Below, in pieces: positions 1 through 64,000 of a stretch of DNA of 64,000 nt. Made by a program: the position numbers and the translations under genes. The stretch covers positions 62,001 to 126,000 of the forward strand of contig NZ_CP011971.1 in assembly GCF_001579945.1 (NCBI RefSeq). The letters are read 5' to 3'. This stretch comes from Steroidobacter denitrificans. Lineage in GTDB: Bacteria > Pseudomonadota > Gammaproteobacteria > Steroidobacterales > Steroidobacteraceae. The stretch's first letter is position 1; each line of letters begins with the position of its first letter. The notes beneath the pieces are model-generated. The model did no database searches. It saw nothing but the letters and a program-made list of their open reading frames with translations, and had not been told where the DNA came from.

Positions 1-1743
1 GAGCTGCAGCGTGCGCGCGCCATGCATGATTTCCAGCGGCGAGAAGGCATGTACATGCATGTCGGGTACGGCCGCTTTCACCGCGGCGACGATCGATAGA
101 TAGGTCTCGCCCGTGTAGCTTGGATGAATCCCACCTTGCAGACACACTTCTGTGGCGCCGGCGGCGTGCGCCTCGACGGCCCGCTGCGCAATCTCATCGG
201 TATCGATGCGATAGGCGGGTCCACGTAGATCGCGAGCGCTGCGGCCTTTGGAAAAGGCGCAGAACCCACAGCGATAAGTACAGATATTGGTGTAGTTGAT
301 GTTGCGGTTGACGATATAAGAGACCTCGTCACCCACCGCATCCTCACGCACCAGATCCGCAGCCCGGAGCACTTCGTGCAAATCACGGCCGGCGGCGTAG
401 AACAGCTGTTCGATGTCACTTTCTTCGAGCGACGCGCCGCGGCCGGCACGGGCCAGTGCGCGAGCAATGGGACGCGACAGGCCGGAGCGGTGCGAGATAC
501 CGGTACCCGTGTCGCGCACCGCCTCGCGAATCCAGGTGTAGGCGGCCGCCGGTACCGGGGTCGCAGCACCCGCGTGCCAGAGATCGGTGCGGGCCAGGCC
601 GCGAGTGTCGGCAGCGCGGCGCACCGCGCTGAGCAGTGCAGGATCGACCCAGTGCTCCGGCGTGCGCACGAAAGGCGGAGCGATTCCCAACCGCTCGGTG
701 AGTTCGCGGTCTGCGGCGGCTGTTTCGGTTGCGAGCGTTTCCAAATGCGGCCAGGGCGCTTCCGGATTCACGTGGTCGGGGGTCACGGGCGATACGCCAC
801 CCCAATCGTTCACGCCGGCCCGCACCAGAGCGGCGAGCGCTCCGGGCTGCAGGTTGGGCGGCGCCTGCAGCGAAAAACGTGGGCCCAGCACCAGGCGTGC
901 CACGGCAATCGTCCAGAGATGCTCCTGCAGCGAAGGCTCGGGCGCCTGGCTCATGCGCGTACCTGGCTTGGCGCGGAAGTTCTGTATGATGACTTCCTGC
1001 AGATGTCCATAACGCTCATGCAATGCGCGCAGTGCCAGCAATGCTTCGAGCCGCTCGAGCCGCGTCTCGCCGATCCCGATCAGCAGCCCGGTGGTGAAGG
1101 GGATGGCCAGTTCGCCTGCCCATTCGATCGTTTCCAGCCGCCGTGCCGGCCACTTGTCCGGCGAGCCGAAGTGTGGACCGCCGCGTGCGCTCAGGCGTTC
1201 CGAGGCCGTCTCGAGCATCAGGCCCATGGAGACCGAGACAGGTCGCAGCCGCTGCAGATCCTCGCGATTCATGACGCCTGGATTGAGATGCGGCAACAGT
1301 CCGACCTGGGTGAACACCGAGCGCGCGGCCGCCTCCAGGTATTCGAGGGTGCTCGAATGTCCGAGTTCGGCGAGCGCGCGCCGGGCAGCCGAGTAGCGCA
1401 GTTCGGGCTTGTCGCCAAGCGTGAAAAGCGCTTCCTTGCAGCCGGCGGCGGCGCCGGTACGGGCGATCTCCACAACCTCATCGGGACTGAGATAGGCCTG
1501 CTTGAGCGAGCGCGGCGCCTTGGCGAAGGTACAGTAGTGACAGACGTCGCGACAAAGCTGGGTCAGCGGGATGAAGACCTTGCGCGAGTAGGTCACCGCC
1601 CGTCCGTGACCCTCCAGCGTGAGCTCCTCCGCGGCCGCCAGCAGTGGACGCAGATCCGTGAGGTCGGCAAGCGCGAGCACCTGGGCATCATCGAGTCGAG
1701 TACCCTCGCGTGCTGTGGCAATCGCTTTTTGCGCAGTCGACAT
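1..1743 (-). CDS. fbiC: FO synthase (fused CofG/CofH), 3' part cut by the window edge
   Basis: FO synthase joins a tyrosine-derived intermediate to the flavin precursor 5-amino-6-ribitylamino-uracil to make FO, the chromophore of coenzyme F420. Reading the minus strand from the ATG at 1743 gives 581 codons without a stop to the window edge. Two radical-SAM CxxxCxxC motifs are visible: Cys64/68/71 (CofG half, sequence CRDVCHYC) and Cys488/492/495 (CofH half, CTYRCGFC). Fused FbiC proteins are usually about 800-860 residues, so roughly 250 residues lie outside. The adjacent divergent gene is an LLM oxidoreductase of the type that often uses F420. No cofC, cofD/fbiA or fbiB is visible here. F420 synthesis is patchy in Proteobacteria. 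The two motifs, their order and spacing make the call secure. Confidence 0.93.
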   Translation of the reverse strand, partial: MSTAQKAIATAREGTRLDDAQVLALADLTDLRPLLAAAEELTLEGHGRAVTYSRKVFIPLTQLCRDVCHYCTFAKAPRSLKQAYLSPDEVVEIARTGAAAGCKEALFTLGDKPELRYSAARRALAELGHSSTLEYLEAAARSVFTQVGLLPHLNPGVMNREDLQRLRPVSVSMGLMLETASERLSARGGPHFGSPDKWPARRLETIEWAGELAIPFTTGLLIGIGETRLERLEALLALRALHERYGHLQEVIIQNFRAKPGTRMSQAPEPSLQEHLWTIAVARLVLGPRFSLQAPPNLQPGALAALVRAGVNDWGGVSPVTPDHVNPEAPWPHLETLATETAAADRELTERLGIAPPFVRTPEHWVDPALLSAVRRAADTRGLARTDLWHAGAATPVPAAAYTWIREAVRDTGTGISHRSGLSRPIARALARAGRGASLEESDIEQLFYAAGRDLHEVLRAADLVREDAVGDEVSYIVNRNINYTNICTYRCGFCAFSKGRSARDLRGPAYRIDTDEIAQRAVEAHAAGATEVCLQGGIHPSYTGETYLSIVAAVKAAVPDMHVHAFSPLEIMHGARTLQL

Positions 1744-2241
1744 TCTTGCAAGTCTCCGTCGCGGACTCGAAACCGAATCGATCACCGGCCTGCTCGCAGG
1801 TGAGCAACATCCCCAGGCGTATCCACGCCGATAGCGGGTTCTGGCAGCCTTGCCGATGGACCTCGGCGTTGCCGGCTCCTCAGCGGTCCGCCAGCGCTGT
1901 GTGAATGGGAACTAGAATTCGCCGATGGTCCGAGTATAACGCATCCAATCTGGATTCGCGGGGCTCGGACGCGGTGCGCAGATGGGATGCCGAAGCACGC
2001 TGATCAGGTGCGACAGCGAAGTCGCCAGGCGGGCTTCATGACCCTCAACGGGCCCTCCCCAGGCAAGGTTTAGCCCAGGCGGGACCTCCAAGGAGACTAC
2101 GCGCGCCGGGTTCAGGATGAGGTATGGTTTTGCTTCGAACGATTCGCGGGATTCACTGAGCCTTGAACGATCCGAGACATAGGATCTCGGCATAGGACTT
2201 GGGCCTGGGACCTTGAGTAGAGCTTTGGGAGTGATTCAAGA
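1744..2241. other. Divergent intergenic region between fbiC and an LLM oxidoreductase gene
   Basis: About 500 bases without a convincing gene. Short open frames exist on both strands but show no recognisable domain. The region must hold the promoters of both flanking genes. A GGGAG ribosome-binding site lies just ahead of the ATG at 2242. No strong palindrome or RNA gene was recognised. Confidence 0.6.
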
Positions 2242-3153
2242 ATGGTTCAAGTAGCGCAAGTAGCGATCGGGCTGTACGGTCTGCAGCAATGGTTTGACGG
2301 CGATTTTGCGCCGGTGGTGGAAGTGGCCCGCACGGCTGAGGAAGCAGGCGTCGATCAGGTGAGCATCACCGATCATGTGGTGATGGGGGAAAACACCGAC
2401 AAGTACCCCTATGGGCCGTTTCCCGCGCCATTGGATTACCCCTGGTTCGAGCCGCTCACGGTGCTGGCGGCCATCGCCGGGGGGACGCGCCGTATCCGGC
2501 TATCGGCAGGCGTGCTGATCGCACCGCTGCGCCCGGCGGTGCTGCTTGCCAAGCAGCTTGCGACGCTGGATGTCATGTCGCGCGGCCGGGTGAGCATTGG
2601 CTTGGGCCTGGGCTGGCAGAGGGAGGAATATGAGGCCTCGGGCGTGCCCTGGGAAGGGCGCTACACGCGTCTCGAGGAGCAGGTGCGCGTGTGCAAGCTG
2701 CTGTGGAGCCAGGCGCCGGCCAGCTTCCGGGGCAGCACGGTGCAATTCGAGCGCATCCATGCCTGGCCGCGTCCGGTGCAGGCTGGCGGCATTCCGATCT
2801 GGTTCGGGCTGGCACCGAGCGAGCGCAATGTCGAGCGGATCGCCGAGCTCGGCGATGGCTGGATTCCGATGGAACAACGGCCGGAACTGCTGGCCGGGCA
2901 CATCGACAAGCTGCGCAAGGCGTTCGTCGCGCGCGGCCGCGATCCGCAGCATTTGGCGGTGCGGGTGGCATTGCGCCCGGTGTTTCGGGATGACGGCACG
3001 CCGGATCTGGAGGCGACGCTGGCCACCATTCCGGCACTGGCTCGTGCCGGGGTGACAATGGTGGAAGCGCTGCCGCTGATTTTTTGTCGTGGCCCGCAGG
3101 ATCTGGAGGCTTTCTGTAAGCAACTTGTGGCAGCGGGCCGGCAGGCGGCATAA
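2242..3153 (+). CDS. LLM-class (luciferase-like) oxidoreductase, probably F420-dependent
   Basis: A 303-residue TIM-barrel protein of the bacterial luciferase/F420-dependent oxidoreductase superfamily. Family signatures include the N-terminal strand-helix with ARTAEEAGVDQVSITDH (residues about 30-46), a central GRVSIGLGLGWQREEY segment, and ELGDGWIPM near residue 207-215. Relatives use reduced F420 or FMNH2 to reduce or oxidise small carbon substrates; the substrate is unknown here. The ATG at 2242 has a GGGAG Shine-Dalgarno. It is divergent from fbiC, which supports F420 rather than FMN as cofactor, but that is inference from context. The 3' end is 6 bases from the convergent gspB gene. Confidence 0.8.
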   Translation: MVQVAQVAIGLYGLQQWFDGDFAPVVEVARTAEEAGVDQVSITDHVVMGENTDKYPYGPFPAPLDYPWFEPLTVLAAIAGGTRRIRLSAGVLIAPLRPAVLLAKQLATLDVMSRGRVSIGLGLGWQREEYEASGVPWEGRYTRLEEQVRVCKLLWSQAPASFRGSTVQFERIHAWPRPVQAGGIPIWFGLAPSERNVERIAELGDGWIPMEQRPELLAGHIDKLRKAFVARGRDPQHLAVRVALRPVFRDDGTPDLEATLATIPALARAGVTMVEALPLIFCRGPQDLEAFCKQLVAAGRQAA

Positions 3154-3159
3154 GCCGTC

Positions 3160-3969
3160 TTATTGCCGCGTCAGCAGGAAGCGCAGGCCCCGGTGATTCA
3201 GGACGACGCCGTCGGGTGTGATGCGTTCGACCTGGGGGCCTTCACTCAAGGACTGTCCTTCAATGTATTTGCGCATGTTCACGAATATGAAACGCTCGGC
3301 GGGTATGCCGGAATACACGTGGATATCCAGATGCATATCGGGCAGCGACGTGCCGCCGGCAAGCATGTCGCTCACGGTCGGCAGGACCTCGTTGCCGGGA
3401 TCGGTTCCGGTGCGCGCGGCCTCCGGGAGGGATTCCCGCGGGACGAGCGTGACAGCCGGCGCTTCGATGCGCCGGACCATGGGCGGGCCGTCGGGGACAC
3501 CGGCCGCCGCTGCGAGATGCGTGTAAGGGGCGAGGACATCGCCACCGCTCCCGTAGGGATCGGCTTCATCGGCCAGCGAGCGTACGGCCGGACTGCGCGA
3601 TGCCGAGTTTAGGGTGGACGGTGAAGCAGGCGAGTGGGTGCCGTCCGCCGCAGCGAGATTCCTATCCGGCCTGCTCTCTTGCGGCCTGGGAAGTGCCGGT
3701 GAAGGTGCCGGGTGCCGAGACCGGCTGCCGGCGGCGGCCTGAATTTCCGGTTGCAAGGCTGCAGCTGCCGGCGGCAGCTGCGTTTCACTGTTGCGGATCA
3801 GCACGATCGCCAGTACGCCTAAGTTGACCACCAGCAGCGCGGCGACGCCGATCACCCACCAGGGACGTTCCTCATCGCGGCGCCGGATGCGTATATCCGT
3901 CAGCGAGGGACCGCTGTGGCGCTGCCGCTCGTTCTCGGATTTTTTCAGCGCCTCCAGGATGAAGCTCAT
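3160..3969 (-). CDS. gspB: GspB-like general secretion pathway protein
   Basis: A 269-residue inner-membrane protein. It opens with MSFILEALKKSENERQR, typical of GspB/ExeB. A single membrane segment lies at about residues 38-58 after a basic stretch. A long Pro/Ala/Ser-rich periplasmic linker follows, and a compact C-terminal domain (about 195-269) carries the GspB ending with NHRGLRFLL. With GspA it helps insert the type II secretin through peptidoglycan. Its ATG overlaps the gspA stop by one base (TGATG), so the two are translationally coupled. No other gsp gene is seen in the window, so the secretion apparatus must be encoded elsewhere. Confidence 0.85.
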   Translation of the reverse strand: MSFILEALKKSENERQRHSGPSLTDIRIRRRDEERPWWVIGVAALLVVNLGVLAIVLIRNSETQLPPAAAALQPEIQAAAGSRSRHPAPSPALPRPQESRPDRNLAAADGTHSPASPSTLNSASRSPAVRSLADEADPYGSGGDVLAPYTHLAAAAGVPDGPPMVRRIEAPAVTLVPRESLPEAARTGTDPGNEVLPTVSDMLAGGTSLPDMHLDIHVYSGIPAERFIFVNMRKYIEGQSLSEGPQVERITPDGVVLNHRGLRFLLTRQ

Positions 3970-5672
3970 CAGGAACTCCCCTGGACGGAGTCGGTGCGTG
4001 TCAGCAGTAGCGGGGCGTCGCCGGTATTGCTCAAGGTGTCCAGCACGAGCTGAGTCTGTACGCCGGCAACACCGTCGACCGTCAGCCGATAGCGGCGCTG
4101 GAAGTCTTCCACCATGCGGACCAATTCCTCGTCGTAGTAATCGCTCGTGTTCGCAGCGGCGGGTTGGCCGCGCACGGTATTCAACGCAGCGCGCAGCCAG
4201 CGCACGTTTTCGCCCTGCATCCCGGCCGACAAGGAGTGCGCGCCCGTGACCTGGGGCCGCCACAGCACCAGGTAATCGCCATACCACAGCCGGGAAATCG
4301 AGGCCACCGAGACCGTCTGTTGTGCCTCGGGCAGCTTGATCGTCGCTGCGCCGTCTCGCAGTTCCGCGACCACCACCTGGTGTGCGTTCCCATGATCGTC
4401 GATCAAGGTCAGGATCGCAGGCCGGTTCAGGGTCCGCAACTGACCCCAGGAACCCTGCTGATAGACGCATTGCAAACCCTGCTGCAGCGCCTGATCACAG
4501 GGGCGACCCCGGGCCGGGTCGAAATGGCCGCCCCATAGGGAAAACAGCTGTGCAAAGGCATTTTCTGTGCTCGTGCCGTGCGGCTGATCCTCCAGCAGCA
4601 TGGCGATGTCCATCTCCGCGGCGGCGGTTGCCGGCCCGATCGGGCCGGGCTCTTCGGCCTGCGGAGCCGTCCCGGTGGATGACATGGCCGCAGTCGTGAT
4701 CGATTCGGCCGCCGCGACCGGGTCGTGGAGGGCGGCCTGGGTTCTGTCGGCGCGATCGTCCTGGGGCGCCGAATGCAACTGCCACAGGCCGAATGTCACG
4801 CCGGCCGCGGCGACGGCGATGGAGGCAAGCGCCAGCGCCTTCATCCAGGGAGAGCCGAAGCGGCGACCATAGACTTCGCCGGCGGCATGACGCACCAGCG
4901 CCGGGCCGATGCAGTGCGTGTCCCGGGTGAACGCGCCCAGCAGCGCACGATCGCAGATCACGTTGATGATGCGGGGAACGCCCTGGCTCAAGGTGTGAAC
5001 TGTCCGCAGCGCCGCCGGCGTGAAGATCTCACCGTTTGCGCCGGCGATTTTCAGTCGATGGGTGACATAGGCGGCGGTCTCGGTCTTGGACAGGGGATCC
5101 AGGTGGTAACGGCCGGTGATGCGCTGGGCGAGCTGCCGCAGCTCGTTGCGGCCCAACAGTTCACGCAGTTCGGGTTGGCCGATCAGGATGATTTGCAGTA
5201 GTTTCTGCGAAGCCGTTTCTAGATTTGTCAGCAACCGTACCTGTTCCAAGGTCTGCGGTGTCAGATTCTGGGCCTCATCGACGATCACGACGATTCGCCT
5301 GCCTTTCGCATGTGCGTCGAGCAGACGCTTGTTCAGCACATCGACCAGATCCTTGATGCTGGCAACATCCTCGTCACGCATGAAAATGCCCAGTTCTTCA
5401 CAGATGGTCAGCACGAATTGCAGGGGCGTCAACTGCGGATTCAGGATGACCGCGACATCGGCATGACCCGGCATGCGTTCCAGGAGCGAGCGCACCACCG
5501 TCGTCTTGCCGGTGCCGACCTCGCCGGTGAGCTGGATGAAGCCGCCGGCTTCGGTGATGCCGTATAAAAGATGAGCGAGCGCTTCCGCGTGACGCTCGCT
5601 CATGAAGAGGTAGCGCGGGTCGGGGGTGATTGCGAAAGGCTTTTCGTCGAGGCCGAAAAAGCTCGTATACAT
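3969..5672 (-). CDS. gspA: GspA/ExeA-like AAA+ ATPase with peptidoglycan-binding domain
   Basis: 567 residues from the ATG at 5672. The conserved N-terminus (MYTSFFGLDEKPFAITPDPR) decides this start over upstream ATG codons. Walker A is GEVGTGKTT at residues 50-58, and Walker B with VDEAQNL lies near 130-140. A membrane segment follows near 280-300. Next come a C39-peptidase-like region with the WxxLRxxNRPAIL pattern and a C-terminal peptidoglycan-binding type 1 domain (LSAGMQGENVRWLR onward). ExeA-type proteins use ATP and peptidoglycan contacts to assemble the type II secretion secretin. The gene is the first of a two-gene unit with gspB and faces a 428-base divergent region. Confidence 0.88.
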   Translation of the reverse strand: MYTSFFGLDEKPFAITPDPRYLFMSERHAEALAHLLYGITEAGGFIQLTGEVGTGKTTVVRSLLERMPGHADVAVILNPQLTPLQFVLTICEELGIFMRDEDVASIKDLVDVLNKRLLDAHAKGRRIVVIVDEAQNLTPQTLEQVRLLTNLETASQKLLQIILIGQPELRELLGRNELRQLAQRITGRYHLDPLSKTETAAYVTHRLKIAGANGEIFTPAALRTVHTLSQGVPRIINVICDRALLGAFTRDTHCIGPALVRHAAGEVYGRRFGSPWMKALALASIAVAAAGVTFGLWQLHSAPQDDRADRTQAALHDPVAAAESITTAAMSSTGTAPQAEEPGPIGPATAAAEMDIAMLLEDQPHGTSTENAFAQLFSLWGGHFDPARGRPCDQALQQGLQCVYQQGSWGQLRTLNRPAILTLIDDHGNAHQVVVAELRDGAATIKLPEAQQTVSVASISRLWYGDYLVLWRPQVTGAHSLSAGMQGENVRWLRAALNTVRGQPAAANTSDYYDEELVRMVEDFQRRYRLTVDGVAGVQTQLVLDTLSNTGDAPLLLTRTDSVQGSS

Positions 5673-6100
5673 GCCGGATACGGGCCCAGGGTGGAGGTAC
5701 GAATGCGTCATGATGCGCCCTGGCGCTGCAGCTGGCAAAGGTGGCCGCGCGAGGGGCAGGTCGGTCATTACGGCGCGGTGGAATCGGCCCCGGTCCCAAG
5801 TAACCGACAAGGGGACATTCGTATCCGGTTAATCGGATGGTATCTGGTTAAAAGGAGACATTACGATCTGACGCTAACACAGGATCCGGCGCTGACACAG
5901 GCCCGCGCCGCCTTGCCGCTGCCGCGTGGTACCGTTACGCTTTACTGCACTTTCCCGAAAGTCCGGCCATCGGGACGGCGTCCGATATCCGGACCACCGG
6001 GGCATCTCCCGTTTCACCCTGGAAGCGGACGTCCAAAGGCCTAGCCTCAGGATCAGCTCTCGTTTGCGTATCAGGGCGTACCCGACAATGGAGCGGCGGC
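5673..6100. other. Divergent intergenic region, gspA / ABC transporter
   Basis: A 428-base gap holding the upstream regions of gspA (minus) and the ABC ATPase gene (plus). Open frames crossing it have no recognisable domain. Around 5800-5870 there is a relatively AT-rich stretch (ggttaatcggatggtatctgg and neighbours) that may hold promoters. No RNA gene or strong dyad was recognised. Confidence 0.5.
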
Positions 6101-7018
6101 GTGAAGGCGCTTTCTTTTCAGAAACTGACCAAAACCTACAAGAACGGCGTACAGGCGCTCAAGGGTATCGATCTGACGGTCGACGAAGGCGACTTCTTTG
6201 CCCTGCTGGGGCCGAACGGCGCCGGCAAGACCACGGCCATCGGCATCGTGACGTCGCTGATCAACAAGACCAGCGGCAAGGTCATCGTATTCGGCCACGA
6301 TATCGACAACGACCTGGCCGGGGCGAAATCCTGCATCGGACTGGTGCCTCAGGAAGTGAATTTCAACCAGTTCGAGGATGTGTCCACGATCCTGCTGAAC
6401 CAGGCCGGTTTCTATGGGATTCCGCGCCGTCTCGCCAAACAGCGGCTGAAAAAGAATCTCGATGCGCTGCAGTTGTGGGACAAGCGTGATGCCGTGGCGC
6501 GCAGCTTGTCGGGAGGCATGAAGCGCCGCCTGATGATCGCCCGGGCGTTGATGCACGAGCCGAAGCTGCTGATCCTGGATGAGCCGACTGCCGGCGTGGA
6601 CATCGAGGTGCGCCGCACGATGTGGACCTTCCTGCGCGGAATCAATACCGCGGGTACCACCATCATTCTGACTACCCATTACCTGGAGGAGGCCGAAAAC
6701 CTGTGCCGTCACGTGGCGATCATCGACCAGGGCCGTATCATCGAGAACGATCGCATGAGCGTCGTGTTGCGCAAGCTGCAGAGTGAGGTTTTCGTATTCA
6801 ATCTGCGCCATCCCGCGCCGGCGCCGCCTGCCTTGCCGGGATATGCGACGACGATGCCGGACGATCATACGCTGGAGGTCGAGGTCACCAAGGAGCAGAA
6901 TCTCAACGATATCTTCTCGATCCTGAGCGCCTCCGGCCTGGAAGTCCTGTCGATGCGCAACAAGTCCAACAGGCTCGAGGAGCTGTTCATGCGGATGGTG
7001 AAGCAGACGGTGACATAA
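6101..7018 (+). CDS. yadG: ABC-2 type transporter ATP-binding protein (YadG-like)
   Basis: 305 residues from a GTG at 6101. It has Walker A GPNGAGKTT, signature LSGGMKRR and Walker B LLILDEPTAGVD, all in the order of the YadG/CcmA type ABC-2 exporters. The C-terminal about 80 residues are the poorly conserved accessory region found in this family. It energises export through the YadH-type permease encoded 59 bases downstream. The substrate of YadGH is not established. There is no signal peptide; it should act at the cytoplasmic face of the inner membrane. Confidence 0.88.
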   Translation: MKALSFQKLTKTYKNGVQALKGIDLTVDEGDFFALLGPNGAGKTTAIGIVTSLINKTSGKVIVFGHDIDNDLAGAKSCIGLVPQEVNFNQFEDVSTILLNQAGFYGIPRRLAKQRLKKNLDALQLWDKRDAVARSLSGGMKRRLMIARALMHEPKLLILDEPTAGVDIEVRRTMWTFLRGINTAGTTIILTTHYLEEAENLCRHVAIIDQGRIIENDRMSVVLRKLQSEVFVFNLRHPAPAPPALPGYATTMPDDHTLEVEVTKEQNLNDIFSILSASGLEVLSMRNKSNRLEELFMRMVKQTVT

Positions 7019-7077
7019 TCGGATCGTCCGATATCGCACCGAGTTCCGTCTGTAATCTTTAGTCCGCCGCCGATCCC

Positions 7078-7851
7078 ATGAGTGTCAAAACCAACATCAT
7101 CGGTTTCAATACGATCGTTCTGCGCGAGTTCAATCGTATCATTCGCATCTGGTTGCAAACGGTCATTCCCCCGGCGATCACCGCGAGCCTGTATTTCCTG
7201 ATCTTCGGCAGCCTGGTCGGCAGGCGTATCGGCGAGATGGGCGGCTACAACTATATCCAGTACATCGCGCCCGGTCTGATCATGATGTCGGTAATCACCA
7301 ATTCCTACGGCAATGTCGTGTCTTCGTTCTTTGGCGCGAAGTTCGGCAAACACATCGAGGAACTGCTGGTCTCGCCATTGCCGAACTGGCTCATCGTGAC
7401 GGGTTATGTCGCCGGCGGTCTGGCGCGTGGGTTGCTGGTGGGAGCGATCGTCACGGCAGTCACGCTGCTGTTCACGCGCATGCAGGTTCACGATGCAGCC
7501 GCATTGATCTCGGCGGTCGTTCTGAGTTCGATCGTGTTCTCGCTGGCCGGCATGATCAATGCGATCCTGGCCACGAACTTCGATCAGATCACTTTCATCC
7601 CGACATTCGTTCTCACGCCGCTGACGTATCTGGGAGGCGTGTTCTACACGATCACGCTGCTACCGCAGTGGGCACAGCAGGTTTCGTATGCCAATCCGAT
7701 TCTGTATATGGTCAACGCCTTCCGCTACGGTTTCCTGGGTGTATCGGACGTCGAGTTGCGGGCCGCTTACGCCATCATGATCATCGCCGTGCTGATGCTG
7801 TACATCGCCTGCGTCTGGATGCTGCACCGGGGTGTGGGGATGCGGGAGTAG
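7078..7851 (+). CDS. yadH: ABC-2 type transporter permease (YadH-like)
   Basis: 257 residues, strongly hydrophobic, with about six predicted membrane segments, the usual layout of ABC-2 permeases. Segments LVVGAIVTAVTLLF-like, SSIVFSLAGMINAIL-like and the C-terminal AIMIIAVLMLYIACVWML are visible. The motif region FLGVSDVELRAAYA near the C-terminus is typical of YadH. It pairs with the upstream ATPase gene. Its stop at 7849-7851 lies just before the convergent gltD gene. Confidence 0.87.
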   Translation: MSVKTNIIGFNTIVLREFNRIIRIWLQTVIPPAITASLYFLIFGSLVGRRIGEMGGYNYIQYIAPGLIMMSVITNSYGNVVSSFFGAKFGKHIEELLVSPLPNWLIVTGYVAGGLARGLLVGAIVTAVTLLFTRMQVHDAAALISAVVLSSIVFSLAGMINAILATNFDQITFIPTFVLTPLTYLGGVFYTITLLPQWAQQVSYANPILYMVNAFRYGFLGVSDVELRAAYAIMIIAVLMLYIACVWMLHRGVGMRE

Positions 7852-7865
7852 CTACGTTCACGGGC

Positions 7866-7885
7866 CAGCTGCCTCACGGCAGCTG
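7866..7885. terminator. Short hairpin between yadH and gltD 3' ends
   Basis: CAGCTGCC (7866-7873), loop TCAC, GGCAGCTG (7878-7885) form a perfect 8-bp stem that overlaps the gltD stop codon in a convergent gap. It could act as a bidirectional terminator, but neither side has a T tract. Confidence 0.35.
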
Positions 7886-9400
7886 CGTTGTACCCATCAG
7901 GTAGCGGTCGCATTCGCGGGCGGCGCCGCGGCCCTCGTTGATGGCCCAGACGACCAGGCTCTGGCCGCGGCGACAGTCGCCGGCGGCGAATATGCCGCCG
8001 ATACTGGTGGCGAACCGGCCATGCGCGGCCTGGACGTTGCCTCGCGCGTCGAGTTCCACGTCCAGATCCTTCAGCAGCATGCGTTCGGGTCCGAGGAAGC
8101 CCATAGCCAGCAGCACCAGCTGCGCCGGATAGATCTTCTCGGTACCAGCGACCTCTATGGGGACAAGGTGGCCCTGGTCGTTGCGGCGCCAGTCGATCTG
8201 GATCGTCACTACTTCCTTGACCGCACCTCGGGTATCGGCGCCGAAATGCTTGACAGTGGTGAGATAGCTGCGTGGATCGGCCCCGAACCTCGCCGCCGCC
8301 TCTTCCTGCCCATAGTCCATCTTGTAGACCTTGGGCCATTCAGGCCAGGGATTGTCTGCGGCGCGCTCCAGCGGCGGGCGCTGCATGATCTCTATTTGCG
8401 TCAGGCTTTTGCATCCCTGGCGCATTGCCGTCGCCACACAATCCGTGCCGGTATCGCCGCCGCCGATGACGATCACGTCCTTGTCGAATGCATGGATCGG
8501 GCTGTCCGAAGCATCGTTCCCAACGTCGCTTCCAGCATCCTTCCCGATGTCATTGGATATATCGAGCAGCGCTTTCGTGCTGGCGGTCAGGTAGTCCATC
8601 GCGAAATGCACACCCTGCAGCTCGCGGCCCTCCACGGGTAGGTCGCGCGGCTGCGTGGCGCCGGTGCAGATCACGATGGCGTCGAAATCCTTGCGCAACA
8701 ACTGCGCTTCGACGTTCTCGCCGACGTTCGCGTTGCAGATGAACTTGATGCCCTCCTTCTCCATCACCTGCAGGCGCCGCTCCACAACCCCGCGCTTGTC
8801 GAGCTTCATGTTCGGGATGCCGTACATGAGCAGGCCACCGGGACGATCGTCGCGCTCCAGCACCGTGACCTGGTGGCCGGCGCGATTGAGCTGGGCGGCG
8901 GCGGCCAGCCCGGCCGGCCCCGAGCCGATGACGGCGACTTTCTTGCCGCTACGCCGGCGCGGCTGCTCCGGGACGATCCAGCCTTCTTCCCAGCCGCGCT
9001 CGGCGATCGCGGCTTCGAGCGTCTTGATCGTGACGGGCGGGCTGGAGATGCCAAGCACGCAGGCACCTTCACAGGGCGCCGGACAGACCCGACCGGTGAA
9101 ATCCGGGAAGTTATTGGTCATATGCAGCCGGTCGAGCGCTTCGCGCCACAAGCCGCGATACACGAGATCGTTCCATTCGGGGATCAGGTTGTTGACGGGA
9201 CACCCCGAGGCCATACCGTTGATCATCTTGCCGGTGTGGCAGAAGGGTACACCGCAGTCCATGCAGCGGGCCGCCTGGTTGCGCAGACGTTTCTCCGGCA
9301 TGTGATGATGCATTTCCTTCCAGTCGTTCACCCGCTCCTGGGGCGCACGGTCGACCGGCAGTTCGCGCACATACTCGATGAATCCAGTTGGCTTGCCCAT
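7874..9400 (-). CDS. gltD: Glutamate synthase (NADPH) small subunit
   Basis: 508 residues from the ATG at 9400 ([10 protein letters not shown]). The Cys-rich N-terminus ([10 protein letters not shown], then GCPVNN and CPAPCEGAC) binds the 4Fe-4S clusters. [10 protein letters not shown] near residue 155 is the FAD-binding dinucleotide motif and GGGDTGTDC is the NADPH-binding motif. The protein passes electrons from NADPH to the large subunit in the GOGAT cycle of ammonium assimilation. The start overlaps the gltB stop by one base (TGATG). A low-complexity Asp/Asn/Gly insertion (residues about 310-330, [20 protein letters not shown]) is unusual and is likely a surface loop. Confidence 0.95.
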
Positions 9401-12400
9401 CAGTTTCCACTCGCTCTGGCCAGATCGCGCGCGTTCTCCTCGAACGCCGCCATGACGGCGTCCTCCCCTGCCAGTCCTTGTTCCTGTGCGCGGGCAATGT
9501 TTTCGAGCATGCGCTGGTAGTCGCGTGGCAGGACTTTGACGAAACGTTTCACCACGATGTTCCAATCGTCGAGCACCTGTTTTGCTCGCAAGCTCTTTGT
9601 ATAAGAGTAGTGACGTTCGATCATCGCGACGACAGCCGTGATTTCCGCCGGCTCCTCCAGTGGAGAGACCGCCACCATCTCCGTGTTGATGTTGTCATGA
9701 AAGTCGCCATGCTCGTCGAATACATAGGCGATGCCGCCCGACATGCCTGCGGCGAAATTGCGTCCGGTAGCACCCAGTACAACCACGCGCCCGCCGGTCA
9801 TATATTCGCAGCCGTGATCTCCGACCGCCTCCACCACCGCATCCACTCCGCTGTTGCGCACACAAAAACGCTCGCCGGCCATGCCGCTGATATAGGCTTC
9901 ACCACTGGTTGCGCCGTAGAGAGCGACGTTGCCGATGATGATGTTCTCATGCGACTTGAATTTCGCGTTGACGGGCGGATGCAGAATGAGCTTGCCGCCG
10001 GAGAGGCCCTTGCCGAGGTAATCGTTGGCATCGCCTTCCAGCGTGAAGGTCATGCCGCGCGGCAGGAAGGCTCCCAGGCTCTGGCCGGCGGATCCCTTGA
10101 AATGGATCCGGATCGTGTCGTCCGGCAGTCCTGCGGCGCCGTATCGGCGCGTGATTTCACTGCCGGTGATCGTGCCGACCACCCGATTGACATTGCGGAT
10201 CGGCAGCTGGGCACTGACCGGCTCGCCGCGCTCGATCGCCGGTGCGCAAATATCGAGCAGCCGGGTCATATCGAGCGACTTTTCCAGTCCATGATCCTGC
10301 GCTATCCGGCAGCAGCACTCGTTGTCCATGCCGGCGTCCGGTTGATACAGCAGATTGCTGAAATCCAGGCCCTTCGCCTTCCAGTGATCGAGCGCCTTGC
10401 GTGCCTCGAGTTTATCGACCCGGCCGACCATTTCCTCGATGGTGCGAAAGCCGAGTTGCGCCATCAGCTCGCGGGTTTCCATCGCGATGAAGCGCATGAA
10501 GTTCACGACATGCTCGGGTTTGCCTGTGAATCTTTCGCGCAGACGCGGATCCTGTGTGGCAATGCCCACCGGACAGGTGTTGAGATGACACACACGCATC
10601 ATGACGCAGCCGATGGCGACCAGCGGCGCGGTGGCGAAACCGAATTCCTCGGCCCCCAGCAGCGCCGCCACGACGACGTCGCGGCCGGTCTTGAGCTGAC
10701 CGTCGGTTTCCACCGCGATGCGGCTGCGTAGATTGTTCATCACCAAGGTCTGGTGGGTCTCGGCAAGGCCGAGTTCCCAAGGCAGGCCCGCGTGTGCGAT
10801 GGAAGTCTGCGGTGATGCGCCCGTGCCGCCGTCGTGGCCGCTGACCAGCACCACATCGGCATGCGCCTTGGCCACGCCTGCGGCAATGGTGCCGACACCT
10901 ACCTCGGAGACCAGTTTGACGCTGATGCGCGCATGGCGGTTGGCATTCTTCAGGTCATGGATCAGCTCCGCCAGATCCTCGATGGAATAAATGTCGTGAT
11001 GCGGCGGAGGGGAGATCAGTCCGACGCCGGCGGTCGTATGCCGGGTTTTCGCGATCCAGGGATATACCTTGGTGCCCGGCAATTGGCCGCCTTCGCCGGG
11101 CTTTGCGCCCTGCGCCATCTTGATCTGGATTTCGTTTGCATTGACCAGGTATTCACTGGTGACACCGAAGCGGCCCGAGGCGACTTGTTTGATCGCGGAG
11201 TTCCTGGAGTCGCCGTTCGCCAGGGGTTGAAAACGTTGCGGGTCTTCACCGCCCTCGCCGGTATTGCTTTTGCCGCCGATACGATTCATGGCGATTGCCA
11301 GCGTCTGGTGAGCCTCCTGGCTGATCGAGCCATAGGACATCGCACCGGTCTTGAAGCGCTTCATGATGCTTTCGACGGATTCGACCTCCTCCAGTGCGAT
11401 CGACTCGTCCGTCTTGAGCTGTAGTAGTCCGCGCAAGGTACATAAGTTTCTGGCTTGTTCGTTGACGAGGCGCGAGTAGTCTCCGAATTGTTCGTAGCTG
11501 CCGTTACGTACTGATTTCTGCAGCCGATGGATCGTTTCGGGGTTGAAAAGGTGATACTCGCCGTCAGCGCGCCACTGGTACTGGCCGCCCGTGGACAGAA
11601 CGTTGCCCTCGCGGCGTTCCGAGAACGCGGCGTCATGGCGCACCAGGACTTCCTGCGCGATCACGTTCATGCCGATGCCGCCGATGCGCGATGGTGTCCA
11701 GGTGAAATATTCGTCGATCACGTCCTGTCTCAGACCCACCGCTTCGAACACTTGTGCACCGCGATAGCTCTGGATGGCGGAGATCCCCATTTTGGCCATC
11801 ACCTTGATGACGCCCTTGGTGACGGCCTTTACCAGGTTCTTGCAAGCAGTAGCGTGATCGATGTTGATGAGACGTCCATCCTGGATCATGGAGTCGATCG
11901 TCTCGAAAGCGACGTAGGGGTTGATCGCGCTGACCCCATAGCCGATCAGCAGTGCGAAATGATGGACCTCACGCGCCTCGCCCGTTTCCAGCACCAGGCT
12001 CACCCGAGTGCGCAGACCTTCGCGAATCAGATAGTGATGCAGCCCGGCGACGGCGAGCAACGCCGGGATAGGCGCGAACTCCCGGTTGACGCCGCGATCG
12101 CTCAGGATGAGGATGTTCACTTCCTCCTCCTCGATCAGGCGCCGCGCCATGAGGCGGATTTCCTCCATCGACTTGACCAGGCCCTTTTCGCCGCGCGTGA
12201 CGCGAAATAGACTCGGCAGAGTGCCGACCCGCAGACCGGGCAAGTCCATGCGCCGGAGTTTCGCGAATTCCTCATTCGTGAGGATCGGCCACTTCAGTTC
12301 CAGGCGTCGGCAATCCGCCGGTTGGGGATTGAGCAGGTTGCCTTCCGAGCCCAGGCGGGTTTCCGCGGATGTAATGATTTCCTCGCGGATACAGTCGATC

Positions 12401-14049
12401 GGCGGGTTCGTGACCTGCGCGAACAATTGCTTGAAATAGTCATAGAGCAGGCGCGGCTTGTTCGACAGCACGGCCAGCGGCGTATCGTTGCCCATGGAGC
12501 CGATCGCTTCCACACCGTTACGGGCCATGGGCGTCAGCAGCAGGCGCTCATCCTCGAAGGTATAGCCGAAGGCGATCTGGCGCTGCAGCAGCGTGTCGTG
12601 ATCGGGGGCGGGCACCTCCGGTGCCGGTGGCAGATCGTCGATATGCAACAAATGCTCGTTCAGCCAGCGGCGATAGGGATGCCGGGTGGCGATCTCCCGC
12701 TTGATCTCCCCATCTTCGATGATGCGGCCTTGTTCGGTATCTACCAGGAACATGCGTCCCGGCTGCAGGCGGCCTTTGATGACGATGTCCTCCGGCGGAA
12801 TATCCAACACGCCGGCTTCCGATGCCATTACCACCAGGTCATCGCGGGTCACGTAGTAGCGGGTGGGTCGTAGTCCGTTACGGTCCAGCAGCGCGCCGAT
12901 CTGGCGCCCGTCGGTGAAGGCGATCGAGGCCGGACCATCCCAGGGTTCCATCAGCGAGGAGTGATACTGATAGAAGGCGCGCTTGTCGTCGTCCATGGTC
13001 TGGTGGTTCGACCAGGGTTCCGGGATCATCATCATCATGGCGTGGGCCAGCGGCCGTCCCGCCAGCACCAGCAGTTCCAGCGTATTGTCGAACATCGCCG
13101 AATCAGAGCCGTTGGGATTGATGATCGGCAGGATCGATTCCATGTCGTCGCCGAACAGTTCGGCTTGAAACAAGGCTTCACGCGCATGCATCCAATTGGC
13201 ATTGCCGCGTACGGTATTGATTTCGCCGTTGTGCGCGATGTAGCGATACGGATGAGCACGATCCCAGCTGGGGAAGGTATTGGTGCTGAAGCGCGAATGC
13301 ACCAGTGCGATCGCCGTCTCCATCAGGGGATCGTTTAGGTCGGGAAAATAAGGTCCAAGCTGCTGGGTCAGCAGCATGCCTTTGTAGACCAGCGTCTTGT
13401 GCGACAGGCTGGCGACATACCAGTTGGAAGCACCTTCGATTGTCGAGGTGCGAATTTCACTGTAGGCGCGCTTGCGGATCACGAACAGCTTGCGTTCGAA
13501 CGCCATGGTGTCCATATCCGCATCGGCGTTGCGAGCGATGAAGACCATGCGCATGTAGGGCTCGCAGGATTTCGCCGTGTCGCCTAACATGGAGTTGTTG
13601 CAGGGAACGGTACGCCAGCCCAGGATGTTCTGTCCTTCGGATTGCACGATCTGTTCGAAACGCTCCTCGATGTGCCGGCGTAGCGTGGGATTGCGCGGCA
13701 GGAACACGATGCCGCAGCCATAGTGACCGGCGGTGGGCAGATCGATGCGGGCTTTCCTGGCAGCTTCTACCAGGAAGCGGTGCGGCATCTGCAACAGGAT
13801 GCCGGCGCCGTCGCCGGTATCGACTTCGGCGCCGCAGGCGCCGCGATGATCCAGGTTCGTCAGAATCTGCAGGCCCTGCTGCAATATCTTGTGCGACTTG
13901 CGCCCCCTGATGTCCGCCACGAAGCCGACGCCGCAGGCGTCGTGCTCGAAAGCCGGGTCGTACAGGCCTTGCCTGGGAGGATAGCCTGCGGGACGAGACC
14001 GTGATGGACGGCGCGGTTCGGAGCTCCCTTCGTTCTGGCAGGTGTTCAT
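9400..14049 (-). CDS. gltB: Glutamate synthase (NADPH) large subunit
   Basis: About 1549 residues from the ATG at 14049. An upstream GTG at 14154 in the same frame is also possible. The N-terminal-nucleophile glutaminase domain begins after a propeptide at Cys39 (sequence [12 protein letters not shown]); cleavage would expose this Cys. The central and FMN-binding synthase domains follow. The 3Fe-4S region shows [15 protein letters not shown], and the C-terminal GxGxG domain includes [14 protein letters not shown]. The enzyme makes two glutamates from glutamine and 2-oxoglutarate. It is followed by gltD with a one-base overlap, as in many proteobacteria. Long open frames on the opposite strand are composition shadows. 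Confidence 0.95.
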
Positions 14050-14342
14050 GCTGGTTACCGTGTCGATAAGAAACCGTCGGGCGCCTGTCCTCCACATCCA
14101 GCGCGGCGGCGCATACACCCAGGGATCGTTGAATCCTTGAGCGTCCGCCGGCACCCGGAAAGGACCGCCATGCTTTTGCCTGACAGTCCTAAATTACTGA
14201 ATCAAATGGGGTTGCTTTATGCGGGCAGGTGCTGCGCCCGGCACCGCGGCGCGACGAACTTTCCAAGCTCAACCCGATGAGATGGCATTCATATTACAAC
14301 GGTGACTTGCTGCGTCAATGCACCAAAAAAACGCCTCATTTC

Positions 14343-14360
14343 AGTGCATATTCATGCACT
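14343..14360. promoter_or_regulatory. Inverted repeat upstream of gltB
   Basis: AGTGCAT (14343-14349), spacer ATTC, ATGCACT (14354-14360): a perfect 7-bp dyad in the gltB upstream region, about 300 bases from its start. It has operator geometry for a dimeric regulator. The regulator is unknown. Confidence 0.4.
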
Positions 14361-14803
14361 TGCATGGTGCGTCCGGCGCACATGTATAGTGCGCGGACGA
14401 TATGGAATGAGCGGCATCAGCGGCCTTTTTCAGCTCCATGGAGAGCTGTCCCGCTCAGGATCATGCTGCGTACCATCGTGGTCGGTGCCGGTTCGCTCCC
14501 GAAGCAGGGGCTGCCTTCGCTGATGCACCGCAAGCAGTGGCAGGTGATCCTCGATCAAGATGTGACAGGCATGACGAGCATCACGCGTCCGGCGGGCGGC
14601 GATCTGCCCAGGGAGCGGCCGTTTCAAGCTGCGCGGCAATATGATGCTATCTCTTGATGCCGCCTCCATGAGCGAGATAGCCAACACTGCTGCCGCCGAC
14701 CTGCTGGCAGCCTCGATCGCGCCCGGTATATACGTGGCGAGCCATGCTTCGGCGCGTCGGCGGTGTGCGGGAAACTTGACCCCTCGAGAAAAATACCCCA
14801 CCC

Positions 14804-14840
14804 TTGAAAAAAATAATCCACATTTATTAATCAATTGATT
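14804..14840 (+). promoter_or_regulatory. AT-rich promoter/operator candidate before the metallo-hydrolase gene
   Basis: TTGAAA at 14804-14809 followed by TATTAA near 14825 resembles a weak sigma-70 promoter with a short spacer. The perfect 12-bp palindrome AATCAATTGATT lies at 14829-14840, 36 bases before the ATG at 14876. A repressor bound there would block this promoter and control the downstream catabolic genes. Confidence 0.4.
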
Positions 14841-14875
14841 TAGCCGGCTGTTGGGCTGGCTGCAAGGAGCTGTGG

Positions 14876-16153
14876 ATGGATCCGGTCAGGCAATTGGTCG
14901 AAAGCCGTCCCGATTTCTTCGTCAACCGGCCTGCGTACCTCGAGCAGGCGATCGGGATCCGCGACTTCATCTGGCAATCCTCCGGACTTTCCAGCGCCTA
15001 TATGGTGGTGACGCCGGCCGGCCGGGTGATCATCAATACCGGCATGGGCTTCGAGGCGCCGACGCACAAGCGGCTGTTCGATGCCGTATGTGCGGGACCT
15101 ACTCCCTACATTCTGCTCACCCAGGGTCATGTCGATCATGTCGGCGGCGTGGCGCTGTTTCGTGAGCGCGGCACACTGCTCGTCGCGCAGCGTGATCTGC
15201 CGCTTTGCCAGCGCGACGATCAGCGTATCAAGCAGGTACGCGAGGCCCAGGCTTACATCTGGTTCAGTGATGCCCTCGAAGCTGCGCGTCGGCCGCAAGG
15301 TTCATCAGATGCCTCCGCGGCCACGCCGCCTCCCCAGGATGTGCCGGTGGCCGAGGTGAGTTTCGAGGACAGCTACACCTTCGAACTCGGAGGATTGCGT
15401 TTCGAGCTTTATGCGGTGCCGGGCGGTGAAACCATCGATAGTTGCGTGGTCTGGTTGCCGCAGCATCGCATTTTATTCACCGGCAACATGCTGGGGCCGC
15501 TCTTTCCTCACTTTCCAAACTTCAATACTATCCGCGGTGATCGTTATCGTTTCGTCGAGCCCTATCTCGACTCGCTGCGGCGCGTGCGAGCACTGGAGCC
15601 CGAGCTGTTGATCACAGGGCGTTTCGCACCGATCGAGGGTCGCGAACTCATCGGCGCCTGCTTCGAGCGACTGGATGCGGCGGTGGACTACGTGCATCGC
15701 CGTACGCTCGAGGGTATGAACGCAGGCAAAGACATCTGGACGCTCATGCGCGAGGTACGACTGCCGCCGGAACTCTATGTCGGTCAGGGTTATGGCAGGG
15801 TGAGCTGGGCGGTGCGCACGATCTGGGAACAGTACATGGGTTGGTTCAAGGCGCAGGCGACGAGTGAACTCTATCCGACGCAGCCACGCGATATCTATGA
15901 TGACCTGGTTGCGCTGGCCGGTCTGGAGGCGGTCGTGGCGCGAGGGCGCAGTCAGCTCGTGAGCGGAGATCCGGAGGCTGCGATGCTGCTCGCCGAGGCG
16001 GCGCTTGCGCATGCGCCGCGCGATCGCAGTGCACTCATCCTGGCCCGCGATGCCAATCGCGCCCTGCTGGAGCGCTCGGGCGCCAGTAATTTCTGGGAGG
16101 CGGGCTGGCTGCGTACCCAGATTCGCCGGCTTGAACAGGAGATCGAGGCATGA
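14876..16153 (+). CDS. Metallo-beta-lactamase-fold hydrolase with alkylsulfatase-like C-terminus
   Basis: 425 residues with an AAGGAGC ribosome-binding site. The N-terminal half is a metallo-beta-lactamase fold: the metal motif is at residues 83-88, but reads QGHVDH where HxHxDH is usual, so Gln83 replaces the first His ligand. Further fold elements are PGGETIDSCVVW and LFTGNMLG. The C-terminal part (EGMNAGKDIWTLM, YVGQGYGRVSWAVR, then a helical repeat region) resembles the dimerisation domain of alkylsulfatases. Substrate is unknown; a thioester, lactone or sulfate ester of a steroid intermediate fits the context. The stop overlaps the next start (ATGA). Confidence 0.75.
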   Translation: MDPVRQLVESRPDFFVNRPAYLEQAIGIRDFIWQSSGLSSAYMVVTPAGRVIINTGMGFEAPTHKRLFDAVCAGPTPYILLTQGHVDHVGGVALFRERGTLLVAQRDLPLCQRDDQRIKQVREAQAYIWFSDALEAARRPQGSSDASAATPPPQDVPVAEVSFEDSYTFELGGLRFELYAVPGGETIDSCVVWLPQHRILFTGNMLGPLFPHFPNFNTIRGDRYRFVEPYLDSLRRVRALEPELLITGRFAPIEGRELIGACFERLDAAVDYVHRRTLEGMNAGKDIWTLMREVRLPPELYVGQGYGRVSWAVRTIWEQYMGWFKAQATSELYPTQPRDIYDDLVALAGLEAVVARGRSQLVSGDPEAAMLLAEAALAHAPRDRSALILARDANRALLERSGASNFWEAGWLRTQIRRLEQEIEA

Positions 16154-16902
16154 CTCGGTGGTCGACCGTACGCTACGACTATGATGGCGCGCAGGTACTG
16201 GTCACCGGGGCCACCTCGGGCATCGGCGCCGGGATCGCGGCCGCCTATCGGGAAGCGGGTGCGGCCGTGACGATCACGGGCACGCGCTCGAGCGCGGCTG
16301 AATATGGCGGCGATCTGGCCGGTTACCGGTATCTTCGCTTGCGGCTGGAGGACGATGCCGAGATCGAGCAGGTGGCCGCTGCGTTGCCGCAGCTGGACAT
16401 CTTGGTTAACAACGCCGGTGGTAATTTTGCGGCGCAGAATGAATATGAACCGGAATTCTTCGAGCGTGCCGTACGCGTCAATCTGCTCAGCACCTATCGC
16501 ATGGCGCATGCCTGCCGCCCCAAGCTTGCGGCGAGCGCGCTCGCCGGCGGTGCCAGCGTCATCGGTATCGCCTCGATGACCTCCTACTTCGGTGTGGAGA
16601 TCGTACCCGGATACGGCGCGGCGAAAGCCGGGCTGGTGCAGCTGACCAAGACGCTGTCGATCGCCTGGGCGAAGGATCGTATCCGTGTCAACGCCGTAGC
16701 GGCGGGCCTTATCCAAAGTCGCATGACCGAGCATTTCCTGGCAACACCCGACAGCGAATCCTCGCGTCTGCGCACCCCCATGCAGCGCTTTGGCGCGCCC
16801 GAGGAGATCGCCGGCGCGGTGCTTTTCCTGACGAGCGCCGCAGCGAGCTTCGTTACGGGACAGACGCTGCCGGTGGATGGCGGCTTCAGCGTGATGGGCT
16901 GA
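16150..16902 (+). CDS. Short-chain dehydrogenase/reductase
   Basis: 250 residues, classical SDR. The nucleotide-binding motif is TGATSGIG (about residues 18-25), followed by NNAG near 88 and the catalytic YGAAK with an upstream Ser. The C-terminal VTGQTLPVDGGFSVMG is typical of 3-oxoacyl-ACP reductase-like members. It likely oxidises or reduces a hydroxyl/keto group on a steroid-derived substrate with NAD(P). It is translationally coupled to the preceding metallo-hydrolase by ATGA. The exact substrate cannot be told from sequence. Confidence 0.85.
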   Translation: MTRWSTVRYDYDGAQVLVTGATSGIGAGIAAAYREAGAAVTITGTRSSAAEYGGDLAGYRYLRLRLEDDAEIEQVAAALPQLDILVNNAGGNFAAQNEYEPEFFERAVRVNLLSTYRMAHACRPKLAASALAGGASVIGIASMTSYFGVEIVPGYGAAKAGLVQLTKTLSIAWAKDRIRVNAVAAGLIQSRMTEHFLATPDSESSRLRTPMQRFGAPEEIAGAVLFLTSAAASFVTGQTLPVDGGFSVMG

Positions 16903-16968
16903 AATACCCGCGCTCGACGGGCAGGAGATCCTGCCGGCGGCGTCGTTCGTAACGACAGGAGCACAGCG

Positions 16969-17826
16969 ATGACAACCCCACGGGATCTCAAAGAAAAATT
17001 CAAGGAAAAATACGGACCCTGGGCGCTGGTGACCGGCGCCTCCTCCGGGATCGGTGAACAGTTCGCGCGCCAACTGGCCCGCAACGGCATCAATCTGCTG
17101 CTGGTCGCGCGTCGCGCAGATCGCCTGGCGCGTCTCGCCCAGGAGCTAGGCCGTCGCCGCGGACTGCAGATCGAACCGATCATTGTGGATCTGGCCGAGT
17201 CTGAGGCGGTCGATCGTATTGTGGCGGCGATCGGTGATCGGGATCTGGGATTGCTGGTGAGTAATGCCGGCTTCGGCCTCAAGGGTGATTTCGCCGCGGC
17301 GGCGCGCGGGCGCATCGAGGCCATGTTAAATGTCAATGCACGAACCCCGCTGTTGCTTGCTCACGCACTGCTGCCGCGGTTACGCGCACGTGGGCGCGGC
17401 GGCATCATCTTGACAGGATCGGTCGAAGGCGAGGCGCCTTATCCCTTCTCGACGGCTTATGCGGCGACCAAGGCTTTTGTTCATAGCCTGGGCATGGGTC
17501 TTCACGGCGAACTGGCCGGTAGCGGCGTGGATATGCTCGTGCTCGCCCCGGGCGCCACCGACACCGAGGCGATCACGCTGCAGGGTTTCAAGCCCGAGCT
17601 CATGCCCAATCTCATGTCCCCGGTTGACGTCGTGAAGCAGGCGCTGCATCAACTTGGCAAGACGCCGTTGCATGTGCCGGGGGTCGAGAATCGCAAGTAC
17701 GTGAATATGATGCGACGCATGCCGCGCGACAAACTCATCGCCTTCAATGCCCAGGCCGTGTTGGCGGCGCTGGATGCCGGCGCCGCACCAGCCGATGCTA
17801 GACAAGCCAGCGATCAACAAGACTGA
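16969..17826 (+). CDS. SDR-family NAD(P)-dependent oxidoreductase
   Basis: 285 residues. TGASSGIG (about 25-32), SNAGFG and the catalytic Ser (TGSVEG) with YAATK mark an SDR of the DltE/YqjQ-like branch rather than the FabG-like branch upstream. The N-terminus carries a Lys-rich stretch (KEKFKEKYG) before the Rossmann fold. It is located in the run of genes leading to the ring-degradation operon, 20 bases before the sulfotransferase-family gene. Substrate is unknown. Confidence 0.82.
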   Translation: MTTPRDLKEKFKEKYGPWALVTGASSGIGEQFARQLARNGINLLLVARRADRLARLAQELGRRRGLQIEPIIVDLAESEAVDRIVAAIGDRDLGLLVSNAGFGLKGDFAAAARGRIEAMLNVNARTPLLLAHALLPRLRARGRGGIILTGSVEGEAPYPFSTAYAATKAFVHSLGMGLHGELAGSGVDMLVLAPGATDTEAITLQGFKPELMPNLMSPVDVVKQALHQLGKTPLHVPGVENRKYVNMMRRMPRDKLIAFNAQAVLAALDAGAAPADARQASDQQD

Positions 17827-17846
17827 GCCATCCTGGAACATCTCGC

Positions 17847-19103
17847 ATGGCCAACGCCATTCATATCGATGATCTGGCTGCGCCGCGTCTGGGTGAGGTG
17901 CAAGCCGGCGCTCTGGCCTGGGGCGAGACGGTCAGCGTCGATTTCAGCGAACAGGCCATCCTCGAGGCTGCACGTCGGCACACCGGCCTGATGGATTTCG
18001 GCCCAGATGATTTTCGCGAGCGGCTCGGCGTGCTGCGCAAGGCCTGGGATACAGATACCGAGATCACCGGCTTCCATCGTTCGGTGCTGCACGGCTATCT
18101 GGTGCGCTACGCGAGCAATCGTCTGCTGATCCAGGACACGCTGCAGCGTCATCCCGAGATTCTGCAGGAGCCCATCGAGCGGCCCGTGATCGTGGTCGGA
18201 TTGCCGCGCTCGGGCACCACGCATATGGTGAATCTGCTGGCTGCCGATCGTCGGCTGCACTCGTTGCCGCTGTGGGAGTCCTACGAGCCGGTACCGCTGC
18301 CGGGTGAGCCGGCGTCGGGCGATGCCACCGATCCGCGCTATCGGCGCTGTGCCGAAGCGTGGGCGGGCATGCAGCAGGTCACGCCGCTCCTGGCCGCCAT
18401 GCATCCGATGAATCCGGATCACGTCCATGAAGAGATCGAACTCATGGGACCGGACTTCGCCTCCTATAACTTCGAATGGCTGAGTCTTACGCCCCAATGG
18501 CGCGATCACTATTACGCACACGACCAGACGCCGCACTACGAGTACATGAAGAACGTATTGCGGCTGCTGCAATGGCGCCGCGGCGAGTGTAAGCGTTGGG
18601 TGCTCAAGTGTCCGCAACATCTCGAGCAGTTGCCGGTGCTCATGAAGACTTTTCCCGATGCGACAGTCGTGATCACGCATCGCGATCCGGTGGCGGTGAT
18701 CCAGTCCACGGTCACCATGTTGGCTTACGGTCAGCGCATGAATCGCCGTCATGTCGCGCTGCAATCGCTGATCGAGTACTGGAGCGATCGCATCGAGCAT
18801 CTCTTGCGCGCCTGTGTGCGGGATCGTGAATCGGTACCGGCGGAGCGCTGCGTCGATTCGATGTTCCACATGTTCATGGCCGATCAGATGGGGACGATGG
18901 AGCAGGTGTACGCGATCGCGGAACTCGAACTCGGTATCGCGCCGCGCGCGGCGCTCGAGGGCTACATCACTGATCATCCGCGCGGTAAGGAAGGACAGGT
19001 CGTCTATAACTTGCAGCGGGACTTCGGCGTCGATCCGGCGGCGCTGCGCGAGCGCTTCCGTTTCTACTTCGATCGCTTCCCCGTCAAGGCCGAGACGTAC
19101 TGA
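17847..19103 (+). CDS. Sulfotransferase family protein
   Basis: 418 residues. The 5'-phosphosulfate-binding P-loop GLPRSGTTHM starts at residue 118. A second PAPS-type segment (VVITHRDPVAVIQSTVTM) lies near residue 273-290. Members transfer sulfate from PAPS to hydroxyl groups, and steroid alcohols are known substrates in the superfamily. In a catabolic cluster it could sulfate an intermediate or have taken on another role. There is no signal peptide. It is the last gene of the 14.9-19.1 kb run and is separated from ipdA by a 252-base regulatory gap. Confidence 0.8.
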   Translation: MANAIHIDDLAAPRLGEVQAGALAWGETVSVDFSEQAILEAARRHTGLMDFGPDDFRERLGVLRKAWDTDTEITGFHRSVLHGYLVRYASNRLLIQDTLQRHPEILQEPIERPVIVVGLPRSGTTHMVNLLAADRRLHSLPLWESYEPVPLPGEPASGDATDPRYRRCAEAWAGMQQVTPLLAAMHPMNPDHVHEEIELMGPDFASYNFEWLSLTPQWRDHYYAHDQTPHYEYMKNVLRLLQWRRGECKRWVLKCPQHLEQLPVLMKTFPDATVVITHRDPVAVIQSTVTMLAYGQRMNRRHVALQSLIEYWSDRIEHLLRACVRDRESVPAERCVDSMFHMFMADQMGTMEQVYAIAELELGIAPRAALEGYITDHPRGKEGQVVYNLQRDFGVDPAALRERFRFYFDRFPVKAETY

Positions 19104-19158
19104 ACCGGGAGAGCGTCTCTGCGCTCGCGGATGAAGCGGCCATGGTCGGCGGCAAACC

Positions 19159-19229
19159 ACTTTTACGAAGCGGCATTCGCCTCCTAGTCCTTTAGGACGT
19201 AGGCTTTGAGCTTCTATTCGCGTAAAAGT
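19159..19229. promoter_or_regulatory. Dyad-rich regulatory region upstream of ipdA
   Basis: Two nested dyads lie in an AT-rich gap. Outer arms are ACTTTTACG (19159-19167) and CGTAAAAGT (19221-19229). The inner one is GTCCT (19187-19191), TT, AGGAC (19194-19198), flanked by CCT and AGG. The arrangement suggests an operator or mRNA structure controlling the ipdAB operon. The KstR2 half-site seen in actinobacteria was not recognised. Confidence 0.45.
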
Positions 19230-19355
19230 ACAAAACTAAAACTCCAGGTGGCATTTTTTGAGAACGACTATGGCCCGGCGATCCATCCATGACGGATTTC
19301 TTCCGACTATAGCCACTGCAGCAGTCATGCAGGCCGGCAGTGGAACGGTCCCGGC

Positions 19356-20243
19356 ATGAACCGCGGCATGAACAAGTTGGTCGGCGCCGGCGATGTCATT
19401 GCGCAGTTGCGCGATGGCATGACCATCGGTATCGGCGGCTGGGGTCCACGCCGCAAGCCCATGGCGCTGGTGCGCGAGTTGCTGCGCAGTCCGTTGCGCG
19501 ATCTGACCGTGGTCGCCTACGGCGGTGCGGATGTCGGTATGCTGTGCGCGGCAGGAAAAGTCAGGAAGCTGATTTTTGCGTTCGTTTCACTCGATTTCAT
19601 CCCGCTGGAGCCATATTTTCGTGCGGCACGGCAGTCAGGGGCGCTGGAGGTGATGGAAATCGATGAGGGCCTGCTGCTGCTCGGGCTGAAAGCAGCCGCG
19701 ATGCGCATCCCGTTCATCCCGACTCGGACCGGTCTGGGCACGGACGTGATCAAGCACAATCCGGACATCCGGTTGGTCGATTCCCCGTATGACGAGCGCC
19801 AGTGGCTGGCGATGCCGGCGCTGCCGCTGGATGCCGCCTTGCTGCACGTGGATCGCGCCGATGCGCGCGGCGTGTGCCAGGTCAAGGGTCCGGATCTGTA
19901 CATGGACGATGTGTTTGCGCGCGCCGCGTCGCGTACCTATGTCAGTTGTGATGAATTGGTGGAACCGCAGTTCTTCGAGCAGGATGAGGAGGCGCGTTAT
20001 GTATTCTGGGAGCGGGCGGAAACCACCGGCGTGGTACACCTGCCTTGTGGCGCACATCCGAGTTCATGTGCGCCGCTGTATGGATTCGATGTGAAGCATT
20101 TCAGAGAATACACCGCCAGTGCCAAGGAGGCTGACGGCTGGGCGAAATATTATGAGCGCTATATCGCCTGCAGCGAGGTGGAATACCTGCAGCGCGTCGG
20201 CGGCGAAGCGGCAGTGAAAAAGCTGCCGTTGCCGGTGTTCTGA
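19356..20243 (+). CDS. ipdA: Steroid ring-cleaving hydrolase, alpha subunit (CoA-transferase fold)
   Basis: 295 residues, class I CoA-transferase fold. The segment IGIGGWGPRRKPMALVRELL (residues about 25-44) and VSLDFIPLEPYF match what I recall of mycobacterial IpdA. IpdAB does not transfer CoA but hydrolyses a carbon-carbon bond of the COCHEA-CoA ring, opening the last steroid ring in the HIP-CoA pathway. The proteobacterial names are ScdL1/ScdL2. It is followed 11 bases later by ipdB, the usual partner order. An ATG at 19368 is an alternative start. Function is inferred from family similarity and full cluster context. Confidence 0.9.
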   Translation: MNRGMNKLVGAGDVIAQLRDGMTIGIGGWGPRRKPMALVRELLRSPLRDLTVVAYGGADVGMLCAAGKVRKLIFAFVSLDFIPLEPYFRAARQSGALEVMEIDEGLLLLGLKAAAMRIPFIPTRTGLGTDVIKHNPDIRLVDSPYDERQWLAMPALPLDAALLHVDRADARGVCQVKGPDLYMDDVFARAASRTYVSCDELVEPQFFEQDEEARYVFWERAETTGVVHLPCGAHPSSCAPLYGFDVKHFREYTASAKEADGWAKYYERYIACSEVEYLQRVGGEAAVKKLPLPVF

Positions 20244-20254
20244 CGGAGAACGCG

Positions 20255-21022
20255 ATGACCGACACTGCATTGGTAGATGCCATCATCTGCGCCGCCTCGG
20301 AGGCCTGGCGCAACGACGGGGAGGTGCTGGCGACCGGTATCGGCATCGTGCCGCGGCTGGCGGCCTCACTTGCCAAACTGACCTGCAACCCGGACCTCAT
20401 GATGACCGACAGCGAGGCGTGGATGGTCGCCGAACCCGTGCCGCTCGGACCGCGGGGCGACTATGTCATGCGTCGCGAATCGCATATGGGATTCGCGCGT
20501 ATCTTCGACAACGTGTGGGGCGGCAAGCGTCACGCCATGGTCGGCCCGACCCAGATGGATCGCTACGGCCAGGCAAACATCTCCATGATCGGCACGGACT
20601 ATCGCAAGCCTAAGGTGCAGATGCTGGGCGTGCGTGGCTTCCCCGGTAATTCGTTCAATCACGCCAATTCATTCTTTATCCCGAATCACGGCACCAAGGT
20701 ATTCGTCGCCGGTGAAGTCGACATGGTCGCCTCGGTGGGCTACAACCCGGCTCGTCTTGCACGCGGCTGGCGGCTCGATGATATCGATATCCGCCTGGTG
20801 CTTACCAATCTATGCGTGATGGACTTCGGCGGCCCGGATCACCAGCTGCAGTTGCGCAGTCTGCATGCGGGTGTGACGCTGGAGCAGGTGCAGCAGGCGA
20901 CGGGTTTCCCGCTGCACGTTCCGGCGTCGGTGCCGAGTACACCGGCGCCGACGGCCGAGCAACTGGCGTTGCTGGCGCGGCTCGATCCGCATGGATTGCG
21001 CGCCGGCGTATTCGGAGCCTGA
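20255..21022 (+). CDS. ipdB: Steroid ring-cleaving hydrolase, beta subunit (CoA-transferase fold)
   Basis: 255 residues, the partner of IpdA. It carries GPTQMDRYGQANISMIG (about residues 92-108), VRGFPGNSFNHANSFF and NLCVMDFGGPDH, all in the same order as mycobacterial IpdB. The usual catalytic Glu of CoA-transferases is not apparent, consistent with a hydrolase. Together with IpdA it should form an alpha/beta heteromer in the cytoplasm that opens the remaining ring of the C/D-ring intermediate. It lies between ipdA and a DUF35/thiolase-fold pair. Confidence 0.9.
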   Translation: MTDTALVDAIICAASEAWRNDGEVLATGIGIVPRLAASLAKLTCNPDLMMTDSEAWMVAEPVPLGPRGDYVMRRESHMGFARIFDNVWGGKRHAMVGPTQMDRYGQANISMIGTDYRKPKVQMLGVRGFPGNSFNHANSFFIPNHGTKVFVAGEVDMVASVGYNPARLARGWRLDDIDIRLVLTNLCVMDFGGPDHQLQLRSLHAGVTLEQVQQATGFPLHVPASVPSTPAPTAEQLALLARLDPHGLRAGVFGA

Positions 21023-21040
21023 TCGGAGCATGAAACGAGC

Positions 21041-21475
21041 ATGAGCGACAAGACGGAGCGGCCGTTTCTCGAGGGCTGGTTCACGCGGGATGAGGCTGGG
21101 GCGGCTCTCATCGGTACACGGTGCACGAGCTGCGGGACGTATTATTTTCCACGTCAGACACGTTTCTGTCGCAATCCGGTCTGCGAGGGCGAGCAGTTCG
21201 AGGAATTGGCGCTGTCCCGGCATGGCCGGCTGTGGTCCTATACCAACGCCTGCTATCAGCCACCCGAACCGTTCATCGCCGCCGAACCATTTGAACCCTT
21301 CGCGATCGCCGCGGTGGAACTCGAGGCTGAACGCATGATCGTGCTCGGGCCGGTCGTGCAGGGTGTCGACGTCGATGCTCTGCAGGTCGGGATGCCGATG
21401 GAACTGGTGATCGAGAGGCTGTGCGACACGCCGAGCGAGCGGCTTCTTTCCTGGAAGTGGAAACCTGTCGTATGA
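21041..21475 (+). CDS. DUF35 Zn-ribbon/OB-fold protein, partner of the next gene
   Basis: 144 residues. An N-terminal zinc ribbon shows Cys pairs GTRCTSCGTYYFP and FCRNPVC (about residues 26-48), followed by an OB-fold domain with PFAIAAVELEAERMIVLGPV. DUF35 proteins pair with thiolase-fold enzymes; in steroid side-chain degradation they form retro-aldolases (ChsH2/Ltp2, Sal types). The next gene encodes such a thiolase-fold protein and starts inside this stop codon (ATGA), so they are probably one complex. Confidence 0.85.
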   Translation: MSDKTERPFLEGWFTRDEAGAALIGTRCTSCGTYYFPRQTRFCRNPVCEGEQFEELALSRHGRLWSYTNACYQPPEPFIAAEPFEPFAIAAVELEAERMIVLGPVVQGVDVDALQVGMPMELVIERLCDTPSERLLSWKWKPVV

Positions 21476-22656
21476 GCAAGGATATCGTCATTCTCGGCGT
21501 CGGCATGCATCCATGGGGCAAGTGGGGGCGCAGCTTCATCGACTATGGTGTCGTGGCGGCCCGCGCTGCACTCAAGGATGCCGGTGTCGACTGGTGCGAT
21601 GTGCAATTTGTCAGCGGCGCTGCAACCATCCGCAACGGCTATCCGGGACAGGTGAGCGGCGCGACTTTCGCGCAGGCTCTGGGTTGGCAGGGTGCACAGG
21701 TCAATACCTCCTATGCCGCCTGTGCCTCCGGTTCCCAGGCGCTGGCCGCCGCGCGTTCGAAGATCCTGTCGGGTGAATGCGAGCTTGCGCTGGTGATCGG
21801 TTCGGACACCACACCCAAGGGTTTTCTGGCGCCGGCGAAGGGGGAGCGGCCCGACGATCCGGACTGGGTGCGTTTTCGTCTTGGCATCACCAATCCGAGT
21901 TATTTTGCGCTTTATGCACGGCGTCGCATGGCGCTGTATGGCGATACGGTCGATGATTTCGCGCAGGTCAAGATCAAGAACTCCAAGCACGGTTGCGAGA
22001 ACCCGAACGCCCGTTATCGCAAGTGCTTTAGCGCAGCGGAGGTTGCGGCCTCGCCGATGGTGGCCAATCCGTTGCGGCTGATGGATATTTGCGCGACCTC
22101 GGACGGCGCCGCTGCGCTCATCGTGTCGAGCGTCGATTATGCGCGGCGTATCGGGCGTACCGATGCACCGAAGGTGGCGGCGATCTCCACTGTCACGCCG
22201 ACCTTTGCTTCGAGCATGATCGAGATGCCGGATCTGGCGACGGATTCGGCCGTCAGCGCCGCGGCTCACAGTTTTCGCGCTGCCCTGCCCGTGAAGGCAT
22301 ATGAGGAAGCCGGCATCGGTCCACAGGACATCGATCTGGCCGAGGTCTATGACCTGTCCACGGCTCTGGAACTCGACTGGATGGAGGATTTGCAGCTATG
22401 CGCCCGTGGCGAGGCAGCCGCGTTACTGCGTAGCGGTGCGACGCAGGTCGGCGGACGCATTCCCGTGAATGCCTCCGGCGGACTGGCCTGCTTCGGCGAG
22501 GCCGTTCCGGCGCAGGCGCTGGCGCAGGTCTGCGAACTGACCTGGCAGCTGCGAGGGCAGGCCGGCGCGCGCCAGGTCAGTGCCGATGCGAAAGTCGGCA
22601 TCACTGCCAACCAGGGTCTTTTCGGTCATGGTTCATCGGTGATCGTCAAGCGCTGA
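21472..22656 (+). CDS. Thiolase-fold lipid-transfer protein, candidate steroid aldolase subunit
   Basis: 394 residues, SCP2-thiolase fold. The start ATG at 21472 overlaps the DUF35 stop; an upstream GTG in frame was rejected because MSKDIVILGVG matches family N-termini. The nucleophile-region Cys84 is present (YAACASGSQA). The usual GHPxGAxG His segment is replaced: after NASGG the sequence reads LACFGEAVPAQALAQ, so the thiolase His is missing. That, plus the DUF35 partner, favours an Ltp2/Sal-like C-C lyase or a non-thiolytic role over a true thiolase. Confidence 0.82.
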   Translation: MSKDIVILGVGMHPWGKWGRSFIDYGVVAARAALKDAGVDWCDVQFVSGAATIRNGYPGQVSGATFAQALGWQGAQVNTSYAACASGSQALAAARSKILSGECELALVIGSDTTPKGFLAPAKGERPDDPDWVRFRLGITNPSYFALYARRRMALYGDTVDDFAQVKIKNSKHGCENPNARYRKCFSAAEVAASPMVANPLRLMDICATSDGAAALIVSSVDYARRIGRTDAPKVAAISTVTPTFASSMIEMPDLATDSAVSAAAHSFRAALPVKAYEEAGIGPQDIDLAEVYDLSTALELDWMEDLQLCARGEAAALLRSGATQVGGRIPVNASGGLACFGEAVPAQALAQVCELTWQLRGQAGARQVSADAKVGITANQGLFGHGSSVIVKR

Positions 22657-22668
22657 GGCGGGAACTCG

Positions 22669-23751
22669 ATGTCGGATTTTCACACGCCGCTTTGTGATTT
22701 GCTGGGCAGCCGCTACCCGATCGTGCAAACCGGCATGGGCTGGGTGACCGGCTCCGATCTGGTGGCGGCAACGGCGAATGCCGGTGGTTTCGGTTTCTTG
22801 GCCGGCGCTACGATTGCCGCGGATCGGATCGAAGCCGAGATCGTCCGGGTGCGCGAACTGACCGGCGATAAGCCCTTCGGACTCAATTTTCACATGTTCC
22901 AGCCGAACGCGGCGCAGCTATTGGATCTGGCTGTGAAACACCGTATCCGCGCCGTGAGCTACGGACGCGGGCCGGACAAGAAGGTGATCGGCCGGCTGCG
23001 TGATGCGGGAATCGTTTGCATGCCCACCGTCGGCGCCCTCAAGCATGCGCGCAAGGCGATCGAAATGGGCGCCAATGTCATCACCATCCAGGGCTCCGAA
23101 GGGGGCGGGCATACCGGCAGCGTGCCGACCACGGTACTGTTGCCGCAGGTCGTCGATGCTGTAAAGGTACCGGTGGTCGCTGCGGGCGGCTTTTTCGATG
23201 GACGCGGATTGCTCGCGGCGCTGGCGTACGGTGCACAGGGAATCGCGATGGGGACGCGTTTTTTGATGACGACCGACAGCAAGGTGCCGGCGGTAACTCT
23301 GGAATGCTATCTCGCCGCCCGCGAAGCCGAAAAGATCCAGATTTCCCATCTGGTCGATGGTATGCCGCAGCGCATGATTCCGAACGCCTATCTGGCGATG
23401 CTGGAAAAGGCTTCGCCGTTGCGACGCCTGCGAATCGCGCTCAATCTCGCATTGCAATACAAGTCACAGACCGGCATGACCAGCGCGCATGCCCTCAAGG
23501 TGCTCTGGCAGAGCCTGCGTGACGATGCGGGCAGCGTGGCACAGACCGTCATGGCCGCCAATGCGCCCATGCTGCTGCAGCGCGCCATGATCGAGGGCAA
23601 GCCGGCCGAGGGCGTGATGGCTGCCGGCCAGGTGGCTGCCTTGATCAACCGTGTGGACAGTTGTCAGGAGGTCATCGAAGGAATCATTGCGCAGGCGCGT
23701 GAGCGCCGTGATGCGCTGTTGGCCATCGGCACCGAGGAAAATCATGTCTGA
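22669..23751 (+). CDS. ipdC: Nitronate monooxygenase-family flavoprotein (IpdC-like)
   Basis: 360 residues, FMN-dependent TIM barrel of the NPD/2-nitropropane dioxygenase family. The phosphate and flavin motif GSEGGGHTGSVPT lies at about residue 144-156, with AAGGFFDGRGLLAAL and GIAMGTRFLMT after it. In steroid degradation IpdC removes a ring double bond/hydroxyl-related function on the C/D-ring CoA intermediate, and it is encoded next to ipdAB. The same order holds here. The final codons overlap the next gene by 8 bases. The orthologue call rests on family plus position. Confidence 0.83.
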   Translation: MSDFHTPLCDLLGSRYPIVQTGMGWVTGSDLVAATANAGGFGFLAGATIAADRIEAEIVRVRELTGDKPFGLNFHMFQPNAAQLLDLAVKHRIRAVSYGRGPDKKVIGRLRDAGIVCMPTVGALKHARKAIEMGANVITIQGSEGGGHTGSVPTTVLLPQVVDAVKVPVVAAGGFFDGRGLLAALAYGAQGIAMGTRFLMTTDSKVPAVTLECYLAAREAEKIQISHLVDGMPQRMIPNAYLAMLEKASPLRRLRIALNLALQYKSQTGMTSAHALKVLWQSLRDDAGSVAQTVMAANAPMLLQRAMIEGKPAEGVMAAGQVAALINRVDSCQEVIEGIIAQARERRDALLAIGTEENHV

Positions 23752-24499
23752 GCAGTTCACGAGCCGGATCCATGACAATGGTGTGGCCGAGGTGGTGCTC
23801 GATCGCCCGCCGGTCAACGCACTCAATTCCGCCGGCTGGTATGCGCTCGCCGAGTGCATCGCGGCACTCGGTGAAAATACGGCCGTGCGCGTCATCGTCA
23901 TTCGCGCGCAAGGTCGAGGCTTTTGTGCGGGTGTCGACATCAAGGAACTCGATGCCGACTCCAGTCTGATCGTGGCTGTGAATGCCGGCAACTACGCCAC
24001 CTTCAAGGCAGTGCATCTCAACAAGGTGCCGGTGATTGCGGCGGTACACGGCTTCGTGCTCGGCGGCGGCATCGGCGTCTGCGGCGCGGCCGATATCGTC
24101 ATCGCCGCCGAGGATGCGAGCTTCGGCCTGCCCGAGGTGGATCGCGGCGCGATGGGCGGCGCGGCGCACCTGCAGCGCATGTTCGGCGTACAGAAGACGC
24201 GATACCTGTTTTTCACCGGTGAAATGATCGGTGCGCCGGAAGCCTTCCGGCTCGGCGCCATCGAGCGGGTCGTGCCGCGCGAGCGGCTGCGGGATGAGGC
24301 GATGGCCATTGCCGCCAAGATCGCCGCGAAAAGTCCGGCCATGATCCGTATTGCCAAGGAAGCGCTCACCGGTATCGAGGACGGCAATCTCGAGGTAAAA
24401 TATCGCTGGGAGCAGGGATTTACCTTGCAGGCTTACATGAGCCCGGACTCGGCGGAGACGCGGCGTGCCTTTGTTGAGAAACGCGATACCCGGTTCTAG
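23744..24499 (+). CDS. echA20: Enoyl-CoA hydratase/crotonase, EchA20-like
   Basis: 251 residues, crotonase fold. Oxyanion-hole segments are GRGFCAGVDIKEL (about 62-74) and HGFVLGGGIGVCGAADIVIA (about 98-117). In the steroid ring C/D pathway EchA20 hydrolytically opens a ring of the 5-oxo HIP-CoA-derived intermediate and is encoded beside ipdAB and ipdC. It starts within the end of ipdC (8-base overlap). The paralogue identity is inferred from position rather than a diagnostic residue. Confidence 0.8.
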   Translation: MSEQFTSRIHDNGVAEVVLDRPPVNALNSAGWYALAECIAALGENTAVRVIVIRAQGRGFCAGVDIKELDADSSLIVAVNAGNYATFKAVHLNKVPVIAAVHGFVLGGGIGVCGAADIVIAAEDASFGLPEVDRGAMGGAAHLQRMFGVQKTRYLFFTGEMIGAPEAFRLGAIERVVPRERLRDEAMAIAAKIAAKSPAMIRIAKEALTGIEDGNLEVKYRWEQGFTLQAYMSPDSAETRRAFVEKRDTRF

Positions 24500-24565
24500 T
24501 ACGGCCGGGCTCAAGCGTAGGGACGACCCTGATGAATATCCAACCCGATCGTGTTTGGGCAGCGC

Positions 24566-25720
24566 ATGGACCTTGATTTCACGCCGCAGCAACAAGCGTT
24601 TCGCGCCGAAGCGCGCGCCTGGCTGCACGATCACATACCGACGGCACCGCTCAAGAGCTACGATACCCGCGAGGGCTTCGAACAGCATCGCGCCTGGGAA
24701 GCCAAGCTCGCCGAAGGCGGCTATAGCAGCGTGACCTGGCCGAAGGAGTTGGGCGGCCGTGGTGCCAACCTTATCGACTGGTTGATCTTCGAGGAAGAGT
24801 ACCACGCCATCGACGCACCGATGCGCGTGAATCAGAACGGCATTCTATTGCTCGGTCCCACCCTGATGGAATTCGGTACGGTGGAGCAGAAGGCACGCTT
24901 CCTGCCACGCATGGCCCGCTGCGATGACATGTGGGCGCAAGGCTGGAGTGAACCGAACGCCGGCTCGGACATGGCCAATATCGCTAGCAAGGCGGTTCGC
25001 GACGGCGATGAGTATGTCATCAACGGCCAGAAGATCTGGTCAACGCGCGCGGTATTCGCGAACTGGCTGTTCGGCTTGTTCCGCAGCGATCCACAAAGTG
25101 TCCGGCATCATGGGCTCAGCTATCTGCTGGTGCCGCTGGATGCCAAGGGCATCACGATCCGGCCCATCGTGGCGCTGAACGGCAAGCAGGCTTTCGCCGA
25201 GGTGTTTTTCGATGACGTGCGCGTCAGCATTGCGAATCGTATCGGCGAGGAAGGCCAGGGCTGGAATGTGGCGATGGCCACGGCCGGCTTCGAGCGCGGC
25301 CTGCTGTTGCGTTCGCCGGCACGCTTTCAGCGTACGGCGCAGCGTCTAGTGGAACTGTACCGACGTCATCAGGCGAGCGCCGATCGTGATCCCTCGATCC
25401 GCGAAGGCGTACTGAAAGCATGGATGGACGCCGAGGCGTACAACCTCGCAAGCTACTATACGGTAGGCCGGCTGCTGAAAGGCGGGCGCATCGGCGCCGA
25501 GGCCAGCACCAACAAGATTTTCTGGTCCGAACTCGATCTGCAGATGCACGAAACCGCCATACGGATTCTTGGGCCGCGCGCCGAACTCATCGACGATCCC
25601 GAAGTACGGGACTGGCTCGAAGGATTCTTGTTTGCGCAAGCCGGCCCAATCTATGCGGGCAGCAATGAGATCCAGCGCAATATCATTGCCGAGCGGGTGC
25701 TTGGCCTGCCGAAATCCTGA
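24566..25720 (+). CDS. ipdE1: Acyl-CoA dehydrogenase, large-type subunit (IpdE1-like)
   Basis: 384 residues from the ATG at 24566; a GTG at 24551 is an alternative. It has the ACAD fold with WSEPNAGSDMANI, KIWSTRA and the C-terminal YAGSNEIQRNIIAERVLG. At the position where medium-chain ACADs have catalytic Glu (YEGT) it has Ala, as in isovaleryl-type and steroid ACADs that place the base elsewhere. It is followed 11 bases later by a smaller, divergent ACAD, the alpha/beta arrangement of heterotetrameric steroid ACADs. It likely desaturates a CoA ester late in ring C/D breakdown. Confidence 0.83.
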   Translation: MDLDFTPQQQAFRAEARAWLHDHIPTAPLKSYDTREGFEQHRAWEAKLAEGGYSSVTWPKELGGRGANLIDWLIFEEEYHAIDAPMRVNQNGILLLGPTLMEFGTVEQKARFLPRMARCDDMWAQGWSEPNAGSDMANIASKAVRDGDEYVINGQKIWSTRAVFANWLFGLFRSDPQSVRHHGLSYLLVPLDAKGITIRPIVALNGKQAFAEVFFDDVRVSIANRIGEEGQGWNVAMATAGFERGLLLRSPARFQRTAQRLVELYRRHQASADRDPSIREGVLKAWMDAEAYNLASYYTVGRLLKGGRIGAEASTNKIFWSELDLQMHETAIRILGPRAELIDDPEVRDWLEGFLFAQAGPIYAGSNEIQRNIIAERVLGLPKS

Positions 25721-25731
25721 AGGGGCGAGTC

Positions 25732-26805
25732 GTGGATTTCACCTTCAACGAGGAGCAACTGGCGCTGCGCGATTCGGTCAGCCGTTTCCTGATGAACGAG
25801 GCGGCGCCCGAACTGCTGCGTGAGATCTGGGAGACCGGCGGCGGACGGGCGCCCGAATTACGCGCCAAGTTTGCCCAGCAAGGCGTGACGGCGCTGTCGG
25901 TTCCAGAGGCTTATGGCGGCCTTGGGCTGGCCGATGTGGATTGGGCGCTGATCACCGAGGAACTGGGCTATTACGCCATTCCGGATTCGCTGGCCGATAC
26001 GGTTTACGTTGCCACCGGCCTGCTGTGCGCCGTGCCGGAAGCCGAGTCGCTGCGGGCGCAGTGGTTGCCGGGAATCGCCGCGGGCACCGCGCGCGTGTCG
26101 ATCGAGCATCCGGTCAATCCATGGGTAGCCGATGCACACCTGGCCGACCTGGTACTGGCGTTTCGCACCGAGGCCGACGGTATCCTCGAATTGCATGCGT
26201 TGGCCGGTGCCGGGCTGGCTCGTTCGGCGATCGGCAGCATCGACGGATCGCGCCGCCTCTCCGTGCTGGCGCAGCAGCCGTTGGATGCATCGACCCGGTT
26301 GTTGCGCGGCGAAGCCGCACGGACGATTGCGGAGGCAACGCTAGACCGGGCGACGGTCGCGGTGGCCGGACAGCTGGTCGGTTTGGCGCAGCGCATGCTC
26401 GATCTGTCGGTGGACTATGCGGCACAGCGCAAGCAGTTCGGGCGGCCGATCGGTTCCTTTCAGGCGGTCAAGCATCATCTTGCCGATGTCGTCACCCGGA
26501 TAGAGTTCGCCCGGCCGGTGCTTTATCGCGCGGCGCTGGCCTTGCAGCGCAACGAGCGAGATCGTGCCGCGCTGGTCTCACACGCCAAACTCGCCTGTGC
26601 CGAAGCCGCCTGGACTGCGGCGCGCAAGGGCATCCAAGTGCATGGCGCGAGCGGCTATACCTGGGAGGTCGACCTGCAGATGTTCATGAAGCGTGCCTGG
26701 GTGCTGGATGCCGCCTGGGGCGATCGCGGCTTTCACAAAGCACGTCTCGGCGAGGCGCTGCTGCGCGATGATGCACCGCTCGGACCTGCCGCTACGTTGT
26801 ATTGA
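25732..26805 (+). CDS. ipdE2: Acyl-CoA dehydrogenase, small-type subunit (IpdE2-like)
   Basis: 357 residues from a GTG at 25732 with AGGGGCG upstream. It is shorter than canonical ACADs: the beta-domain substrate loop is reduced, and the protein lacks the C-terminal EIQRN motif. The flavin-contact segment IQVHGASGYTWE (about 301-312) and KQFGRPIGSFQAVKHHLAD are present. This matches the second chain of alpha2beta2 steroid ACADs such as IpdE1-IpdE2. The partner is the gene immediately upstream. Confidence 0.83.
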   Translation: MDFTFNEEQLALRDSVSRFLMNEAAPELLREIWETGGGRAPELRAKFAQQGVTALSVPEAYGGLGLADVDWALITEELGYYAIPDSLADTVYVATGLLCAVPEAESLRAQWLPGIAAGTARVSIEHPVNPWVADAHLADLVLAFRTEADGILELHALAGAGLARSAIGSIDGSRRLSVLAQQPLDASTRLLRGEAARTIAEATLDRATVAVAGQLVGLAQRMLDLSVDYAAQRKQFGRPIGSFQAVKHHLADVVTRIEFARPVLYRAALALQRNERDRAALVSHAKLACAEAAWTAARKGIQVHGASGYTWEVDLQMFMKRAWVLDAAWGDRGFHKARLGEALLRDDAPLGPAATLY

Positions 26806-26823
26806 GAAAGGAAGGACGATTCC

Positions 26824-27978
26824 ATGCCAGAAGCCTTTATCGTCGATGCGCTGCGCTCTCCTACGGGCCGGCGTGGCGGTTCGCTTGCCCAGGTGCACGG
26901 TGCCGATCTCGGTGCGCATGTCATCAAGGCACTCGTCGAGCGCAATGCCGTGCCGGCGGCCGAGTACGATGACGTCATCTTCGGCTGTGTCGATACCATC
27001 GGTGCCCTGGCAGGCGACATCGCCCGCACCGCGTGGCTTGTAGCGGGTATGCCGCTCAACGTTCCCGGGACGACGATCGATCGGCAATGCGGCAGTTCAC
27101 AGCAGGCGGTGCATTTCGCCGCACAGGCGGTGATGAGCGGGACGCAGGATGTGGTGCTGGCCGGCGGCGTACAGACCATGTCCAGCATTCCGATTTCCTC
27201 GGCGATGCTGGCGGGGCGGCCGCTGGGGTTTACGACGCCATTTGCGGAAAGCAAGGGCTGGCAGGCGCGCTTCGGGGATGCCCCGGTGAATCAATTCTAT
27301 GCCGCACAACGCATCGCCGATCACTGGAATATCAGTCGCGAGGCCATGGAGATCTTTGCCAAGGAGAGCCATGATCGTGCGCTCAAGGCGATGGCGGAGG
27401 GGCGTTTTGATCGCGAGGTGGTGCCGTTCGGCGAGTTTCTGATGGATGAGACCGCGCGCGTCAGCACCTTGGAGAAGATGGCGACGCTGCAACCGGTCGA
27501 TCCGGCGTATCCGAAGATCACCGCGGCGGTATCCAGTTCGGTGTGTGATGCGGCCTCGGCCGTGTTGGTGGTTTCGGAGGCCGCCTTGAAACGCTACGGC
27601 CTCAAGCCGCGTGCGCGCATCGTGCACCTCTCGGTGCTGGCCGACGATCCGATCTGGCATCTCACCGCGCCGATTCCGGCGACTCGCAATGCGCTCAAGA
27701 AAGCCGGTATGAAACTCGAAGATATCGATCTGGTGGAGATCAACGAGGCCTTCGCCTCGGTGGTGATGGCCTGGCTGCAGGAAACCGGCTATCCGCACGC
27801 CCGGATCAACGTGAACGGGGGCGCGATCGCGCTCGGCCATCCGCTCGGGGCGAGCGGTACCAAGCTGATGACGACCCTGCTGCATGAGCTCGAGCGCACC
27901 GGCGGACGCTATGGACTGCAAACCATGTGCGAGGGCGGTGGGCAGGCCAATGTGACGATCATTGAACGAATGGGATAA
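26824..27978 (+). CDS. fadA6: Acetyl-CoA acyltransferase, FadA6-like thiolase
   Basis: 384 residues. The nucleophile Cys89 is in [10 protein letters not shown]. The acid/base residues are in [15 protein letters not shown] (about 337-351) and the C-terminal [10 protein letters not shown] complete catalytic set contrasts with the thiolase-fold protein at 21472. Thiolase of this type removes acetyl-CoA after ring opening in the steroid ring C/D pathway (FadA6/ScdF position). It sits between the ipdE1-ipdE2 pair and an SDR gene. Confidence 0.88.
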
Positions 27979-27983
27979 AGATC

Positions 27984-28859
27984 ATGGGTATTTGTGACGG
28001 ACGTACCGTAATCATCACCGGCGCCGGCGGCGGCCTGGGCCGTGCCTATGCGCTGGCGTTCGCGGCCGAGGGCGCCAGCGTCGTCGTCAACGATATCCGG
28101 CGCGATGCGGCGGAAGCGGTGGTCGCACAGATCGTGGCCGCCGGCGGTCGAGCGTTGGCCGATAGCGGTGACATTACGACCTTCGTTGGCGCGCAGGGGA
28201 TCGTCGACGCCGCGCTGTCGGCGTTCGGCGAGGTGCATGTACTGGTCAACAATGCCGGTGTATTGCGCGATCGCATGTTCCTGTCGCTCAGCGAAGATGA
28301 CTGGGACACCGTGATGCGTGTGCATCTGAAGGGACACTTTTGCCTCGCCAGTGTGCTCGGCCGGCGGTGGCGGGATGCGAGCAAGGCGGGTAAACCGCTC
28401 GATGCACGCATCATCAATACCAGCTCCGGTGCGGGTTTGCAGGGTTCGGTGGCGCAGAGCAATTATTCGGCTGCCAAGGGCGGCATCGCTGCACTGACAC
28501 TGGTGCAGGCCGTGGAACTGAAGCGCTATGGCATCACCGTCAACAGCCTGGCGCCGGCGGCGCGCACGGCGATGACCGAGGGGGCGATGCCCGAGATGGT
28601 GAAAAAACCAGCCAGCGGCTTCGACGTCTGGGATCCGATGAATGTCGCCGCGATCGTCGTCTGGCTCGGCAGCCCGCTGTCGGCGCATGTCAGCGGGCAT
28701 TGTTTCGAGGCCAAGGGTGGAGAACTGTCGATCGCCGAGGGCTGGCACACCGGCAAGATCACCGACAAGGGCGCTCGCTGGGAGCCGGCGGAGCTGACCG
28801 CGGTCATCGATAAGCTCATCGCCGAAGGCAAGCCGGCGCAACCGGTGTACGGCAGCTAG
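27984..28859 (+). CDS. SDR of the multifunctional-enzyme hydroxyacyl-CoA dehydrogenase type
   Basis: 291 residues. TGAGGGLGRAYALAFAAEG at about residues 12-30, NNAGVLRDRMF near 88-98, catalytic Ser and NYSAAKGG. The layout and GGGLG motif match the (3R)-hydroxyacyl-CoA dehydrogenase domain of peroxisomal multifunctional enzymes and an SDR carried by mycobacterial steroid clusters. It probably oxidises a hydroxyacyl-CoA made by a hydratase in this operon. It starts 6 bases after the thiolase stop. It differs from the IpdF-like SDR at 31178. Confidence 0.83.
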   Translation: MGICDGRTVIITGAGGGLGRAYALAFAAEGASVVVNDIRRDAAEAVVAQIVAAGGRALADSGDITTFVGAQGIVDAALSAFGEVHVLVNNAGVLRDRMFLSLSEDDWDTVMRVHLKGHFCLASVLGRRWRDASKAGKPLDARIINTSSGAGLQGSVAQSNYSAAKGGIAALTLVQAVELKRYGITVNSLAPAARTAMTEGAMPEMVKKPASGFDVWDPMNVAAIVVWLGSPLSAHVSGHCFEAKGGELSIAEGWHTGKITDKGARWEPAELTAVIDKLIAEGKPAQPVYGS

Positions 28860-28868
28860 GCGCGCGGC

Positions 28869-29987
28869 ATGGATCTGAGGCTTACCGAAGAGCAGCGTCA
28901 GATCGCGCAGTCCGTGGAGCAGCTGTTGGCGCGGGCGAGCGACTCGACGCGCATGCGTCACGCGGCCTTCGATGGCGGCGGTTTCGACGCCGAACTATGG
29001 GCGCAGCTTGGCGAACTCGGAGCGTGCGGGCTGCATATCCCCGAGGCGCATGGCGGTCTGGGTCTGGGCGCCACGGAGCTGGCGTTGGTCGCAGAGGCGC
29101 TCGGCCGTCGGCTGGCCTGCGTTCCTTGGCTGGAGAGTCTCGTCCTGGCCGGCACGACCCTCATGTCTGTCGGCGAGGAGATCGTTGCGGCACGCTGGCT
29201 GCCGTCGCTGGCCAGCGGCGAGCAGGTGTTGACGCTGGCTACCGGCCTGCTGGAGAACGCGCCACCGGCGGTACGACGCGAGGGTGAGTGCTGGCAACTC
29301 GATGGCCTGCTGCCGGCCGTGCCGGCGGCGATGGCGGCGCACTGGCTGCTGCTGTCCGCGCAGGCCGGGCAAGAGCGGCTGCTGCTGGCCGTCGATCTGG
29401 ATGCGCCCGGCGTGAGCCGGCGCCCGAGAGCCAATTATGACGCCACGCGGCCGGTCGCAGAAGTGCGCTTGCAGGGCGTGCAGGTACGCAACAGCGAATG
29501 CCTGGCCAGCGGTGCGGCGGTCGATCGTGCGCTTGAACAGGGCCGGCGGCTGGCGGCTGTCGTGCTGGCCGCCGAGCAAGTCGGTGTGGCGCAACAATGT
29601 CTGGATATGACTGTCGCCTACCTGGGAGAGCGCGTGCAGTTTGGTAAGCCGCTGGCAACCTTCCAGGCGCTCAAGCATCGCTGCGCGACCATGATGGTGG
29701 CGGTGGAACTGGCACGCTCGGCGGTGCAGGGTGCCGCCCATGGGTTGGATGGCCAGCCGGATGAGACGCGCATGCTGCGTCTTGCCACCATGGCCTGCAG
29801 CCTGGCCGACGATGCGGCGCAGTACTGCACCCAGGAGGCGATCCAGCTGCATGGCGGTGTCGGCTTCACCTGGGAGTACGATCCGCATCTGTATTTCAAG
29901 CGTGCACAGGCAGCCCGTGCCTGGCTCACGCCACCGGCATGGCGCGAGCGGCTGGCCGCTGCGTTGTTGGACGAGGCTGTCGCATGA
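28869..29987 (+). CDS. Acyl-CoA dehydrogenase, small-type subunit
   Basis: 372 residues. N-terminal MDLRLTEEQRQIAQSVEQLL, the IPEAHGGLGLGATELALVAEALG stretch, and the flavin-contact IQLHGGVGFTWEYDPHLYFKRA (about 324-345) identify a small-type ACAD subunit. It lacks the C-terminal EIQ motif and pairs with the next gene, which starts inside its stop codon. Together they should form a second alpha/beta ACAD. FadE-type enzymes in this location act on CoA esters of the HIP skeleton. Confidence 0.82.
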   Translation: MDLRLTEEQRQIAQSVEQLLARASDSTRMRHAAFDGGGFDAELWAQLGELGACGLHIPEAHGGLGLGATELALVAEALGRRLACVPWLESLVLAGTTLMSVGEEIVAARWLPSLASGEQVLTLATGLLENAPPAVRREGECWQLDGLLPAVPAAMAAHWLLLSAQAGQERLLLAVDLDAPGVSRRPRANYDATRPVAEVRLQGVQVRNSECLASGAAVDRALEQGRRLAAVVLAAEQVGVAQQCLDMTVAYLGERVQFGKPLATFQALKHRCATMMVAVELARSAVQGAAHGLDGQPDETRMLRLATMACSLADDAAQYCTQEAIQLHGGVGFTWEYDPHLYFKRAQAARAWLTPPAWRERLAAALLDEAVA

Positions 29988-31153
29988 CGGACATCGGTCA
30001 CAAGGCGTTTCGCGCCGAGGTGCTCGCCTGGATGCAGGCGCATCTGCAAGGCGAGTTCGAACCGTTGCGCGGTCGCGGTGGACTGGGCGACGCCGGTTAC
30101 GATCCCGAGCTTGCCAAGCGCTGGGAGCAGCAGCTCGCACAGGGTGGCTGGGTGGGCATCGGTTGGCCCAGACAGCATGGTGGGCGTGAGTTGCCATTAT
30201 CTCAGCAGGTGGCATTTCACGAAGAATACGTGCGCGCCGGCGGTCCGGGACGCCTTGGGCATATCGGCGAGACCTTGCTGGCGCCCACGCTGATGGCGTT
30301 CGGTACGCCGGCACAGCAGCAGCGCTTCCTGCCCGGTATTCGCTCGGGCACGCAGTACTGGGCCCAGGGCTATTCCGAGCCGAGTGCCGGTTCTGATCTG
30401 GCAAATGTGCAGACTCGCGCCCGCCTCGACGGTGATCACTGGGTCATCGACGGCCAGAAGATCTGGACCTCCTGGGCGCACCAATCGGACTGGATTTTCG
30501 TGGTCGCACGCTGCGAGCCCGGCTCACGGCGCCACCATGGCTTGGTGATGTTGCTGGTACCGTTGCGGCAGGTGGGCGTCACGATCCGGCCGATCAGGCA
30601 GATCACCGGCGAGTCGGAATTCAACGAAGTGTTCTTCGACGGTGCGCGCACGGAGGCGTCACTGCATCTGGGAACCCCCGGCGAAGGCTGGAAAGTGGCG
30701 ATGGCGCTGCTCGGCTTCGAGCGCGGGGTGTCGACACTGGGCCAGCAGGCAGGGTTCGAGCGTGAATTGGCGTGTCTCATCGAGGTGGCCCGGCGCAATG
30801 GTGCGGCGCGTGATCCGCTGCTGCGCCAGCGCATCGCACAGGCCGCGGTGACGCTCGATGCGCTGCGCTGCAATGCATTGCGCGTGCTCGCCCAGGACGA
30901 TGCTGGCGCGGGCAGCGCGCCGGTGTCGCGCGAAGCCTATATTGCCAAATATGCCTGGTCGAACTGGCGCCGCGACTTCGGCCGCCTTGCAGCCGACGTG
31001 CTCGGTGCAGCAGCCTTGCTCACCGATGAGGATCCGTTGACACAAAAACTGCAGCGGATCTGGTTGTTCAGCCGTTCCGATACGATCTACGCGGGCACCA
31101 ACGAGATCCAGCTCAACTTGATCGCCGAGCGCGCGCTCGGCATGCCACGCTGA
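29984..31153 (+). CDS. Acyl-CoA dehydrogenase, large-type subunit
   Basis: 389 residues from the ATG at 29984, overlapping the preceding stop (ATGA). Conserved elements are GWPRQHGGRELPLSQQ, YSEPSAGSDLANV, KIWTSWAHQSDWIF and YAGTNEIQLNLIAERALG. Ala occupies the medium-chain catalytic Glu position (YAGT), as in its paralogue at 24566. FadE30-like members begin ring B/C-D acyl chain oxidation on HIP-CoA, so that is a plausible role. Substrate is not determined by sequence. Confidence 0.83.
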   Translation: MTDIGHKAFRAEVLAWMQAHLQGEFEPLRGRGGLGDAGYDPELAKRWEQQLAQGGWVGIGWPRQHGGRELPLSQQVAFHEEYVRAGGPGRLGHIGETLLAPTLMAFGTPAQQQRFLPGIRSGTQYWAQGYSEPSAGSDLANVQTRARLDGDHWVIDGQKIWTSWAHQSDWIFVVARCEPGSRRHHGLVMLLVPLRQVGVTIRPIRQITGESEFNEVFFDGARTEASLHLGTPGEGWKVAMALLGFERGVSTLGQQAGFERELACLIEVARRNGAARDPLLRQRIAQAAVTLDALRCNALRVLAQDDAGAGSAPVSREAYIAKYAWSNWRRDFGRLAADVLGAAALLTDEDPLTQKLQRIWLFSRSDTIYAGTNEIQLNLIAERALGMPR

Positions 31154-31177
31154 CGGCGAAATCATTTTGGAAAACCC

Positions 31178-31963
31178 ATGAGACCACCTCCTGAGTATGT
31201 ACCCGCGCATGCATTGCTGCGCGACAAGACCGTGCTGGTGACCGCTGCGGCCGGTGCTGGAATCGGCTTTGCGGCCGCGAAACGATGCGCCGAAGAAAAC
31301 TGCCGGGCCTTGGTCATCAGCGACACTCATGAACGCCGGCTCGCCGAGGCCGTGGCCGCGATTCGCAAGGAGACAGGACTGGAGGCCGTGTATGGTCAGC
31401 TCTGCGATATTTCCCAGGAGGAGCAGGTCCAGGGGCTGTTCGAGTTCGCCGCAGCCAGGCTTGGCGGAGTCGATGTGTTGATCAACAACGCGGGTCTGGG
31501 CACTAGCAAAAGCATCGTCGAGATGCAGGATGAGGAGTGGGCCAAGGTCATCGATGTCACGCTGACCGGCACGTTCCGCATGATCCGGGCAGCGCTCAAG
31601 GTCATGCGCCCGCGCGGACGCGGTGTGATCGTCAACAATGCCTCGGTGCTCGGCTGGCGCGCCCAGGCCGAACAGGCTCACTATGCGGCCGCCAAGGCGG
31701 GTGTGATGGCGTTGACGCGCTGTGCGGCCATCGAGGCCGCAGAGTTCGGGATACGGGTCAATGCCGTGGCGCCGTCGATCGCCATCCATGCCTTCCTGCG
31801 CAAATCCGCATCGGATGAATTGCTTTCCCAACTAGTGGCTCGTGAGGCTTTCGGGCGCGGCGCCGAACCCTGGGAAGTGGCCAACGTGATGGTCTTTCTG
31901 GCCAGCGACTATTCGTCTTACATGACTGGCGAGGTGGTCTCGGTCAGCTCGCAGCGTGCCTGA
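31178..31963 (+). CDS. ipdF: SDR, IpdF-like hydroxy-HIP-CoA dehydrogenase
   Basis: 261 residues. The nucleotide motif is the unusual TAAAGAGIG rather than TGxxxGIG, as in mycobacterial IpdF (TAAAGTGIG as I recall it). Shared segments are NNAGLG, VNNASVLGWRAQ, HYAAAKAGVMALTRC and FLASDYSSYMTGEV. IpdF oxidises the 5-hydroxyl of the HIP-CoA-derived intermediate to a ketone, which makes ring cleavage by EchA20 possible. This is one of the strongest markers that the operon is a steroid ring C/D degradation operon. Confidence 0.88.
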   Translation: MRPPPEYVPAHALLRDKTVLVTAAAGAGIGFAAAKRCAEENCRALVISDTHERRLAEAVAAIRKETGLEAVYGQLCDISQEEQVQGLFEFAAARLGGVDVLINNAGLGTSKSIVEMQDEEWAKVIDVTLTGTFRMIRAALKVMRPRGRGVIVNNASVLGWRAQAEQAHYAAAKAGVMALTRCAAIEAAEFGIRVNAVAPSIAIHAFLRKSASDELLSQLVAREAFGRGAEPWEVANVMVFLASDYSSYMTGEVVSVSSQRA

Positions 31964-31977
31964 GGAGTAAAGCGGCG

Positions 31978-32436
31978 ATGACGCAGCTGTTCGATTCGGT
32001 GGCGGGTGTACTTGCGGCAGTGGGCCGTGATCTGGGTGTCACCGAATGGATGACGCTCACTCAGGAGCGCATCAACCGTTTCGCGGATGCTACCGACGAT
32101 CATCAATGGATTCACGTGGACGAGGCGCGGGCGGCCGAAGGTCCGTTCGGCGGCTGTGTGGCGCACGGCTACCTGACGCTGAGTCTTGCCAACAAATTCC
32201 TGCCGGAACTGGTAGCGTACGAGGGCTTGAAGATGGGCGTCAACTATGGCTGCGAGCGGGTACGGTTTCCTGCCCCCGTGCGGGCCGGATCGCGCATCCG
32301 CGGTCGCGGTGAGGTGGTTGCCGCCGAGAAGGTCAAGGGCGATGGTGTGCAGGTCATCATCCGCATCACGGTCGAGATCGAAGGCGGCGACAAGCCCGCC
32401 TGCGTCGTCGATACGATCAGCCGATTATATTTTTGA
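31978..32436 (+). CDS. MaoC-family (R)-specific enoyl-CoA hydratase
   Basis: 152 residues, a single hot-dog domain. The hydratase-2 motif reads FADATDDHQWIHVDEARA (about 36-53) with Asp and His in the expected places, and GGCVAHGYLTLSLANKF follows. It should hydrate enoyl-CoA intermediates, complementing the SDRs that oxidise the resulting alcohols. It is 14 bases after ipdF in the same operon. The final stop is near 32436; about 90 bases separate it from the next gene. Confidence 0.83.
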   Translation: MTQLFDSVAGVLAAVGRDLGVTEWMTLTQERINRFADATDDHQWIHVDEARAAEGPFGGCVAHGYLTLSLANKFLPELVAYEGLKMGVNYGCERVRFPAPVRAGSRIRGRGEVVAAEKVKGDGVQVIIRITVEIEGGDKPACVVDTISRLYF

Positions 32437-32524
32437 TGCATGCGCCCGAGGAAACCAAGGCATCGAAAGCCAAGATCCACGCCTGCGTGAACAAGGAGAT
32501 CAGCATGCCGGGAATGACTCGCGT

Positions 32525-33544
32525 ATGACATCGCTCACTTTTCCGTTCAAGGCGCCCGCCTGCAATGGCGAGTTGATCGACGTCGTGCCGGGCTGCATCA
32601 AGTGGCTGCGCATGCCGCTGCCGATGGCCCTCGACCACATCAATCTCTATTTGGTGCGCGACGGCGAAGGCTGGCGCATGATCGACACCGGCTTCGATAC
32701 CGCCGCCACGCGTGAGCTGTGGACGCGGATCCTGCCCCGCCTGGATGCACCGATCACCGGCATCGTCTGTACGCATCATCACGGTGATCATTGCGGCTTG
32801 GCGGGCTGGCTGACGGAGAAGCTGCGCGTGCCGCTGTACATGAGCCGTGCCGAATATTTCGCCATGCGCCTGGTGCACGACACGTCCTTCGATTCATGGG
32901 AAGAACGGACTTACTTCAGACATGCCGGTATGAGCGAGGCACAAGTGGCCGAGTTGCCGCAGGCCTTGCAGCTGTTCGCCCTGGCATCCCCCCCGGCGCG
33001 GGCCTATCGACGGCTGCGCGAGGGTGAAACCTTGGTCATCGGCAGCCACCAGTGGCAGTTGCGCGGCGGCGAAGGCCATTCACCCGAACATATCTCGCTT
33101 TATTGCAGCGAACTTGGCGTTTTGCTCAGTGGTGACCAACTGCTCGGGCGTATCAGTCCCAATGTCGGCGTGCTGCCTTTCGAGCCCGAGGCCAACCCGC
33201 TGAAGGATTGGCTGATCTCCCTGGAGCACATCGGCGAGTTGCCGGAGGAGACGCTGGTGCTGCCGGCGCACGAACTGCCTTTCTATGGTCTGCGAACCCG
33301 GGCGCGTGAGCTGCAGCAGCATCATTTCAGGGTACTCGAGCGCGTGTTGACTCATTGTGCAGAGCGACCCGATACGGCCTACGGTCTGTCGCAGCGGCTA
33401 TTCCCCGGCCGATCCGCGGCGCTGGAGAATATCCTGGCCGTCGGTGAGACCATGGCGCATCTGGCTTATCTGCTCAAGCAGTGTCGCGTGCAGCGTATCT
33501 TGACTGCCCAGGACAGCTACCGGTACCAGGTTTGCGGTATCTGA
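32525..33544 (+). CDS. Metallo-beta-lactamase-fold hydrolase
   Basis: 339 residues from the ATG at 32525. The full metal motif CTHHHGDHCG lies at about residues 81-90 (HxHxDH intact). GGEGHSPEHISLY and LLSGDQLLGRISPN are further fold signatures. This is unlike the paralogue at 14876, which has lost one His. Members hydrolyse thioesters or lactones; a thioesterase or CoA-ester hydrolase role in this operon is plausible. Its 3' end is 17 bases from the convergent amidohydrolase. Confidence 0.82.
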   Translation: MTSLTFPFKAPACNGELIDVVPGCIKWLRMPLPMALDHINLYLVRDGEGWRMIDTGFDTAATRELWTRILPRLDAPITGIVCTHHHGDHCGLAGWLTEKLRVPLYMSRAEYFAMRLVHDTSFDSWEERTYFRHAGMSEAQVAELPQALQLFALASPPARAYRRLREGETLVIGSHQWQLRGGEGHSPEHISLYCSELGVLLSGDQLLGRISPNVGVLPFEPEANPLKDWLISLEHIGELPEETLVLPAHELPFYGLRTRARELQQHHFRVLERVLTHCAERPDTAYGLSQRLFPGRSAALENILAVGETMAHLAYLLKQCRVQRILTAQDSYRYQVCGI

Positions 33545-33561
33545 GTCCTCGTCTCGATGAG

Positions 33562-34971
33562 CTAACCCTGCCATATCAGGTGTCCAGCCCGTATCGTTGC
33601 GATCACGCGTGTCGCTGCGAGATTTTTTTTGGCTACGGTCCAGGGTCGATCCAGTACGCAAAAATCGGCGGTCGAGCCTGGCGCAATCCGGTGGCCGCCA
33701 CTTCCGGGTGCGAGTGGATCGCCGCTGAAGAGCGATAACGCCTCCTCCGGAGAAAGGGCTTCGTCCTCACCGAGCATTTTGCCGCCCAGGGTTCGACGAT
33801 CGACGGCAGCCTGCATGGCGAGCCAGGGATTCGGCTCACCGAGCGGCGCGTCCGTACCGGCGGCGAGGTGAATGCCGGCATCGATGAATCCGCGTCCGCG
33901 ATATAGCCAGGCTCGATCACGGGCGGGGACATCCGTCAGGTAGGTATCGCCGCGCTCGCGAATGAAGTTTGGTTGTGTCACCACCGTAAGCCCCTGGTCG
34001 GCCAGCAGCGCAATGACCTCCGGTGGCGCGATCGAGGCGTGCTCGATGCGATCCCCTGGCCGGCTGCCGACCTCGGCGAAGGCTGTGCTTGCAAAGACAA
34101 CTTCGGTTTCAGTGACGCAATGTATTGCCACCGCCCGGTCGGCTGCGTGGCTGTGCGCAATCGAGGCGAATAATTGCTCGACGGTAGGCAGGGCGGCTTC
34201 GCGCAGGTAGATTTTCGTCGGGCCGCGTTGGACGAACGCCGTGGACTGTGCTGCATCCAGGCTGGCATCGCCCATCACGATGAGTCGCTGTAATAATTCA
34301 TCGCGGGCCACGATGTCGATGAAATGCTCATAATCGCACCACGTGTTGCGTGCACTGGCATCCGTTACGCCGGTGATCCCATAACTCGCCAACAGGGTGC
34401 TGGCGCGGCGCAGTGACGGTGCTCGTCCGCCGAGCCGGTCACGAAGCCACAGGTCCGCATCGAGGATGCGGCCGGTTGCCAATTCGGCGGCGGGCGGCGC
34501 CTGCCTCAGGGTCGTTGCCGTGGATGAGGAACACAGGCGTTCCAGGCCAGGGGAATTGATGATCCACAGACGGCCGGAGCGGTGTTGTACCCGCACGGGG
34601 CGCGATGGCACCACGCGATCCAGCCAGTCGCGATCGATTTCCCCGGCGACCGACTCGTGATAGCCGATGCCGCGAATCCAGTCCTGACCCGGCTCGATCG
34701 GAATGGCTGCATGCTCAACAAGCCGATGCTCGAGTTCCTGCGCGGTCGACACATGCGGCGGTCCGCAGCGCAGCGATTCCAGTGAAGTGGCTAGCGCCAT
34801 CAGGTGAAGATGATGATCGTGCAGTCCGGGCAGCAGTACACCGCCGCCGGCATCGAGCAGAATTTCGCCTGGACGGGGCGGTAGGTGTGTTTCGATTGCC
34901 GCTACGGATGGCCCCTCGATACGCAGATCCACAAGGGTGCCGTCTTGCAGGGTCGCATTGTGTATCAGCAT
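33562..34971 (-). CDS. Amidohydrolase family protein (YtcJ-like)
   Basis: 469 residues from the ATG at 34971. The TIM-barrel amidohydrolase hallmark GLHDHHLHLMAL (about residues 49-60) shows the HxH-type metal motif, with IHCVTETEVVF, RIEHASIAPPEV and LAAGTDAPLGEPNPW as later ligand regions. Family members hydrolyse amide, ester or ring C-N bonds, some on cyclic ureas. Role in steroid catabolism is unclear. Its start overlaps the end of the upstream CoA-transferase gene by 7 bases. Confidence 0.78.
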   Translation of the reverse strand: MLIHNATLQDGTLVDLRIEGPSVAAIETHLPPRPGEILLDAGGGVLLPGLHDHHLHLMALATSLESLRCGPPHVSTAQELEHRLVEHAAIPIEPGQDWIRGIGYHESVAGEIDRDWLDRVVPSRPVRVQHRSGRLWIINSPGLERLCSSSTATTLRQAPPAAELATGRILDADLWLRDRLGGRAPSLRRASTLLASYGITGVTDASARNTWCDYEHFIDIVARDELLQRLIVMGDASLDAAQSTAFVQRGPTKIYLREAALPTVEQLFASIAHSHAADRAVAIHCVTETEVVFASTAFAEVGSRPGDRIEHASIAPPEVIALLADQGLTVVTQPNFIRERGDTYLTDVPARDRAWLYRGRGFIDAGIHLAAGTDAPLGEPNPWLAMQAAVDRRTLGGKMLGEDEALSPEEALSLFSGDPLAPGSGGHRIAPGSTADFCVLDRPWTVAKKNLAATRVIATIRAGHLIWQG

Positions 34972-36419
34972 GAGCGGTCCCACCCGCCGAGCGCGGTATC
35001 GGTGTCGGCTCCGAGGTCGCGCGCGCGATCGGCGGCGCGTCGTGCGGCCGGCGGAGTAGCGTCCAGACCGTGTGCCCTGGCGATCTGTGTCCAGGACTTC
35101 CAGCGCTCGCGCAAAACTTCCCGATCTGCAGGCATCGAATAGGAGATGCAATGTGCAACGACGTCGCGCAGGGGGAGCGATAGCAGGCGGCCGCCCCCGC
35201 CTTGATGGCTGGCCAGCGCCGCCAATGCCGCGTGCATGCCGGCGAGCGGGTCGGCGATGGCGTCGCCGCAGATCAACGGCAGTCCGGTCATCTCGTACAT
35301 CATGGCGGAAAGCCCGGCAGCGACACCGGCATCATCGCCGAAGGCCGTCCAGTAGGCTTCCGGCTCATCACGACCGTAGCCGGTGATGCTGATCCAGGTG
35401 AGTCCGCCGCGCCGGGCGATACAGTCCTCGGCGATCACGCCGAGTTGGCGCAGCCCGCGCGGTCGCGAAGCCTCGATGACCACATCGGCCCAGTCGATCA
35501 ATTCCTGCAGACGCGCGATGCCCGGTCCGTCGAAATTAACAGCGACGCTGCGCTTGCCGCCATTGAGCAGATCGTAGAATTCCGCAGGCCCGCCGCGGGC
35601 GCCGTCGGGCCGCGCCAGGCTCTCGACCTTGATGACCTGTGCGCCTAGTATCTGCAACAGGTGCGAGCACAGCGGTCCCGCCCACAGCGATGATAGATCC
35701 ACGACGCGCATCGGACCGCGGCGCTCCATGGATGAAGTCGGCGGGCCGCACCGTGTCGCGATATACCATGATCCTGTCGACGGGGTAGGTGGGGCCGAGA
35801 CGCAGGCAGCCAGGCCGAGCAATCGTGCGCGCTCCACCAGTGCGACGGTGCGGCGCGATGCCACTGCGGCGATCACGGCCTCCCAGGTACCGCTATGTTC
35901 GTCTTCGAGCCAGGCGGGCACACTGTCCCAGTCGGCTTCGCGCGTCAGGTTGATAGCGAGCCAGCCGTCGGATGTCTGCAGCAAATGGCAGCTTCCACCG
36001 GGTGAGACAGAGCCATTGCGGCGAAGTCCTGCGATGGCGGCTCGTTCTCCCAGTAGTGCCGAACCGACCGGAAGCGTGTCGGCTGAAAGAGCATCGGCCA
36101 AAGGACTATCGACATGGCTGGCAACAGCGATGCAGCGCAACGCCTTGAGCGTTCCGTCCGCACAGCTTGCCAACGGGACTGGGCACATCTGCGCCGGACC
36201 GTCAGCCGTTCCGGTGAGAGACATCAGTCCGCTGCGTGCCCATGCGATCGCGGGGTCTGTATCCTCGGGGCCCGAGGATGCCTCGACGCTGGCTCCCAGT
36301 GACTGAAGCAATACCCGCGCATAGCCGGTCGCCATGCCGCGCCCCGTCAGGTGCAGTGCCTGGTATGCAAGCGGGCCGCCGGAGTCGTATGCAGCATGAG
36401 GAATCATTATCATCGGCAT
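34965..36419 (-). CDS. CaiB/BaiF CoA-transferase with apparently permuted halves
   Basis: 484 residues. The typical CaiB N-terminal motif MRVVDLSSLWAGPLCSHLLQ with VIKVESLARPDG begins only at about residue 237. The segment before it (about 140-215: HLLQTSDGWLAINL, ADWDSVPAWLEDE) resembles the second domain that normally follows. The catalytic Asp region GDAIADPLAG is present near residue 390. The layout looks like a circular permutation or internal fusion, and I recall similar long proteins in actinobacteria. It should transfer CoA between carboxylates. It starts divergently to the 36690 gene. Confidence 0.72.
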   Translation of the reverse strand: MPMIMIPHAAYDSGGPLAYQALHLTGRGMATGYARVLLQSLGASVEASSGPEDTDPAIAWARSGLMSLTGTADGPAQMCPVPLASCADGTLKALRCIAVASHVDSPLADALSADTLPVGSALLGERAAIAGLRRNGSVSPGGSCHLLQTSDGWLAINLTREADWDSVPAWLEDEHSGTWEAVIAAVASRRTVALVERARLLGLAACVSAPPTPSTGSWYIATRCGPPTSSMERRGPMRVVDLSSLWAGPLCSHLLQILGAQVIKVESLARPDGARGGPAEFYDLLNGGKRSVAVNFDGPGIARLQELIDWADVVIEASRPRGLRQLGVIAEDCIARRGGLTWISITGYGRDEPEAYWTAFGDDAGVAAGLSAMMYEMTGLPLICGDAIADPLAGMHAALAALASHQGGGGRLLSLPLRDVVAHCISYSMPADREVLRERWKSWTQIARAHGLDATPPAARRAADRARDLGADTDTALGGWDRSC

Positions 36420-36689
36420 CTTAGATTATCGGACCGCCTTCGCATTCAGCCAGCAACTCGGCAACGACCCGGCAACGACCCGGACTGCGACCCGGCCGGC
36501 AAGGAACTCAGGCAGTGACATGCCGCCGGAATGATCCGGGAGGCGTCGAGGCAGTCCGGTGTAGTCTGGGTGGACGATGAATGACGTATTATGGCGAGCC
36601 ATAATTAAAGGTCTATATCTGTCGCGCAGCTAGGCTGTGCGGTGAAAGATCAAGGCACCAATGCCTGAATTAAAGCGACGGGAATACAC
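36420..36689. promoter_or_regulatory. Divergent regulatory gap with perfect 18-bp palindrome
   Basis: Divergent region of 270 bases. At 36588-36605 ATTATGGC, GA, GCCATAAT forms a perfect palindrome, 85 bases before the ATG at 36690, in the right place for an operator. A tandem 11-bp repeat CGGCAACGACC occurs at 36459-36469 and 36470-36480. No regulator gene is encoded nearby. Confidence 0.5.
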
Positions 36690-37001
36690 ATGAGGCTGTT
36701 GAAGGCAGGCACACGCGTGAAATGCGCGGTATGCGATACGGAAGTGATGGTGGTGCGCTCGCCGGCCGAGGAGGTGGTGCTGAGCTGCGGAGGGGTGGAG
36801 ATGGTGGCGATGGATGCGCCCAAGAGGGTCGGTGAGCATGTGGCGGCTGAGGCGGGGGAGATGGCGCTGGTGGGCAAGCGTTATGTGGATGCGGGCGATA
36901 CGCTGGAGCTGCTGTGCACGAAGGCGGGCAAGGGTGCGCTGGGGCTTGGGGGTGAGGCCTTGACGGTGAAGCAGGCCAAGCCGCTGCCCTCTTCGGATTA
37001 G
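36690..37001 (+). CDS. Small Cys-containing protein of unknown function
   Basis: 103 residues, not recognised as a named family. It has four Cys: a CxxC pair at 12/15 (KCAVC), Cys33 (LSCGG) and Cys76 (LLCTK), so a small zinc-binding fold is possible. It has no signal peptide. It ends 9 bases before the acyl-CoA synthetase gene and shares its unusual codon use: Val is nearly always GTG and Glu mostly GAG, with more GGG than in neighbouring genes. A specific partner or carrier of the ligase is a guess. Confidence 0.6.
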   Translation: MRLLKAGTRVKCAVCDTEVMVVRSPAEEVVLSCGGVEMVAMDAPKRVGEHVAAEAGEMALVGKRYVDAGDTLELLCTKAGKGALGLGGEALTVKQAKPLPSSD

Positions 37002-37010
37002 GATCAAGCG

Positions 37011-38570
37011 ATGAATCTGGTCATGGCGCTGGAGATGGCGGCGCAGTGCCATGCGCAGCGCATTGCGGTGAGCTGCGGGGAGACGCATCTGACGTACGGG
37101 CAGCTGCTGGCGGGCGCGCAGGCAGGCTCGCGGCGCATCGCCGCGGCGGGGGTGAAGTACTTTGGGGTGCTGGACACCAACAGCCCGGCGGTGCCGATTG
37201 CGCTGTTCGCCGCGGCGTATGCCGGGGCGGTGTATGTGCCGCTGAACTACCGGCTCACCGCGCCCGAGCTGCAGGAGCAGCTGCAGCGTATTGCCCCGGC
37301 GGTGCTGCTGAGCGATGAGCCGCTGCTGAGCACGCTGCGCTTGCCGGCGGGGATCGAGGTGCTGCGGCGGGAGGAGTTTTTGCGCCTGAGCCTGGGGGCG
37401 ATCGAGGCCTCGGCATCACCAGGGGCATCACAAGGGGCATCACCAGCGGTAGCGGAAGATCTGGCGGCCCCGGGCCAGGGTGAGGATACCGCCATTCAGC
37501 TGTTCACCAGCGGCACCACGGGGCGGCCCAAGGCGGCGGTGCTGCGTCATCAGAACCTGATGTCCTATGTGCTGGGCACGGTGGAGTTTGGCTGTGCGAG
37601 CGAGACGGATGCGATCCTGATCTCGGTGCCGCCGTACCACATCGCGGGTATCTCGGCGATCTTGAGCTCCACGTATGCGGGCCGGCGCATGGTGCAGATG
37701 GCGAACTTCGATGCCGCCGGCTGGCTGCAGCTGTGCCGCTCGCAGCGGATCAGTAATGCGTTCGTGGTGCCCACGATGCTCTCGCGCATCGTGGATCATC
37801 TGCAGCAGGCGGGGTGTGCGACGGCCGAGGTGCCCTCCTTGCGGGCGATCGCCTATGGGGGGGGCAAGATGCCGCTGGCGGTGATCGAGCAGGCGATGGG
37901 GTATTTCCCGGGGGTGGACTTCACCAATGCGTACGGGCTGACCGAGACGAGCTCGACGATCTGTCTGCTGGGCCCTGAGGATCATCGCAGTGGCTTTGAG
38001 AGCCAGGATCCGCAGATTCGCCGGCGTCTGGCCTCGGTGGGCAAGCCGGTGCCGACGGTGGAGCTGCAGGTGCGCGATGAGGACGGCCAGCTGCTTGGAG
38101 CGGGGCAGTCCGGGGAGATCTATGTGCGCGGCGAGCAGGTCTCCGGGGAGTATCTGGAGCAGGGCAGTCAGCTCAATGCGCAGGGGTGGTTCGCCACGCG
38201 CGATCGCGGCCATGTGGATGGCTTCGGGTATGTGTACCTTGAGGGCCGGGCGGATGATGTGATCGTGCGCGGCGGGGAGAATATCTCCCCCGGGGAGATC
38301 GAGGAGGTGCTGCAGGAGCATCCGGCGCTGCGCGATGCGGCGGTGGTGGCGGTACCGGATCGTCAATGGGGCGAGGGGGTCGGGGCGGCAGTGGTGCTGA
38401 AGGCGGGCGCGAAGGCGACGCCGGCGGAGCTGCAGGAGTGGGTGCGCCGGCGGCTGCGTTCCTCGCGCGTTCCCAGTGAGATCCGTTACCTGGATGAGCT
38501 GCCCTACAATGAGATGGGCAAGGTGCTGCGGCGGGTGCTCAAGCAGCAGTTCGCCGATCTGACGACCTAG
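37011..38570 (+). CDS. AMP-forming acyl-CoA synthetase
   Basis: 519 residues, class I adenylate-forming enzyme. The ATP-binding motif FTSGTTGRPKA starts at residue 165, the A5-like YGLTETSST follows, and ADDVIVRGGENISPGEIEEVL and the C-terminal catalytic Lys in EMGKVLRRVLK are intact. It would make a CoA thioester from a carboxylic acid, such as a steroid-derived acid (FadD3-like or side-chain acid). Substrate is not set by sequence. Codon use is richer in GGG and GTG than in genes on either side, which points to a different origin. A repeated GGGGCATCA-type run occurs at 37425-37443. Confidence 0.85.
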   Translation: MNLVMALEMAAQCHAQRIAVSCGETHLTYGQLLAGAQAGSRRIAAAGVKYFGVLDTNSPAVPIALFAAAYAGAVYVPLNYRLTAPELQEQLQRIAPAVLLSDEPLLSTLRLPAGIEVLRREEFLRLSLGAIEASASPGASQGASPAVAEDLAAPGQGEDTAIQLFTSGTTGRPKAAVLRHQNLMSYVLGTVEFGCASETDAILISVPPYHIAGISAILSSTYAGRRMVQMANFDAAGWLQLCRSQRISNAFVVPTMLSRIVDHLQQAGCATAEVPSLRAIAYGGGKMPLAVIEQAMGYFPGVDFTNAYGLTETSSTICLLGPEDHRSGFESQDPQIRRRLASVGKPVPTVELQVRDEDGQLLGAGQSGEIYVRGEQVSGEYLEQGSQLNAQGWFATRDRGHVDGFGYVYLEGRADDVIVRGGENISPGEIEEVLQEHPALRDAAVVAVPDRQWGEGVGAAVVLKAGAKATPAELQEWVRRRLRSSRVPSEIRYLDELPYNEMGKVLRRVLKQQFADLTT

Positions 38571-38603
38571 CCGATCTGACGACAGAGCGGATAGGAGGGT
38601 GGG

Positions 38604-39467
38604 ATGAAATTCGCACTGTTGCTCGGTTTCAGCCACTATCAGGACTTTCCTGCGCTGGCGCAAGCAGCGGAGACCGCCGGCTTCAGCTCGGTGAGCATAC
38701 CCGACAGTCTGTTCTATCCGCAGACGACCGAGTCGGAATACCCCTACAACGACACGCAGACCATCCGTAATTACATCAATGCCACTGCGTTCATCGAGCC
38801 GTTCATTGCCATGTCCACGATGGCGGCGGTGACTTCGCGTATCCGCTTCTACCCGGGTGTGCTGAAGGTGCCGGTGCGCCAGCCGCTGATATTGGCCAAA
38901 CTACTTAGTTCGCTGGCGGTAGTTAGCAATGAGCGGGTGGCGCTCGGAGCGGGACTCAGTCCATGGAAGGAAGACTTCATCTACAACGGCGTACCTTTCG
39001 AGCGTCGCGGTGTGTTGATGGACGAGTGTATTGCGATCATCCGCGGAGTGATGAGCGGAGAGTTTTTCGAGTTCCACAGCGAGAACTATGACTTCGGGCC
39101 GCTCAAGATGAATCCGGTGCCCGCAACGCCGATACCGATTTTGATCGGCGGACACACAACTCCGGCGCTGAAACGAGCCGCCTATCTCGGTGATGGCTGG
39201 GTGTCGGCCAATAGCGACTTCGATACGCTGGCGAAGCTGATCGGCGAGTTGAATCGTTACCGCCAGGAGTACGGTACTGCGGACCGCACCGATTTCGAAG
39301 TGCACGTCAATGATGCAGCGGCCCGCACGGTGGCAGACTTCCGGCGCCTCGCACAGTTGGGGGCGACCGAGGCCGGTTGGGGATATGCCTCGGCCGTGCG
39401 CGATCGACAGGGACAGATCGACGCCATCAAGCGTTTCGGCGACGAGGTCATTGCCAAGTACTCATAA
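38604..39467 (+). CDS. LLM-class F420-type oxidoreductase
   Basis: 287 residues with a perfect TAGGAGG ribosome-binding site. TIM-barrel LLM fold: MKFALLLGFSHYQD start, ERVALGAGLSPWKEDFIYNG centre, and GGHTTPALKRAAYLGDGWVS (about 192-211). It resembles the paralogue at 50401 more than the one at 2242 (the conserved GDGWVS and Tyr-rich N-terminal loop). Family members use F420 or FMN. It lies just before the CoxG-like gene and the CaiB run, and could supply a redox step on CoA esters. Confidence 0.8.
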   Translation: MKFALLLGFSHYQDFPALAQAAETAGFSSVSIPDSLFYPQTTESEYPYNDTQTIRNYINATAFIEPFIAMSTMAAVTSRIRFYPGVLKVPVRQPLILAKLLSSLAVVSNERVALGAGLSPWKEDFIYNGVPFERRGVLMDECIAIIRGVMSGEFFEFHSENYDFGPLKMNPVPATPIPILIGGHTTPALKRAAYLGDGWVSANSDFDTLAKLIGELNRYRQEYGTADRTDFEVHVNDAAARTVADFRRLAQLGATEAGWGYASAVRDRQGQIDAIKRFGDEVIAKYS

Positions 39468-39744
39468 CCGCCGGGCATCTCAAGCATCCCGGGCATCCAC
39501 AGGCAGGTCAATCGGTGTCAGTTCCGGCTGGCATCGCCACACTTCGCCATGTCCCGAGACGCAGGTATCATTCGATTAGGGGTATCATGTACGCCCGTGA
39601 GTGTCCGTGGCGAGGGCCGGTTCCTGCAGGACTCGGCAGCCGAAGCGGCGCGCGAGCTCATCGATCTGTCCCGTGCGGATGGCGTTCCCTGAGGCGCCGG
39701 GCAGGGCAGCGGTATTTTTTCAAGCAACGGATTCGACACTCGAC

Positions 39745-40368
39745 ATGGCGATAGAACTTCAGCAGACCTTTCAGGTGCAAGCACCCGTCAAAACCGTCAT
39801 GGACTTTCTGCTGGATCCGCAGAACGTCGTTGCATGCATGCCTGGCGCGTCGTTGACCGAGATTGTCGACGACAAGAGTTTCGTCGGTACCGTGAAGATC
39901 AAGGTCGGCGCAGTGACCGCCCAGTACCAGGGTACGATCACGTACACCGAGGTTGATCGCGCTGCCGGCCTCGTGAGGATGCTGGCCGAGGGCAAGGAGC
40001 GCGGCGGCGGCACCGTGCGAGGTACGATCGTCAGCCAGCTCACCGGTATCGACGGCGGCGCGGCGACCAGTGTCGAGACTACCTCGAGCATCGATCTTAC
40101 CGGAAAGATTGCGCAAGTCGGCCGTGGGATGATCGAGGGTGTTTCGGGTCAGATCATCAAGATGTATGTCAATAATGTCCGGGCGATGCTGGAGCCCGCA
40201 GCAGCTGCAGCAGCGGCGGCGGCATCGTCCGATGCTGCGCCGGCGGGTTCCGGACAGTCTCCGGTTCCGCCTGTCAGGCAGGAGTCGATCAATATTGTGG
40301 CGGTGGTCTTGAAAGCGATCGGAGAGCGGCTCGGGAATTTCTTCAAACGTCTGTTCGGGCGTGCCTGA
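39745..40368 (+). CDS. SRPBCC/CoxG-family protein
   Basis: 207 residues from the ATG at 39745. The SRPBCC lipid-binding fold of the CoxG family is indicated by MAIELQQTFQVQAPVKTVMDFLL, VVACMPGASLTEIVDD and FVGTVKIKVGAVTAQYQGT. A variable Ala-rich linker and a C-terminal amphipathic helix (LKAIGERLGNFFKRLFGRA) suggest membrane association. CoxG is usually linked to CO dehydrogenase or other molybdenum hydroxylases; no coxMSL is visible here. It may bind a hydrophobic substrate. Confidence 0.78.
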   Translation: MAIELQQTFQVQAPVKTVMDFLLDPQNVVACMPGASLTEIVDDKSFVGTVKIKVGAVTAQYQGTITYTEVDRAAGLVRMLAEGKERGGGTVRGTIVSQLTGIDGGAATSVETTSSIDLTGKIAQVGRGMIEGVSGQIIKMYVNNVRAMLEPAAAAAAAAASSDAAPAGSGQSPVPPVRQESINIVAVVLKAIGERLGNFFKRLFGRA

Positions 40369-40605
40369 ACAGAAGACATTTCGCGACATCATGTACATGG
40401 CGCAGCAGATTCATGACGATATCGGCGTGCCAAGCGGTTACAGCTGAATTGGCGGGACTCGCGCAATCTCGAGGGGCGGGTCGCAACGGATGTACTGGAT
40501 CGCGGCCTGCCGCGGACGATTTCCGACCTGTTTTCAGCATGAAATCATTGGGGCGATGTGTTGGCGGGTAGTGTTGCCTGACGCAGCGTAACGAGGGTCG
40601 GTATC

Positions 40606-41847
40606 GTGGCTGAATCTGTAGTGCAGGCGGGTTCGTCCCGTGGCGGGGCGCTGGCCGGTATCAAGGTGCTGGATTTCGGGCAGATGGTTTCGGCGCCGTA
40701 TTGCGCCAAGCTGTTCGGCGATTATGGCGCGGACGTGATCAAGGTCGAACTGCCGAATGGCGATGCCGCCCGCAGGGCCGGGCCGTTCCCGGGTGACATT
40801 TCCCACCCCGAGAAGAGCGGACTATTCTTCATCAATAACACTAACAAGCGCGGCATCACCTGCAATGTGTCCAGTACGGCCGGGCGCGAGTTGTTCCTCG
40901 GCCTGCTGCGCTGGGCGGACGTGCTGATCGAAAACAATCTGCCGCAGCAGATGCGTACATGGAATCTCGACTACCCGCAATTGCAGGCGGCCAATCCGAA
41001 TCTGGTGGTCATCTCCATCACTCCGTTCGGACAAAGCGGACCTTATAGCGCCTGGAACGGCTATGATCTGAATGCGTTCCATCTCTCCGGGGCCAGTTCA
41101 CGCTACTGTGGCCGGCCCGGGGAAATGCCCTTGGAACACGGTACATTCTCCGCCGACTACTATGGCGCCATCGCCGGGGCGACCTGGGGAATGGCCGCCG
41201 TCTACGGCCGCGATCTGGTGGGCGGCGGTCAGCAGGTCGATGTGTCCTGCGCCGAGGTGATCGCAGCTTCGTTCGTCGGTAGCCAGAACATTGGACTGGT
41301 GGCGCAAGAGGGCTATTTCGACAAGCGCACCGGCGTCGGCATGCCGCTGGGCGCGCCGGCAACCATATTGCCCTGTAAAGATGGACATGTGTGGATGCTG
41401 GCGCTCGAGAGCGGCCAGTGGGCAGGCCTTTGCAAGGTCATGGGCGATCCGGAGTGGGCGACCCTGGAGATGTTCAAGGACATGAACACGCGCGCCCAGA
41501 ATGCCGACATCCTGTATTCCTTCATTCAGGAATGGACGGCCGAACATACCAAGATGGAAATCATGGAAAAATGTCAGGCTGCCGGTTGTCCGATCACCGC
41601 GGTATTCACGATCGCGGAAGCTGCAGAGCAACCGCATCTGCAGGCACGTGATTATTTCGTCGATATCGAGCATCCGGACCTTGGACGCATCCGTAATCTC
41701 GGTGCGCCGTTCAAGCTGTCGGCCAGTCCCGGCGGTCCCGTCGAGCCGGCGCCGCGCCTGGGGCAGCATAATGCGGAGGTGTATGGCCGGTTGTTCGGTC
41801 TGCAGACGGCGTCGATTGCCTCGTTGCAGGATCAAGATGTCATCTGA
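40606..41847 (+). CDS. CaiB/BaiF type III CoA-transferase 1 of five
   Basis: 413 residues from a GTG at 40606. N-terminal VLDFGQMVSAPYCAKLFGDYGADVIKVELP is classic for the family. The catalytic Asp184 aligns by spacing (FSADYYG, 21 residues before the VGGGQ segment). Type III enzymes transfer CoA directly between acids through a Asp-bound anhydride/thioester. It starts a run of five same-strand paralogues, separated by 30 bases from the next. The acceptor acid is unknown. Confidence 0.85.
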   Translation: MAESVVQAGSSRGGALAGIKVLDFGQMVSAPYCAKLFGDYGADVIKVELPNGDAARRAGPFPGDISHPEKSGLFFINNTNKRGITCNVSSTAGRELFLGLLRWADVLIENNLPQQMRTWNLDYPQLQAANPNLVVISITPFGQSGPYSAWNGYDLNAFHLSGASSRYCGRPGEMPLEHGTFSADYYGAIAGATWGMAAVYGRDLVGGGQQVDVSCAEVIAASFVGSQNIGLVAQEGYFDKRTGVGMPLGAPATILPCKDGHVWMLALESGQWAGLCKVMGDPEWATLEMFKDMNTRAQNADILYSFIQEWTAEHTKMEIMEKCQAAGCPITAVFTIAEAAEQPHLQARDYFVDIEHPDLGRIRNLGAPFKLSASPGGPVEPAPRLGQHNAEVYGRLFGLQTASIASLQDQDVI

Positions 41848-41877
41848 CATCGCCAGGATAACGAGAGGAAAGCCGGT

Positions 41878-43098
41878 ATGGGCAAGATACTGCCGTTGAA
41901 GGGTATCCGGGTCGCCAATTTCGGCTGGGTTTGGGCGGGACCGGTCGCCGGCCAGACGCTGGCATTTCTCGGTGCCGAGGTGTTCAAGGTCGAGTCGCGC
42001 CAGCGCATCGACATGACACGCACCTTGCCGCCCTTCGCCGAGGGTAAACCCGGGCCGGACCGCAGTCTTTCCAATCATGCAAGTTGGGCGGGCAACGGTT
42101 CCGTATCCCTGAACCTGAAGGAGCAGGAGGCATGCGATCTCGCGCGCGACCTCATCGTCCACTCCGACGTGGTGGTGGATAATTTCGGTCCCGGGGTGAT
42201 GGATAGGCTGGGCCTGGGCTATGAACGGATGCGCCGGGCGAAACCCGACATCATCATGCTGTCCATGCCCGCTGCCGGACTGTATGGCCCGTTGGAGCAT
42301 GTGCGCACCTATGGGTTGAGCCTCACGTCGGTGACCGGCCTCGACAGCCTGGTCGGCTACAAGAAGGGGGGGCCGGTACCGTTCGAGAATGCATTCTCCG
42401 ATCCGCTGGCCGGTATCTTTGCGGCATTCGCCGCGATTACGGCGCTGAACCATCGCCGCAATACCGGCCAGGGCCAGCAAGTGGATTTTTCGCAGCAGGA
42501 GGCAGTGATGCAGATGGTCGGGCCGGCCTACATGGATTATTTGTTGAATGGCCGGATCGGTGGACCGAAGGGCAACGAGCATCCACTCGGTATCGCCGCG
42601 CCGCATTCGGTATTTCCTTGCCGCGGCGATGATCGTTGGATCAGCATCGCCGTGCATACCGAGTCGGAGTGGGCGGGCTTGGTCAGTGCAATGGGCGAAC
42701 CGGAATGGGCGCAGGCGGAGCGGTACTCGACGCTGCAGGGGCGCATCGCCAATATCGATGCGCTGCATGCGCAACTCGCCGAGTGGACGGTGCAGCATGA
42801 TGATCGTGCGCTGGCGGAACAGTTGCAGCACCATGGCGTGGCGGCTGCGCCGGTATTGAATGTAGGCGACTTGTTGCAGGATCCGCAGTATGTTTCACGC
42901 AAGACTTTCCTGGAGGTCGAGCATCCACTCGGCTTTCGCGAAACGATCTATGGTGCGTATATCAAGATGAGCCGTACGCCGCCCGATGTGCGGCCAGGAC
43001 CCATGATCGGCCAGGATAACGATTATGTCTTCAGGGAAATCCTGGGGATGAGCGAAGAACGCTATCGCGACCTGGTGGAGCGCAAGATCATCTATTGA
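41878..43098 (+). CDS. CaiB/BaiF type III CoA-transferase 2 of five
   Basis: 406 residues. N-terminal GWVWAGPVAGQTLAFLGAEVFKVES, and catalytic Asp175 in FSDPLAG, 21 residues before NTGQGQ. It has a good GAGAGGAAA-type ribosome-binding site. It belongs to the tandem run; sequence similarity to the flanking members appears moderate, so the run is not a very recent duplication. Likely activates or exchanges CoA on a steroid-derived acid. Confidence 0.85.
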   Translation: MGKILPLKGIRVANFGWVWAGPVAGQTLAFLGAEVFKVESRQRIDMTRTLPPFAEGKPGPDRSLSNHASWAGNGSVSLNLKEQEACDLARDLIVHSDVVVDNFGPGVMDRLGLGYERMRRAKPDIIMLSMPAAGLYGPLEHVRTYGLSLTSVTGLDSLVGYKKGGPVPFENAFSDPLAGIFAAFAAITALNHRRNTGQGQQVDFSQQEAVMQMVGPAYMDYLLNGRIGGPKGNEHPLGIAAPHSVFPCRGDDRWISIAVHTESEWAGLVSAMGEPEWAQAERYSTLQGRIANIDALHAQLAEWTVQHDDRALAEQLQHHGVAAAPVLNVGDLLQDPQYVSRKTFLEVEHPLGFRETIYGAYIKMSRTPPDVRPGPMIGQDNDYVFREILGMSEERYRDLVERKIIY

Positions 43099-43120
43099 AC
43101 GGCATCCGTTGGAGAGGGAC

Positions 43121-44389
43121 ATGTCTGAACAAAGCTTATCCGAAAAACCACTCGCAGGGCTGCGAGTCCTCGATGTATCGACCATGCTGGCCGGTCCCTA
43201 CGGAGCGACGCTGCTCGGTGATCTTGGCGCTGATGTCATCAAGGTGGAATCGCATCTCGGTGATGACAGCCGGCGACTAGGAGCCATGCGCGATGGTGAG
43301 TGCGGTCCCTTTCTGAGCCTCAATCGCAGCAAACGCGCCATTGTCATCGACATGCAGTTGCCGCAGGGGCAGGAGTTGTTCGCCAAGCTTGCCGCGACTA
43401 CGGATGTGCTGATCACCAACGTGCGCGAGCCGGCTCTCAGCAAGCTCGGACTGAACTACGAACAGGTGAAGGCGCATCGACCGGATATCGTCTGGATCGG
43501 CGTCACGGCGTTCGGGCCGGATGGGCCGTATGCGGGGCGCCCCGGAATCGACTTCCTGACACAGGGTTACTGCGGTGTCCTCGGGCTCAACGGCGAGCCG
43601 GACGGCGGCCCGGTACGGACCGGCTTCCCGGCCGTCGATGTCATCACTTCCCTGTTGGTCAGCAATGCCGCGCTCGCCGCGTTGCGTGTGCGCGATCGTA
43701 CAGGTCAGGGCCAGCGCGTCGAGGTGTCGCTGCTGGATGCGCTGATGCATGCTCAGGCAAGTTCCATCGGCAGCTATCTGGCCACCGGCGAGCCGCCCAG
43801 GCGCACCGGTAATCGCAGCCAATACTTTGCACCATCCGGCGTCTATCCGACCAAGGATGGTCGGCACGTGATCATCACCACGCCGAGTGAAAAGTTCTTC
43901 GGCCATGTCTGCCGGGCTCTGGATGCGGAGTGGGATACCGATCCGCGCTTCCACGATATTACCTCGCGGCTCGCCAATCACGATGAGCTCGATCGCGTCA
44001 TGTCCGAGCGGACGCGGCAATTCAATCGTGATGAGCTGGTCGAGCGCTTGATTGCCGCGGATGTGCTGACTGCACCGATCAACGATGTCGATGATGTCGT
44101 CAATGATCCGCAGATCCGCCACAATCGGATGATCGTCGGAGTGGAGCATCCGCTGCTCGGAAATGTGGAGGTGACCGGCGTGCCGATCCGATTCTATAGC
44201 ACCCCGTGCCGCGTCGAAAAGCATCCGCCGATGCAGGGTGAACATACGCGCGAACTGCTGGCGACGCTGGGTTATACCAATACGGATATCGATGCGCTGA
44301 TCAGTGCCGGCGTGGCCGCGGATCGGCAGGATATGCTGCGCCGGCGCGAGGCCAGGAAAGCCCGCCGGGCACAAGCGCAGCGCGCCTGA
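43121..44389 (+). CDS. CaiB/BaiF type III CoA-transferase 3 of five
   Basis: 422 residues from the ATG at 43121, chosen over a TTG at 43109 because GAGAGGG lies upstream. RVLDVSTMLAGPYGATLLGDLGADVIKVES is intact and catalytic Asp173 is in FPAVDVITS, 21 residues before RTGQGQ. The C-terminal tail is Arg/Lys/Ala-rich (RRREARKARRAQAQRA), which the sister genes lack. Substrate unknown. Confidence 0.85.
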   Translation: MSEQSLSEKPLAGLRVLDVSTMLAGPYGATLLGDLGADVIKVESHLGDDSRRLGAMRDGECGPFLSLNRSKRAIVIDMQLPQGQELFAKLAATTDVLITNVREPALSKLGLNYEQVKAHRPDIVWIGVTAFGPDGPYAGRPGIDFLTQGYCGVLGLNGEPDGGPVRTGFPAVDVITSLLVSNAALAALRVRDRTGQGQRVEVSLLDALMHAQASSIGSYLATGEPPRRTGNRSQYFAPSGVYPTKDGRHVIITTPSEKFFGHVCRALDAEWDTDPRFHDITSRLANHDELDRVMSERTRQFNRDELVERLIAADVLTAPINDVDDVVNDPQIRHNRMIVGVEHPLLGNVEVTGVPIRFYSTPCRVEKHPPMQGEHTRELLATLGYTNTDIDALISAGVAADRQDMLRRREARKARRAQAQRA

Positions 44390-44545
44390 TACCGATACAT
44401 CGCGCGGGATCGATGCTGGATCCGCGAACGCCTGGATGCGGGTGGCGCAACCGGCCGGCGATTGCGATGATTGGGAGTTGCGCCGGCCGAGAATCCGTGC
44501 AGCTCGAAGTATCGAGCCAATGAGCGAGGAGCAACGAGGAGTAAG

Positions 44546-45727
44546 ATGGGCCAGTTTCTGAAAGACGTCACCGTACTGGATTTGACGCAACAGTTTTGCA
44601 CCGCGCTGTCCGCTGCCTTCCTGGGGGATTTCGGCGCCCGTGTGCTGCGCCTCGATCTGTTGCCGAAGTCATCGGAGACGACCGGCCGCTGGAATCATGA
44701 GGCCGATCTGATCCACCGTAATAAACTGTCCATTGCGGTCAATCCTGCAACTTCGCAGGGTCGGGATATATTGGCGGCTCTGGTCGCCAAGGCGGACGTG
44801 ATCGTGACCGATTGGCAGCGCGACGAATTGACACGAATCGGGCTCGACTATGCGTCGGCCAGCGCCATGCGGCCGGACATCATTTTTGCCCGCCTGTCCG
44901 GTTTCGGGCCCGCCGGCCCCGATCAGGATCTGCCAGCCATCGATGAATTGGCGGCGGCGCGGACCGGGGCCATGCCGATTCTGCCGCAGCCGGGACAGCC
45001 GCCGGTCTATACCGGTAGCGGAGCGATGCATGCCACCGGACAACTGGCATTCGGGATCGTGACGGCACTGCTGTACCGCCTGCAGAGCGGCGAAGGCCAG
45101 GAAGTCGACGTTTCACTATTCGGCGCGAACATGTATGGATCGTCTCTGGATCTGCAGGCCTTCCTGGCGATCGGTCATGGCGATCGTTTGCTGAACCCGA
45201 TTTCGAGGCTGGATGTCTCCAATCCGATGTCGGGTTCGGTATACGTAAGTGCCGACGGGCGCTGGGTCACACTCACCATGCCGGATACCGACCGCTGGTG
45301 GCCGGCGTTTTGCGGCATCGTCGATATCCCGCAGGACGATCCTCGCTTCGATTCGCATGAAAAACGTACGGAGATCAATCGGCTCGAGCTGATCCACGAA
45401 CTGGAAGGGCGGTTTCGCCGGCATCCGGCCGACCACTGGCGCAAACAATTCCTCGACAAGCAGCTCTCCGCCGATATCATCGAACAGTTCGACTTTCCGG
45501 CGGACGATCCGAGTGCGCGCGATAATCGCTACATCATCGAACTCGATCATCCGAGCTTCGGCAAGGTGAAATCACTGGGCTTCCCGGTTTGGGCGAGTGA
45601 CAGCCCGGCACGTCTCGACCGGCTGGCACCGTGCGTCGGCCAGCATACCGATCAGATCCTGCACGAACTGCTCGGCTACTCGCGCGAATTCATTCACGAG
45701 CTGGCGGATGCCGGCGTTCTGGCATAG
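44546..45727 (+). CDS. CaiB/BaiF-family protein lacking the catalytic Asp, 4 of five
   Basis: 393 residues with AGGAG before the ATG at 44546. The family N-terminus is altered (VTVLDLTQQFCTALSAAFLGDFGARVLRLDLL): the usual VIKVE is VLRLD. By spacing from SGEGQ, the catalytic Asp position is Ala160 (SGAMHATGQ), where three neighbours have Asp. It may be a non-catalytic partner of another CaiB, or use a different mechanism. A 156-base gap separates it from the preceding member. Confidence 0.82.
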   Translation: MGQFLKDVTVLDLTQQFCTALSAAFLGDFGARVLRLDLLPKSSETTGRWNHEADLIHRNKLSIAVNPATSQGRDILAALVAKADVIVTDWQRDELTRIGLDYASASAMRPDIIFARLSGFGPAGPDQDLPAIDELAAARTGAMPILPQPGQPPVYTGSGAMHATGQLAFGIVTALLYRLQSGEGQEVDVSLFGANMYGSSLDLQAFLAIGHGDRLLNPISRLDVSNPMSGSVYVSADGRWVTLTMPDTDRWWPAFCGIVDIPQDDPRFDSHEKRTEINRLELIHELEGRFRRHPADHWRKQFLDKQLSADIIEQFDFPADDPSARDNRYIIELDHPSFGKVKSLGFPVWASDSPARLDRLAPCVGQHTDQILHELLGYSREFIHELADAGVLA

Positions 45728-45739
45728 GCGGAGTCCATC

Positions 45740-46948
45740 ATGGCGAAGGCACTCGAGGGCGTCCGCGTCGTCGACTTGACGGTCTGGTTCCAGGGACCGG
45801 TTTCGGCACAGTATCTGGCTGATTTCGGCGCCGAGGTCATCAAGGTGGAGCGGCCCCAGGGCGGCGATCAAGGCCGCGGCGTACGCAGCATCAAATCGTT
45901 GGAAATCGGCGACTGGAACCAATACTTTCTAGTCACCAACCGTAACAAGAAGAGTATGGCGATCGATCTCAAGAAGCCGGGGGGACAGGAGATCCTGTAC
46001 CGGCTGATCGAGAAATCCGATGTGTTCCTGTCGAATCTCGCACCGAGCATGCTCGATGGCTGGAACCTGTCTTACGAGAAGCTGTCCGCCGTCAATCCCA
46101 GGCTCGTATATGCCACGAATACCGGCTACGGCAGGTTCAGCAAGGTTACGAAGCCCTCCTTCGACATGACGGTGCAGGCGCTGACCGGCATCATGGCGCG
46201 CCTCGGCGAGCCCGAGCAGCCGCCCATCTATCTCGGCATGGGCTCCGGTGATGCCTACGGCGGTATTATGTCGGCATTGGGTATCGTCCTTGCACTGTAC
46301 CATTGCCGGCGCACCGGCAAGGGTCAGAGCATCGATGCGTCGCTTTACGGCGCCCAACTGTACCTGGGCGCCCGGCATCTGCAGGCCTATCTGGCCGGCA
46401 ACAAGGAAAGTGCTCTGCAGCGCTCGCGCCGGCAGGTCGAGAATCCGCTGTGGAATCTGTATCCCACCACCGGCAAGTGGATCTACATCTGCGAACCCAA
46501 TGAGGACCGGCGTTTCGCGGCATTATGCTCGGCGCTGAGCCAGCCCGCAGCGCTTGCCGACGCGCGCTTTACGGATGCGCATCGGCGTCGGGAACATCAC
46601 GAGGCACTGATCGCGGCGATCGAAGCGGAGACGCTCAAGCGCAGCCACGACGATCTTATGGCGGCACTGGATGCAGCCGGCATCATCGCCAGCCCGGTGA
46701 ACAATTTTGCCGACGTGGTGCGCGACGAGCAGGCCTGGCAGAACCGCTATTTCATGAAAACCTATTGCGAGGAAGTGCAACGCGAGGTGGATATCCGCGG
46801 CTTGCCGGTGACGCTGTCGAAGTCGCCGGGAGAGGTGCACTGTCTCGGTCCGCAGCTTGGTCAGGACACCGAACTGCTGATGATGGATCTGCTGAGTTAC
46901 GACTGGGAGCAGATCGAAGCGTTCAAGGCCAAGGGTGCGATTCCCTGA
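45740..46948 (+). CDS. CaiB/BaiF type III CoA-transferase 5 of five
   Basis: 402 residues. RVVDLTVWFQGPVSAQYLADFGAEVIKVERPQGGDQGR at the N-terminus, catalytic Asp171 in GSGDAYGG, 21 residues before RTGKGQ. Twelve bases separate it from the Asp-less member upstream, consistent with a two-subunit product. The next gene is the MenB/BadI-like crotonase, 34 bases downstream. Confidence 0.85.
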   Translation: MAKALEGVRVVDLTVWFQGPVSAQYLADFGAEVIKVERPQGGDQGRGVRSIKSLEIGDWNQYFLVTNRNKKSMAIDLKKPGGQEILYRLIEKSDVFLSNLAPSMLDGWNLSYEKLSAVNPRLVYATNTGYGRFSKVTKPSFDMTVQALTGIMARLGEPEQPPIYLGMGSGDAYGGIMSALGIVLALYHCRRTGKGQSIDASLYGAQLYLGARHLQAYLAGNKESALQRSRRQVENPLWNLYPTTGKWIYICEPNEDRRFAALCSALSQPAALADARFTDAHRRREHHEALIAAIEAETLKRSHDDLMAALDAAGIIASPVNNFADVVRDEQAWQNRYFMKTYCEEVQREVDIRGLPVTLSKSPGEVHCLGPQLGQDTELLMMDLLSYDWEQIEAFKAKGAIP

Positions 46949-46982
46949 ACCGGCCTGTTCAAGAGGGAGCCAGGTGGAAGCA

Positions 46983-47891
46983 ATGAATACAGCAAATTTC
47001 AGCGACTGGGCCGTGGTCAAGGGCGAGGGCCTCGATAACTTCAAGGAAATTGTCTACGAAAAGCGGCATCACCGGACGCTCGGCGGTGGCGTCGCACGCA
47101 TCGCGCTGAACAAGCCCGAGAAGATGAACGCGATGACCGTCGCTACGGTGGATGAAATGTTTCGCGCATTCTATGACGCGAGCCATGATTCATCGATCGG
47201 CGTGATCGTAGTCGCAGGCCGTGGAAAGCATTTCGGCGCCGGCGGCGATGTCAATTGGGAACGCTGGGGTTTGCGGGAGGCCTTCTACAACCGTTACCCG
47301 CCCAACCGCCTGATCAGGATGTCGCGCAAGCCGGTGATCGCGCAGGTGCAGGGATATTGCGTCGGCGGCCACAATCATATGGCTTATTGCTGCGATTTTA
47401 CGATCGCCGCCGACAATGCGGTGTTCGGCCAAGCCGGCCCGCGCGTATCCTCGCCAGCGGACGGTTATTTCGTACCGTATCTGACCAAGGTGGTTGGCGC
47501 GAAGAAGGCCCGTGAACTCTGGATGCTATGCCGCAAGTACAAGGCCGAACAGGCATTGCAGATGGGGCTCGTCAATACCGTTGTTCCACTCGACCAACTG
47601 GAGGCCGAGGTGGAGAAGTGGTGTGAGGAAATGCTGTCGGTCAGCCCAGGTTGTCTGGAGATCCTCAAAGCCGCCTTCGATCAGGAAATGGACGGCTACA
47701 AGGAACCGTGCAGCATCTCGGCCGCAATGTATCCGGACTGGTTCGACATGCCGGAAGGCAAGGAGGGGGGAGCCGCCTTCGTCGAGAAGCGTCCGACCCG
47801 GTTCTGGGATATTCGCAGGCGTGAAACCGAGATGCGTCGGCAGTTGCTGGAGGAGTATGAGGCGCTGCAGGCCGAAGGCAAGGGAACGTGA
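46983..47891 (+). CDS. MenB/BadI-like crotonase, candidate ring-opening hydrolase
   Basis: 302 residues from the ATG at 46983. Crotonase fold; the closest motifs are those of MenB/BadI: CCDFTIAADNAVFGQAGPRV and the later ARELWMLCRKYKAEQALQMGLVNTVVP. In MenB the active site reads GSFDGGWG; here it is SSPADGYF, so the MenB Asp position is Ala159 with Asp160 next to it. BadI hydrolyses a 2-ketocyclohexanecarboxyl-CoA ring, so a ring-cleaving role on an alicyclic steroid fragment is a reasonable hypothesis. It ends the CaiB operon. Confidence 0.75.
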   Translation: MNTANFSDWAVVKGEGLDNFKEIVYEKRHHRTLGGGVARIALNKPEKMNAMTVATVDEMFRAFYDASHDSSIGVIVVAGRGKHFGAGGDVNWERWGLREAFYNRYPPNRLIRMSRKPVIAQVQGYCVGGHNHMAYCCDFTIAADNAVFGQAGPRVSSPADGYFVPYLTKVVGAKKARELWMLCRKYKAEQALQMGLVNTVVPLDQLEAEVEKWCEEMLSVSPGCLEILKAAFDQEMDGYKEPCSISAAMYPDWFDMPEGKEGGAAFVEKRPTRFWDIRRRETEMRRQLLEEYEALQAEGKGT

Positions 47892-48034
47892 GTACGCATA
47901 TTTTGCAGGACACTATCTGTCGTGCCGGCATCAGGCCGTTTTCAAGCCTCCACTGTGAGAGATTGCGTTTCGCGGTGTCGCACGATCGCGCGCGACGCTG
48001 TGGATGATGCTGATGACGATCGCCGGTTAAAACA

Positions 48035-48784
48035 TTGAAGCCGAATCCGAATTACGGCAATGGAATCTTTCGCAGGCGCGTGCGATTCGATGTTTCGTCA
48101 CGTCAGGTACACGTCGATCTCGAGGATACCAACCACGCGTTTCGTCTAGTGCTGAGTCATGATGGCGAACATATCACGGCAATCGAACCGGAATTCGTCC
48201 GCCATCCGTTCAACACCTGCCCCGAATCAAAGAAATATCTGGTGGGACTTCTCATCGGCCAGCCGCTTCAGCAGGTGCCCGATATTCGCCGTGCACTCGA
48301 GACGCGCTCGAGTTGCACGCATGTCACGGACATGACGGCGCTGGCGCTGAGCCATGTTGGCGAGCCGGGGCTCGAGCGCCTTTATGATATCGAGGTCGAT
48401 GATGAACGTGATGGGCGTGCGCGGGCACGAATCACCTGTGATGGACTGGCCATGCACGATTGGATCGTTGCGGCGCACGCTGTGGTTGAGCCTCGTGTTT
48501 TTGCCGGTCAGCCGATGATGCGAGGCTTTCATGCCTGGGCGCGCGAGGCCTTCTCCGGCCTGCAGCGGGAGGCGGCATTCATGCTGCAGCGCGGCTACTT
48601 CGTCGCGCAGGCGCGCCGCTATGACAGTTCGCCGGAACGGGAGCATCCGGCGATTCGCGATGGCATGCCCGACGGTGTTTGCTATTCGTACAGTGCGCCT
48701 GTCGTGCAGCGGGCCGAGCGTATCGAGGGCAGCAGGCGCGACTTCACCGACAATCCCGAGGCGCTGCTGCGGTTCGAGCGCTAG
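48035..48784 (+). CDS. DUF2889-domain protein
   Basis: 249 residues if the TTG at 48035 is the start; no better in-frame ATG was found. The core has VHVDLEDTNHAFRLVLSHDGEHITAIEPEFVRHPFNTCP (pattern of DUF2889, a family of unknown function) and the CTHVTDMTALALSH segment. Such genes often occur near CoA-transferase or steroid-catabolism genes. The C-terminal 100 residues (WAREAFSGLQREAAFMLQRGYF) are less conserved. No catalytic residues can be named. Confidence 0.65.
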   Translation: MKPNPNYGNGIFRRRVRFDVSSRQVHVDLEDTNHAFRLVLSHDGEHITAIEPEFVRHPFNTCPESKKYLVGLLIGQPLQQVPDIRRALETRSSCTHVTDMTALALSHVGEPGLERLYDIEVDDERDGRARARITCDGLAMHDWIVAAHAVVEPRVFAGQPMMRGFHAWAREAFSGLQREAAFMLQRGYFVAQARRYDSSPEREHPAIRDGMPDGVCYSYSAPVVQRAERIEGSRRDFTDNPEALLRFER

Positions 48785-48791
48785 AATTGGC

Positions 48792-48840
48792 GTATTGCAG
48801 CGGTAGTGCAATACCGCGGGGCCACGAGGCAGATCGTGGC
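48792..48840. terminator. Two stem-loops in a convergent gap
   Basis: GTATTGCA (48792-48799), loop of 7, TGCAATAC (48807-48814), then GCCACGA (48821-48827), loop GGCAGA, TCGTGGC (48834-48840). Both are perfect and lie between the convergent DUF2889 and CaiB genes, so they may terminate transcription in both directions. T tracts are absent. Confidence 0.45.
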
Positions 48841-48900
48841 TGCTTCGCTACTCGCCTCGCCGCGCAGGCGTTCGAGGAAAGACTTGGCCGCCGCCTGTTG

Positions 48901-50130
48901 TCAGCCGAGCGCGCCGGTGGCTTTGGCGGTCGCACAGCGCTGCTCGTCGTAGCCGAGTACGTCGCGCAATATCTGTGCGGTGTGTTCGCCGGCAGTCGGC
49001 GCGATAGCAGGCGCCGGCAGTTCCTCGCCGATGAAGTGTACGGGAAACTCGAGCATATCCGCGCCATGCGCCGTGTGCGGCAGAAGCTTGAATCGCGCCT
49101 TGAACTGCGGATCGTCGACGATGTTCTGTGGCGTATTCACCGGCGCGATCGGAGTATTCGCTTCAGCGCTGAACTGTAGCCACTGTTGGCTGGTCTTGGT
49201 CTTGAAGAGGGTACGCAACTCGGCCTGCAGTTCGCGGTTGCCGCGCGCATGATCGGCATATTTTGAGCCGGGCCATTTCTCGAAAAGATCCATACGGCCG
49301 ACGCCCGTGCAGAAATTCTTCCAGAACGCCTGTTCGGAGGCCATGAACAGTATGTGGCCGTCGGCGGACTCATAGATTTGATAGCGTACACCCTCGCGCA
49401 TACCGGCAGTGGCGACCGGACGTCGCGCGTAACCGTCGGCCTTGTTGCCGGTCACGATATCCTCGGGACGTGCATAAGCCATGTAGCTTTCGCTGCGATA
49501 CCAGTCAAAGGCTGCAGCGGCGTCGCTCTGAGCTAGCTCCATGAAGCAGCCTTGGCCTGTGGCACGAGCACGCAGCACGCTGGCCAGTACGGCGAGGCCG
49601 CCGTATAACGGGGCCGCATTGATACCGATGCCGATATGCTCCGGGATATAGCAGAAACCTTCCTCATCGTAGGCGGGCGTGCAGGCTCCCGACCAGGTGT
49701 CATACGCGATACCGTGGGATGGCATGTCCTTGTACGGACCCGTCATACCGTAGCCGGAGACGGTGCAGAATACGATCTTGGGATTGATCTGCCGCAGATC
49801 CTCATAGCCGAGGCCATACTTTGCCAACGCGCCGGGTTTGGACGCCTCGATGACCACCTCGGCGCCCTTGACCAGTTCCCGATAGATTTCGCGGGCCGCC
49901 TCGACCTTGAGGTTGAGGGTGATGCTCTTCTTGCCACGGTTGAGGTGGTAATGCATCAGTGAGGTACCCTGGATGATCGGCCAGGTCATCTCGCGGATAT
50001 AGTCGCCCGCCGGAGTTTCAACCTTGATGACCTCGGCACCGAGATCGACGAGAGCGGTCGTGATGGCGGCCGGACCGAGGATGGAGCTCTCGATGACGCG
50101 GAGCCCTGCAAGGGGAGCGGTTTGGGTCAT
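48901..50130 (-). CDS. CaiB/BaiF-family protein without the usual catalytic Asp
   Basis: 409 residues from the ATG at 50130. N-terminal GLRVIESSILGPAAITTALVDLGAEVIKVETPAGD is intact. At the catalytic Asp position the sequence reads GIGINAAPLYGG (residues about 167-178), so no Asp is present 21-22 residues before ATGQG. It is not in the tandem run and lies on the other strand, near an LLM gene. It could be a binding or regulatory partner, or use another residue. Confidence 0.8.
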   Translation of the reverse strand: MTQTAPLAGLRVIESSILGPAAITTALVDLGAEVIKVETPAGDYIREMTWPIIQGTSLMHYHLNRGKKSITLNLKVEAAREIYRELVKGAEVVIEASKPGALAKYGLGYEDLRQINPKIVFCTVSGYGMTGPYKDMPSHGIAYDTWSGACTPAYDEEGFCYIPEHIGIGINAAPLYGGLAVLASVLRARATGQGCFMELAQSDAAAAFDWYRSESYMAYARPEDIVTGNKADGYARRPVATAGMREGVRYQIYESADGHILFMASEQAFWKNFCTGVGRMDLFEKWPGSKYADHARGNRELQAELRTLFKTKTSQQWLQFSAEANTPIAPVNTPQNIVDDPQFKARFKLLPHTAHGADMLEFPVHFIGEELPAPAIAPTAGEHTAQILRDVLGYDEQRCATAKATGALG

Positions 50131-50278
50131 GTCGTTCCTTGGCGGTTTTGCCGCCGTACTGATTTTCGATCCAAAGCACCGTGGAGGTCAGCCCGTGGAA
50201 ATCAACGGCGGACTCAGGCGATTCTTAGTATTGACTGGGGTATGGAGGGCTCATACGTCCATAAGGACTAACGCAGCA

Positions 50279-50340
50279 GCGCCAGGCGCATCACCATGAT
50301 CCATGGGAGTGACGAAACGCAAAAATAAGGCGCCTGGCGC
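50279..50340. repeat. Two copies of an 11-bp palindrome
   Basis: GCGCCAGGCGC (50279-50289) and GCGCCTGGCGC (50330-50340) are each palindromic around the central base and together form an inverted pair with a 40-base spacer. They lie in the 270-base gap between the minus-strand CaiB and LLM genes. Confidence 0.4.
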
Positions 50341-50400
50341 GTGATTTCATGGTTACGGAACTGTCTTCGCGGGGTTCGCAGCTGGAGCCGCGGATTTTTG

Positions 50401-51303
50401 TCATCTGCACTTGGCAATCACTTTGTCCGCATAGCGCTGAATCGCTTCCTGCTTCACCTTCAGTGAAGGTTGCTGTTGCATGATGGCACCGACCCCCATC
50501 TCGGCCATGATGCCGGGGACGCTCCAGGGAGTGACCTGAAGATCGGTGACGCCCAGGTCTTCCAGACGCCGAATGTCATCGATCGAATCGGCATCGGGGC
50601 AGTGCAGCATGATGTCGAACGGCTCCTTGTCGCGACCATACTCGCGGCGATAGCCGTTTAATTCGGCGATCACCCCTTCGACATCCGATTTGTTGTGAAT
50701 GACGCTGACCCAGCCGTCACCGAGGCGTGCGGCGCGGCGCATGGCCGGCGCAGTCGTTCCGCCTACATAGATGGGAATCTTCTTTTTCGGTACCGGCGCC
50801 ATGGTCAGGCGGTCGAAATCATAGTATTTGCCGTGAAATTCGTTCATACCGCCGCGCATCAGCAAGCGCAGAATCTGGATGGCCTCGTCCTGGCGCGCGC
50901 CGCGAGTCTTCATGTCCATACTGAGCCATTTGAATTCCTCAGGCATCCACGCCAGACCGACACCCAGACTAATGCGGTCGTCGGCAAGGGCGGCGACCGA
51001 GCACAGACTCTTGCCTTCGAGTAACGGTTGGCGGACGGCCAGCCTGAGCACCGATGGCATGAAGCGGATGCGCTTGGTGACGACGGCCATTGCCGTGATT
51101 GCCACCCATGGATCCAGGACGGGCATGTCCAGCGGCCAGAAGCGGCTCCCATCCGGAGTATATGGATAGGGAACGGAAGTCACCTCGGGGAAGAACGGGG
51201 CATCGGCGACTTGGATGCAATCCCATCCGGCTTCGTCGGCCGAACGTGCGACTTCCTGAAGTTCGCCAGGAGGCACCATGAACATATGGAATCCGAATCT
51301 CAT
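50401..51303 (-). CDS. LLM-class F420-type oxidoreductase
   Basis: 300 residues. TIM-barrel LLM fold with RFGFHMFMVPPGELQE start, DDRISLGVGLAWMPEEFKWLS centre and IYVGGTTAPAMRRAARLGDGWVSVI (about 175-199). It is a paralogue of the protein at 38604. Upstream of the CaiB at 50130 on the same strand, about 270 bases away. Possible cofactor is F420, given fbiC in the window; FMN cannot be excluded. Confidence 0.8.
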   Translation of the reverse strand: MRFGFHMFMVPPGELQEVARSADEAGWDCIQVADAPFFPEVTSVPYPYTPDGSRFWPLDMPVLDPWVAITAMAVVTKRIRFMPSVLRLAVRQPLLEGKSLCSVAALADDRISLGVGLAWMPEEFKWLSMDMKTRGARQDEAIQILRLLMRGGMNEFHGKYYDFDRLTMAPVPKKKIPIYVGGTTAPAMRRAARLGDGWVSVIHNKSDVEGVIAELNGYRREYGRDKEPFDIMLHCPDADSIDDIRRLEDLGVTDLQVTPWSVPGIMAEMGVGAIMQQQPSLKVKQEAIQRYADKVIAKCR

Positions 51304-51816
51304 GACATGTTCTCCCCTTCATGCTTGCTGCTGGGTACTTAATTCATCGACTGCGCTCGGCAGTCCGGTGCGGACTTGAGATCGCGCCGGTCGTCCGCTC
51401 GGCCGCGAGCGCCGGGTGATTATGCATGATCGAGATCTCGCCGGATGCATGCGAGGGTTTCAATAGTCCTTGACGGGCGTATCGCCGGTGAGCGGGTGCG
51501 TTCATACGCACAGTGTGCCCGGGACAGCGTGCCCGGGGTCTTGCACAATACTTCGACGCGCTGAAGATCCACGATGCCGAAGCTCGGATTGAGCGGCGCC
51601 ATGCAAAACCAGACCCAGTGATTTGCCATAATCTCAATATTCGTTGTGGCTGTGCAACATTCTGGCGTCCTATGCCCTGAAGCTGGCGCGATGCTGCCGC
51701 CAGCCTTATGTGCTTATAATTCGTGCCTGCGCCGGACGCGTATCTGCGTCGGGCTGCTCCTGCCGTTCCGCCTGTCTTGGTCCGGCACCATAAACTGATT
51801 ACGCCGAGAGCCAACG
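51304..51816. other. Divergent intergenic region with a promoter-like TATAAT
   Basis: 513 bases. TATAAT at 51715-51720 is a perfect -10 box for the mutase operon; the -35 is poor (TGCTGC near 51692). A GTGCCCGGG-type repeat occurs near 51525-51550. No gene was recognised. Confidence 0.45.
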
Positions 51817-53978
<2,162 letters not shown>

Positions 53979-53982
<4 letters not shown>

Positions 53983-54962
53983 GTCTGTCTCCCGAAACGC
54001 TGGCCCTGGTCGAGGGGCTGCGGCGTGGCGAACGGCGTGCCCTCGCCAAGTCGATTACATTGCTCGAATCGACGCGCCGCGACGATCGTGTGCGCGCCGA
54101 TGCGTTGCTCAATGAACTGTTGCCCTCGACGGGCCGCTCCTGCAGGCTGGGCATCTCCGGTGTTCCCGGAGCCGGCAAGTCGACCTTCATCGAAGCGCTC
54201 GGCCTGTACCTGATAGAGCGGGGTCATCGTGTGGCGGTGCTCGCCGTCGATCCTTCTTCCAGCCGATCGGGTGGATCCGTCCTCGGCGACAAAACGCGCA
54301 TGGAGCGTTTGTCCGTGCAGCCGGCAGCATACATCCGGCCGAGTCCTTCCAGTGGCACGCTTGGCGGCGTGGCGGAAAAGACCCGCGAAGCCATGCTGGC
54401 CTGCGAGGCCGCGGGCTTCGACATCATCATCATAGAAACCGTGGGTGTCGGCCAGAGCGAGATCGCGGTAGCGGGGATGACCGATGTGTTCGTGCTGCTC
54501 CAGTTGCCCAATGCCGGCGACGAATTGCAGGCGATCAAGCGTGGCGTGATGGAAGTCGCCGACATGATCGTCATCAACAAGGCTGACCTCGACGCCGATG
54601 CGGCGACCCGTGCGCGCGCGATGATCACCAGTGCATTGCGCACATTTTCACTGCATGGCCGCGGAGACAGCCAGCCGCCGGTGCTGCAGCTCAGTGCATT
54701 GAAAGGTGAAGGCATCGCGGACTTCTGGACTGCCGCCGGGCAGATCGTTGCCGAACGGCACGCCAGCGGCGCATTCACAGAACGCCGGCGCAGCCAGGCA
54801 CTATCCTGGATGTGGGATAATGTTCATGCTCGTCTTTTGGCGGATTTTCATGCGCATCCTGGAGTCAGGGCGGCGCTACCCAGCGTGCTGCAGGACGTGA
54901 ACGAGGCGAAGGTAGCGCCGTCAGCCGCCGCCCGCGCTCTGCTCGAACTGTTCAAGCACTGA
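53979..54962 (+). CDS. meaB: Methylmalonyl-CoA mutase-associated GTPase MeaB
   Basis: 327 residues from a GTG at 53979, overlapping the mutase stop. Walker A is GVPGAGKST (61-69), then [18 protein letters not shown] and ETVGVGQSE with [13 protein letters not shown] (G4-type motif). MeaB (ArgK family) loads and protects the B12 cofactor of the mutase. The pairing with the mutase confirms the role. Confidence 0.92.
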
Positions 54963-55028
54963 AGCGTAAAGGAACAGCAACGATAATCAGACCGACTCAG
55001 GCCTGAGGCAGGCCGGGTCTGGGCGAAT

Positions 55029-55070
55029 CCGACTACTCCGGTCCCGGAATGCCTGGACCGGAGTAGTCGG
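55029..55070. repeat. Perfect 16-bp stem-loop after meaB
   Basis: CCGACTACTCCGGTCC (55029-55044), 10-base loop, GGACCGGAGTAGTCGG (55055-55070). No T tract follows. It may be an attenuator or mRNA-stability element between meaB and the VOC gene, 33 bases before the latter's ATG. Confidence 0.6.
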
Positions 55071-55103
55071 CCGGAATAGTCAGGTTGAGAAGAAGGAGTT
55101 CGA

Positions 55104-55577
55104 ATGAGTGACACCGGGAAACGACCGTTTCGCATTCTCGGCATCCAGCAGATCGCGATCGGCGGGCCGAGCAAGGCACGTCTGCGTACCCTGTGGGTGG
55201 ACTTGTTCGGCCTCGAGGTCACGGGTACGTTCCGTTCCGAGCGTGAGAACGTCGACGAAGACATCTGTACTCTCGGAACCGGTCCGGGCAGAGTGGAGGT
55301 CGACCTGATGGAACCGCTGGATCCGAATGGTAAACCCGCCGTCCATACGACGCCGCTGAATCATATCGGTCTGTGGGTGGACGATCTGCCGAAGGCGATG
55401 GAATGGCTCGCCGCGCAGGGACTGCGGTTCGCGCCGGGCGGAATTCGTCGCGGAGCGGCGGGCTACGACATCTGCTTCGTGCATCCCAAGGGCAACGATC
55501 AGTTCCCGCTCGGTGGCGAAGGGGTGCTGATCGAACTTGTGCAGGCGCCGCCCGATGTGATCGCAGCATATCGGTAA
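55104..55577 (+). CDS. VOC-family protein, candidate methylmalonyl-CoA epimerase
   Basis: 157 residues with AAGGAG before the ATG. Vicinal-oxygen-chelate fold with [16 protein letters not shown] (His86) and GVLIELVQ (Glu143), two of the expected metal ligands. The first ligand is changed: where the epimerase has His in DHVAY, this protein has Gln16 (IQQIAIG). Next to mutase and MeaB, it is probably the epimerase that inverts methylmalonyl-CoA; the altered ligand leaves some doubt. Confidence 0.65.
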
Positions 55578-55744
55578 AGTGTGCCGCAGTATCGGTGTTC
55601 GCCGTAACACTGGGTGGCGCCAGTGCGTTGCCGCCGGTGGACTGCCATGACGAGGCGACCAAGCAGCTCGGCAAGGCTGACTATGCGTGGACTAGGAGCG
55701 GCGATGGAATCCGCGCTGTCCGCCATCGATGAGGAGGTGCACGA

Positions 55745-56917
55745 ATGAGTGGAAGCGACACATTTCGCGCCGAAGTGCGGCAATGGCTGGAGGCCAATTG
55801 CCCGCCTTCGATGCGCATGCCGGTCAAGACCGACCAAGATATGGTGTGGGGTGGTTCCCGTATCACCTTCCATTCTGCGGACCAGCGTCTTTGGTTCGAA
55901 CGCATGCGCGATCGCGGCTGGCTCGTCCCGGGTTGGCCGAAGGCTTACGGTGGCGGCGGCCTCGAGCCGCGCGAACTGCGAATCCTCGAGAAGGAGATGC
56001 GCGCGCTGGGTTGTCGTCAGCCGCAGTATAACCTCGGAATCTGGATGCTCGGCCCGGTGCTGCTCGAATTCGGCACCGAACCACAGAAGTTGGAGCACCT
56101 CGTGCCCATGGCACGCGGCGAGGTACGTTGGTGTCAGGGCTTCTCGGAGCCGAGTGCCGGTTCGGATCTTGCGAGTCTGAGAACCGCTGCGGTGCGTGAT
56201 GGCGAGGATTTCGTCATCACGGGCCAGAAAATCTGGACCAGCCATGGCGATAAGGCCGACTGGATGTACGCCCTGGTGCGAACCGATCCGCAGGCCAAGA
56301 AACAGCAGGGCATCAGTTTCATTCTGCTCGACATGAAGACGCCCGGCATTATCGTGCGCCCCCTCGGGCTGATCAGCGGCAAGTCGGAGTTCTGCGAAGT
56401 ATTCTTCGACGCCGTGCGAGTACCGGCCAGGCACGTCATCGGGGGCGTCAATCAGGGCTGGCGCGTAGCGAAAAAATTGCTCGAACACGAGCGGGCCGCA
56501 ATGTCGACGTTGTCCTCAGGCGCGGCCCCATCGTTTGATATGCTGACCATCGCAAAGTCGTATTTGGATGCGGCAGGTCCGGTATGGCGGGACCGCGTAG
56601 CTGCCGCGCTGATGGACCAGCAAGCCTTCTCGTTGACCATGCGGCGTCTGCAGGAATTGATGCTGGCACGTGAAGACGCATCCGGCGTCAGTTCGATCAT
56701 GAAGCTGGTGCAGACCGAGCAGGAATCCGCCAAGCATGAACTGCTGCAGCAGCTCATGGGGCAGCGCGCCCTGAGCCTGGACAGTGAGGGTTTCACTCCC
56801 GAGGAGCTCGCGGTGTGCCGATTCTGGCTCTATACCAAGTCGTACACCATTGCCGGCGGCTCATCGGAAATCCAACTTAATATTATTGCCCGGCATGTAC
56901 TCGGACTGCCGACGTGA
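55745..56917 (+). CDS. Acyl-CoA dehydrogenase, large-type subunit
   Basis: 390 residues. GFSEPSAGSDLASLRTAAVRD and KIWTSHGDKADWMYALVRTD are standard. The C-terminus reads IAGGSSEIQLNIIARHVLGLP: Gly replaces the medium-chain Glu, as in the other large-type chains of this window. It is followed by a small-type ACAD (a 7-base gap), making a third alpha/beta ACAD pair. Likely substrate is a steroid-derived CoA ester. Confidence 0.83.
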   Translation: MSGSDTFRAEVRQWLEANCPPSMRMPVKTDQDMVWGGSRITFHSADQRLWFERMRDRGWLVPGWPKAYGGGGLEPRELRILEKEMRALGCRQPQYNLGIWMLGPVLLEFGTEPQKLEHLVPMARGEVRWCQGFSEPSAGSDLASLRTAAVRDGEDFVITGQKIWTSHGDKADWMYALVRTDPQAKKQQGISFILLDMKTPGIIVRPLGLISGKSEFCEVFFDAVRVPARHVIGGVNQGWRVAKKLLEHERAAMSTLSSGAAPSFDMLTIAKSYLDAAGPVWRDRVAAALMDQQAFSLTMRRLQELMLAREDASGVSSIMKLVQTEQESAKHELLQQLMGQRALSLDSEGFTPEELAVCRFWLYTKSYTIAGGSSEIQLNIIARHVLGLPT

Positions 56918-56924
56918 GGGCGCG

Positions 56925-58064
56925 GTGACACTCCTGCTAAACGACGAACAGCGTTTGCTGCGCGACAGCGCACGAGACTTTCTGGCGACACGGTCACCGG
57001 TTGCAGCGCTGCGAGCGCTGCGTGATCGCGGCGACGAGCGCGGTTATGACCCACAACTGTGGCATGAGATTGCCGAACTCGGCTGGCCGGCAGCAGTACT
57101 GCCTGAAGCGTACGGCGGTCTGGGAGTCGGTTACAAGGGGCTCGGCGCGGTGTTCGAACAGATTGGTCGGACGCTTGCAGCGACCCCTCTTTTACCCACT
57201 GTCGTATTGGGCGGAGGACTGCTCGCCGAGGCCGGTAGTACGGCATTGCGTGATTTCTGGCTACCGAAGATCGCTGCCGGTGAGGCGCTGTTTGCCCTCG
57301 CTCTCGAGGAGGCGCCGCGTCATGATCCCACGCAGGTAACATTGCGTGCATGGAGTGAGGCGGGTCACTGGCGGCTGGATGGCGACAAGCAGTTCGTACT
57401 GGATGGCCATATTGCCGATCGGATGATCGTGGTGGCGCGCAGTTCGGGTACAGCGGGGCAGCAGGCGGGACTCAGCCTGTTCCTGGTGGATCCGGCCACA
57501 CCCGGCGTGCAGATCGAGCGTACTTCATTGGTCGATAGCCGCAATGCAGCACGCGTTCGCTTCTCGCAGGTCCAACTCGATGGCGGGGCGCTGATCGGTG
57601 CGCCTGATCAGGCTTTTGCCGTGCTCGATGCGGTGCTCGATCGGGCGCGAGCCTGTATTGCCGCCGAACTACTGGGTGTGATTACTGAAGCGTTCGAGCG
57701 TACCGTCGCTTACCTAAAGGAAAGAGTGCAATTCGATGTGCGGATTGGTTCATTCCAGGCCCTGCAACACCGTGCTGCACGGCTGCATGTAGAGATCGAA
57801 CTGCTGCGCAGCAGTGTTGCTGCGGCGCTCGAGGCTATGGATGCTGCAGGCAATGAGGCTGCCGAACTCGTGAGCGTTGCCAAGGCGCGCGCTTCCGATC
57901 TGAGTGAAAAGGCTCTCAACGAGGCGGTGCAGATGCACGGTGGAGTTGGTGTCACGGATGCTCTCGAGATTGGTTTTTTTCTCAAGCGTGCCCGCGTGCT
58001 GCAGCAAACCTTCGGCGATGGTTCGTATCACCGCGATCGTTATGCACGGTTGCGGGGGTTCTGA
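56925..58064 (+). CDS. Acyl-CoA dehydrogenase, small-type subunit
   Basis: 379 residues from a GTG at 56925 with GAGGG upstream. LLLNDEQRLLRDSARDFLATR start, VLPEAYGGLGVGYKGLGAVFEQIGRTLA and VQMHGGVGVTDALEIGFFLKRARVLQQTFGD near the end. It lacks the C-terminal EIQ motif and is the partner of the preceding ACAD. A role in steroid side-chain or ring beta-oxidation fits. Confidence 0.82.
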   Translation: MTLLLNDEQRLLRDSARDFLATRSPVAALRALRDRGDERGYDPQLWHEIAELGWPAAVLPEAYGGLGVGYKGLGAVFEQIGRTLAATPLLPTVVLGGGLLAEAGSTALRDFWLPKIAAGEALFALALEEAPRHDPTQVTLRAWSEAGHWRLDGDKQFVLDGHIADRMIVVARSSGTAGQQAGLSLFLVDPATPGVQIERTSLVDSRNAARVRFSQVQLDGGALIGAPDQAFAVLDAVLDRARACIAAELLGVITEAFERTVAYLKERVQFDVRIGSFQALQHRAARLHVEIELLRSSVAAALEAMDAAGNEAAELVSVAKARASDLSEKALNEAVQMHGGVGVTDALEIGFFLKRARVLQQTFGDGSYHRDRYARLRGF

Positions 58065-58188
58065 CGAGTTCTGGTACCGGAAAATACCGATCTGTTGTTC
58101 GCCTTTATCGAATCGGACTAGGCGCCAATAATCATCGTTGGCGGCATCGTTCCCAACCGCAGCTTGGATTTCAAGTGAGAGGATCGAT

Positions 58189-58971
58189 ATGACAGGGCGC
58201 CTGAAAGGAAAGGTTGCCTTCATTACCGGAGGCGGTTCGGGTATCGGTGCGGCGACGGCATGCCGCTTCGCGGAAGAAAAGGCTATCGTGATCATCTGCG
58301 GCCGGCGCAAGGAATTGCTCGACCAAGTCGTTGCCGCTATCTGCGCCAAGGGCGGTCAGGCATATGCAGTGCAGGTCGACGTCAGCAATGAGGATCAGTA
58401 CGTCGATGCGATCAACGATGCGGCGCGATGCCACGGGCGTCTCGACATCCTGGTCAACAACGCCATGGCCTATTCTGCTGGACCGATCGAAGCCACATCG
58501 ACAGCCGCTTGGCATGTCAATTTTTCGACTACGCTCGATGGCACTTTTTGGGGTACACGGGCGGCGATGCAACTGATGCATCAGCAGGGTATGGGCGGAT
58601 CCATCGTGAATGTCTCATCGATTTGCGGCCTATCCGGCGCTGCCTACATGGCGGGCTACAGTGCGGCCAAGGCGGCTATCATCAATTTCTCACGCGCCGC
58701 GGCAGCCGAAGGCGGCGAGCACAATATCCGCTGCAACGTCGTGATACCCGGTACGGTGGAGACTCCACCGATGCTCGAGATGCTGAAGAGCGAGGCGTTG
58801 CGCAGCAAGACCGAAAAACTGATTCCCATGCGTCGTGTAGGACAACCCATGGAGGTCGCCAACGCTATTCTTTTTCTGGCTTCGGATGAGGCGTCGTACG
58901 TGAACGGTTCCACACTGACGGTGGACGGCGGCCAATCTTCCACCCTGCTTACTTCCGCTGCATTCGATTGA
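58189..58971 (+). CDS. SDR, candidate hydroxysteroid dehydrogenase
   Basis: 260 residues from the ATG at 58189. TGGGSGIG (about 13-20), NNAMAYSAG, catalytic Ser (NVSSICGL) and YSAAKAA, and a C-terminal NGSTLTVDGGQ. Its neighbours (NTF2-like and OYE-like genes) recall BaiA beside BaiE/BaiCD in bile-acid operons. It likely oxidises a hydroxysteroid or hydroxyacyl intermediate with NAD. It ends with TGATG at the next start. Confidence 0.83.
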   Translation: MTGRLKGKVAFITGGGSGIGAATACRFAEEKAIVIICGRRKELLDQVVAAICAKGGQAYAVQVDVSNEDQYVDAINDAARCHGRLDILVNNAMAYSAGPIEATSTAAWHVNFSTTLDGTFWGTRAAMQLMHQQGMGGSIVNVSSICGLSGAAYMAGYSAAKAAIINFSRAAAAEGGEHNIRCNVVIPGTVETPPMLEMLKSEALRSKTEKLIPMRRVGQPMEVANAILFLASDEASYVNGSTLTVDGGQSSTLLTSAAFD

Positions 58972-59606
58972 TGGCCATGGATAATTCCCGACTCCTGGCG
59001 CGCGTCGATCGTCTCGAATCCATCGAGGAGATTCGGCAGCTCGCTGCCAAGTATTCGCTGTCCCTCGATATGCGTGACCTGGACGCACATGTGAACCTAT
59101 TCGCCCCTGATATTCGCGTCAGCCATGAAAAAGTCGGGCGGATACACCTGAAGGCCTGGTTGGACGATACGCTGCGTAACCAGTTCACTGGGACTTCACA
59201 TCATCTGGGCCAGCACATCATCGAGTTCAAGGACCCGGACCACGCGATCGGCGCCCTGTATTCCAAGAACGAGCACGAGTGCGGCGGCGAGTGGGTCATC
59301 ATGCAGATGCTGTATTGGGATGACTACGAACGCATCGAGGGGCGCTGGTATTTCCGGCGCAGACTGCCGTGCTATTGGTATGCCACGGACCTCAACAAGC
59401 CGCCGGTGGGAGATATGAAAATGCGTTGGCCGGGGCGGGAGCCGTATGACGGCGCTTTTCATGAGCTGTTCCCGTCGTGGAAGACATTCTGGGCGACACG
59501 TCCAGACCGGGACAAGCTGCCGGAGGTGGCCGTGCCGGCGCCAGTCGAACATTTCCTCGAAACCATGCGGCGTGGTGCGCCGACGCCAAAGATCCGGGTG
59601 CGCTGA
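58971..59606 (+). CDS. NTF2/SnoaL-fold protein with BaiE-like active-site residues
   Basis: 211 residues from the ATG at 58971 (58977 also possible). Tyr28 and Asp33 have the same spacing as Tyr30/Asp35 of the bile-acid 7alpha-dehydratase BaiE, and His77/His78 aligns with its His83 region (SHHLGQH). The three residues are a general feature of dehydratase-type SnoaL proteins, so this supports but does not prove a steroid dehydratase. The C-terminal 60 residues are longer than BaiE. Confidence 0.65.
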   Translation: MAMDNSRLLARVDRLESIEEIRQLAAKYSLSLDMRDLDAHVNLFAPDIRVSHEKVGRIHLKAWLDDTLRNQFTGTSHHLGQHIIEFKDPDHAIGALYSKNEHECGGEWVIMQMLYWDDYERIEGRWYFRRRLPCYWYATDLNKPPVGDMKMRWPGREPYDGAFHELFPSWKTFWATRPDRDKLPEVAVPAPVEHFLETMRRGAPTPKIRVR

Positions 59607-59607
59607 T

Positions 59608-60669
59608 ATGACGAGGCTTTTCGATCATCTGCAACTCGGCGATATCGCGCTTTCCAATCGCGTGATCATGGCACCGATGACGCGCTCACGAGCCGAAGCC
59701 GGCGCCGTGCCGACCGCTCTCATGGTCGAGTATTATCGGCAACGCGCCAGCGCCGGGCTCATCGTTTCCGAAGGTATCGCGCCATCGCCTCATGGCATCG
59801 GTTACTGCCGCACCCCAGGCATCTATAATAGCGAGCAGGTCGTCGGCTGGCACCGGGTGACCGATGCCGTGCATCAGGCTGGCGGGCGCATCGTCGCCCA
59901 GATCATGCATTGCGGCCGTGTGGGTTCCCGCCTCAATAAACCTGCCGATGCAAGGACGGTGGCGCCTTCTGCCGTACGTGCAGCCGGAATGGTCCATACC
60001 GATGTCGCCGGCATGCAGAATCACGATCTGCCTCGATCATTGGCACTCGAGGAGATTCAGGGCGTGGTCGATGAGTATGCAGCCGCGACGCGGAATGCCC
60101 TGGCAGCGGGATTCGATGGAGTGGAGTTGCACTGTACCAGCGGCTATTTGCCGATGCAGTTCATGGCGACCAACACCAATTTACGCACCGACTCCTATGG
60201 AGGATCTGTGCACAATCGGGTGCGTTTCGTGATCGAGACGCTGGAGGCCATGGTCGGTGTGGCCGGCGACCGGGTCGGAATGCGCATTTGTCCAGGCAAC
60301 CCGTTCAATGACGTGATCGATCCGGAACCGGCAGCGACCTATGGGGCGCTGCTTTCCGGCAGTGCCCATTTGAATCTGACTTATCTGCACGTGATTCGCT
60401 CACCGCTCGAGGACTTCGATGCCTTCGGGTTTGCGCACGAGCATTTCAAAGGGCCGCTTATCCTCAATGATGGTTTCGATGGCGCTTCCGCTTCGCAGGC
60501 GCTGGCCGAGGGCTGTGGCGCAGCGATTTCCTTTGCGCGTCATTTCATCGGCAATCCCGACCTTGTGCGTCGTCTGCGTGAGGGTTTACCGCTCAACGAC
60601 TTCGATTCCAAGACGCTCTATACGCCGGGATCGGCAGGCTATACCGACTATCCCTGCGCACCGACCTGA
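59608..60669 (+). CDS. Old-yellow-enzyme family NADH:flavin oxidoreductase
   Basis: 353 residues. OYE barrel: LSNRVIMAPMTRSRAEAGAV at the N-terminus and GFDGVELHCTSGYLPMQF at about 168-185, followed by RTDSYGGSVHNRVRF. The substrate-binding pair of OYEs (His-x-x-Asn or His-x-x-His) reads His175-Cys-Thr-Ser178 here, so the Asn is Ser. It is FMN-dependent and should reduce C=C bonds conjugated to a carbonyl; BaiCD/BaiH of bile-acid metabolism belong to a related group. Confidence 0.83.
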   Translation: MTRLFDHLQLGDIALSNRVIMAPMTRSRAEAGAVPTALMVEYYRQRASAGLIVSEGIAPSPHGIGYCRTPGIYNSEQVVGWHRVTDAVHQAGGRIVAQIMHCGRVGSRLNKPADARTVAPSAVRAAGMVHTDVAGMQNHDLPRSLALEEIQGVVDEYAAATRNALAAGFDGVELHCTSGYLPMQFMATNTNLRTDSYGGSVHNRVRFVIETLEAMVGVAGDRVGMRICPGNPFNDVIDPEPAATYGALLSGSAHLNLTYLHVIRSPLEDFDAFGFAHEHFKGPLILNDGFDGASASQALAEGCGAAISFARHFIGNPDLVRRLREGLPLNDFDSKTLYTPGSAGYTDYPCAPT

Positions 60670-60687
60670 TTCGCCGATGCCGGAGAT

Positions 60688-60885
60688 CATCCCGCTCATG
60701 GTCCTTGCCTGCCACGAACCCGGCAGACACAGGCTGCGTCGCGGTGTTGGATGCGAGCGTCCCGCTCATGGTCCTCGTCTGCCGTGAATCCGAAGGCACG
60801 GCAGACGAGGACCATGAGCGGGACAGCCCCGCCACGAAGTGATTTCGACGCAGGTTCGTGGCAGGCAAGGACCATGAGCGGGATG
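60688..60885. repeat. Nested perfect inverted repeats between OYE and prlC
   Basis: Outer arms are 33 bp: 60688-60720 and 60853-60885. Inner arms are 27 bp: 60760-60786 and 60797-60823, with a 10-base loop. All four arms share a core CCCGCTCATGGTCC (or its complement), so four copies alternate in orientation. This resembles a REP/BIME-like extragenic element and may terminate the two convergent transcripts. No transposase or target duplication was seen. Confidence 0.8.
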
Positions 60886-60941
60886 GACCAACCCTCGCAG
60901 CGGCTTCGACCGCCCCTGGTGCCGGGGGCCAGTTGGGGGCG

Positions 60942-62969
60942 CTAGGCTGCCAGGCCGAGCTGTTTCAGCAACGGTTCGATGCGCGGCTTGCGACCGCGGA
61001 ATTCCACGAAGGCTTCCATCGCATCGCGACTGCCGCCCTGTTCCAGGATGGCGGACAGGAATCGTTGTGAAACCTGGGGATCGAAGATGCCGCTTTCCTC
61101 GAAGGCACTGAAGGCGTCGGCCGCCAATACTTCAGCCCATTTATAGCTGTAGTAGCCAGCGGCGTAGCCGCCGGAAAAAATATGCTGAAAGCTGTGCGGA
61201 AAGCGATTGAACGACGGCGGGCGCACCACGGCGACCTCGGCGCGGACTTCATCGAGAATCCGCATGATGTGAGTGACCGGCATCCGCTCGTTGTCGGACT
61301 CGCTGTGAATGAGCAGGTCGAACAGGGCAAATTCCAACTGGCGTACGGTCTGCATGCCGGCGTGGAAGGTGCGGGTGCCGAGCAGGCGCCGGAGTTCAGT
61401 CTGGGGCAGCGGCTCACCGCTGTCCACATGAGCGGAAATGAGCGGCAGCACTTCCTCGCGCCAGGCGAAGTTTTCCATGAATTGACTGGGTAGTTCGACG
61501 GCATCCCAGGGGACGCCGTTGATACCGGCAACGCTCGGATAATCGACACGTGTCAGCATATGATGCAGTCCATGGCCGAACTCATGGAACAGGGTGACGA
61601 CTTCGGAGTGGGTCAATAAAGAAGGCTGGCCGCCTGTCGGCGGCATGAAATTGCAGACCAGATAGGCCACAGGGAGCGAATGCTTGTCCCGCAGGCGTTT
61701 TCGTCCGACGCAATCATCCATCCAGGCGCCGCTGCGCTTTTTCTCTCGCGCATACAGGTCGACGAAAAAACCGGCACGTACGGATCCGTCCGAATCGAGG
61801 ATGTCGTAGTAGCGTACGTCAGGGTGATAGACATCGACGCCGTCGCGCTCGGCGATACGAACTCCATAAAGTCTGCCGGCTACGGCGAACAGACCGGCAA
61901 GCACCTTGGGCAGCGGAAAATACGGTCGCAGCGCTTCTTCCGACACCTCGAAACGTTGCCGCTTGAGCTGTTCGGCATGGAAGGCGACGTCCCATGCCTG
62001 CAGATCGCGGCCGGCGAAGCGTATCAGCTCGTCGTATTCGTGCCGGGCCACAGGCTGGCTGCGGCGCGCCAGTTCCTTAAGAAAATCCCGCACCTCGGCA
62101 ACCGAACCCGCCATCTTCGTCGCCAGGGAATACTCGGCATAATTCGGATAGCCGACGAGGGCGGCGATCTCATGGCGCACGGCGAGAATCCGGGTCATCA
62201 GCAGGCTGTTGTCCCAGCCGGAAGCGGCAGATTCCCCCTGGTCCGATGCTCGTGTGACCCAGCCTTCGTAGAATTCCCGACGCAGCGGTTCGTGCTCGGC
62301 GTGCATCAGAACGGCCTGGTAGTTCGGCGCATCCAGTGTGAAATACCAGCCTTCCAGCTGACGCGCACGGGCGGCGAGATTTGCGCGTTCGAGAATGGGC
62401 GTGGGCAGGCCGCTGAGTTCGGCGGGATCGGTGACATGGCGCGACCAGGCGTTGGTGGCATCCATGACATTCTCGTCGAATTTCGCTTGCAGACTGACGA
62501 GTTGCTCCATCAGCCCCTTGAAATGCTGTTTGCGATCTTCGGGCAGCGCCACACCCGCAAGCCTGAAGTCCCGCAATGCATTATTGATCAACTTGCGTTG
62601 AGCGGCGGTCAGCTGAGCCGCTTCGCGAGCGAGGATTTCCTGGTAAGCCTGGAATAGGCGCTCATTCTGGGCGAGGTCGGTCTGCCAGGCGGTCAGCAGC
62701 GGCAGGCAGGCGTTATAGGCAGCACGCAGGGCATCGTTGTTGACTACGCCGTTCATATGACTGATGGGTGACCAGGTGCGTGCCAGTTGATGCTGCATTT
62801 CCTCCAGCGGCACGATCAGGCTGTCCCAGCCGGCGGCATTGGATTGCAGCAATGCCGTGAGGCGTTCGCGGTGTGCTGCGAGTAGCGCGCGGAGGGTCGA
62901 CTCGATGTTTTCGGTGCGAATGGCCGAAAAGACGGGCAGTTCATTGCGGATCATGGCGGCCTGGGTCAT
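60942..62969 (-). CDS. prlC: Oligopeptidase A (M3 family)
   Basis: 675 residues. The zinc motif HEFGH is at 462-466 (LFHEFGHGLHHML), with the M3 C-terminal GYAAGYYSYKWAEVLAADAF motif. It degrades short peptides, including cleaved signal peptides, in the cytoplasm. prlC next to a YrdA-like gene is a familiar gammaproteobacterial arrangement. The minus-strand gene reads away from the divergent carbonic-anhydrase gene. Confidence 0.93.
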   Translation of the reverse strand: MTQAAMIRNELPVFSAIRTENIESTLRALLAAHRERLTALLQSNAAGWDSLIVPLEEMQHQLARTWSPISHMNGVVNNDALRAAYNACLPLLTAWQTDLAQNERLFQAYQEILAREAAQLTAAQRKLINNALRDFRLAGVALPEDRKQHFKGLMEQLVSLQAKFDENVMDATNAWSRHVTDPAELSGLPTPILERANLAARARQLEGWYFTLDAPNYQAVLMHAEHEPLRREFYEGWVTRASDQGESAASGWDNSLLMTRILAVRHEIAALVGYPNYAEYSLATKMAGSVAEVRDFLKELARRSQPVARHEYDELIRFAGRDLQAWDVAFHAEQLKRQRFEVSEEALRPYFPLPKVLAGLFAVAGRLYGVRIAERDGVDVYHPDVRYYDILDSDGSVRAGFFVDLYAREKKRSGAWMDDCVGRKRLRDKHSLPVAYLVCNFMPPTGGQPSLLTHSEVVTLFHEFGHGLHHMLTRVDYPSVAGINGVPWDAVELPSQFMENFAWREEVLPLISAHVDSGEPLPQTELRRLLGTRTFHAGMQTVRQLEFALFDLLIHSESDNERMPVTHIMRILDEVRAEVAVVRPPSFNRFPHSFQHIFSGGYAAGYYSYKWAEVLAADAFSAFEESGIFDPQVSQRFLSAILEQGGSRDAMEAFVEFRGRKPRIEPLLKQLGLAA

Positions 62970-63247
62970 GCGTGAGTCCGGTCGTTAGGTGCGTGTCGAG
63001 AAGGACTGATGCGATCGTCCGACTCGCGCGCCGGGTGTGGGGCATCGCCGGTAGTCAGACTGGACTGTCGGCGTTCGGGGATGTCGCTGTCGGGTTTCGG
63101 CCGGACGGCAACGTCCGACCATTGTATCGCGTCCGGAAGGCTGGATCGGATACAGCGGGCTTGGGTGCGCAGGGTCAATCAGCTTGACACCGGGCCGTCA
63201 TGAAGGTGAATCTTCTCGGCTACCCTTCGATTCTGCGGGCCTGTTTC

Positions 63248-63781
63248 ATGTCCACCCAGACCTATCGCAATATCCACCCCGAGATCGGCTCTCGAGTCTA
63301 CGTACATCCTTCCGCCGTCGTCATCGGCCGCGTGACGCTGGGTGACGATGTGTCGGTCTGGCCGACGGCGGTGGTGCGAGGAGATGTACATTTCATCACT
63401 GTGGGTGCACGCACCAACATCCAGGATGGCGCGGTGCTGCATGTGACACATGATGGAAAATATGTGCCCGGCGGCCGACCTCTGATCCTGGGGGAGGGCA
63501 TCACGGTGGGACATCGTGCGGTGTTGCACGCCTGCACGATCGGCAATACCTGTCTCATCGGCATGGGCGTGATCGTATTGGATGGCGCCGTGATCGAGGA
63601 TGAGGTGATGATCGGGGCGGGGAGCATGGTCACTCCCGGTAAGCGCCTGGAAGCTCGCGGCCTGTATGTGGGCAGTCCGGCGCGGCGGGTGCGCGATCTC
63701 ACGGCGCAGGAACTCGAGTTTCTGCCGTATTCCGCCAATCAGTACGTGAAGCTCAAGGACGAGTACATGGCGGCGCGCTGA
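63248..63781 (+). CDS. yrdA: Gamma-carbonic anhydrase-family protein (YrdA-like)
   Basis: 177 residues from the ATG at 63248, chosen because E. coli YrdA begins similarly; an upstream ATG at 63200 would add 16 residues. The left-handed beta-helix hexapeptide repeats with VVRGDVHFITVGARTNIQDG and GHRAVLHACTIGN are conserved, including metal-binding His residues. Function may be carbonic anhydrase or structural. It lies between prlC and aroE. Confidence 0.9.
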   Translation: MSTQTYRNIHPEIGSRVYVHPSAVVIGRVTLGDDVSVWPTAVVRGDVHFITVGARTNIQDGAVLHVTHDGKYVPGGRPLILGEGITVGHRAVLHACTIGNTCLIGMGVIVLDGAVIEDEVMIGAGSMVTPGKRLEARGLYVGSPARRVRDLTAQELEFLPYSANQYVKLKDEYMAAR

Positions 63782-63834
63782 TCGTTGGGGTCAGGTTCGC
63801 CGGGTCTTGAGTGCTGGGCGGGTCTGGATGCCGC

Positions 63835-64000
63835 CTATCGCGATTTCACGGCATCCAGCACCGGCTTCGTATCCGGCTTGATGCCGCGCCACAGGGTGAA
63901 GGATTCCGCGGCCTGTTCCACCAGCATGCCCCAACCGGTCTCGGCGCGGCCGACACCGGCCATTTTCGCCCATCGAGTGAATGCAGTGTCGCCTTTCCCG
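63835..64000 (-). CDS. aroE: Shikimate dehydrogenase, C-terminal part (5' end outside the window)
   Basis: The minus-strand reading frame ends at a TAG (63835-63837) and runs off the right edge. The visible 54 residues include [16 protein letters not shown] and [11 protein letters not shown], the C-terminal signature of AroE. It reduces 3-dehydroshikimate with NADPH in aromatic amino-acid synthesis. The truncation is at the window edge, not a mutation. Confidence 0.85.

Follow-up and report, generated by a model that had tools for sequence, protein, structure and literature searches.

Gene content of the window

The stretch analysed here (the window) comprises 64,000 nucleotides of the Steroidobacter denitrificans genome, in which five open frames, all on the + strand, form a single run at 55745-60669. 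The run encodes two ACADs, an SDR, a SnoaL/NTF2 protein, and an OYE. An earlier note on this DNA, which proposed a bai-like module for bile-acid 7-dehydroxylation, had correctly placed SDR, NTF2-like, OYE-like, and ACAD genes in one run, though the ACADs are two. The features are as follows.

19368-31963, + strand: HIP (C/D-ring) cluster, from family scans, genes named by order
40606-41847, + strand: CaiB-type CoA-transferase, orthologue (78% over 400 aa) of an Azoarcus Aa7 gene near atc-like genes
43124-44389, + strand: CaiB-type CoA-transferase (PF02515), orthologue (75% over 404 aa) of a second Aa7 gene by atc-like genes
55745-56917, + strand: ACAD1, predicted Scd1A orthologue, Acyl-CoA_dh domains (Pfam)
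56925-58064, + strand: ACAD2, predicted Scd1B orthologue, GTG start, Acyl-CoA_dh domains (Pfam)
58189-58971, + strand: SDR, predicted SteB, adh_short_C2 at 1.1e-59 (Pfam)
58971-59606, + strand: SnoaL/NTF2 protein, predicted SteC/Hsh1, SnoaL_4 at 9.9e-20 (Pfam)
59608-60669, + strand: OYE, predicted SteD/Sor1, Oxidored_FMN at 1.6e-67 as the sole Pfam domain

The HIP cluster consists of ipdA, ipdB, a DUF35/ChsH2-C OB-fold gene, an Ltp-like thiolase gene, ipdC, echA20, fadE31, fadE32, fadA6, an SDR gene, fadE33, fadE30, and ipdF. The protein in the ipdB position has no family match at the limits of the scans. The order is the one given for ACG33_00310-00370 of S. denitrificans DSM 18526 in Table 1 of PMC5380842.

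The ACAD pair is assigned by gene position as the predicted Scd1A and Scd1B, the C5 side-chain ACADs of bile-acid degradation. Scd1A is 64-66% identical to a Comamonas testosteroni ACAD and Scd1B is 56% identical to the second ACAD of that pair. The C. testosteroni genes stand in a series of ACAD, AMP-ligase, metallo-hydrolase, ACAD, ACAD, and AMP-ligase, which fits the tags RS06815-RS06840 in Table 1 of PMC8399759. Elsewhere in the S. denitrificans genome, a thiolase-type protein is 78% identical to the C. testosteroni Sal1-position protein, and the adjoining gene encodes a DUF35-MaoC protein with 66% identity to the Shy1 position. A Sal1-type match occurs in six of the seven genomes searched, with none in G085. 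The evidence for a second side-chain round is less clear, as the best genome match to the C. testosteroni Scd2A-position ACAD reaches 50% and the AMP-ligase at 37011 has 31% identity to the StdA1-position ligase.

The CaiB genes that the earlier note had seen nearby are also present. CaiB/CoA_transf_3 domains were found by Pfam at 43124-44389 and 45740-46948, and others by translation and BLAST. Of five CaiB genes compared, two correspond to genes close to the atc-like cluster in Azoarcus Aa7; a BaiF-type CoA-transferase was considered on the basis of membership of the CaiB family and comparison to Aa7 genes. Matches in Thauera and Aromatoleum had suggested a monoterpene/alicyclic pathway, which was dropped as the Vibrio and Novosphingobium plasmid loci and the literature lead to steroids. 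A Variovorax match (44%) sits in a different kind of cluster, and the Cupriavidus plasmid record is unannotated at its locus.

Orthology of SteB, SteC and SteD and the search for steA

The SnoaL protein is 78-87% identical over nearly its full length to orthologues from Comamonas, Azoarcus, Stutzerimonas, Pseudomonas, and Steroidobacteraceae, which identifies it as a SteC/Hsh1 orthologue and predicted 12beta-hydroxysteroid dehydratase. Identity is 79-80% to the C. testosteroni SteC-position protein in alignment, 81% to the orthologue of S. stutzeri K1, and 82% to that of Azoarcus Aa7. Strain NFYY023 stood in for TA441 and CNB-2 in the C. testosteroni comparisons, its genes being named by their order and position, and strain K1 stood in for Chol1 in those with Stutzerimonas. 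No NCBIfam model matches the SnoaL protein at E <= 0.001. In a 32-row tree the SteC clade has support of 100/99 and BaiE lies outside it. The rows for BaiE, 3ef8, and LinA are fragments. One of the 34 paralogue loci read had no frame (L170), five were dropped as partial or unconvincing (L109, L112, L113, L120, L171), and five others with long frames (L102, L105, L115, L116, L118) entered the tree with only the C-terminal 215-230 residues.

The SDR is assigned as SteB, a predicted 12-ketosteroid reductase that would give the 12beta-alcohol, and is 64% identical to the C. testosteroni SteB-position SDR and 69% to that of P. helleri, but only 35% to the P. helleri SteA-position SDR. The OYE, which is of the NemA type with one domain, is assigned as SteD/Sor1, a predicted alkene reductase, and shares 56% identity with the SteD-position protein of C. 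testosteroni and 62% with that of P. helleri. The start codon of steC at 58971 shares bases with the stop of steB (TGATG), and an alternative ATG follows at 58977. The order SteA, SteB, ORF7/Hsh1, ORF6/Sor1 is listed in Table 1 of PMC8399759, and others have demonstrated the reactions of C12-hydroxyl removal in strain TA441 of C. testosteroni and strain Chol1 of P. stutzeri.

Synteny was scored on the best 80 of 241 loci, eight of which had too little flank, so that 72 were scored and the counts lean to close relatives. The thresholds, chosen by the authors, were 45% for steA (against P. helleri SteA), 44% for steB, and 50% for steD, within 4 kb. The order steA-steB-steC-steD is kept in 61 of the 72 scorable loci, which argues that the gene run is not due to chance. 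The other 11 comprise nine with steA only (neither steB nor steD), one with steB and steD but no steA, and one with steD only. The run at 55745-60669 is very probably the C12-dehydroxylation module steB-steC-steD (steC being hsh1 and steD sor1) of proteobacterial steroid and bile-acid degradation, downstream of scd1A-scd1B. It shares with steBCD of TA441 and Hsh1-Sor1 of Chol1 the three orthologues, their order and strand, and HIP-cluster genes in the same region. In contrast, the C. testosteroni-type cluster has steA in front, whereas here scd1AB lies directly upstream of steB, scd1B taking the position held by steA elsewhere.

No steA adjoins steB in the window. Moreover, no match to SteA of the family relative L001 was found at E <= 1e-40 in the whole genome (stated completeness 100), and P. 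helleri SteA retrieves 34 matches, the best of them SDRs of 42-43% identity, with no orthologue. Four family relatives out of 15 other steC-bearing genomes of the family were compared; one of them, G085 (100%), supplied the L001 query, judging by its coordinates, which leaves three independent relatives. An steA-type gene is an adjunct of the cluster and not a feature of SteC itself. No mention of this genome as having steBCD but no detected steA orthologue was found in the literature searched.

It is possible, though doubtful, that the module in this form serves only steroids with a 12-keto or 12beta-hydroxy group, or else is a remnant in decay, and that 12alpha-hydroxy bile acids are not among its substrates. 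The failure to detect steA points this way, as 70 of the 72 scorable relatives have an steA-type gene within 4 kb of steC, and so does the presence in its place of scd1B, which ends 124 bases before steB. On the other hand, steB, steC, and steD are open and encode proteins 79, 86, and 75% identical to those of the Steroidobacteraceae locus L001, the Scd1AB, Sal1, and Shy1-type side-chain genes are kept, and another SDR among the 34 SDR-like matches could stand in for SteA.

Comparison with BaiE, Hsh2 and BaiCD

The earlier note had suggested a possible 7-hydroxysteroid dehydratase branch. On that reading the SnoaL protein would dehydrate 7alpha-hydroxylated bile acids of the 3-oxo-4-ene type, like BaiE and Hsh2. 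BaiE is indeed its second-best PDB sequence match (4l8p, E 6e-4), and bile-acid side-chain type genes are present in the genome. Both proteins have the NTF2/SnoaL fold and aligned Tyr, Asp, and His residues, and both would belong to the steroid dehydratases, but they are 32% identical over 111 aligned residues, fall in different clades, and differ by a C-terminal extension of about 70 residues in SteC. For TA441 SteC and BaiE, 28% identity is stated in PMC13101464, where the AlphaFold likeness of SteC and BaiE was already in print in April 2026.

The AF2 model, built from an alignment of the window protein and 43 of the 80 loci, has the NTF2 fold, with low confidence in the C-terminal third. 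The structural comparison with BaiE that the earlier note proposed places BaiE structures among the top matches to this model (VIA-align Z 14.3-15.9; Foldseek ranks 2-5). The best matches are nearly tied between 3ef8 ('putative scytalone dehydratase'), BaiE, and the dehydrochlorinase LinA, and a better match to non-dehydratase SnoaL families is not clearly seen.

The Tyr-x4-Asp spacing and the His of BaiE, to which the earlier note had drawn attention, are kept. Counted from the ATG at 58977, residues Y26, D31, and H75 line up with Y30, D35, and H83 of BaiE, and the three columns are identical in 44 of 44 rows of the alignment, among them that of the window protein. The roles and numbering of Tyr30, Asp35, His83, and Asp106 are those of BaiE. 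Conservation of the three columns extends to 3ef8 and to each of the five further BaiE-clade rows in the alignment and is therefore no marker of activity at C7, and an NTF2 fold with Tyr-x4-Asp and His is not diagnostic of BaiE because it is common to other SnoaL proteins. At the position of BaiE Asp106, the Aa7 and A. toluclasticum proteins likewise have Asp, whereas SteC of the window has Asn.

BaiE itself lies in another clade (98/95) together with the atc-adjacent SnoaL protein of Azoarcus Aa7 and its 89% A. toluclasticum homologue, in a tree whose deep forks are weak (37/78) and in which BaiE is flagged for a deviating composition. The bit score of BaiE is 65.6 with the Aa7 protein and 41.0 with a different protein encoded in this genome, but only 21.4 with the window SnoaL protein. 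Since a C. testosteroni protein belongs to the BaiE clade as well, a place in that clade is not in itself proof of C7 activity. Hsh2 of Sphingobium sp. Chol11 and Azoarcus sp. Aa7 is likewise an NTF2-like steroid dehydratase of degraders, but unlike that of the predicted SteC its site of action is C7, in bile acids of the 3-keto-Delta4 type. The Aa7 SnoaL protein that is encoded beside atc-like genes and comes nearest to BaiE is by our inference the likely Hsh2 of that strain; SteC of the window is 28% identical to it and 28-30% identical to the two presumed Hsh2 proteins, which fall in the other clade. Furthermore, C. testosteroni carries a SteC orthologue, yet is listed without Hsh2 in PMC8399759, and the orthologues of the window protein act on C12. 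Clade, bit score, and orthology led to the rejection of a C7 dehydratase, which is very improbable here, as the orthologue family targets the C12beta-hydroxyl.

BaiCD consists of an OYE barrel plus a C-terminal half. The window OYE has the N-terminal barrel in common with it but lacks the C-terminal part, and matches the BaiCD model with 110.9 bits (cut-off 825) over positions 3-202 of 642; the same model gives sub-cut-off matches in all 14 control genomes as well. The bai enzyme classes named in the earlier note agree with Pfam at the level of families, but its BaiCD-like reading of the OYE was discarded on model score and N-terminal coverage. Its description of the genome as aerobic-type is also off, as an atc-like molybdoenzyme locus is present and the genome is consistent with a steroid degrader that denitrifies. 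AtcABC belongs to the xanthine-dehydrogenase type of enzymes. The gene for the protein that best matches BaiE in this genome is the SnoaL gene adjoining the atc-like genes (genome positions 779364-779855), about 658 kb away.

That the SnoaL protein is a generic hydratase or isomerase with a non-steroid substrate is highly unlikely: SnoaL_4 is a broad family with 12 matches in the genome, but the protein is orthologous over nearly its whole length to a steroid dehydratase characterised by genetics, its synteny is conserved, and the HIP cluster lies within the same window.

Proposed C12 route and its consequences

In the C12 route proposed for the steBCD module, SteB would form the 12beta-alcohol by reduction of a 12-keto steroid. 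Once rings A and B have been lost, SteC would dehydrate 12beta-hydroxy-HIP (12beta-hydroxy-9,17-dioxo-hexanorandrostan-5-oic acid), the probable natural substrate. The 12-hydroxyl is beta to the C9 ketone, and therefore a base formed by His75/Asp31 together with Tyr26 could drive beta-elimination to the enone; BaiE, on the other hand, has C7 of a 3-oxo-4-ene as its target. SteD, an alkene reductase of the old-yellow-enzyme type, would convert the enone to plain HIP, which would then enter the HIP cluster encoded in the same window.

Two published statements count against this reading. PMC12175502 describes Hsh1 as adding a hydroxy group and not as eliminating one, and according to PMC4810484 testosterone is a further inducer of ORF6 (steD). 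No report of growth of S. denitrificans on bile acids was found in the literature passages searched.

The gut-type 7-dehydroxylation reading is replaced by a specific and testable C12 reading, and Tyr-x4-Asp/His in SnoaL proteins does not separate C7 from C12 activity. As steA was not found, the classical inversion from 12alpha to 12beta may not take place in this organism. With steBCD and without steA, the strain is predicted to use bile acids that carry a 12-keto or 12beta-hydroxy group, but perhaps not those with a 12alpha-hydroxy group.

The five-gene run and its surroundings

The window spans bases 62001-126000 of one contig of 3,467,246 bases (genome completeness 100), and the genes at and before the run are as follows.

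40606-46948: CaiB-type CoA-transferases
51817-53982: methylmalonyl-CoA mutase, between the CaiB genes and the run
53979-54962: MeaB, likewise between them
55745-60669, + strand: five genes, namely two acyl-CoA dehydrogenases (ACAD1, scd1A-type; ACAD2, scd1B-type), a short-chain dehydrogenase (SDR), a SnoaL_4/NTF2 protein, and an old-yellow-enzyme (OYE)

The SDR stop overlaps the SnoaL start (TGATG) and one base separates the SnoaL stop from the OYE ATG, and thus the three genes are read as a single tightly coupled unit. Directly upstream of scd1A (51817-55577), the mutase and MeaB are joined by an epimerase-like VOC protein (42.9 bits against the epimerase model, under the cut-off of 114.95), a set fitting the use of propionyl-CoA from steroid breakdown. 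A DUF2889 protein (48035-48784) lies beside CaiB and hydratase genes, and the same CaiB neighbour is kept in the related steC locus L001.

Identity of the SnoaL protein

Scanning genomes with the SnoaL protein yielded 241 relatives, the best 80 of which (78-87% identity) come from Steroidobacteraceae, Thauera, Aromatoleum, Azoarcus, Comamonas, Pseudomonas, Massilia, and others; the closest matches in the named genome collection are from Steroidobacteraceae. The C. testosteroni NFYY023 orthologue (79-80% identity) is flanked by the steB-position SDR and an OYE, with ipdC-, echA20-, and fadE31-type genes a few kb off. For strain CNB-2, Table 1 of PMC8399759 gives successive tags to SteA (RS06490), SteB (RS06495), the 12β-hydroxysteroid dehydratase ORF7/Hsh1 (RS06500), the steroid oxidoreductase ORF6/Sor1 (RS06505), and TesB (RS06510). 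PMC13101464 describes SteC as a SnoaL/NTF2 dehydratase of the C12β-hydroxyl group and SteD as an alkene reductase, both preceding C9 reduction, and PMC4810484 names testosterone among the inducers of ORF6 (steD) transcription. A steC orthologue (74%) also occurs on plasmid pVa1 of the fish-associated Vibrio alfacsensis (L086), near genes for a FadD3-family ligase, an alkene reductase, and a Rieske protein; by sequence, pVa1 bears genes of steroid-degradation type.

The earlier note had compared the run with bile-acid 7-dehydroxylation. A tree built from 32 SnoaL proteins places the window protein in one clade (100/99) with its SteC/Hsh1-position counterparts from C. testosteroni, Stutzerimonas, Azoarcus sp. 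Aa7, and A. toluclasticum; BaiE groups elsewhere (98/95), together with a second Aa7 SnoaL protein and the A. toluclasticum homologue of that protein. With weakly supported deep forks and midpoint rooting, the tree splits the two groups without ordering them. With the atc-adjacent protein of Aa7, the BaiE fragment reaches 65.6 bits; its score is 41.0 for another protein encoded in this genome and 21.4 for the window protein. The clade, these bit scores, and SteC/Hsh1 orthology make a C7 dehydratase very unlikely.

The likeness to BaiE itself was borne out. An AlphaFold2 model from a 44-sequence alignment (mean pLDDT 71.7; ten-residue blocks 70-96 up to residue 130, most past 140 below 55) has as best Foldseek matches the putative scytalone dehydratase 3ef8, four BaiE entries, and the dehydrochlorinase LinA. 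VIA-align Z scores are 15.9 for BaiE 4l8o, 15.6 for 3ef8, 15.2 for LinA, 14.9 for BaiE 4n3v and 4leh, and 14.3 for 4l8p, and so, for this predicted model, BaiE, 3ef8, and LinA are tied or nearly so. The Tyr/Asp/His set is kept as claimed, in all 44 aligned SteC rows, but is no sign of C7 since 3ef8 and all five other aligned BaiE-clade rows share it. The BaiE clade includes C. testosteroni and Stutzerimonas proteins, and hence membership is no proof of C7 activity. The run is a known module whose likeness to BaiE was rightly recognised, but the ring position assigned to it was wrong. That SteC resembles BaiE is already published (PMC13101464, April 2026).

Other degradation genes and BaiE-like proteins

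From 19368 to 31963 the gene products run as follows: CoA_trans protein, a protein that matched nothing within the limits used, DUF35/ChsH2-C OB-fold protein, Ltp-like thiolase, FabK-like protein, enoyl-CoA hydratase, a pair of ACAD-size proteins, thiolase, SDR, a pair of ACADs, and a further SDR. This order equals that of the HIP genes (C/D-ring degradation) of S. denitrificans DSM 18526 in Table 1 of PMC5380842: ACG33_00310 ipdA, 00315 ipdB, 00330 ipdC, 00335 echA20, 00340 fadE31, 00345 fadE32, 00350 fadA6, 00355 SDR, 00360 fadE33, 00365 fadE30, and 00370 ipdF. The published tags leave space for two genes between ipdB and ipdC, and their low numbers agree with the cluster's place in the genome.

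ACAD1 (64-66%) and ACAD2 (56%) match an adjacent ACAD pair of C. testosteroni, within a series of ACAD, AMP-ligase, metallo-hydrolase, ACAD, ACAD, and AMP-ligase. This agrees with the CNB-2 tags RS06815 Scd2A, RS06820 ligase, RS06830 Scd1A, RS06835 Scd1B, and RS06840 ligase (PMC8399759, Table 1). A thiolase-type protein (genome 799260-800465) is 78% identical to the Sal1-position protein and its DUF35-MaoC neighbour 66% identical to the Shy1-position protein; the Scd2A position has only a 50% match. The genome thus has bile-acid-type side-chain genes, more weakly at Scd2A. The earlier note had likened nearby CaiB genes to BaiF. Of five compared, those at 40606 and 43124 share 78% and 75% identity with a pair of CaiB genes at the Aa7 atc-like cluster, which points, from sequence, to the anaerobic ring pathway rather than BaiF for these two; the three others reach at most 31% to anything in the comparison set.

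The Aa7 BaiE-clade SnoaL gene lies next to genes for the FAD and molybdenum subunits of an atc-like enzyme, in agreement with the reported need of Aa7 for Hsh2 in anaerobic breakdown of 7α-hydroxy bile acids; we infer that it encodes Hsh2. Three further loci of this genome bear on the comparison.

genome 779364-779855: SnoaL_4 protein of 163 aa, the most BaiE-like of this genome (BaiE clade 97/94)
genome 881490-885108: adjacent SDR, SnoaL_4 protein, and BaiCD/2-enoate-reductase-like protein (330.7 bits, under cut-off)
genome 2375799-2378807: SnoaL_4 match with three internal stops, possibly a broken copy, adjoining a BaiCD-like protein (324.9 bits)

On one side of the first gene is the gene for the FAD subunit of an atc-like molybdoenzyme, and on the other that for the large subunit, which is 59% identical to the Aa7 one. 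The arrangement resembles that of Aa7, although the two SnoaL proteins are only 31% identical, and its product is a better 7α-dehydratase candidate than the window protein. No mention of a BaiE-clade SnoaL protein in an S. denitrificans atc-like locus was found in the literature searched. The second arrangement is more bai-like than the window run, and its SnoaL protein falls outside the BaiE clade.

Proposed chemistry and the steA gap

Mutants of other species are reported to place SteB at 12β-hydroxyl formation, SteC at dehydration at the HIP stage, and SteD at reduction of the double bond (PMC13101464 among the sources); one passage of PMC12175502 words Hsh1 as adding water. By analogy, SteB would form the 12β-alcohol in this organism too. 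SteC would eliminate the 12-hydroxyl through His75/Asp31 with Tyr26, and simple base-driven elimination may be enough because the hydroxyl is β to the C9 ketone. An ordinary single-domain OYE would reduce the enone, making a BaiCD-type enzyme unnecessary.

Of the 72 loci that could be scored, 70 have a steA-type SDR no more than 4 kb from steC; the closely related L001 and L003 are among them. The window has 124 bases from the end of scd1B to steB. The L001 SteA finds no match in this genome at E <= 1e-40. In three family relatives that carry steC it has matches of 83-90%; the figure is 73% for Aa7 and 100% for the genome from which it was taken. With the P. helleri SteA, 34 SDRs are matched here, the best (42-43%) little above other SDRs. 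The literature searched yielded no mention of a steA-less steBCD form in S. denitrificans. Within the family, steC is patchy (16 of 120 sampled genomes, this one counted; none of the nine other same-genus genomes listed). As SteA is reported to begin the 12α-to-12β inversion in C. testosteroni, the strain would either have another 12α-dehydrogenase or take only 12-keto/12β substrates.
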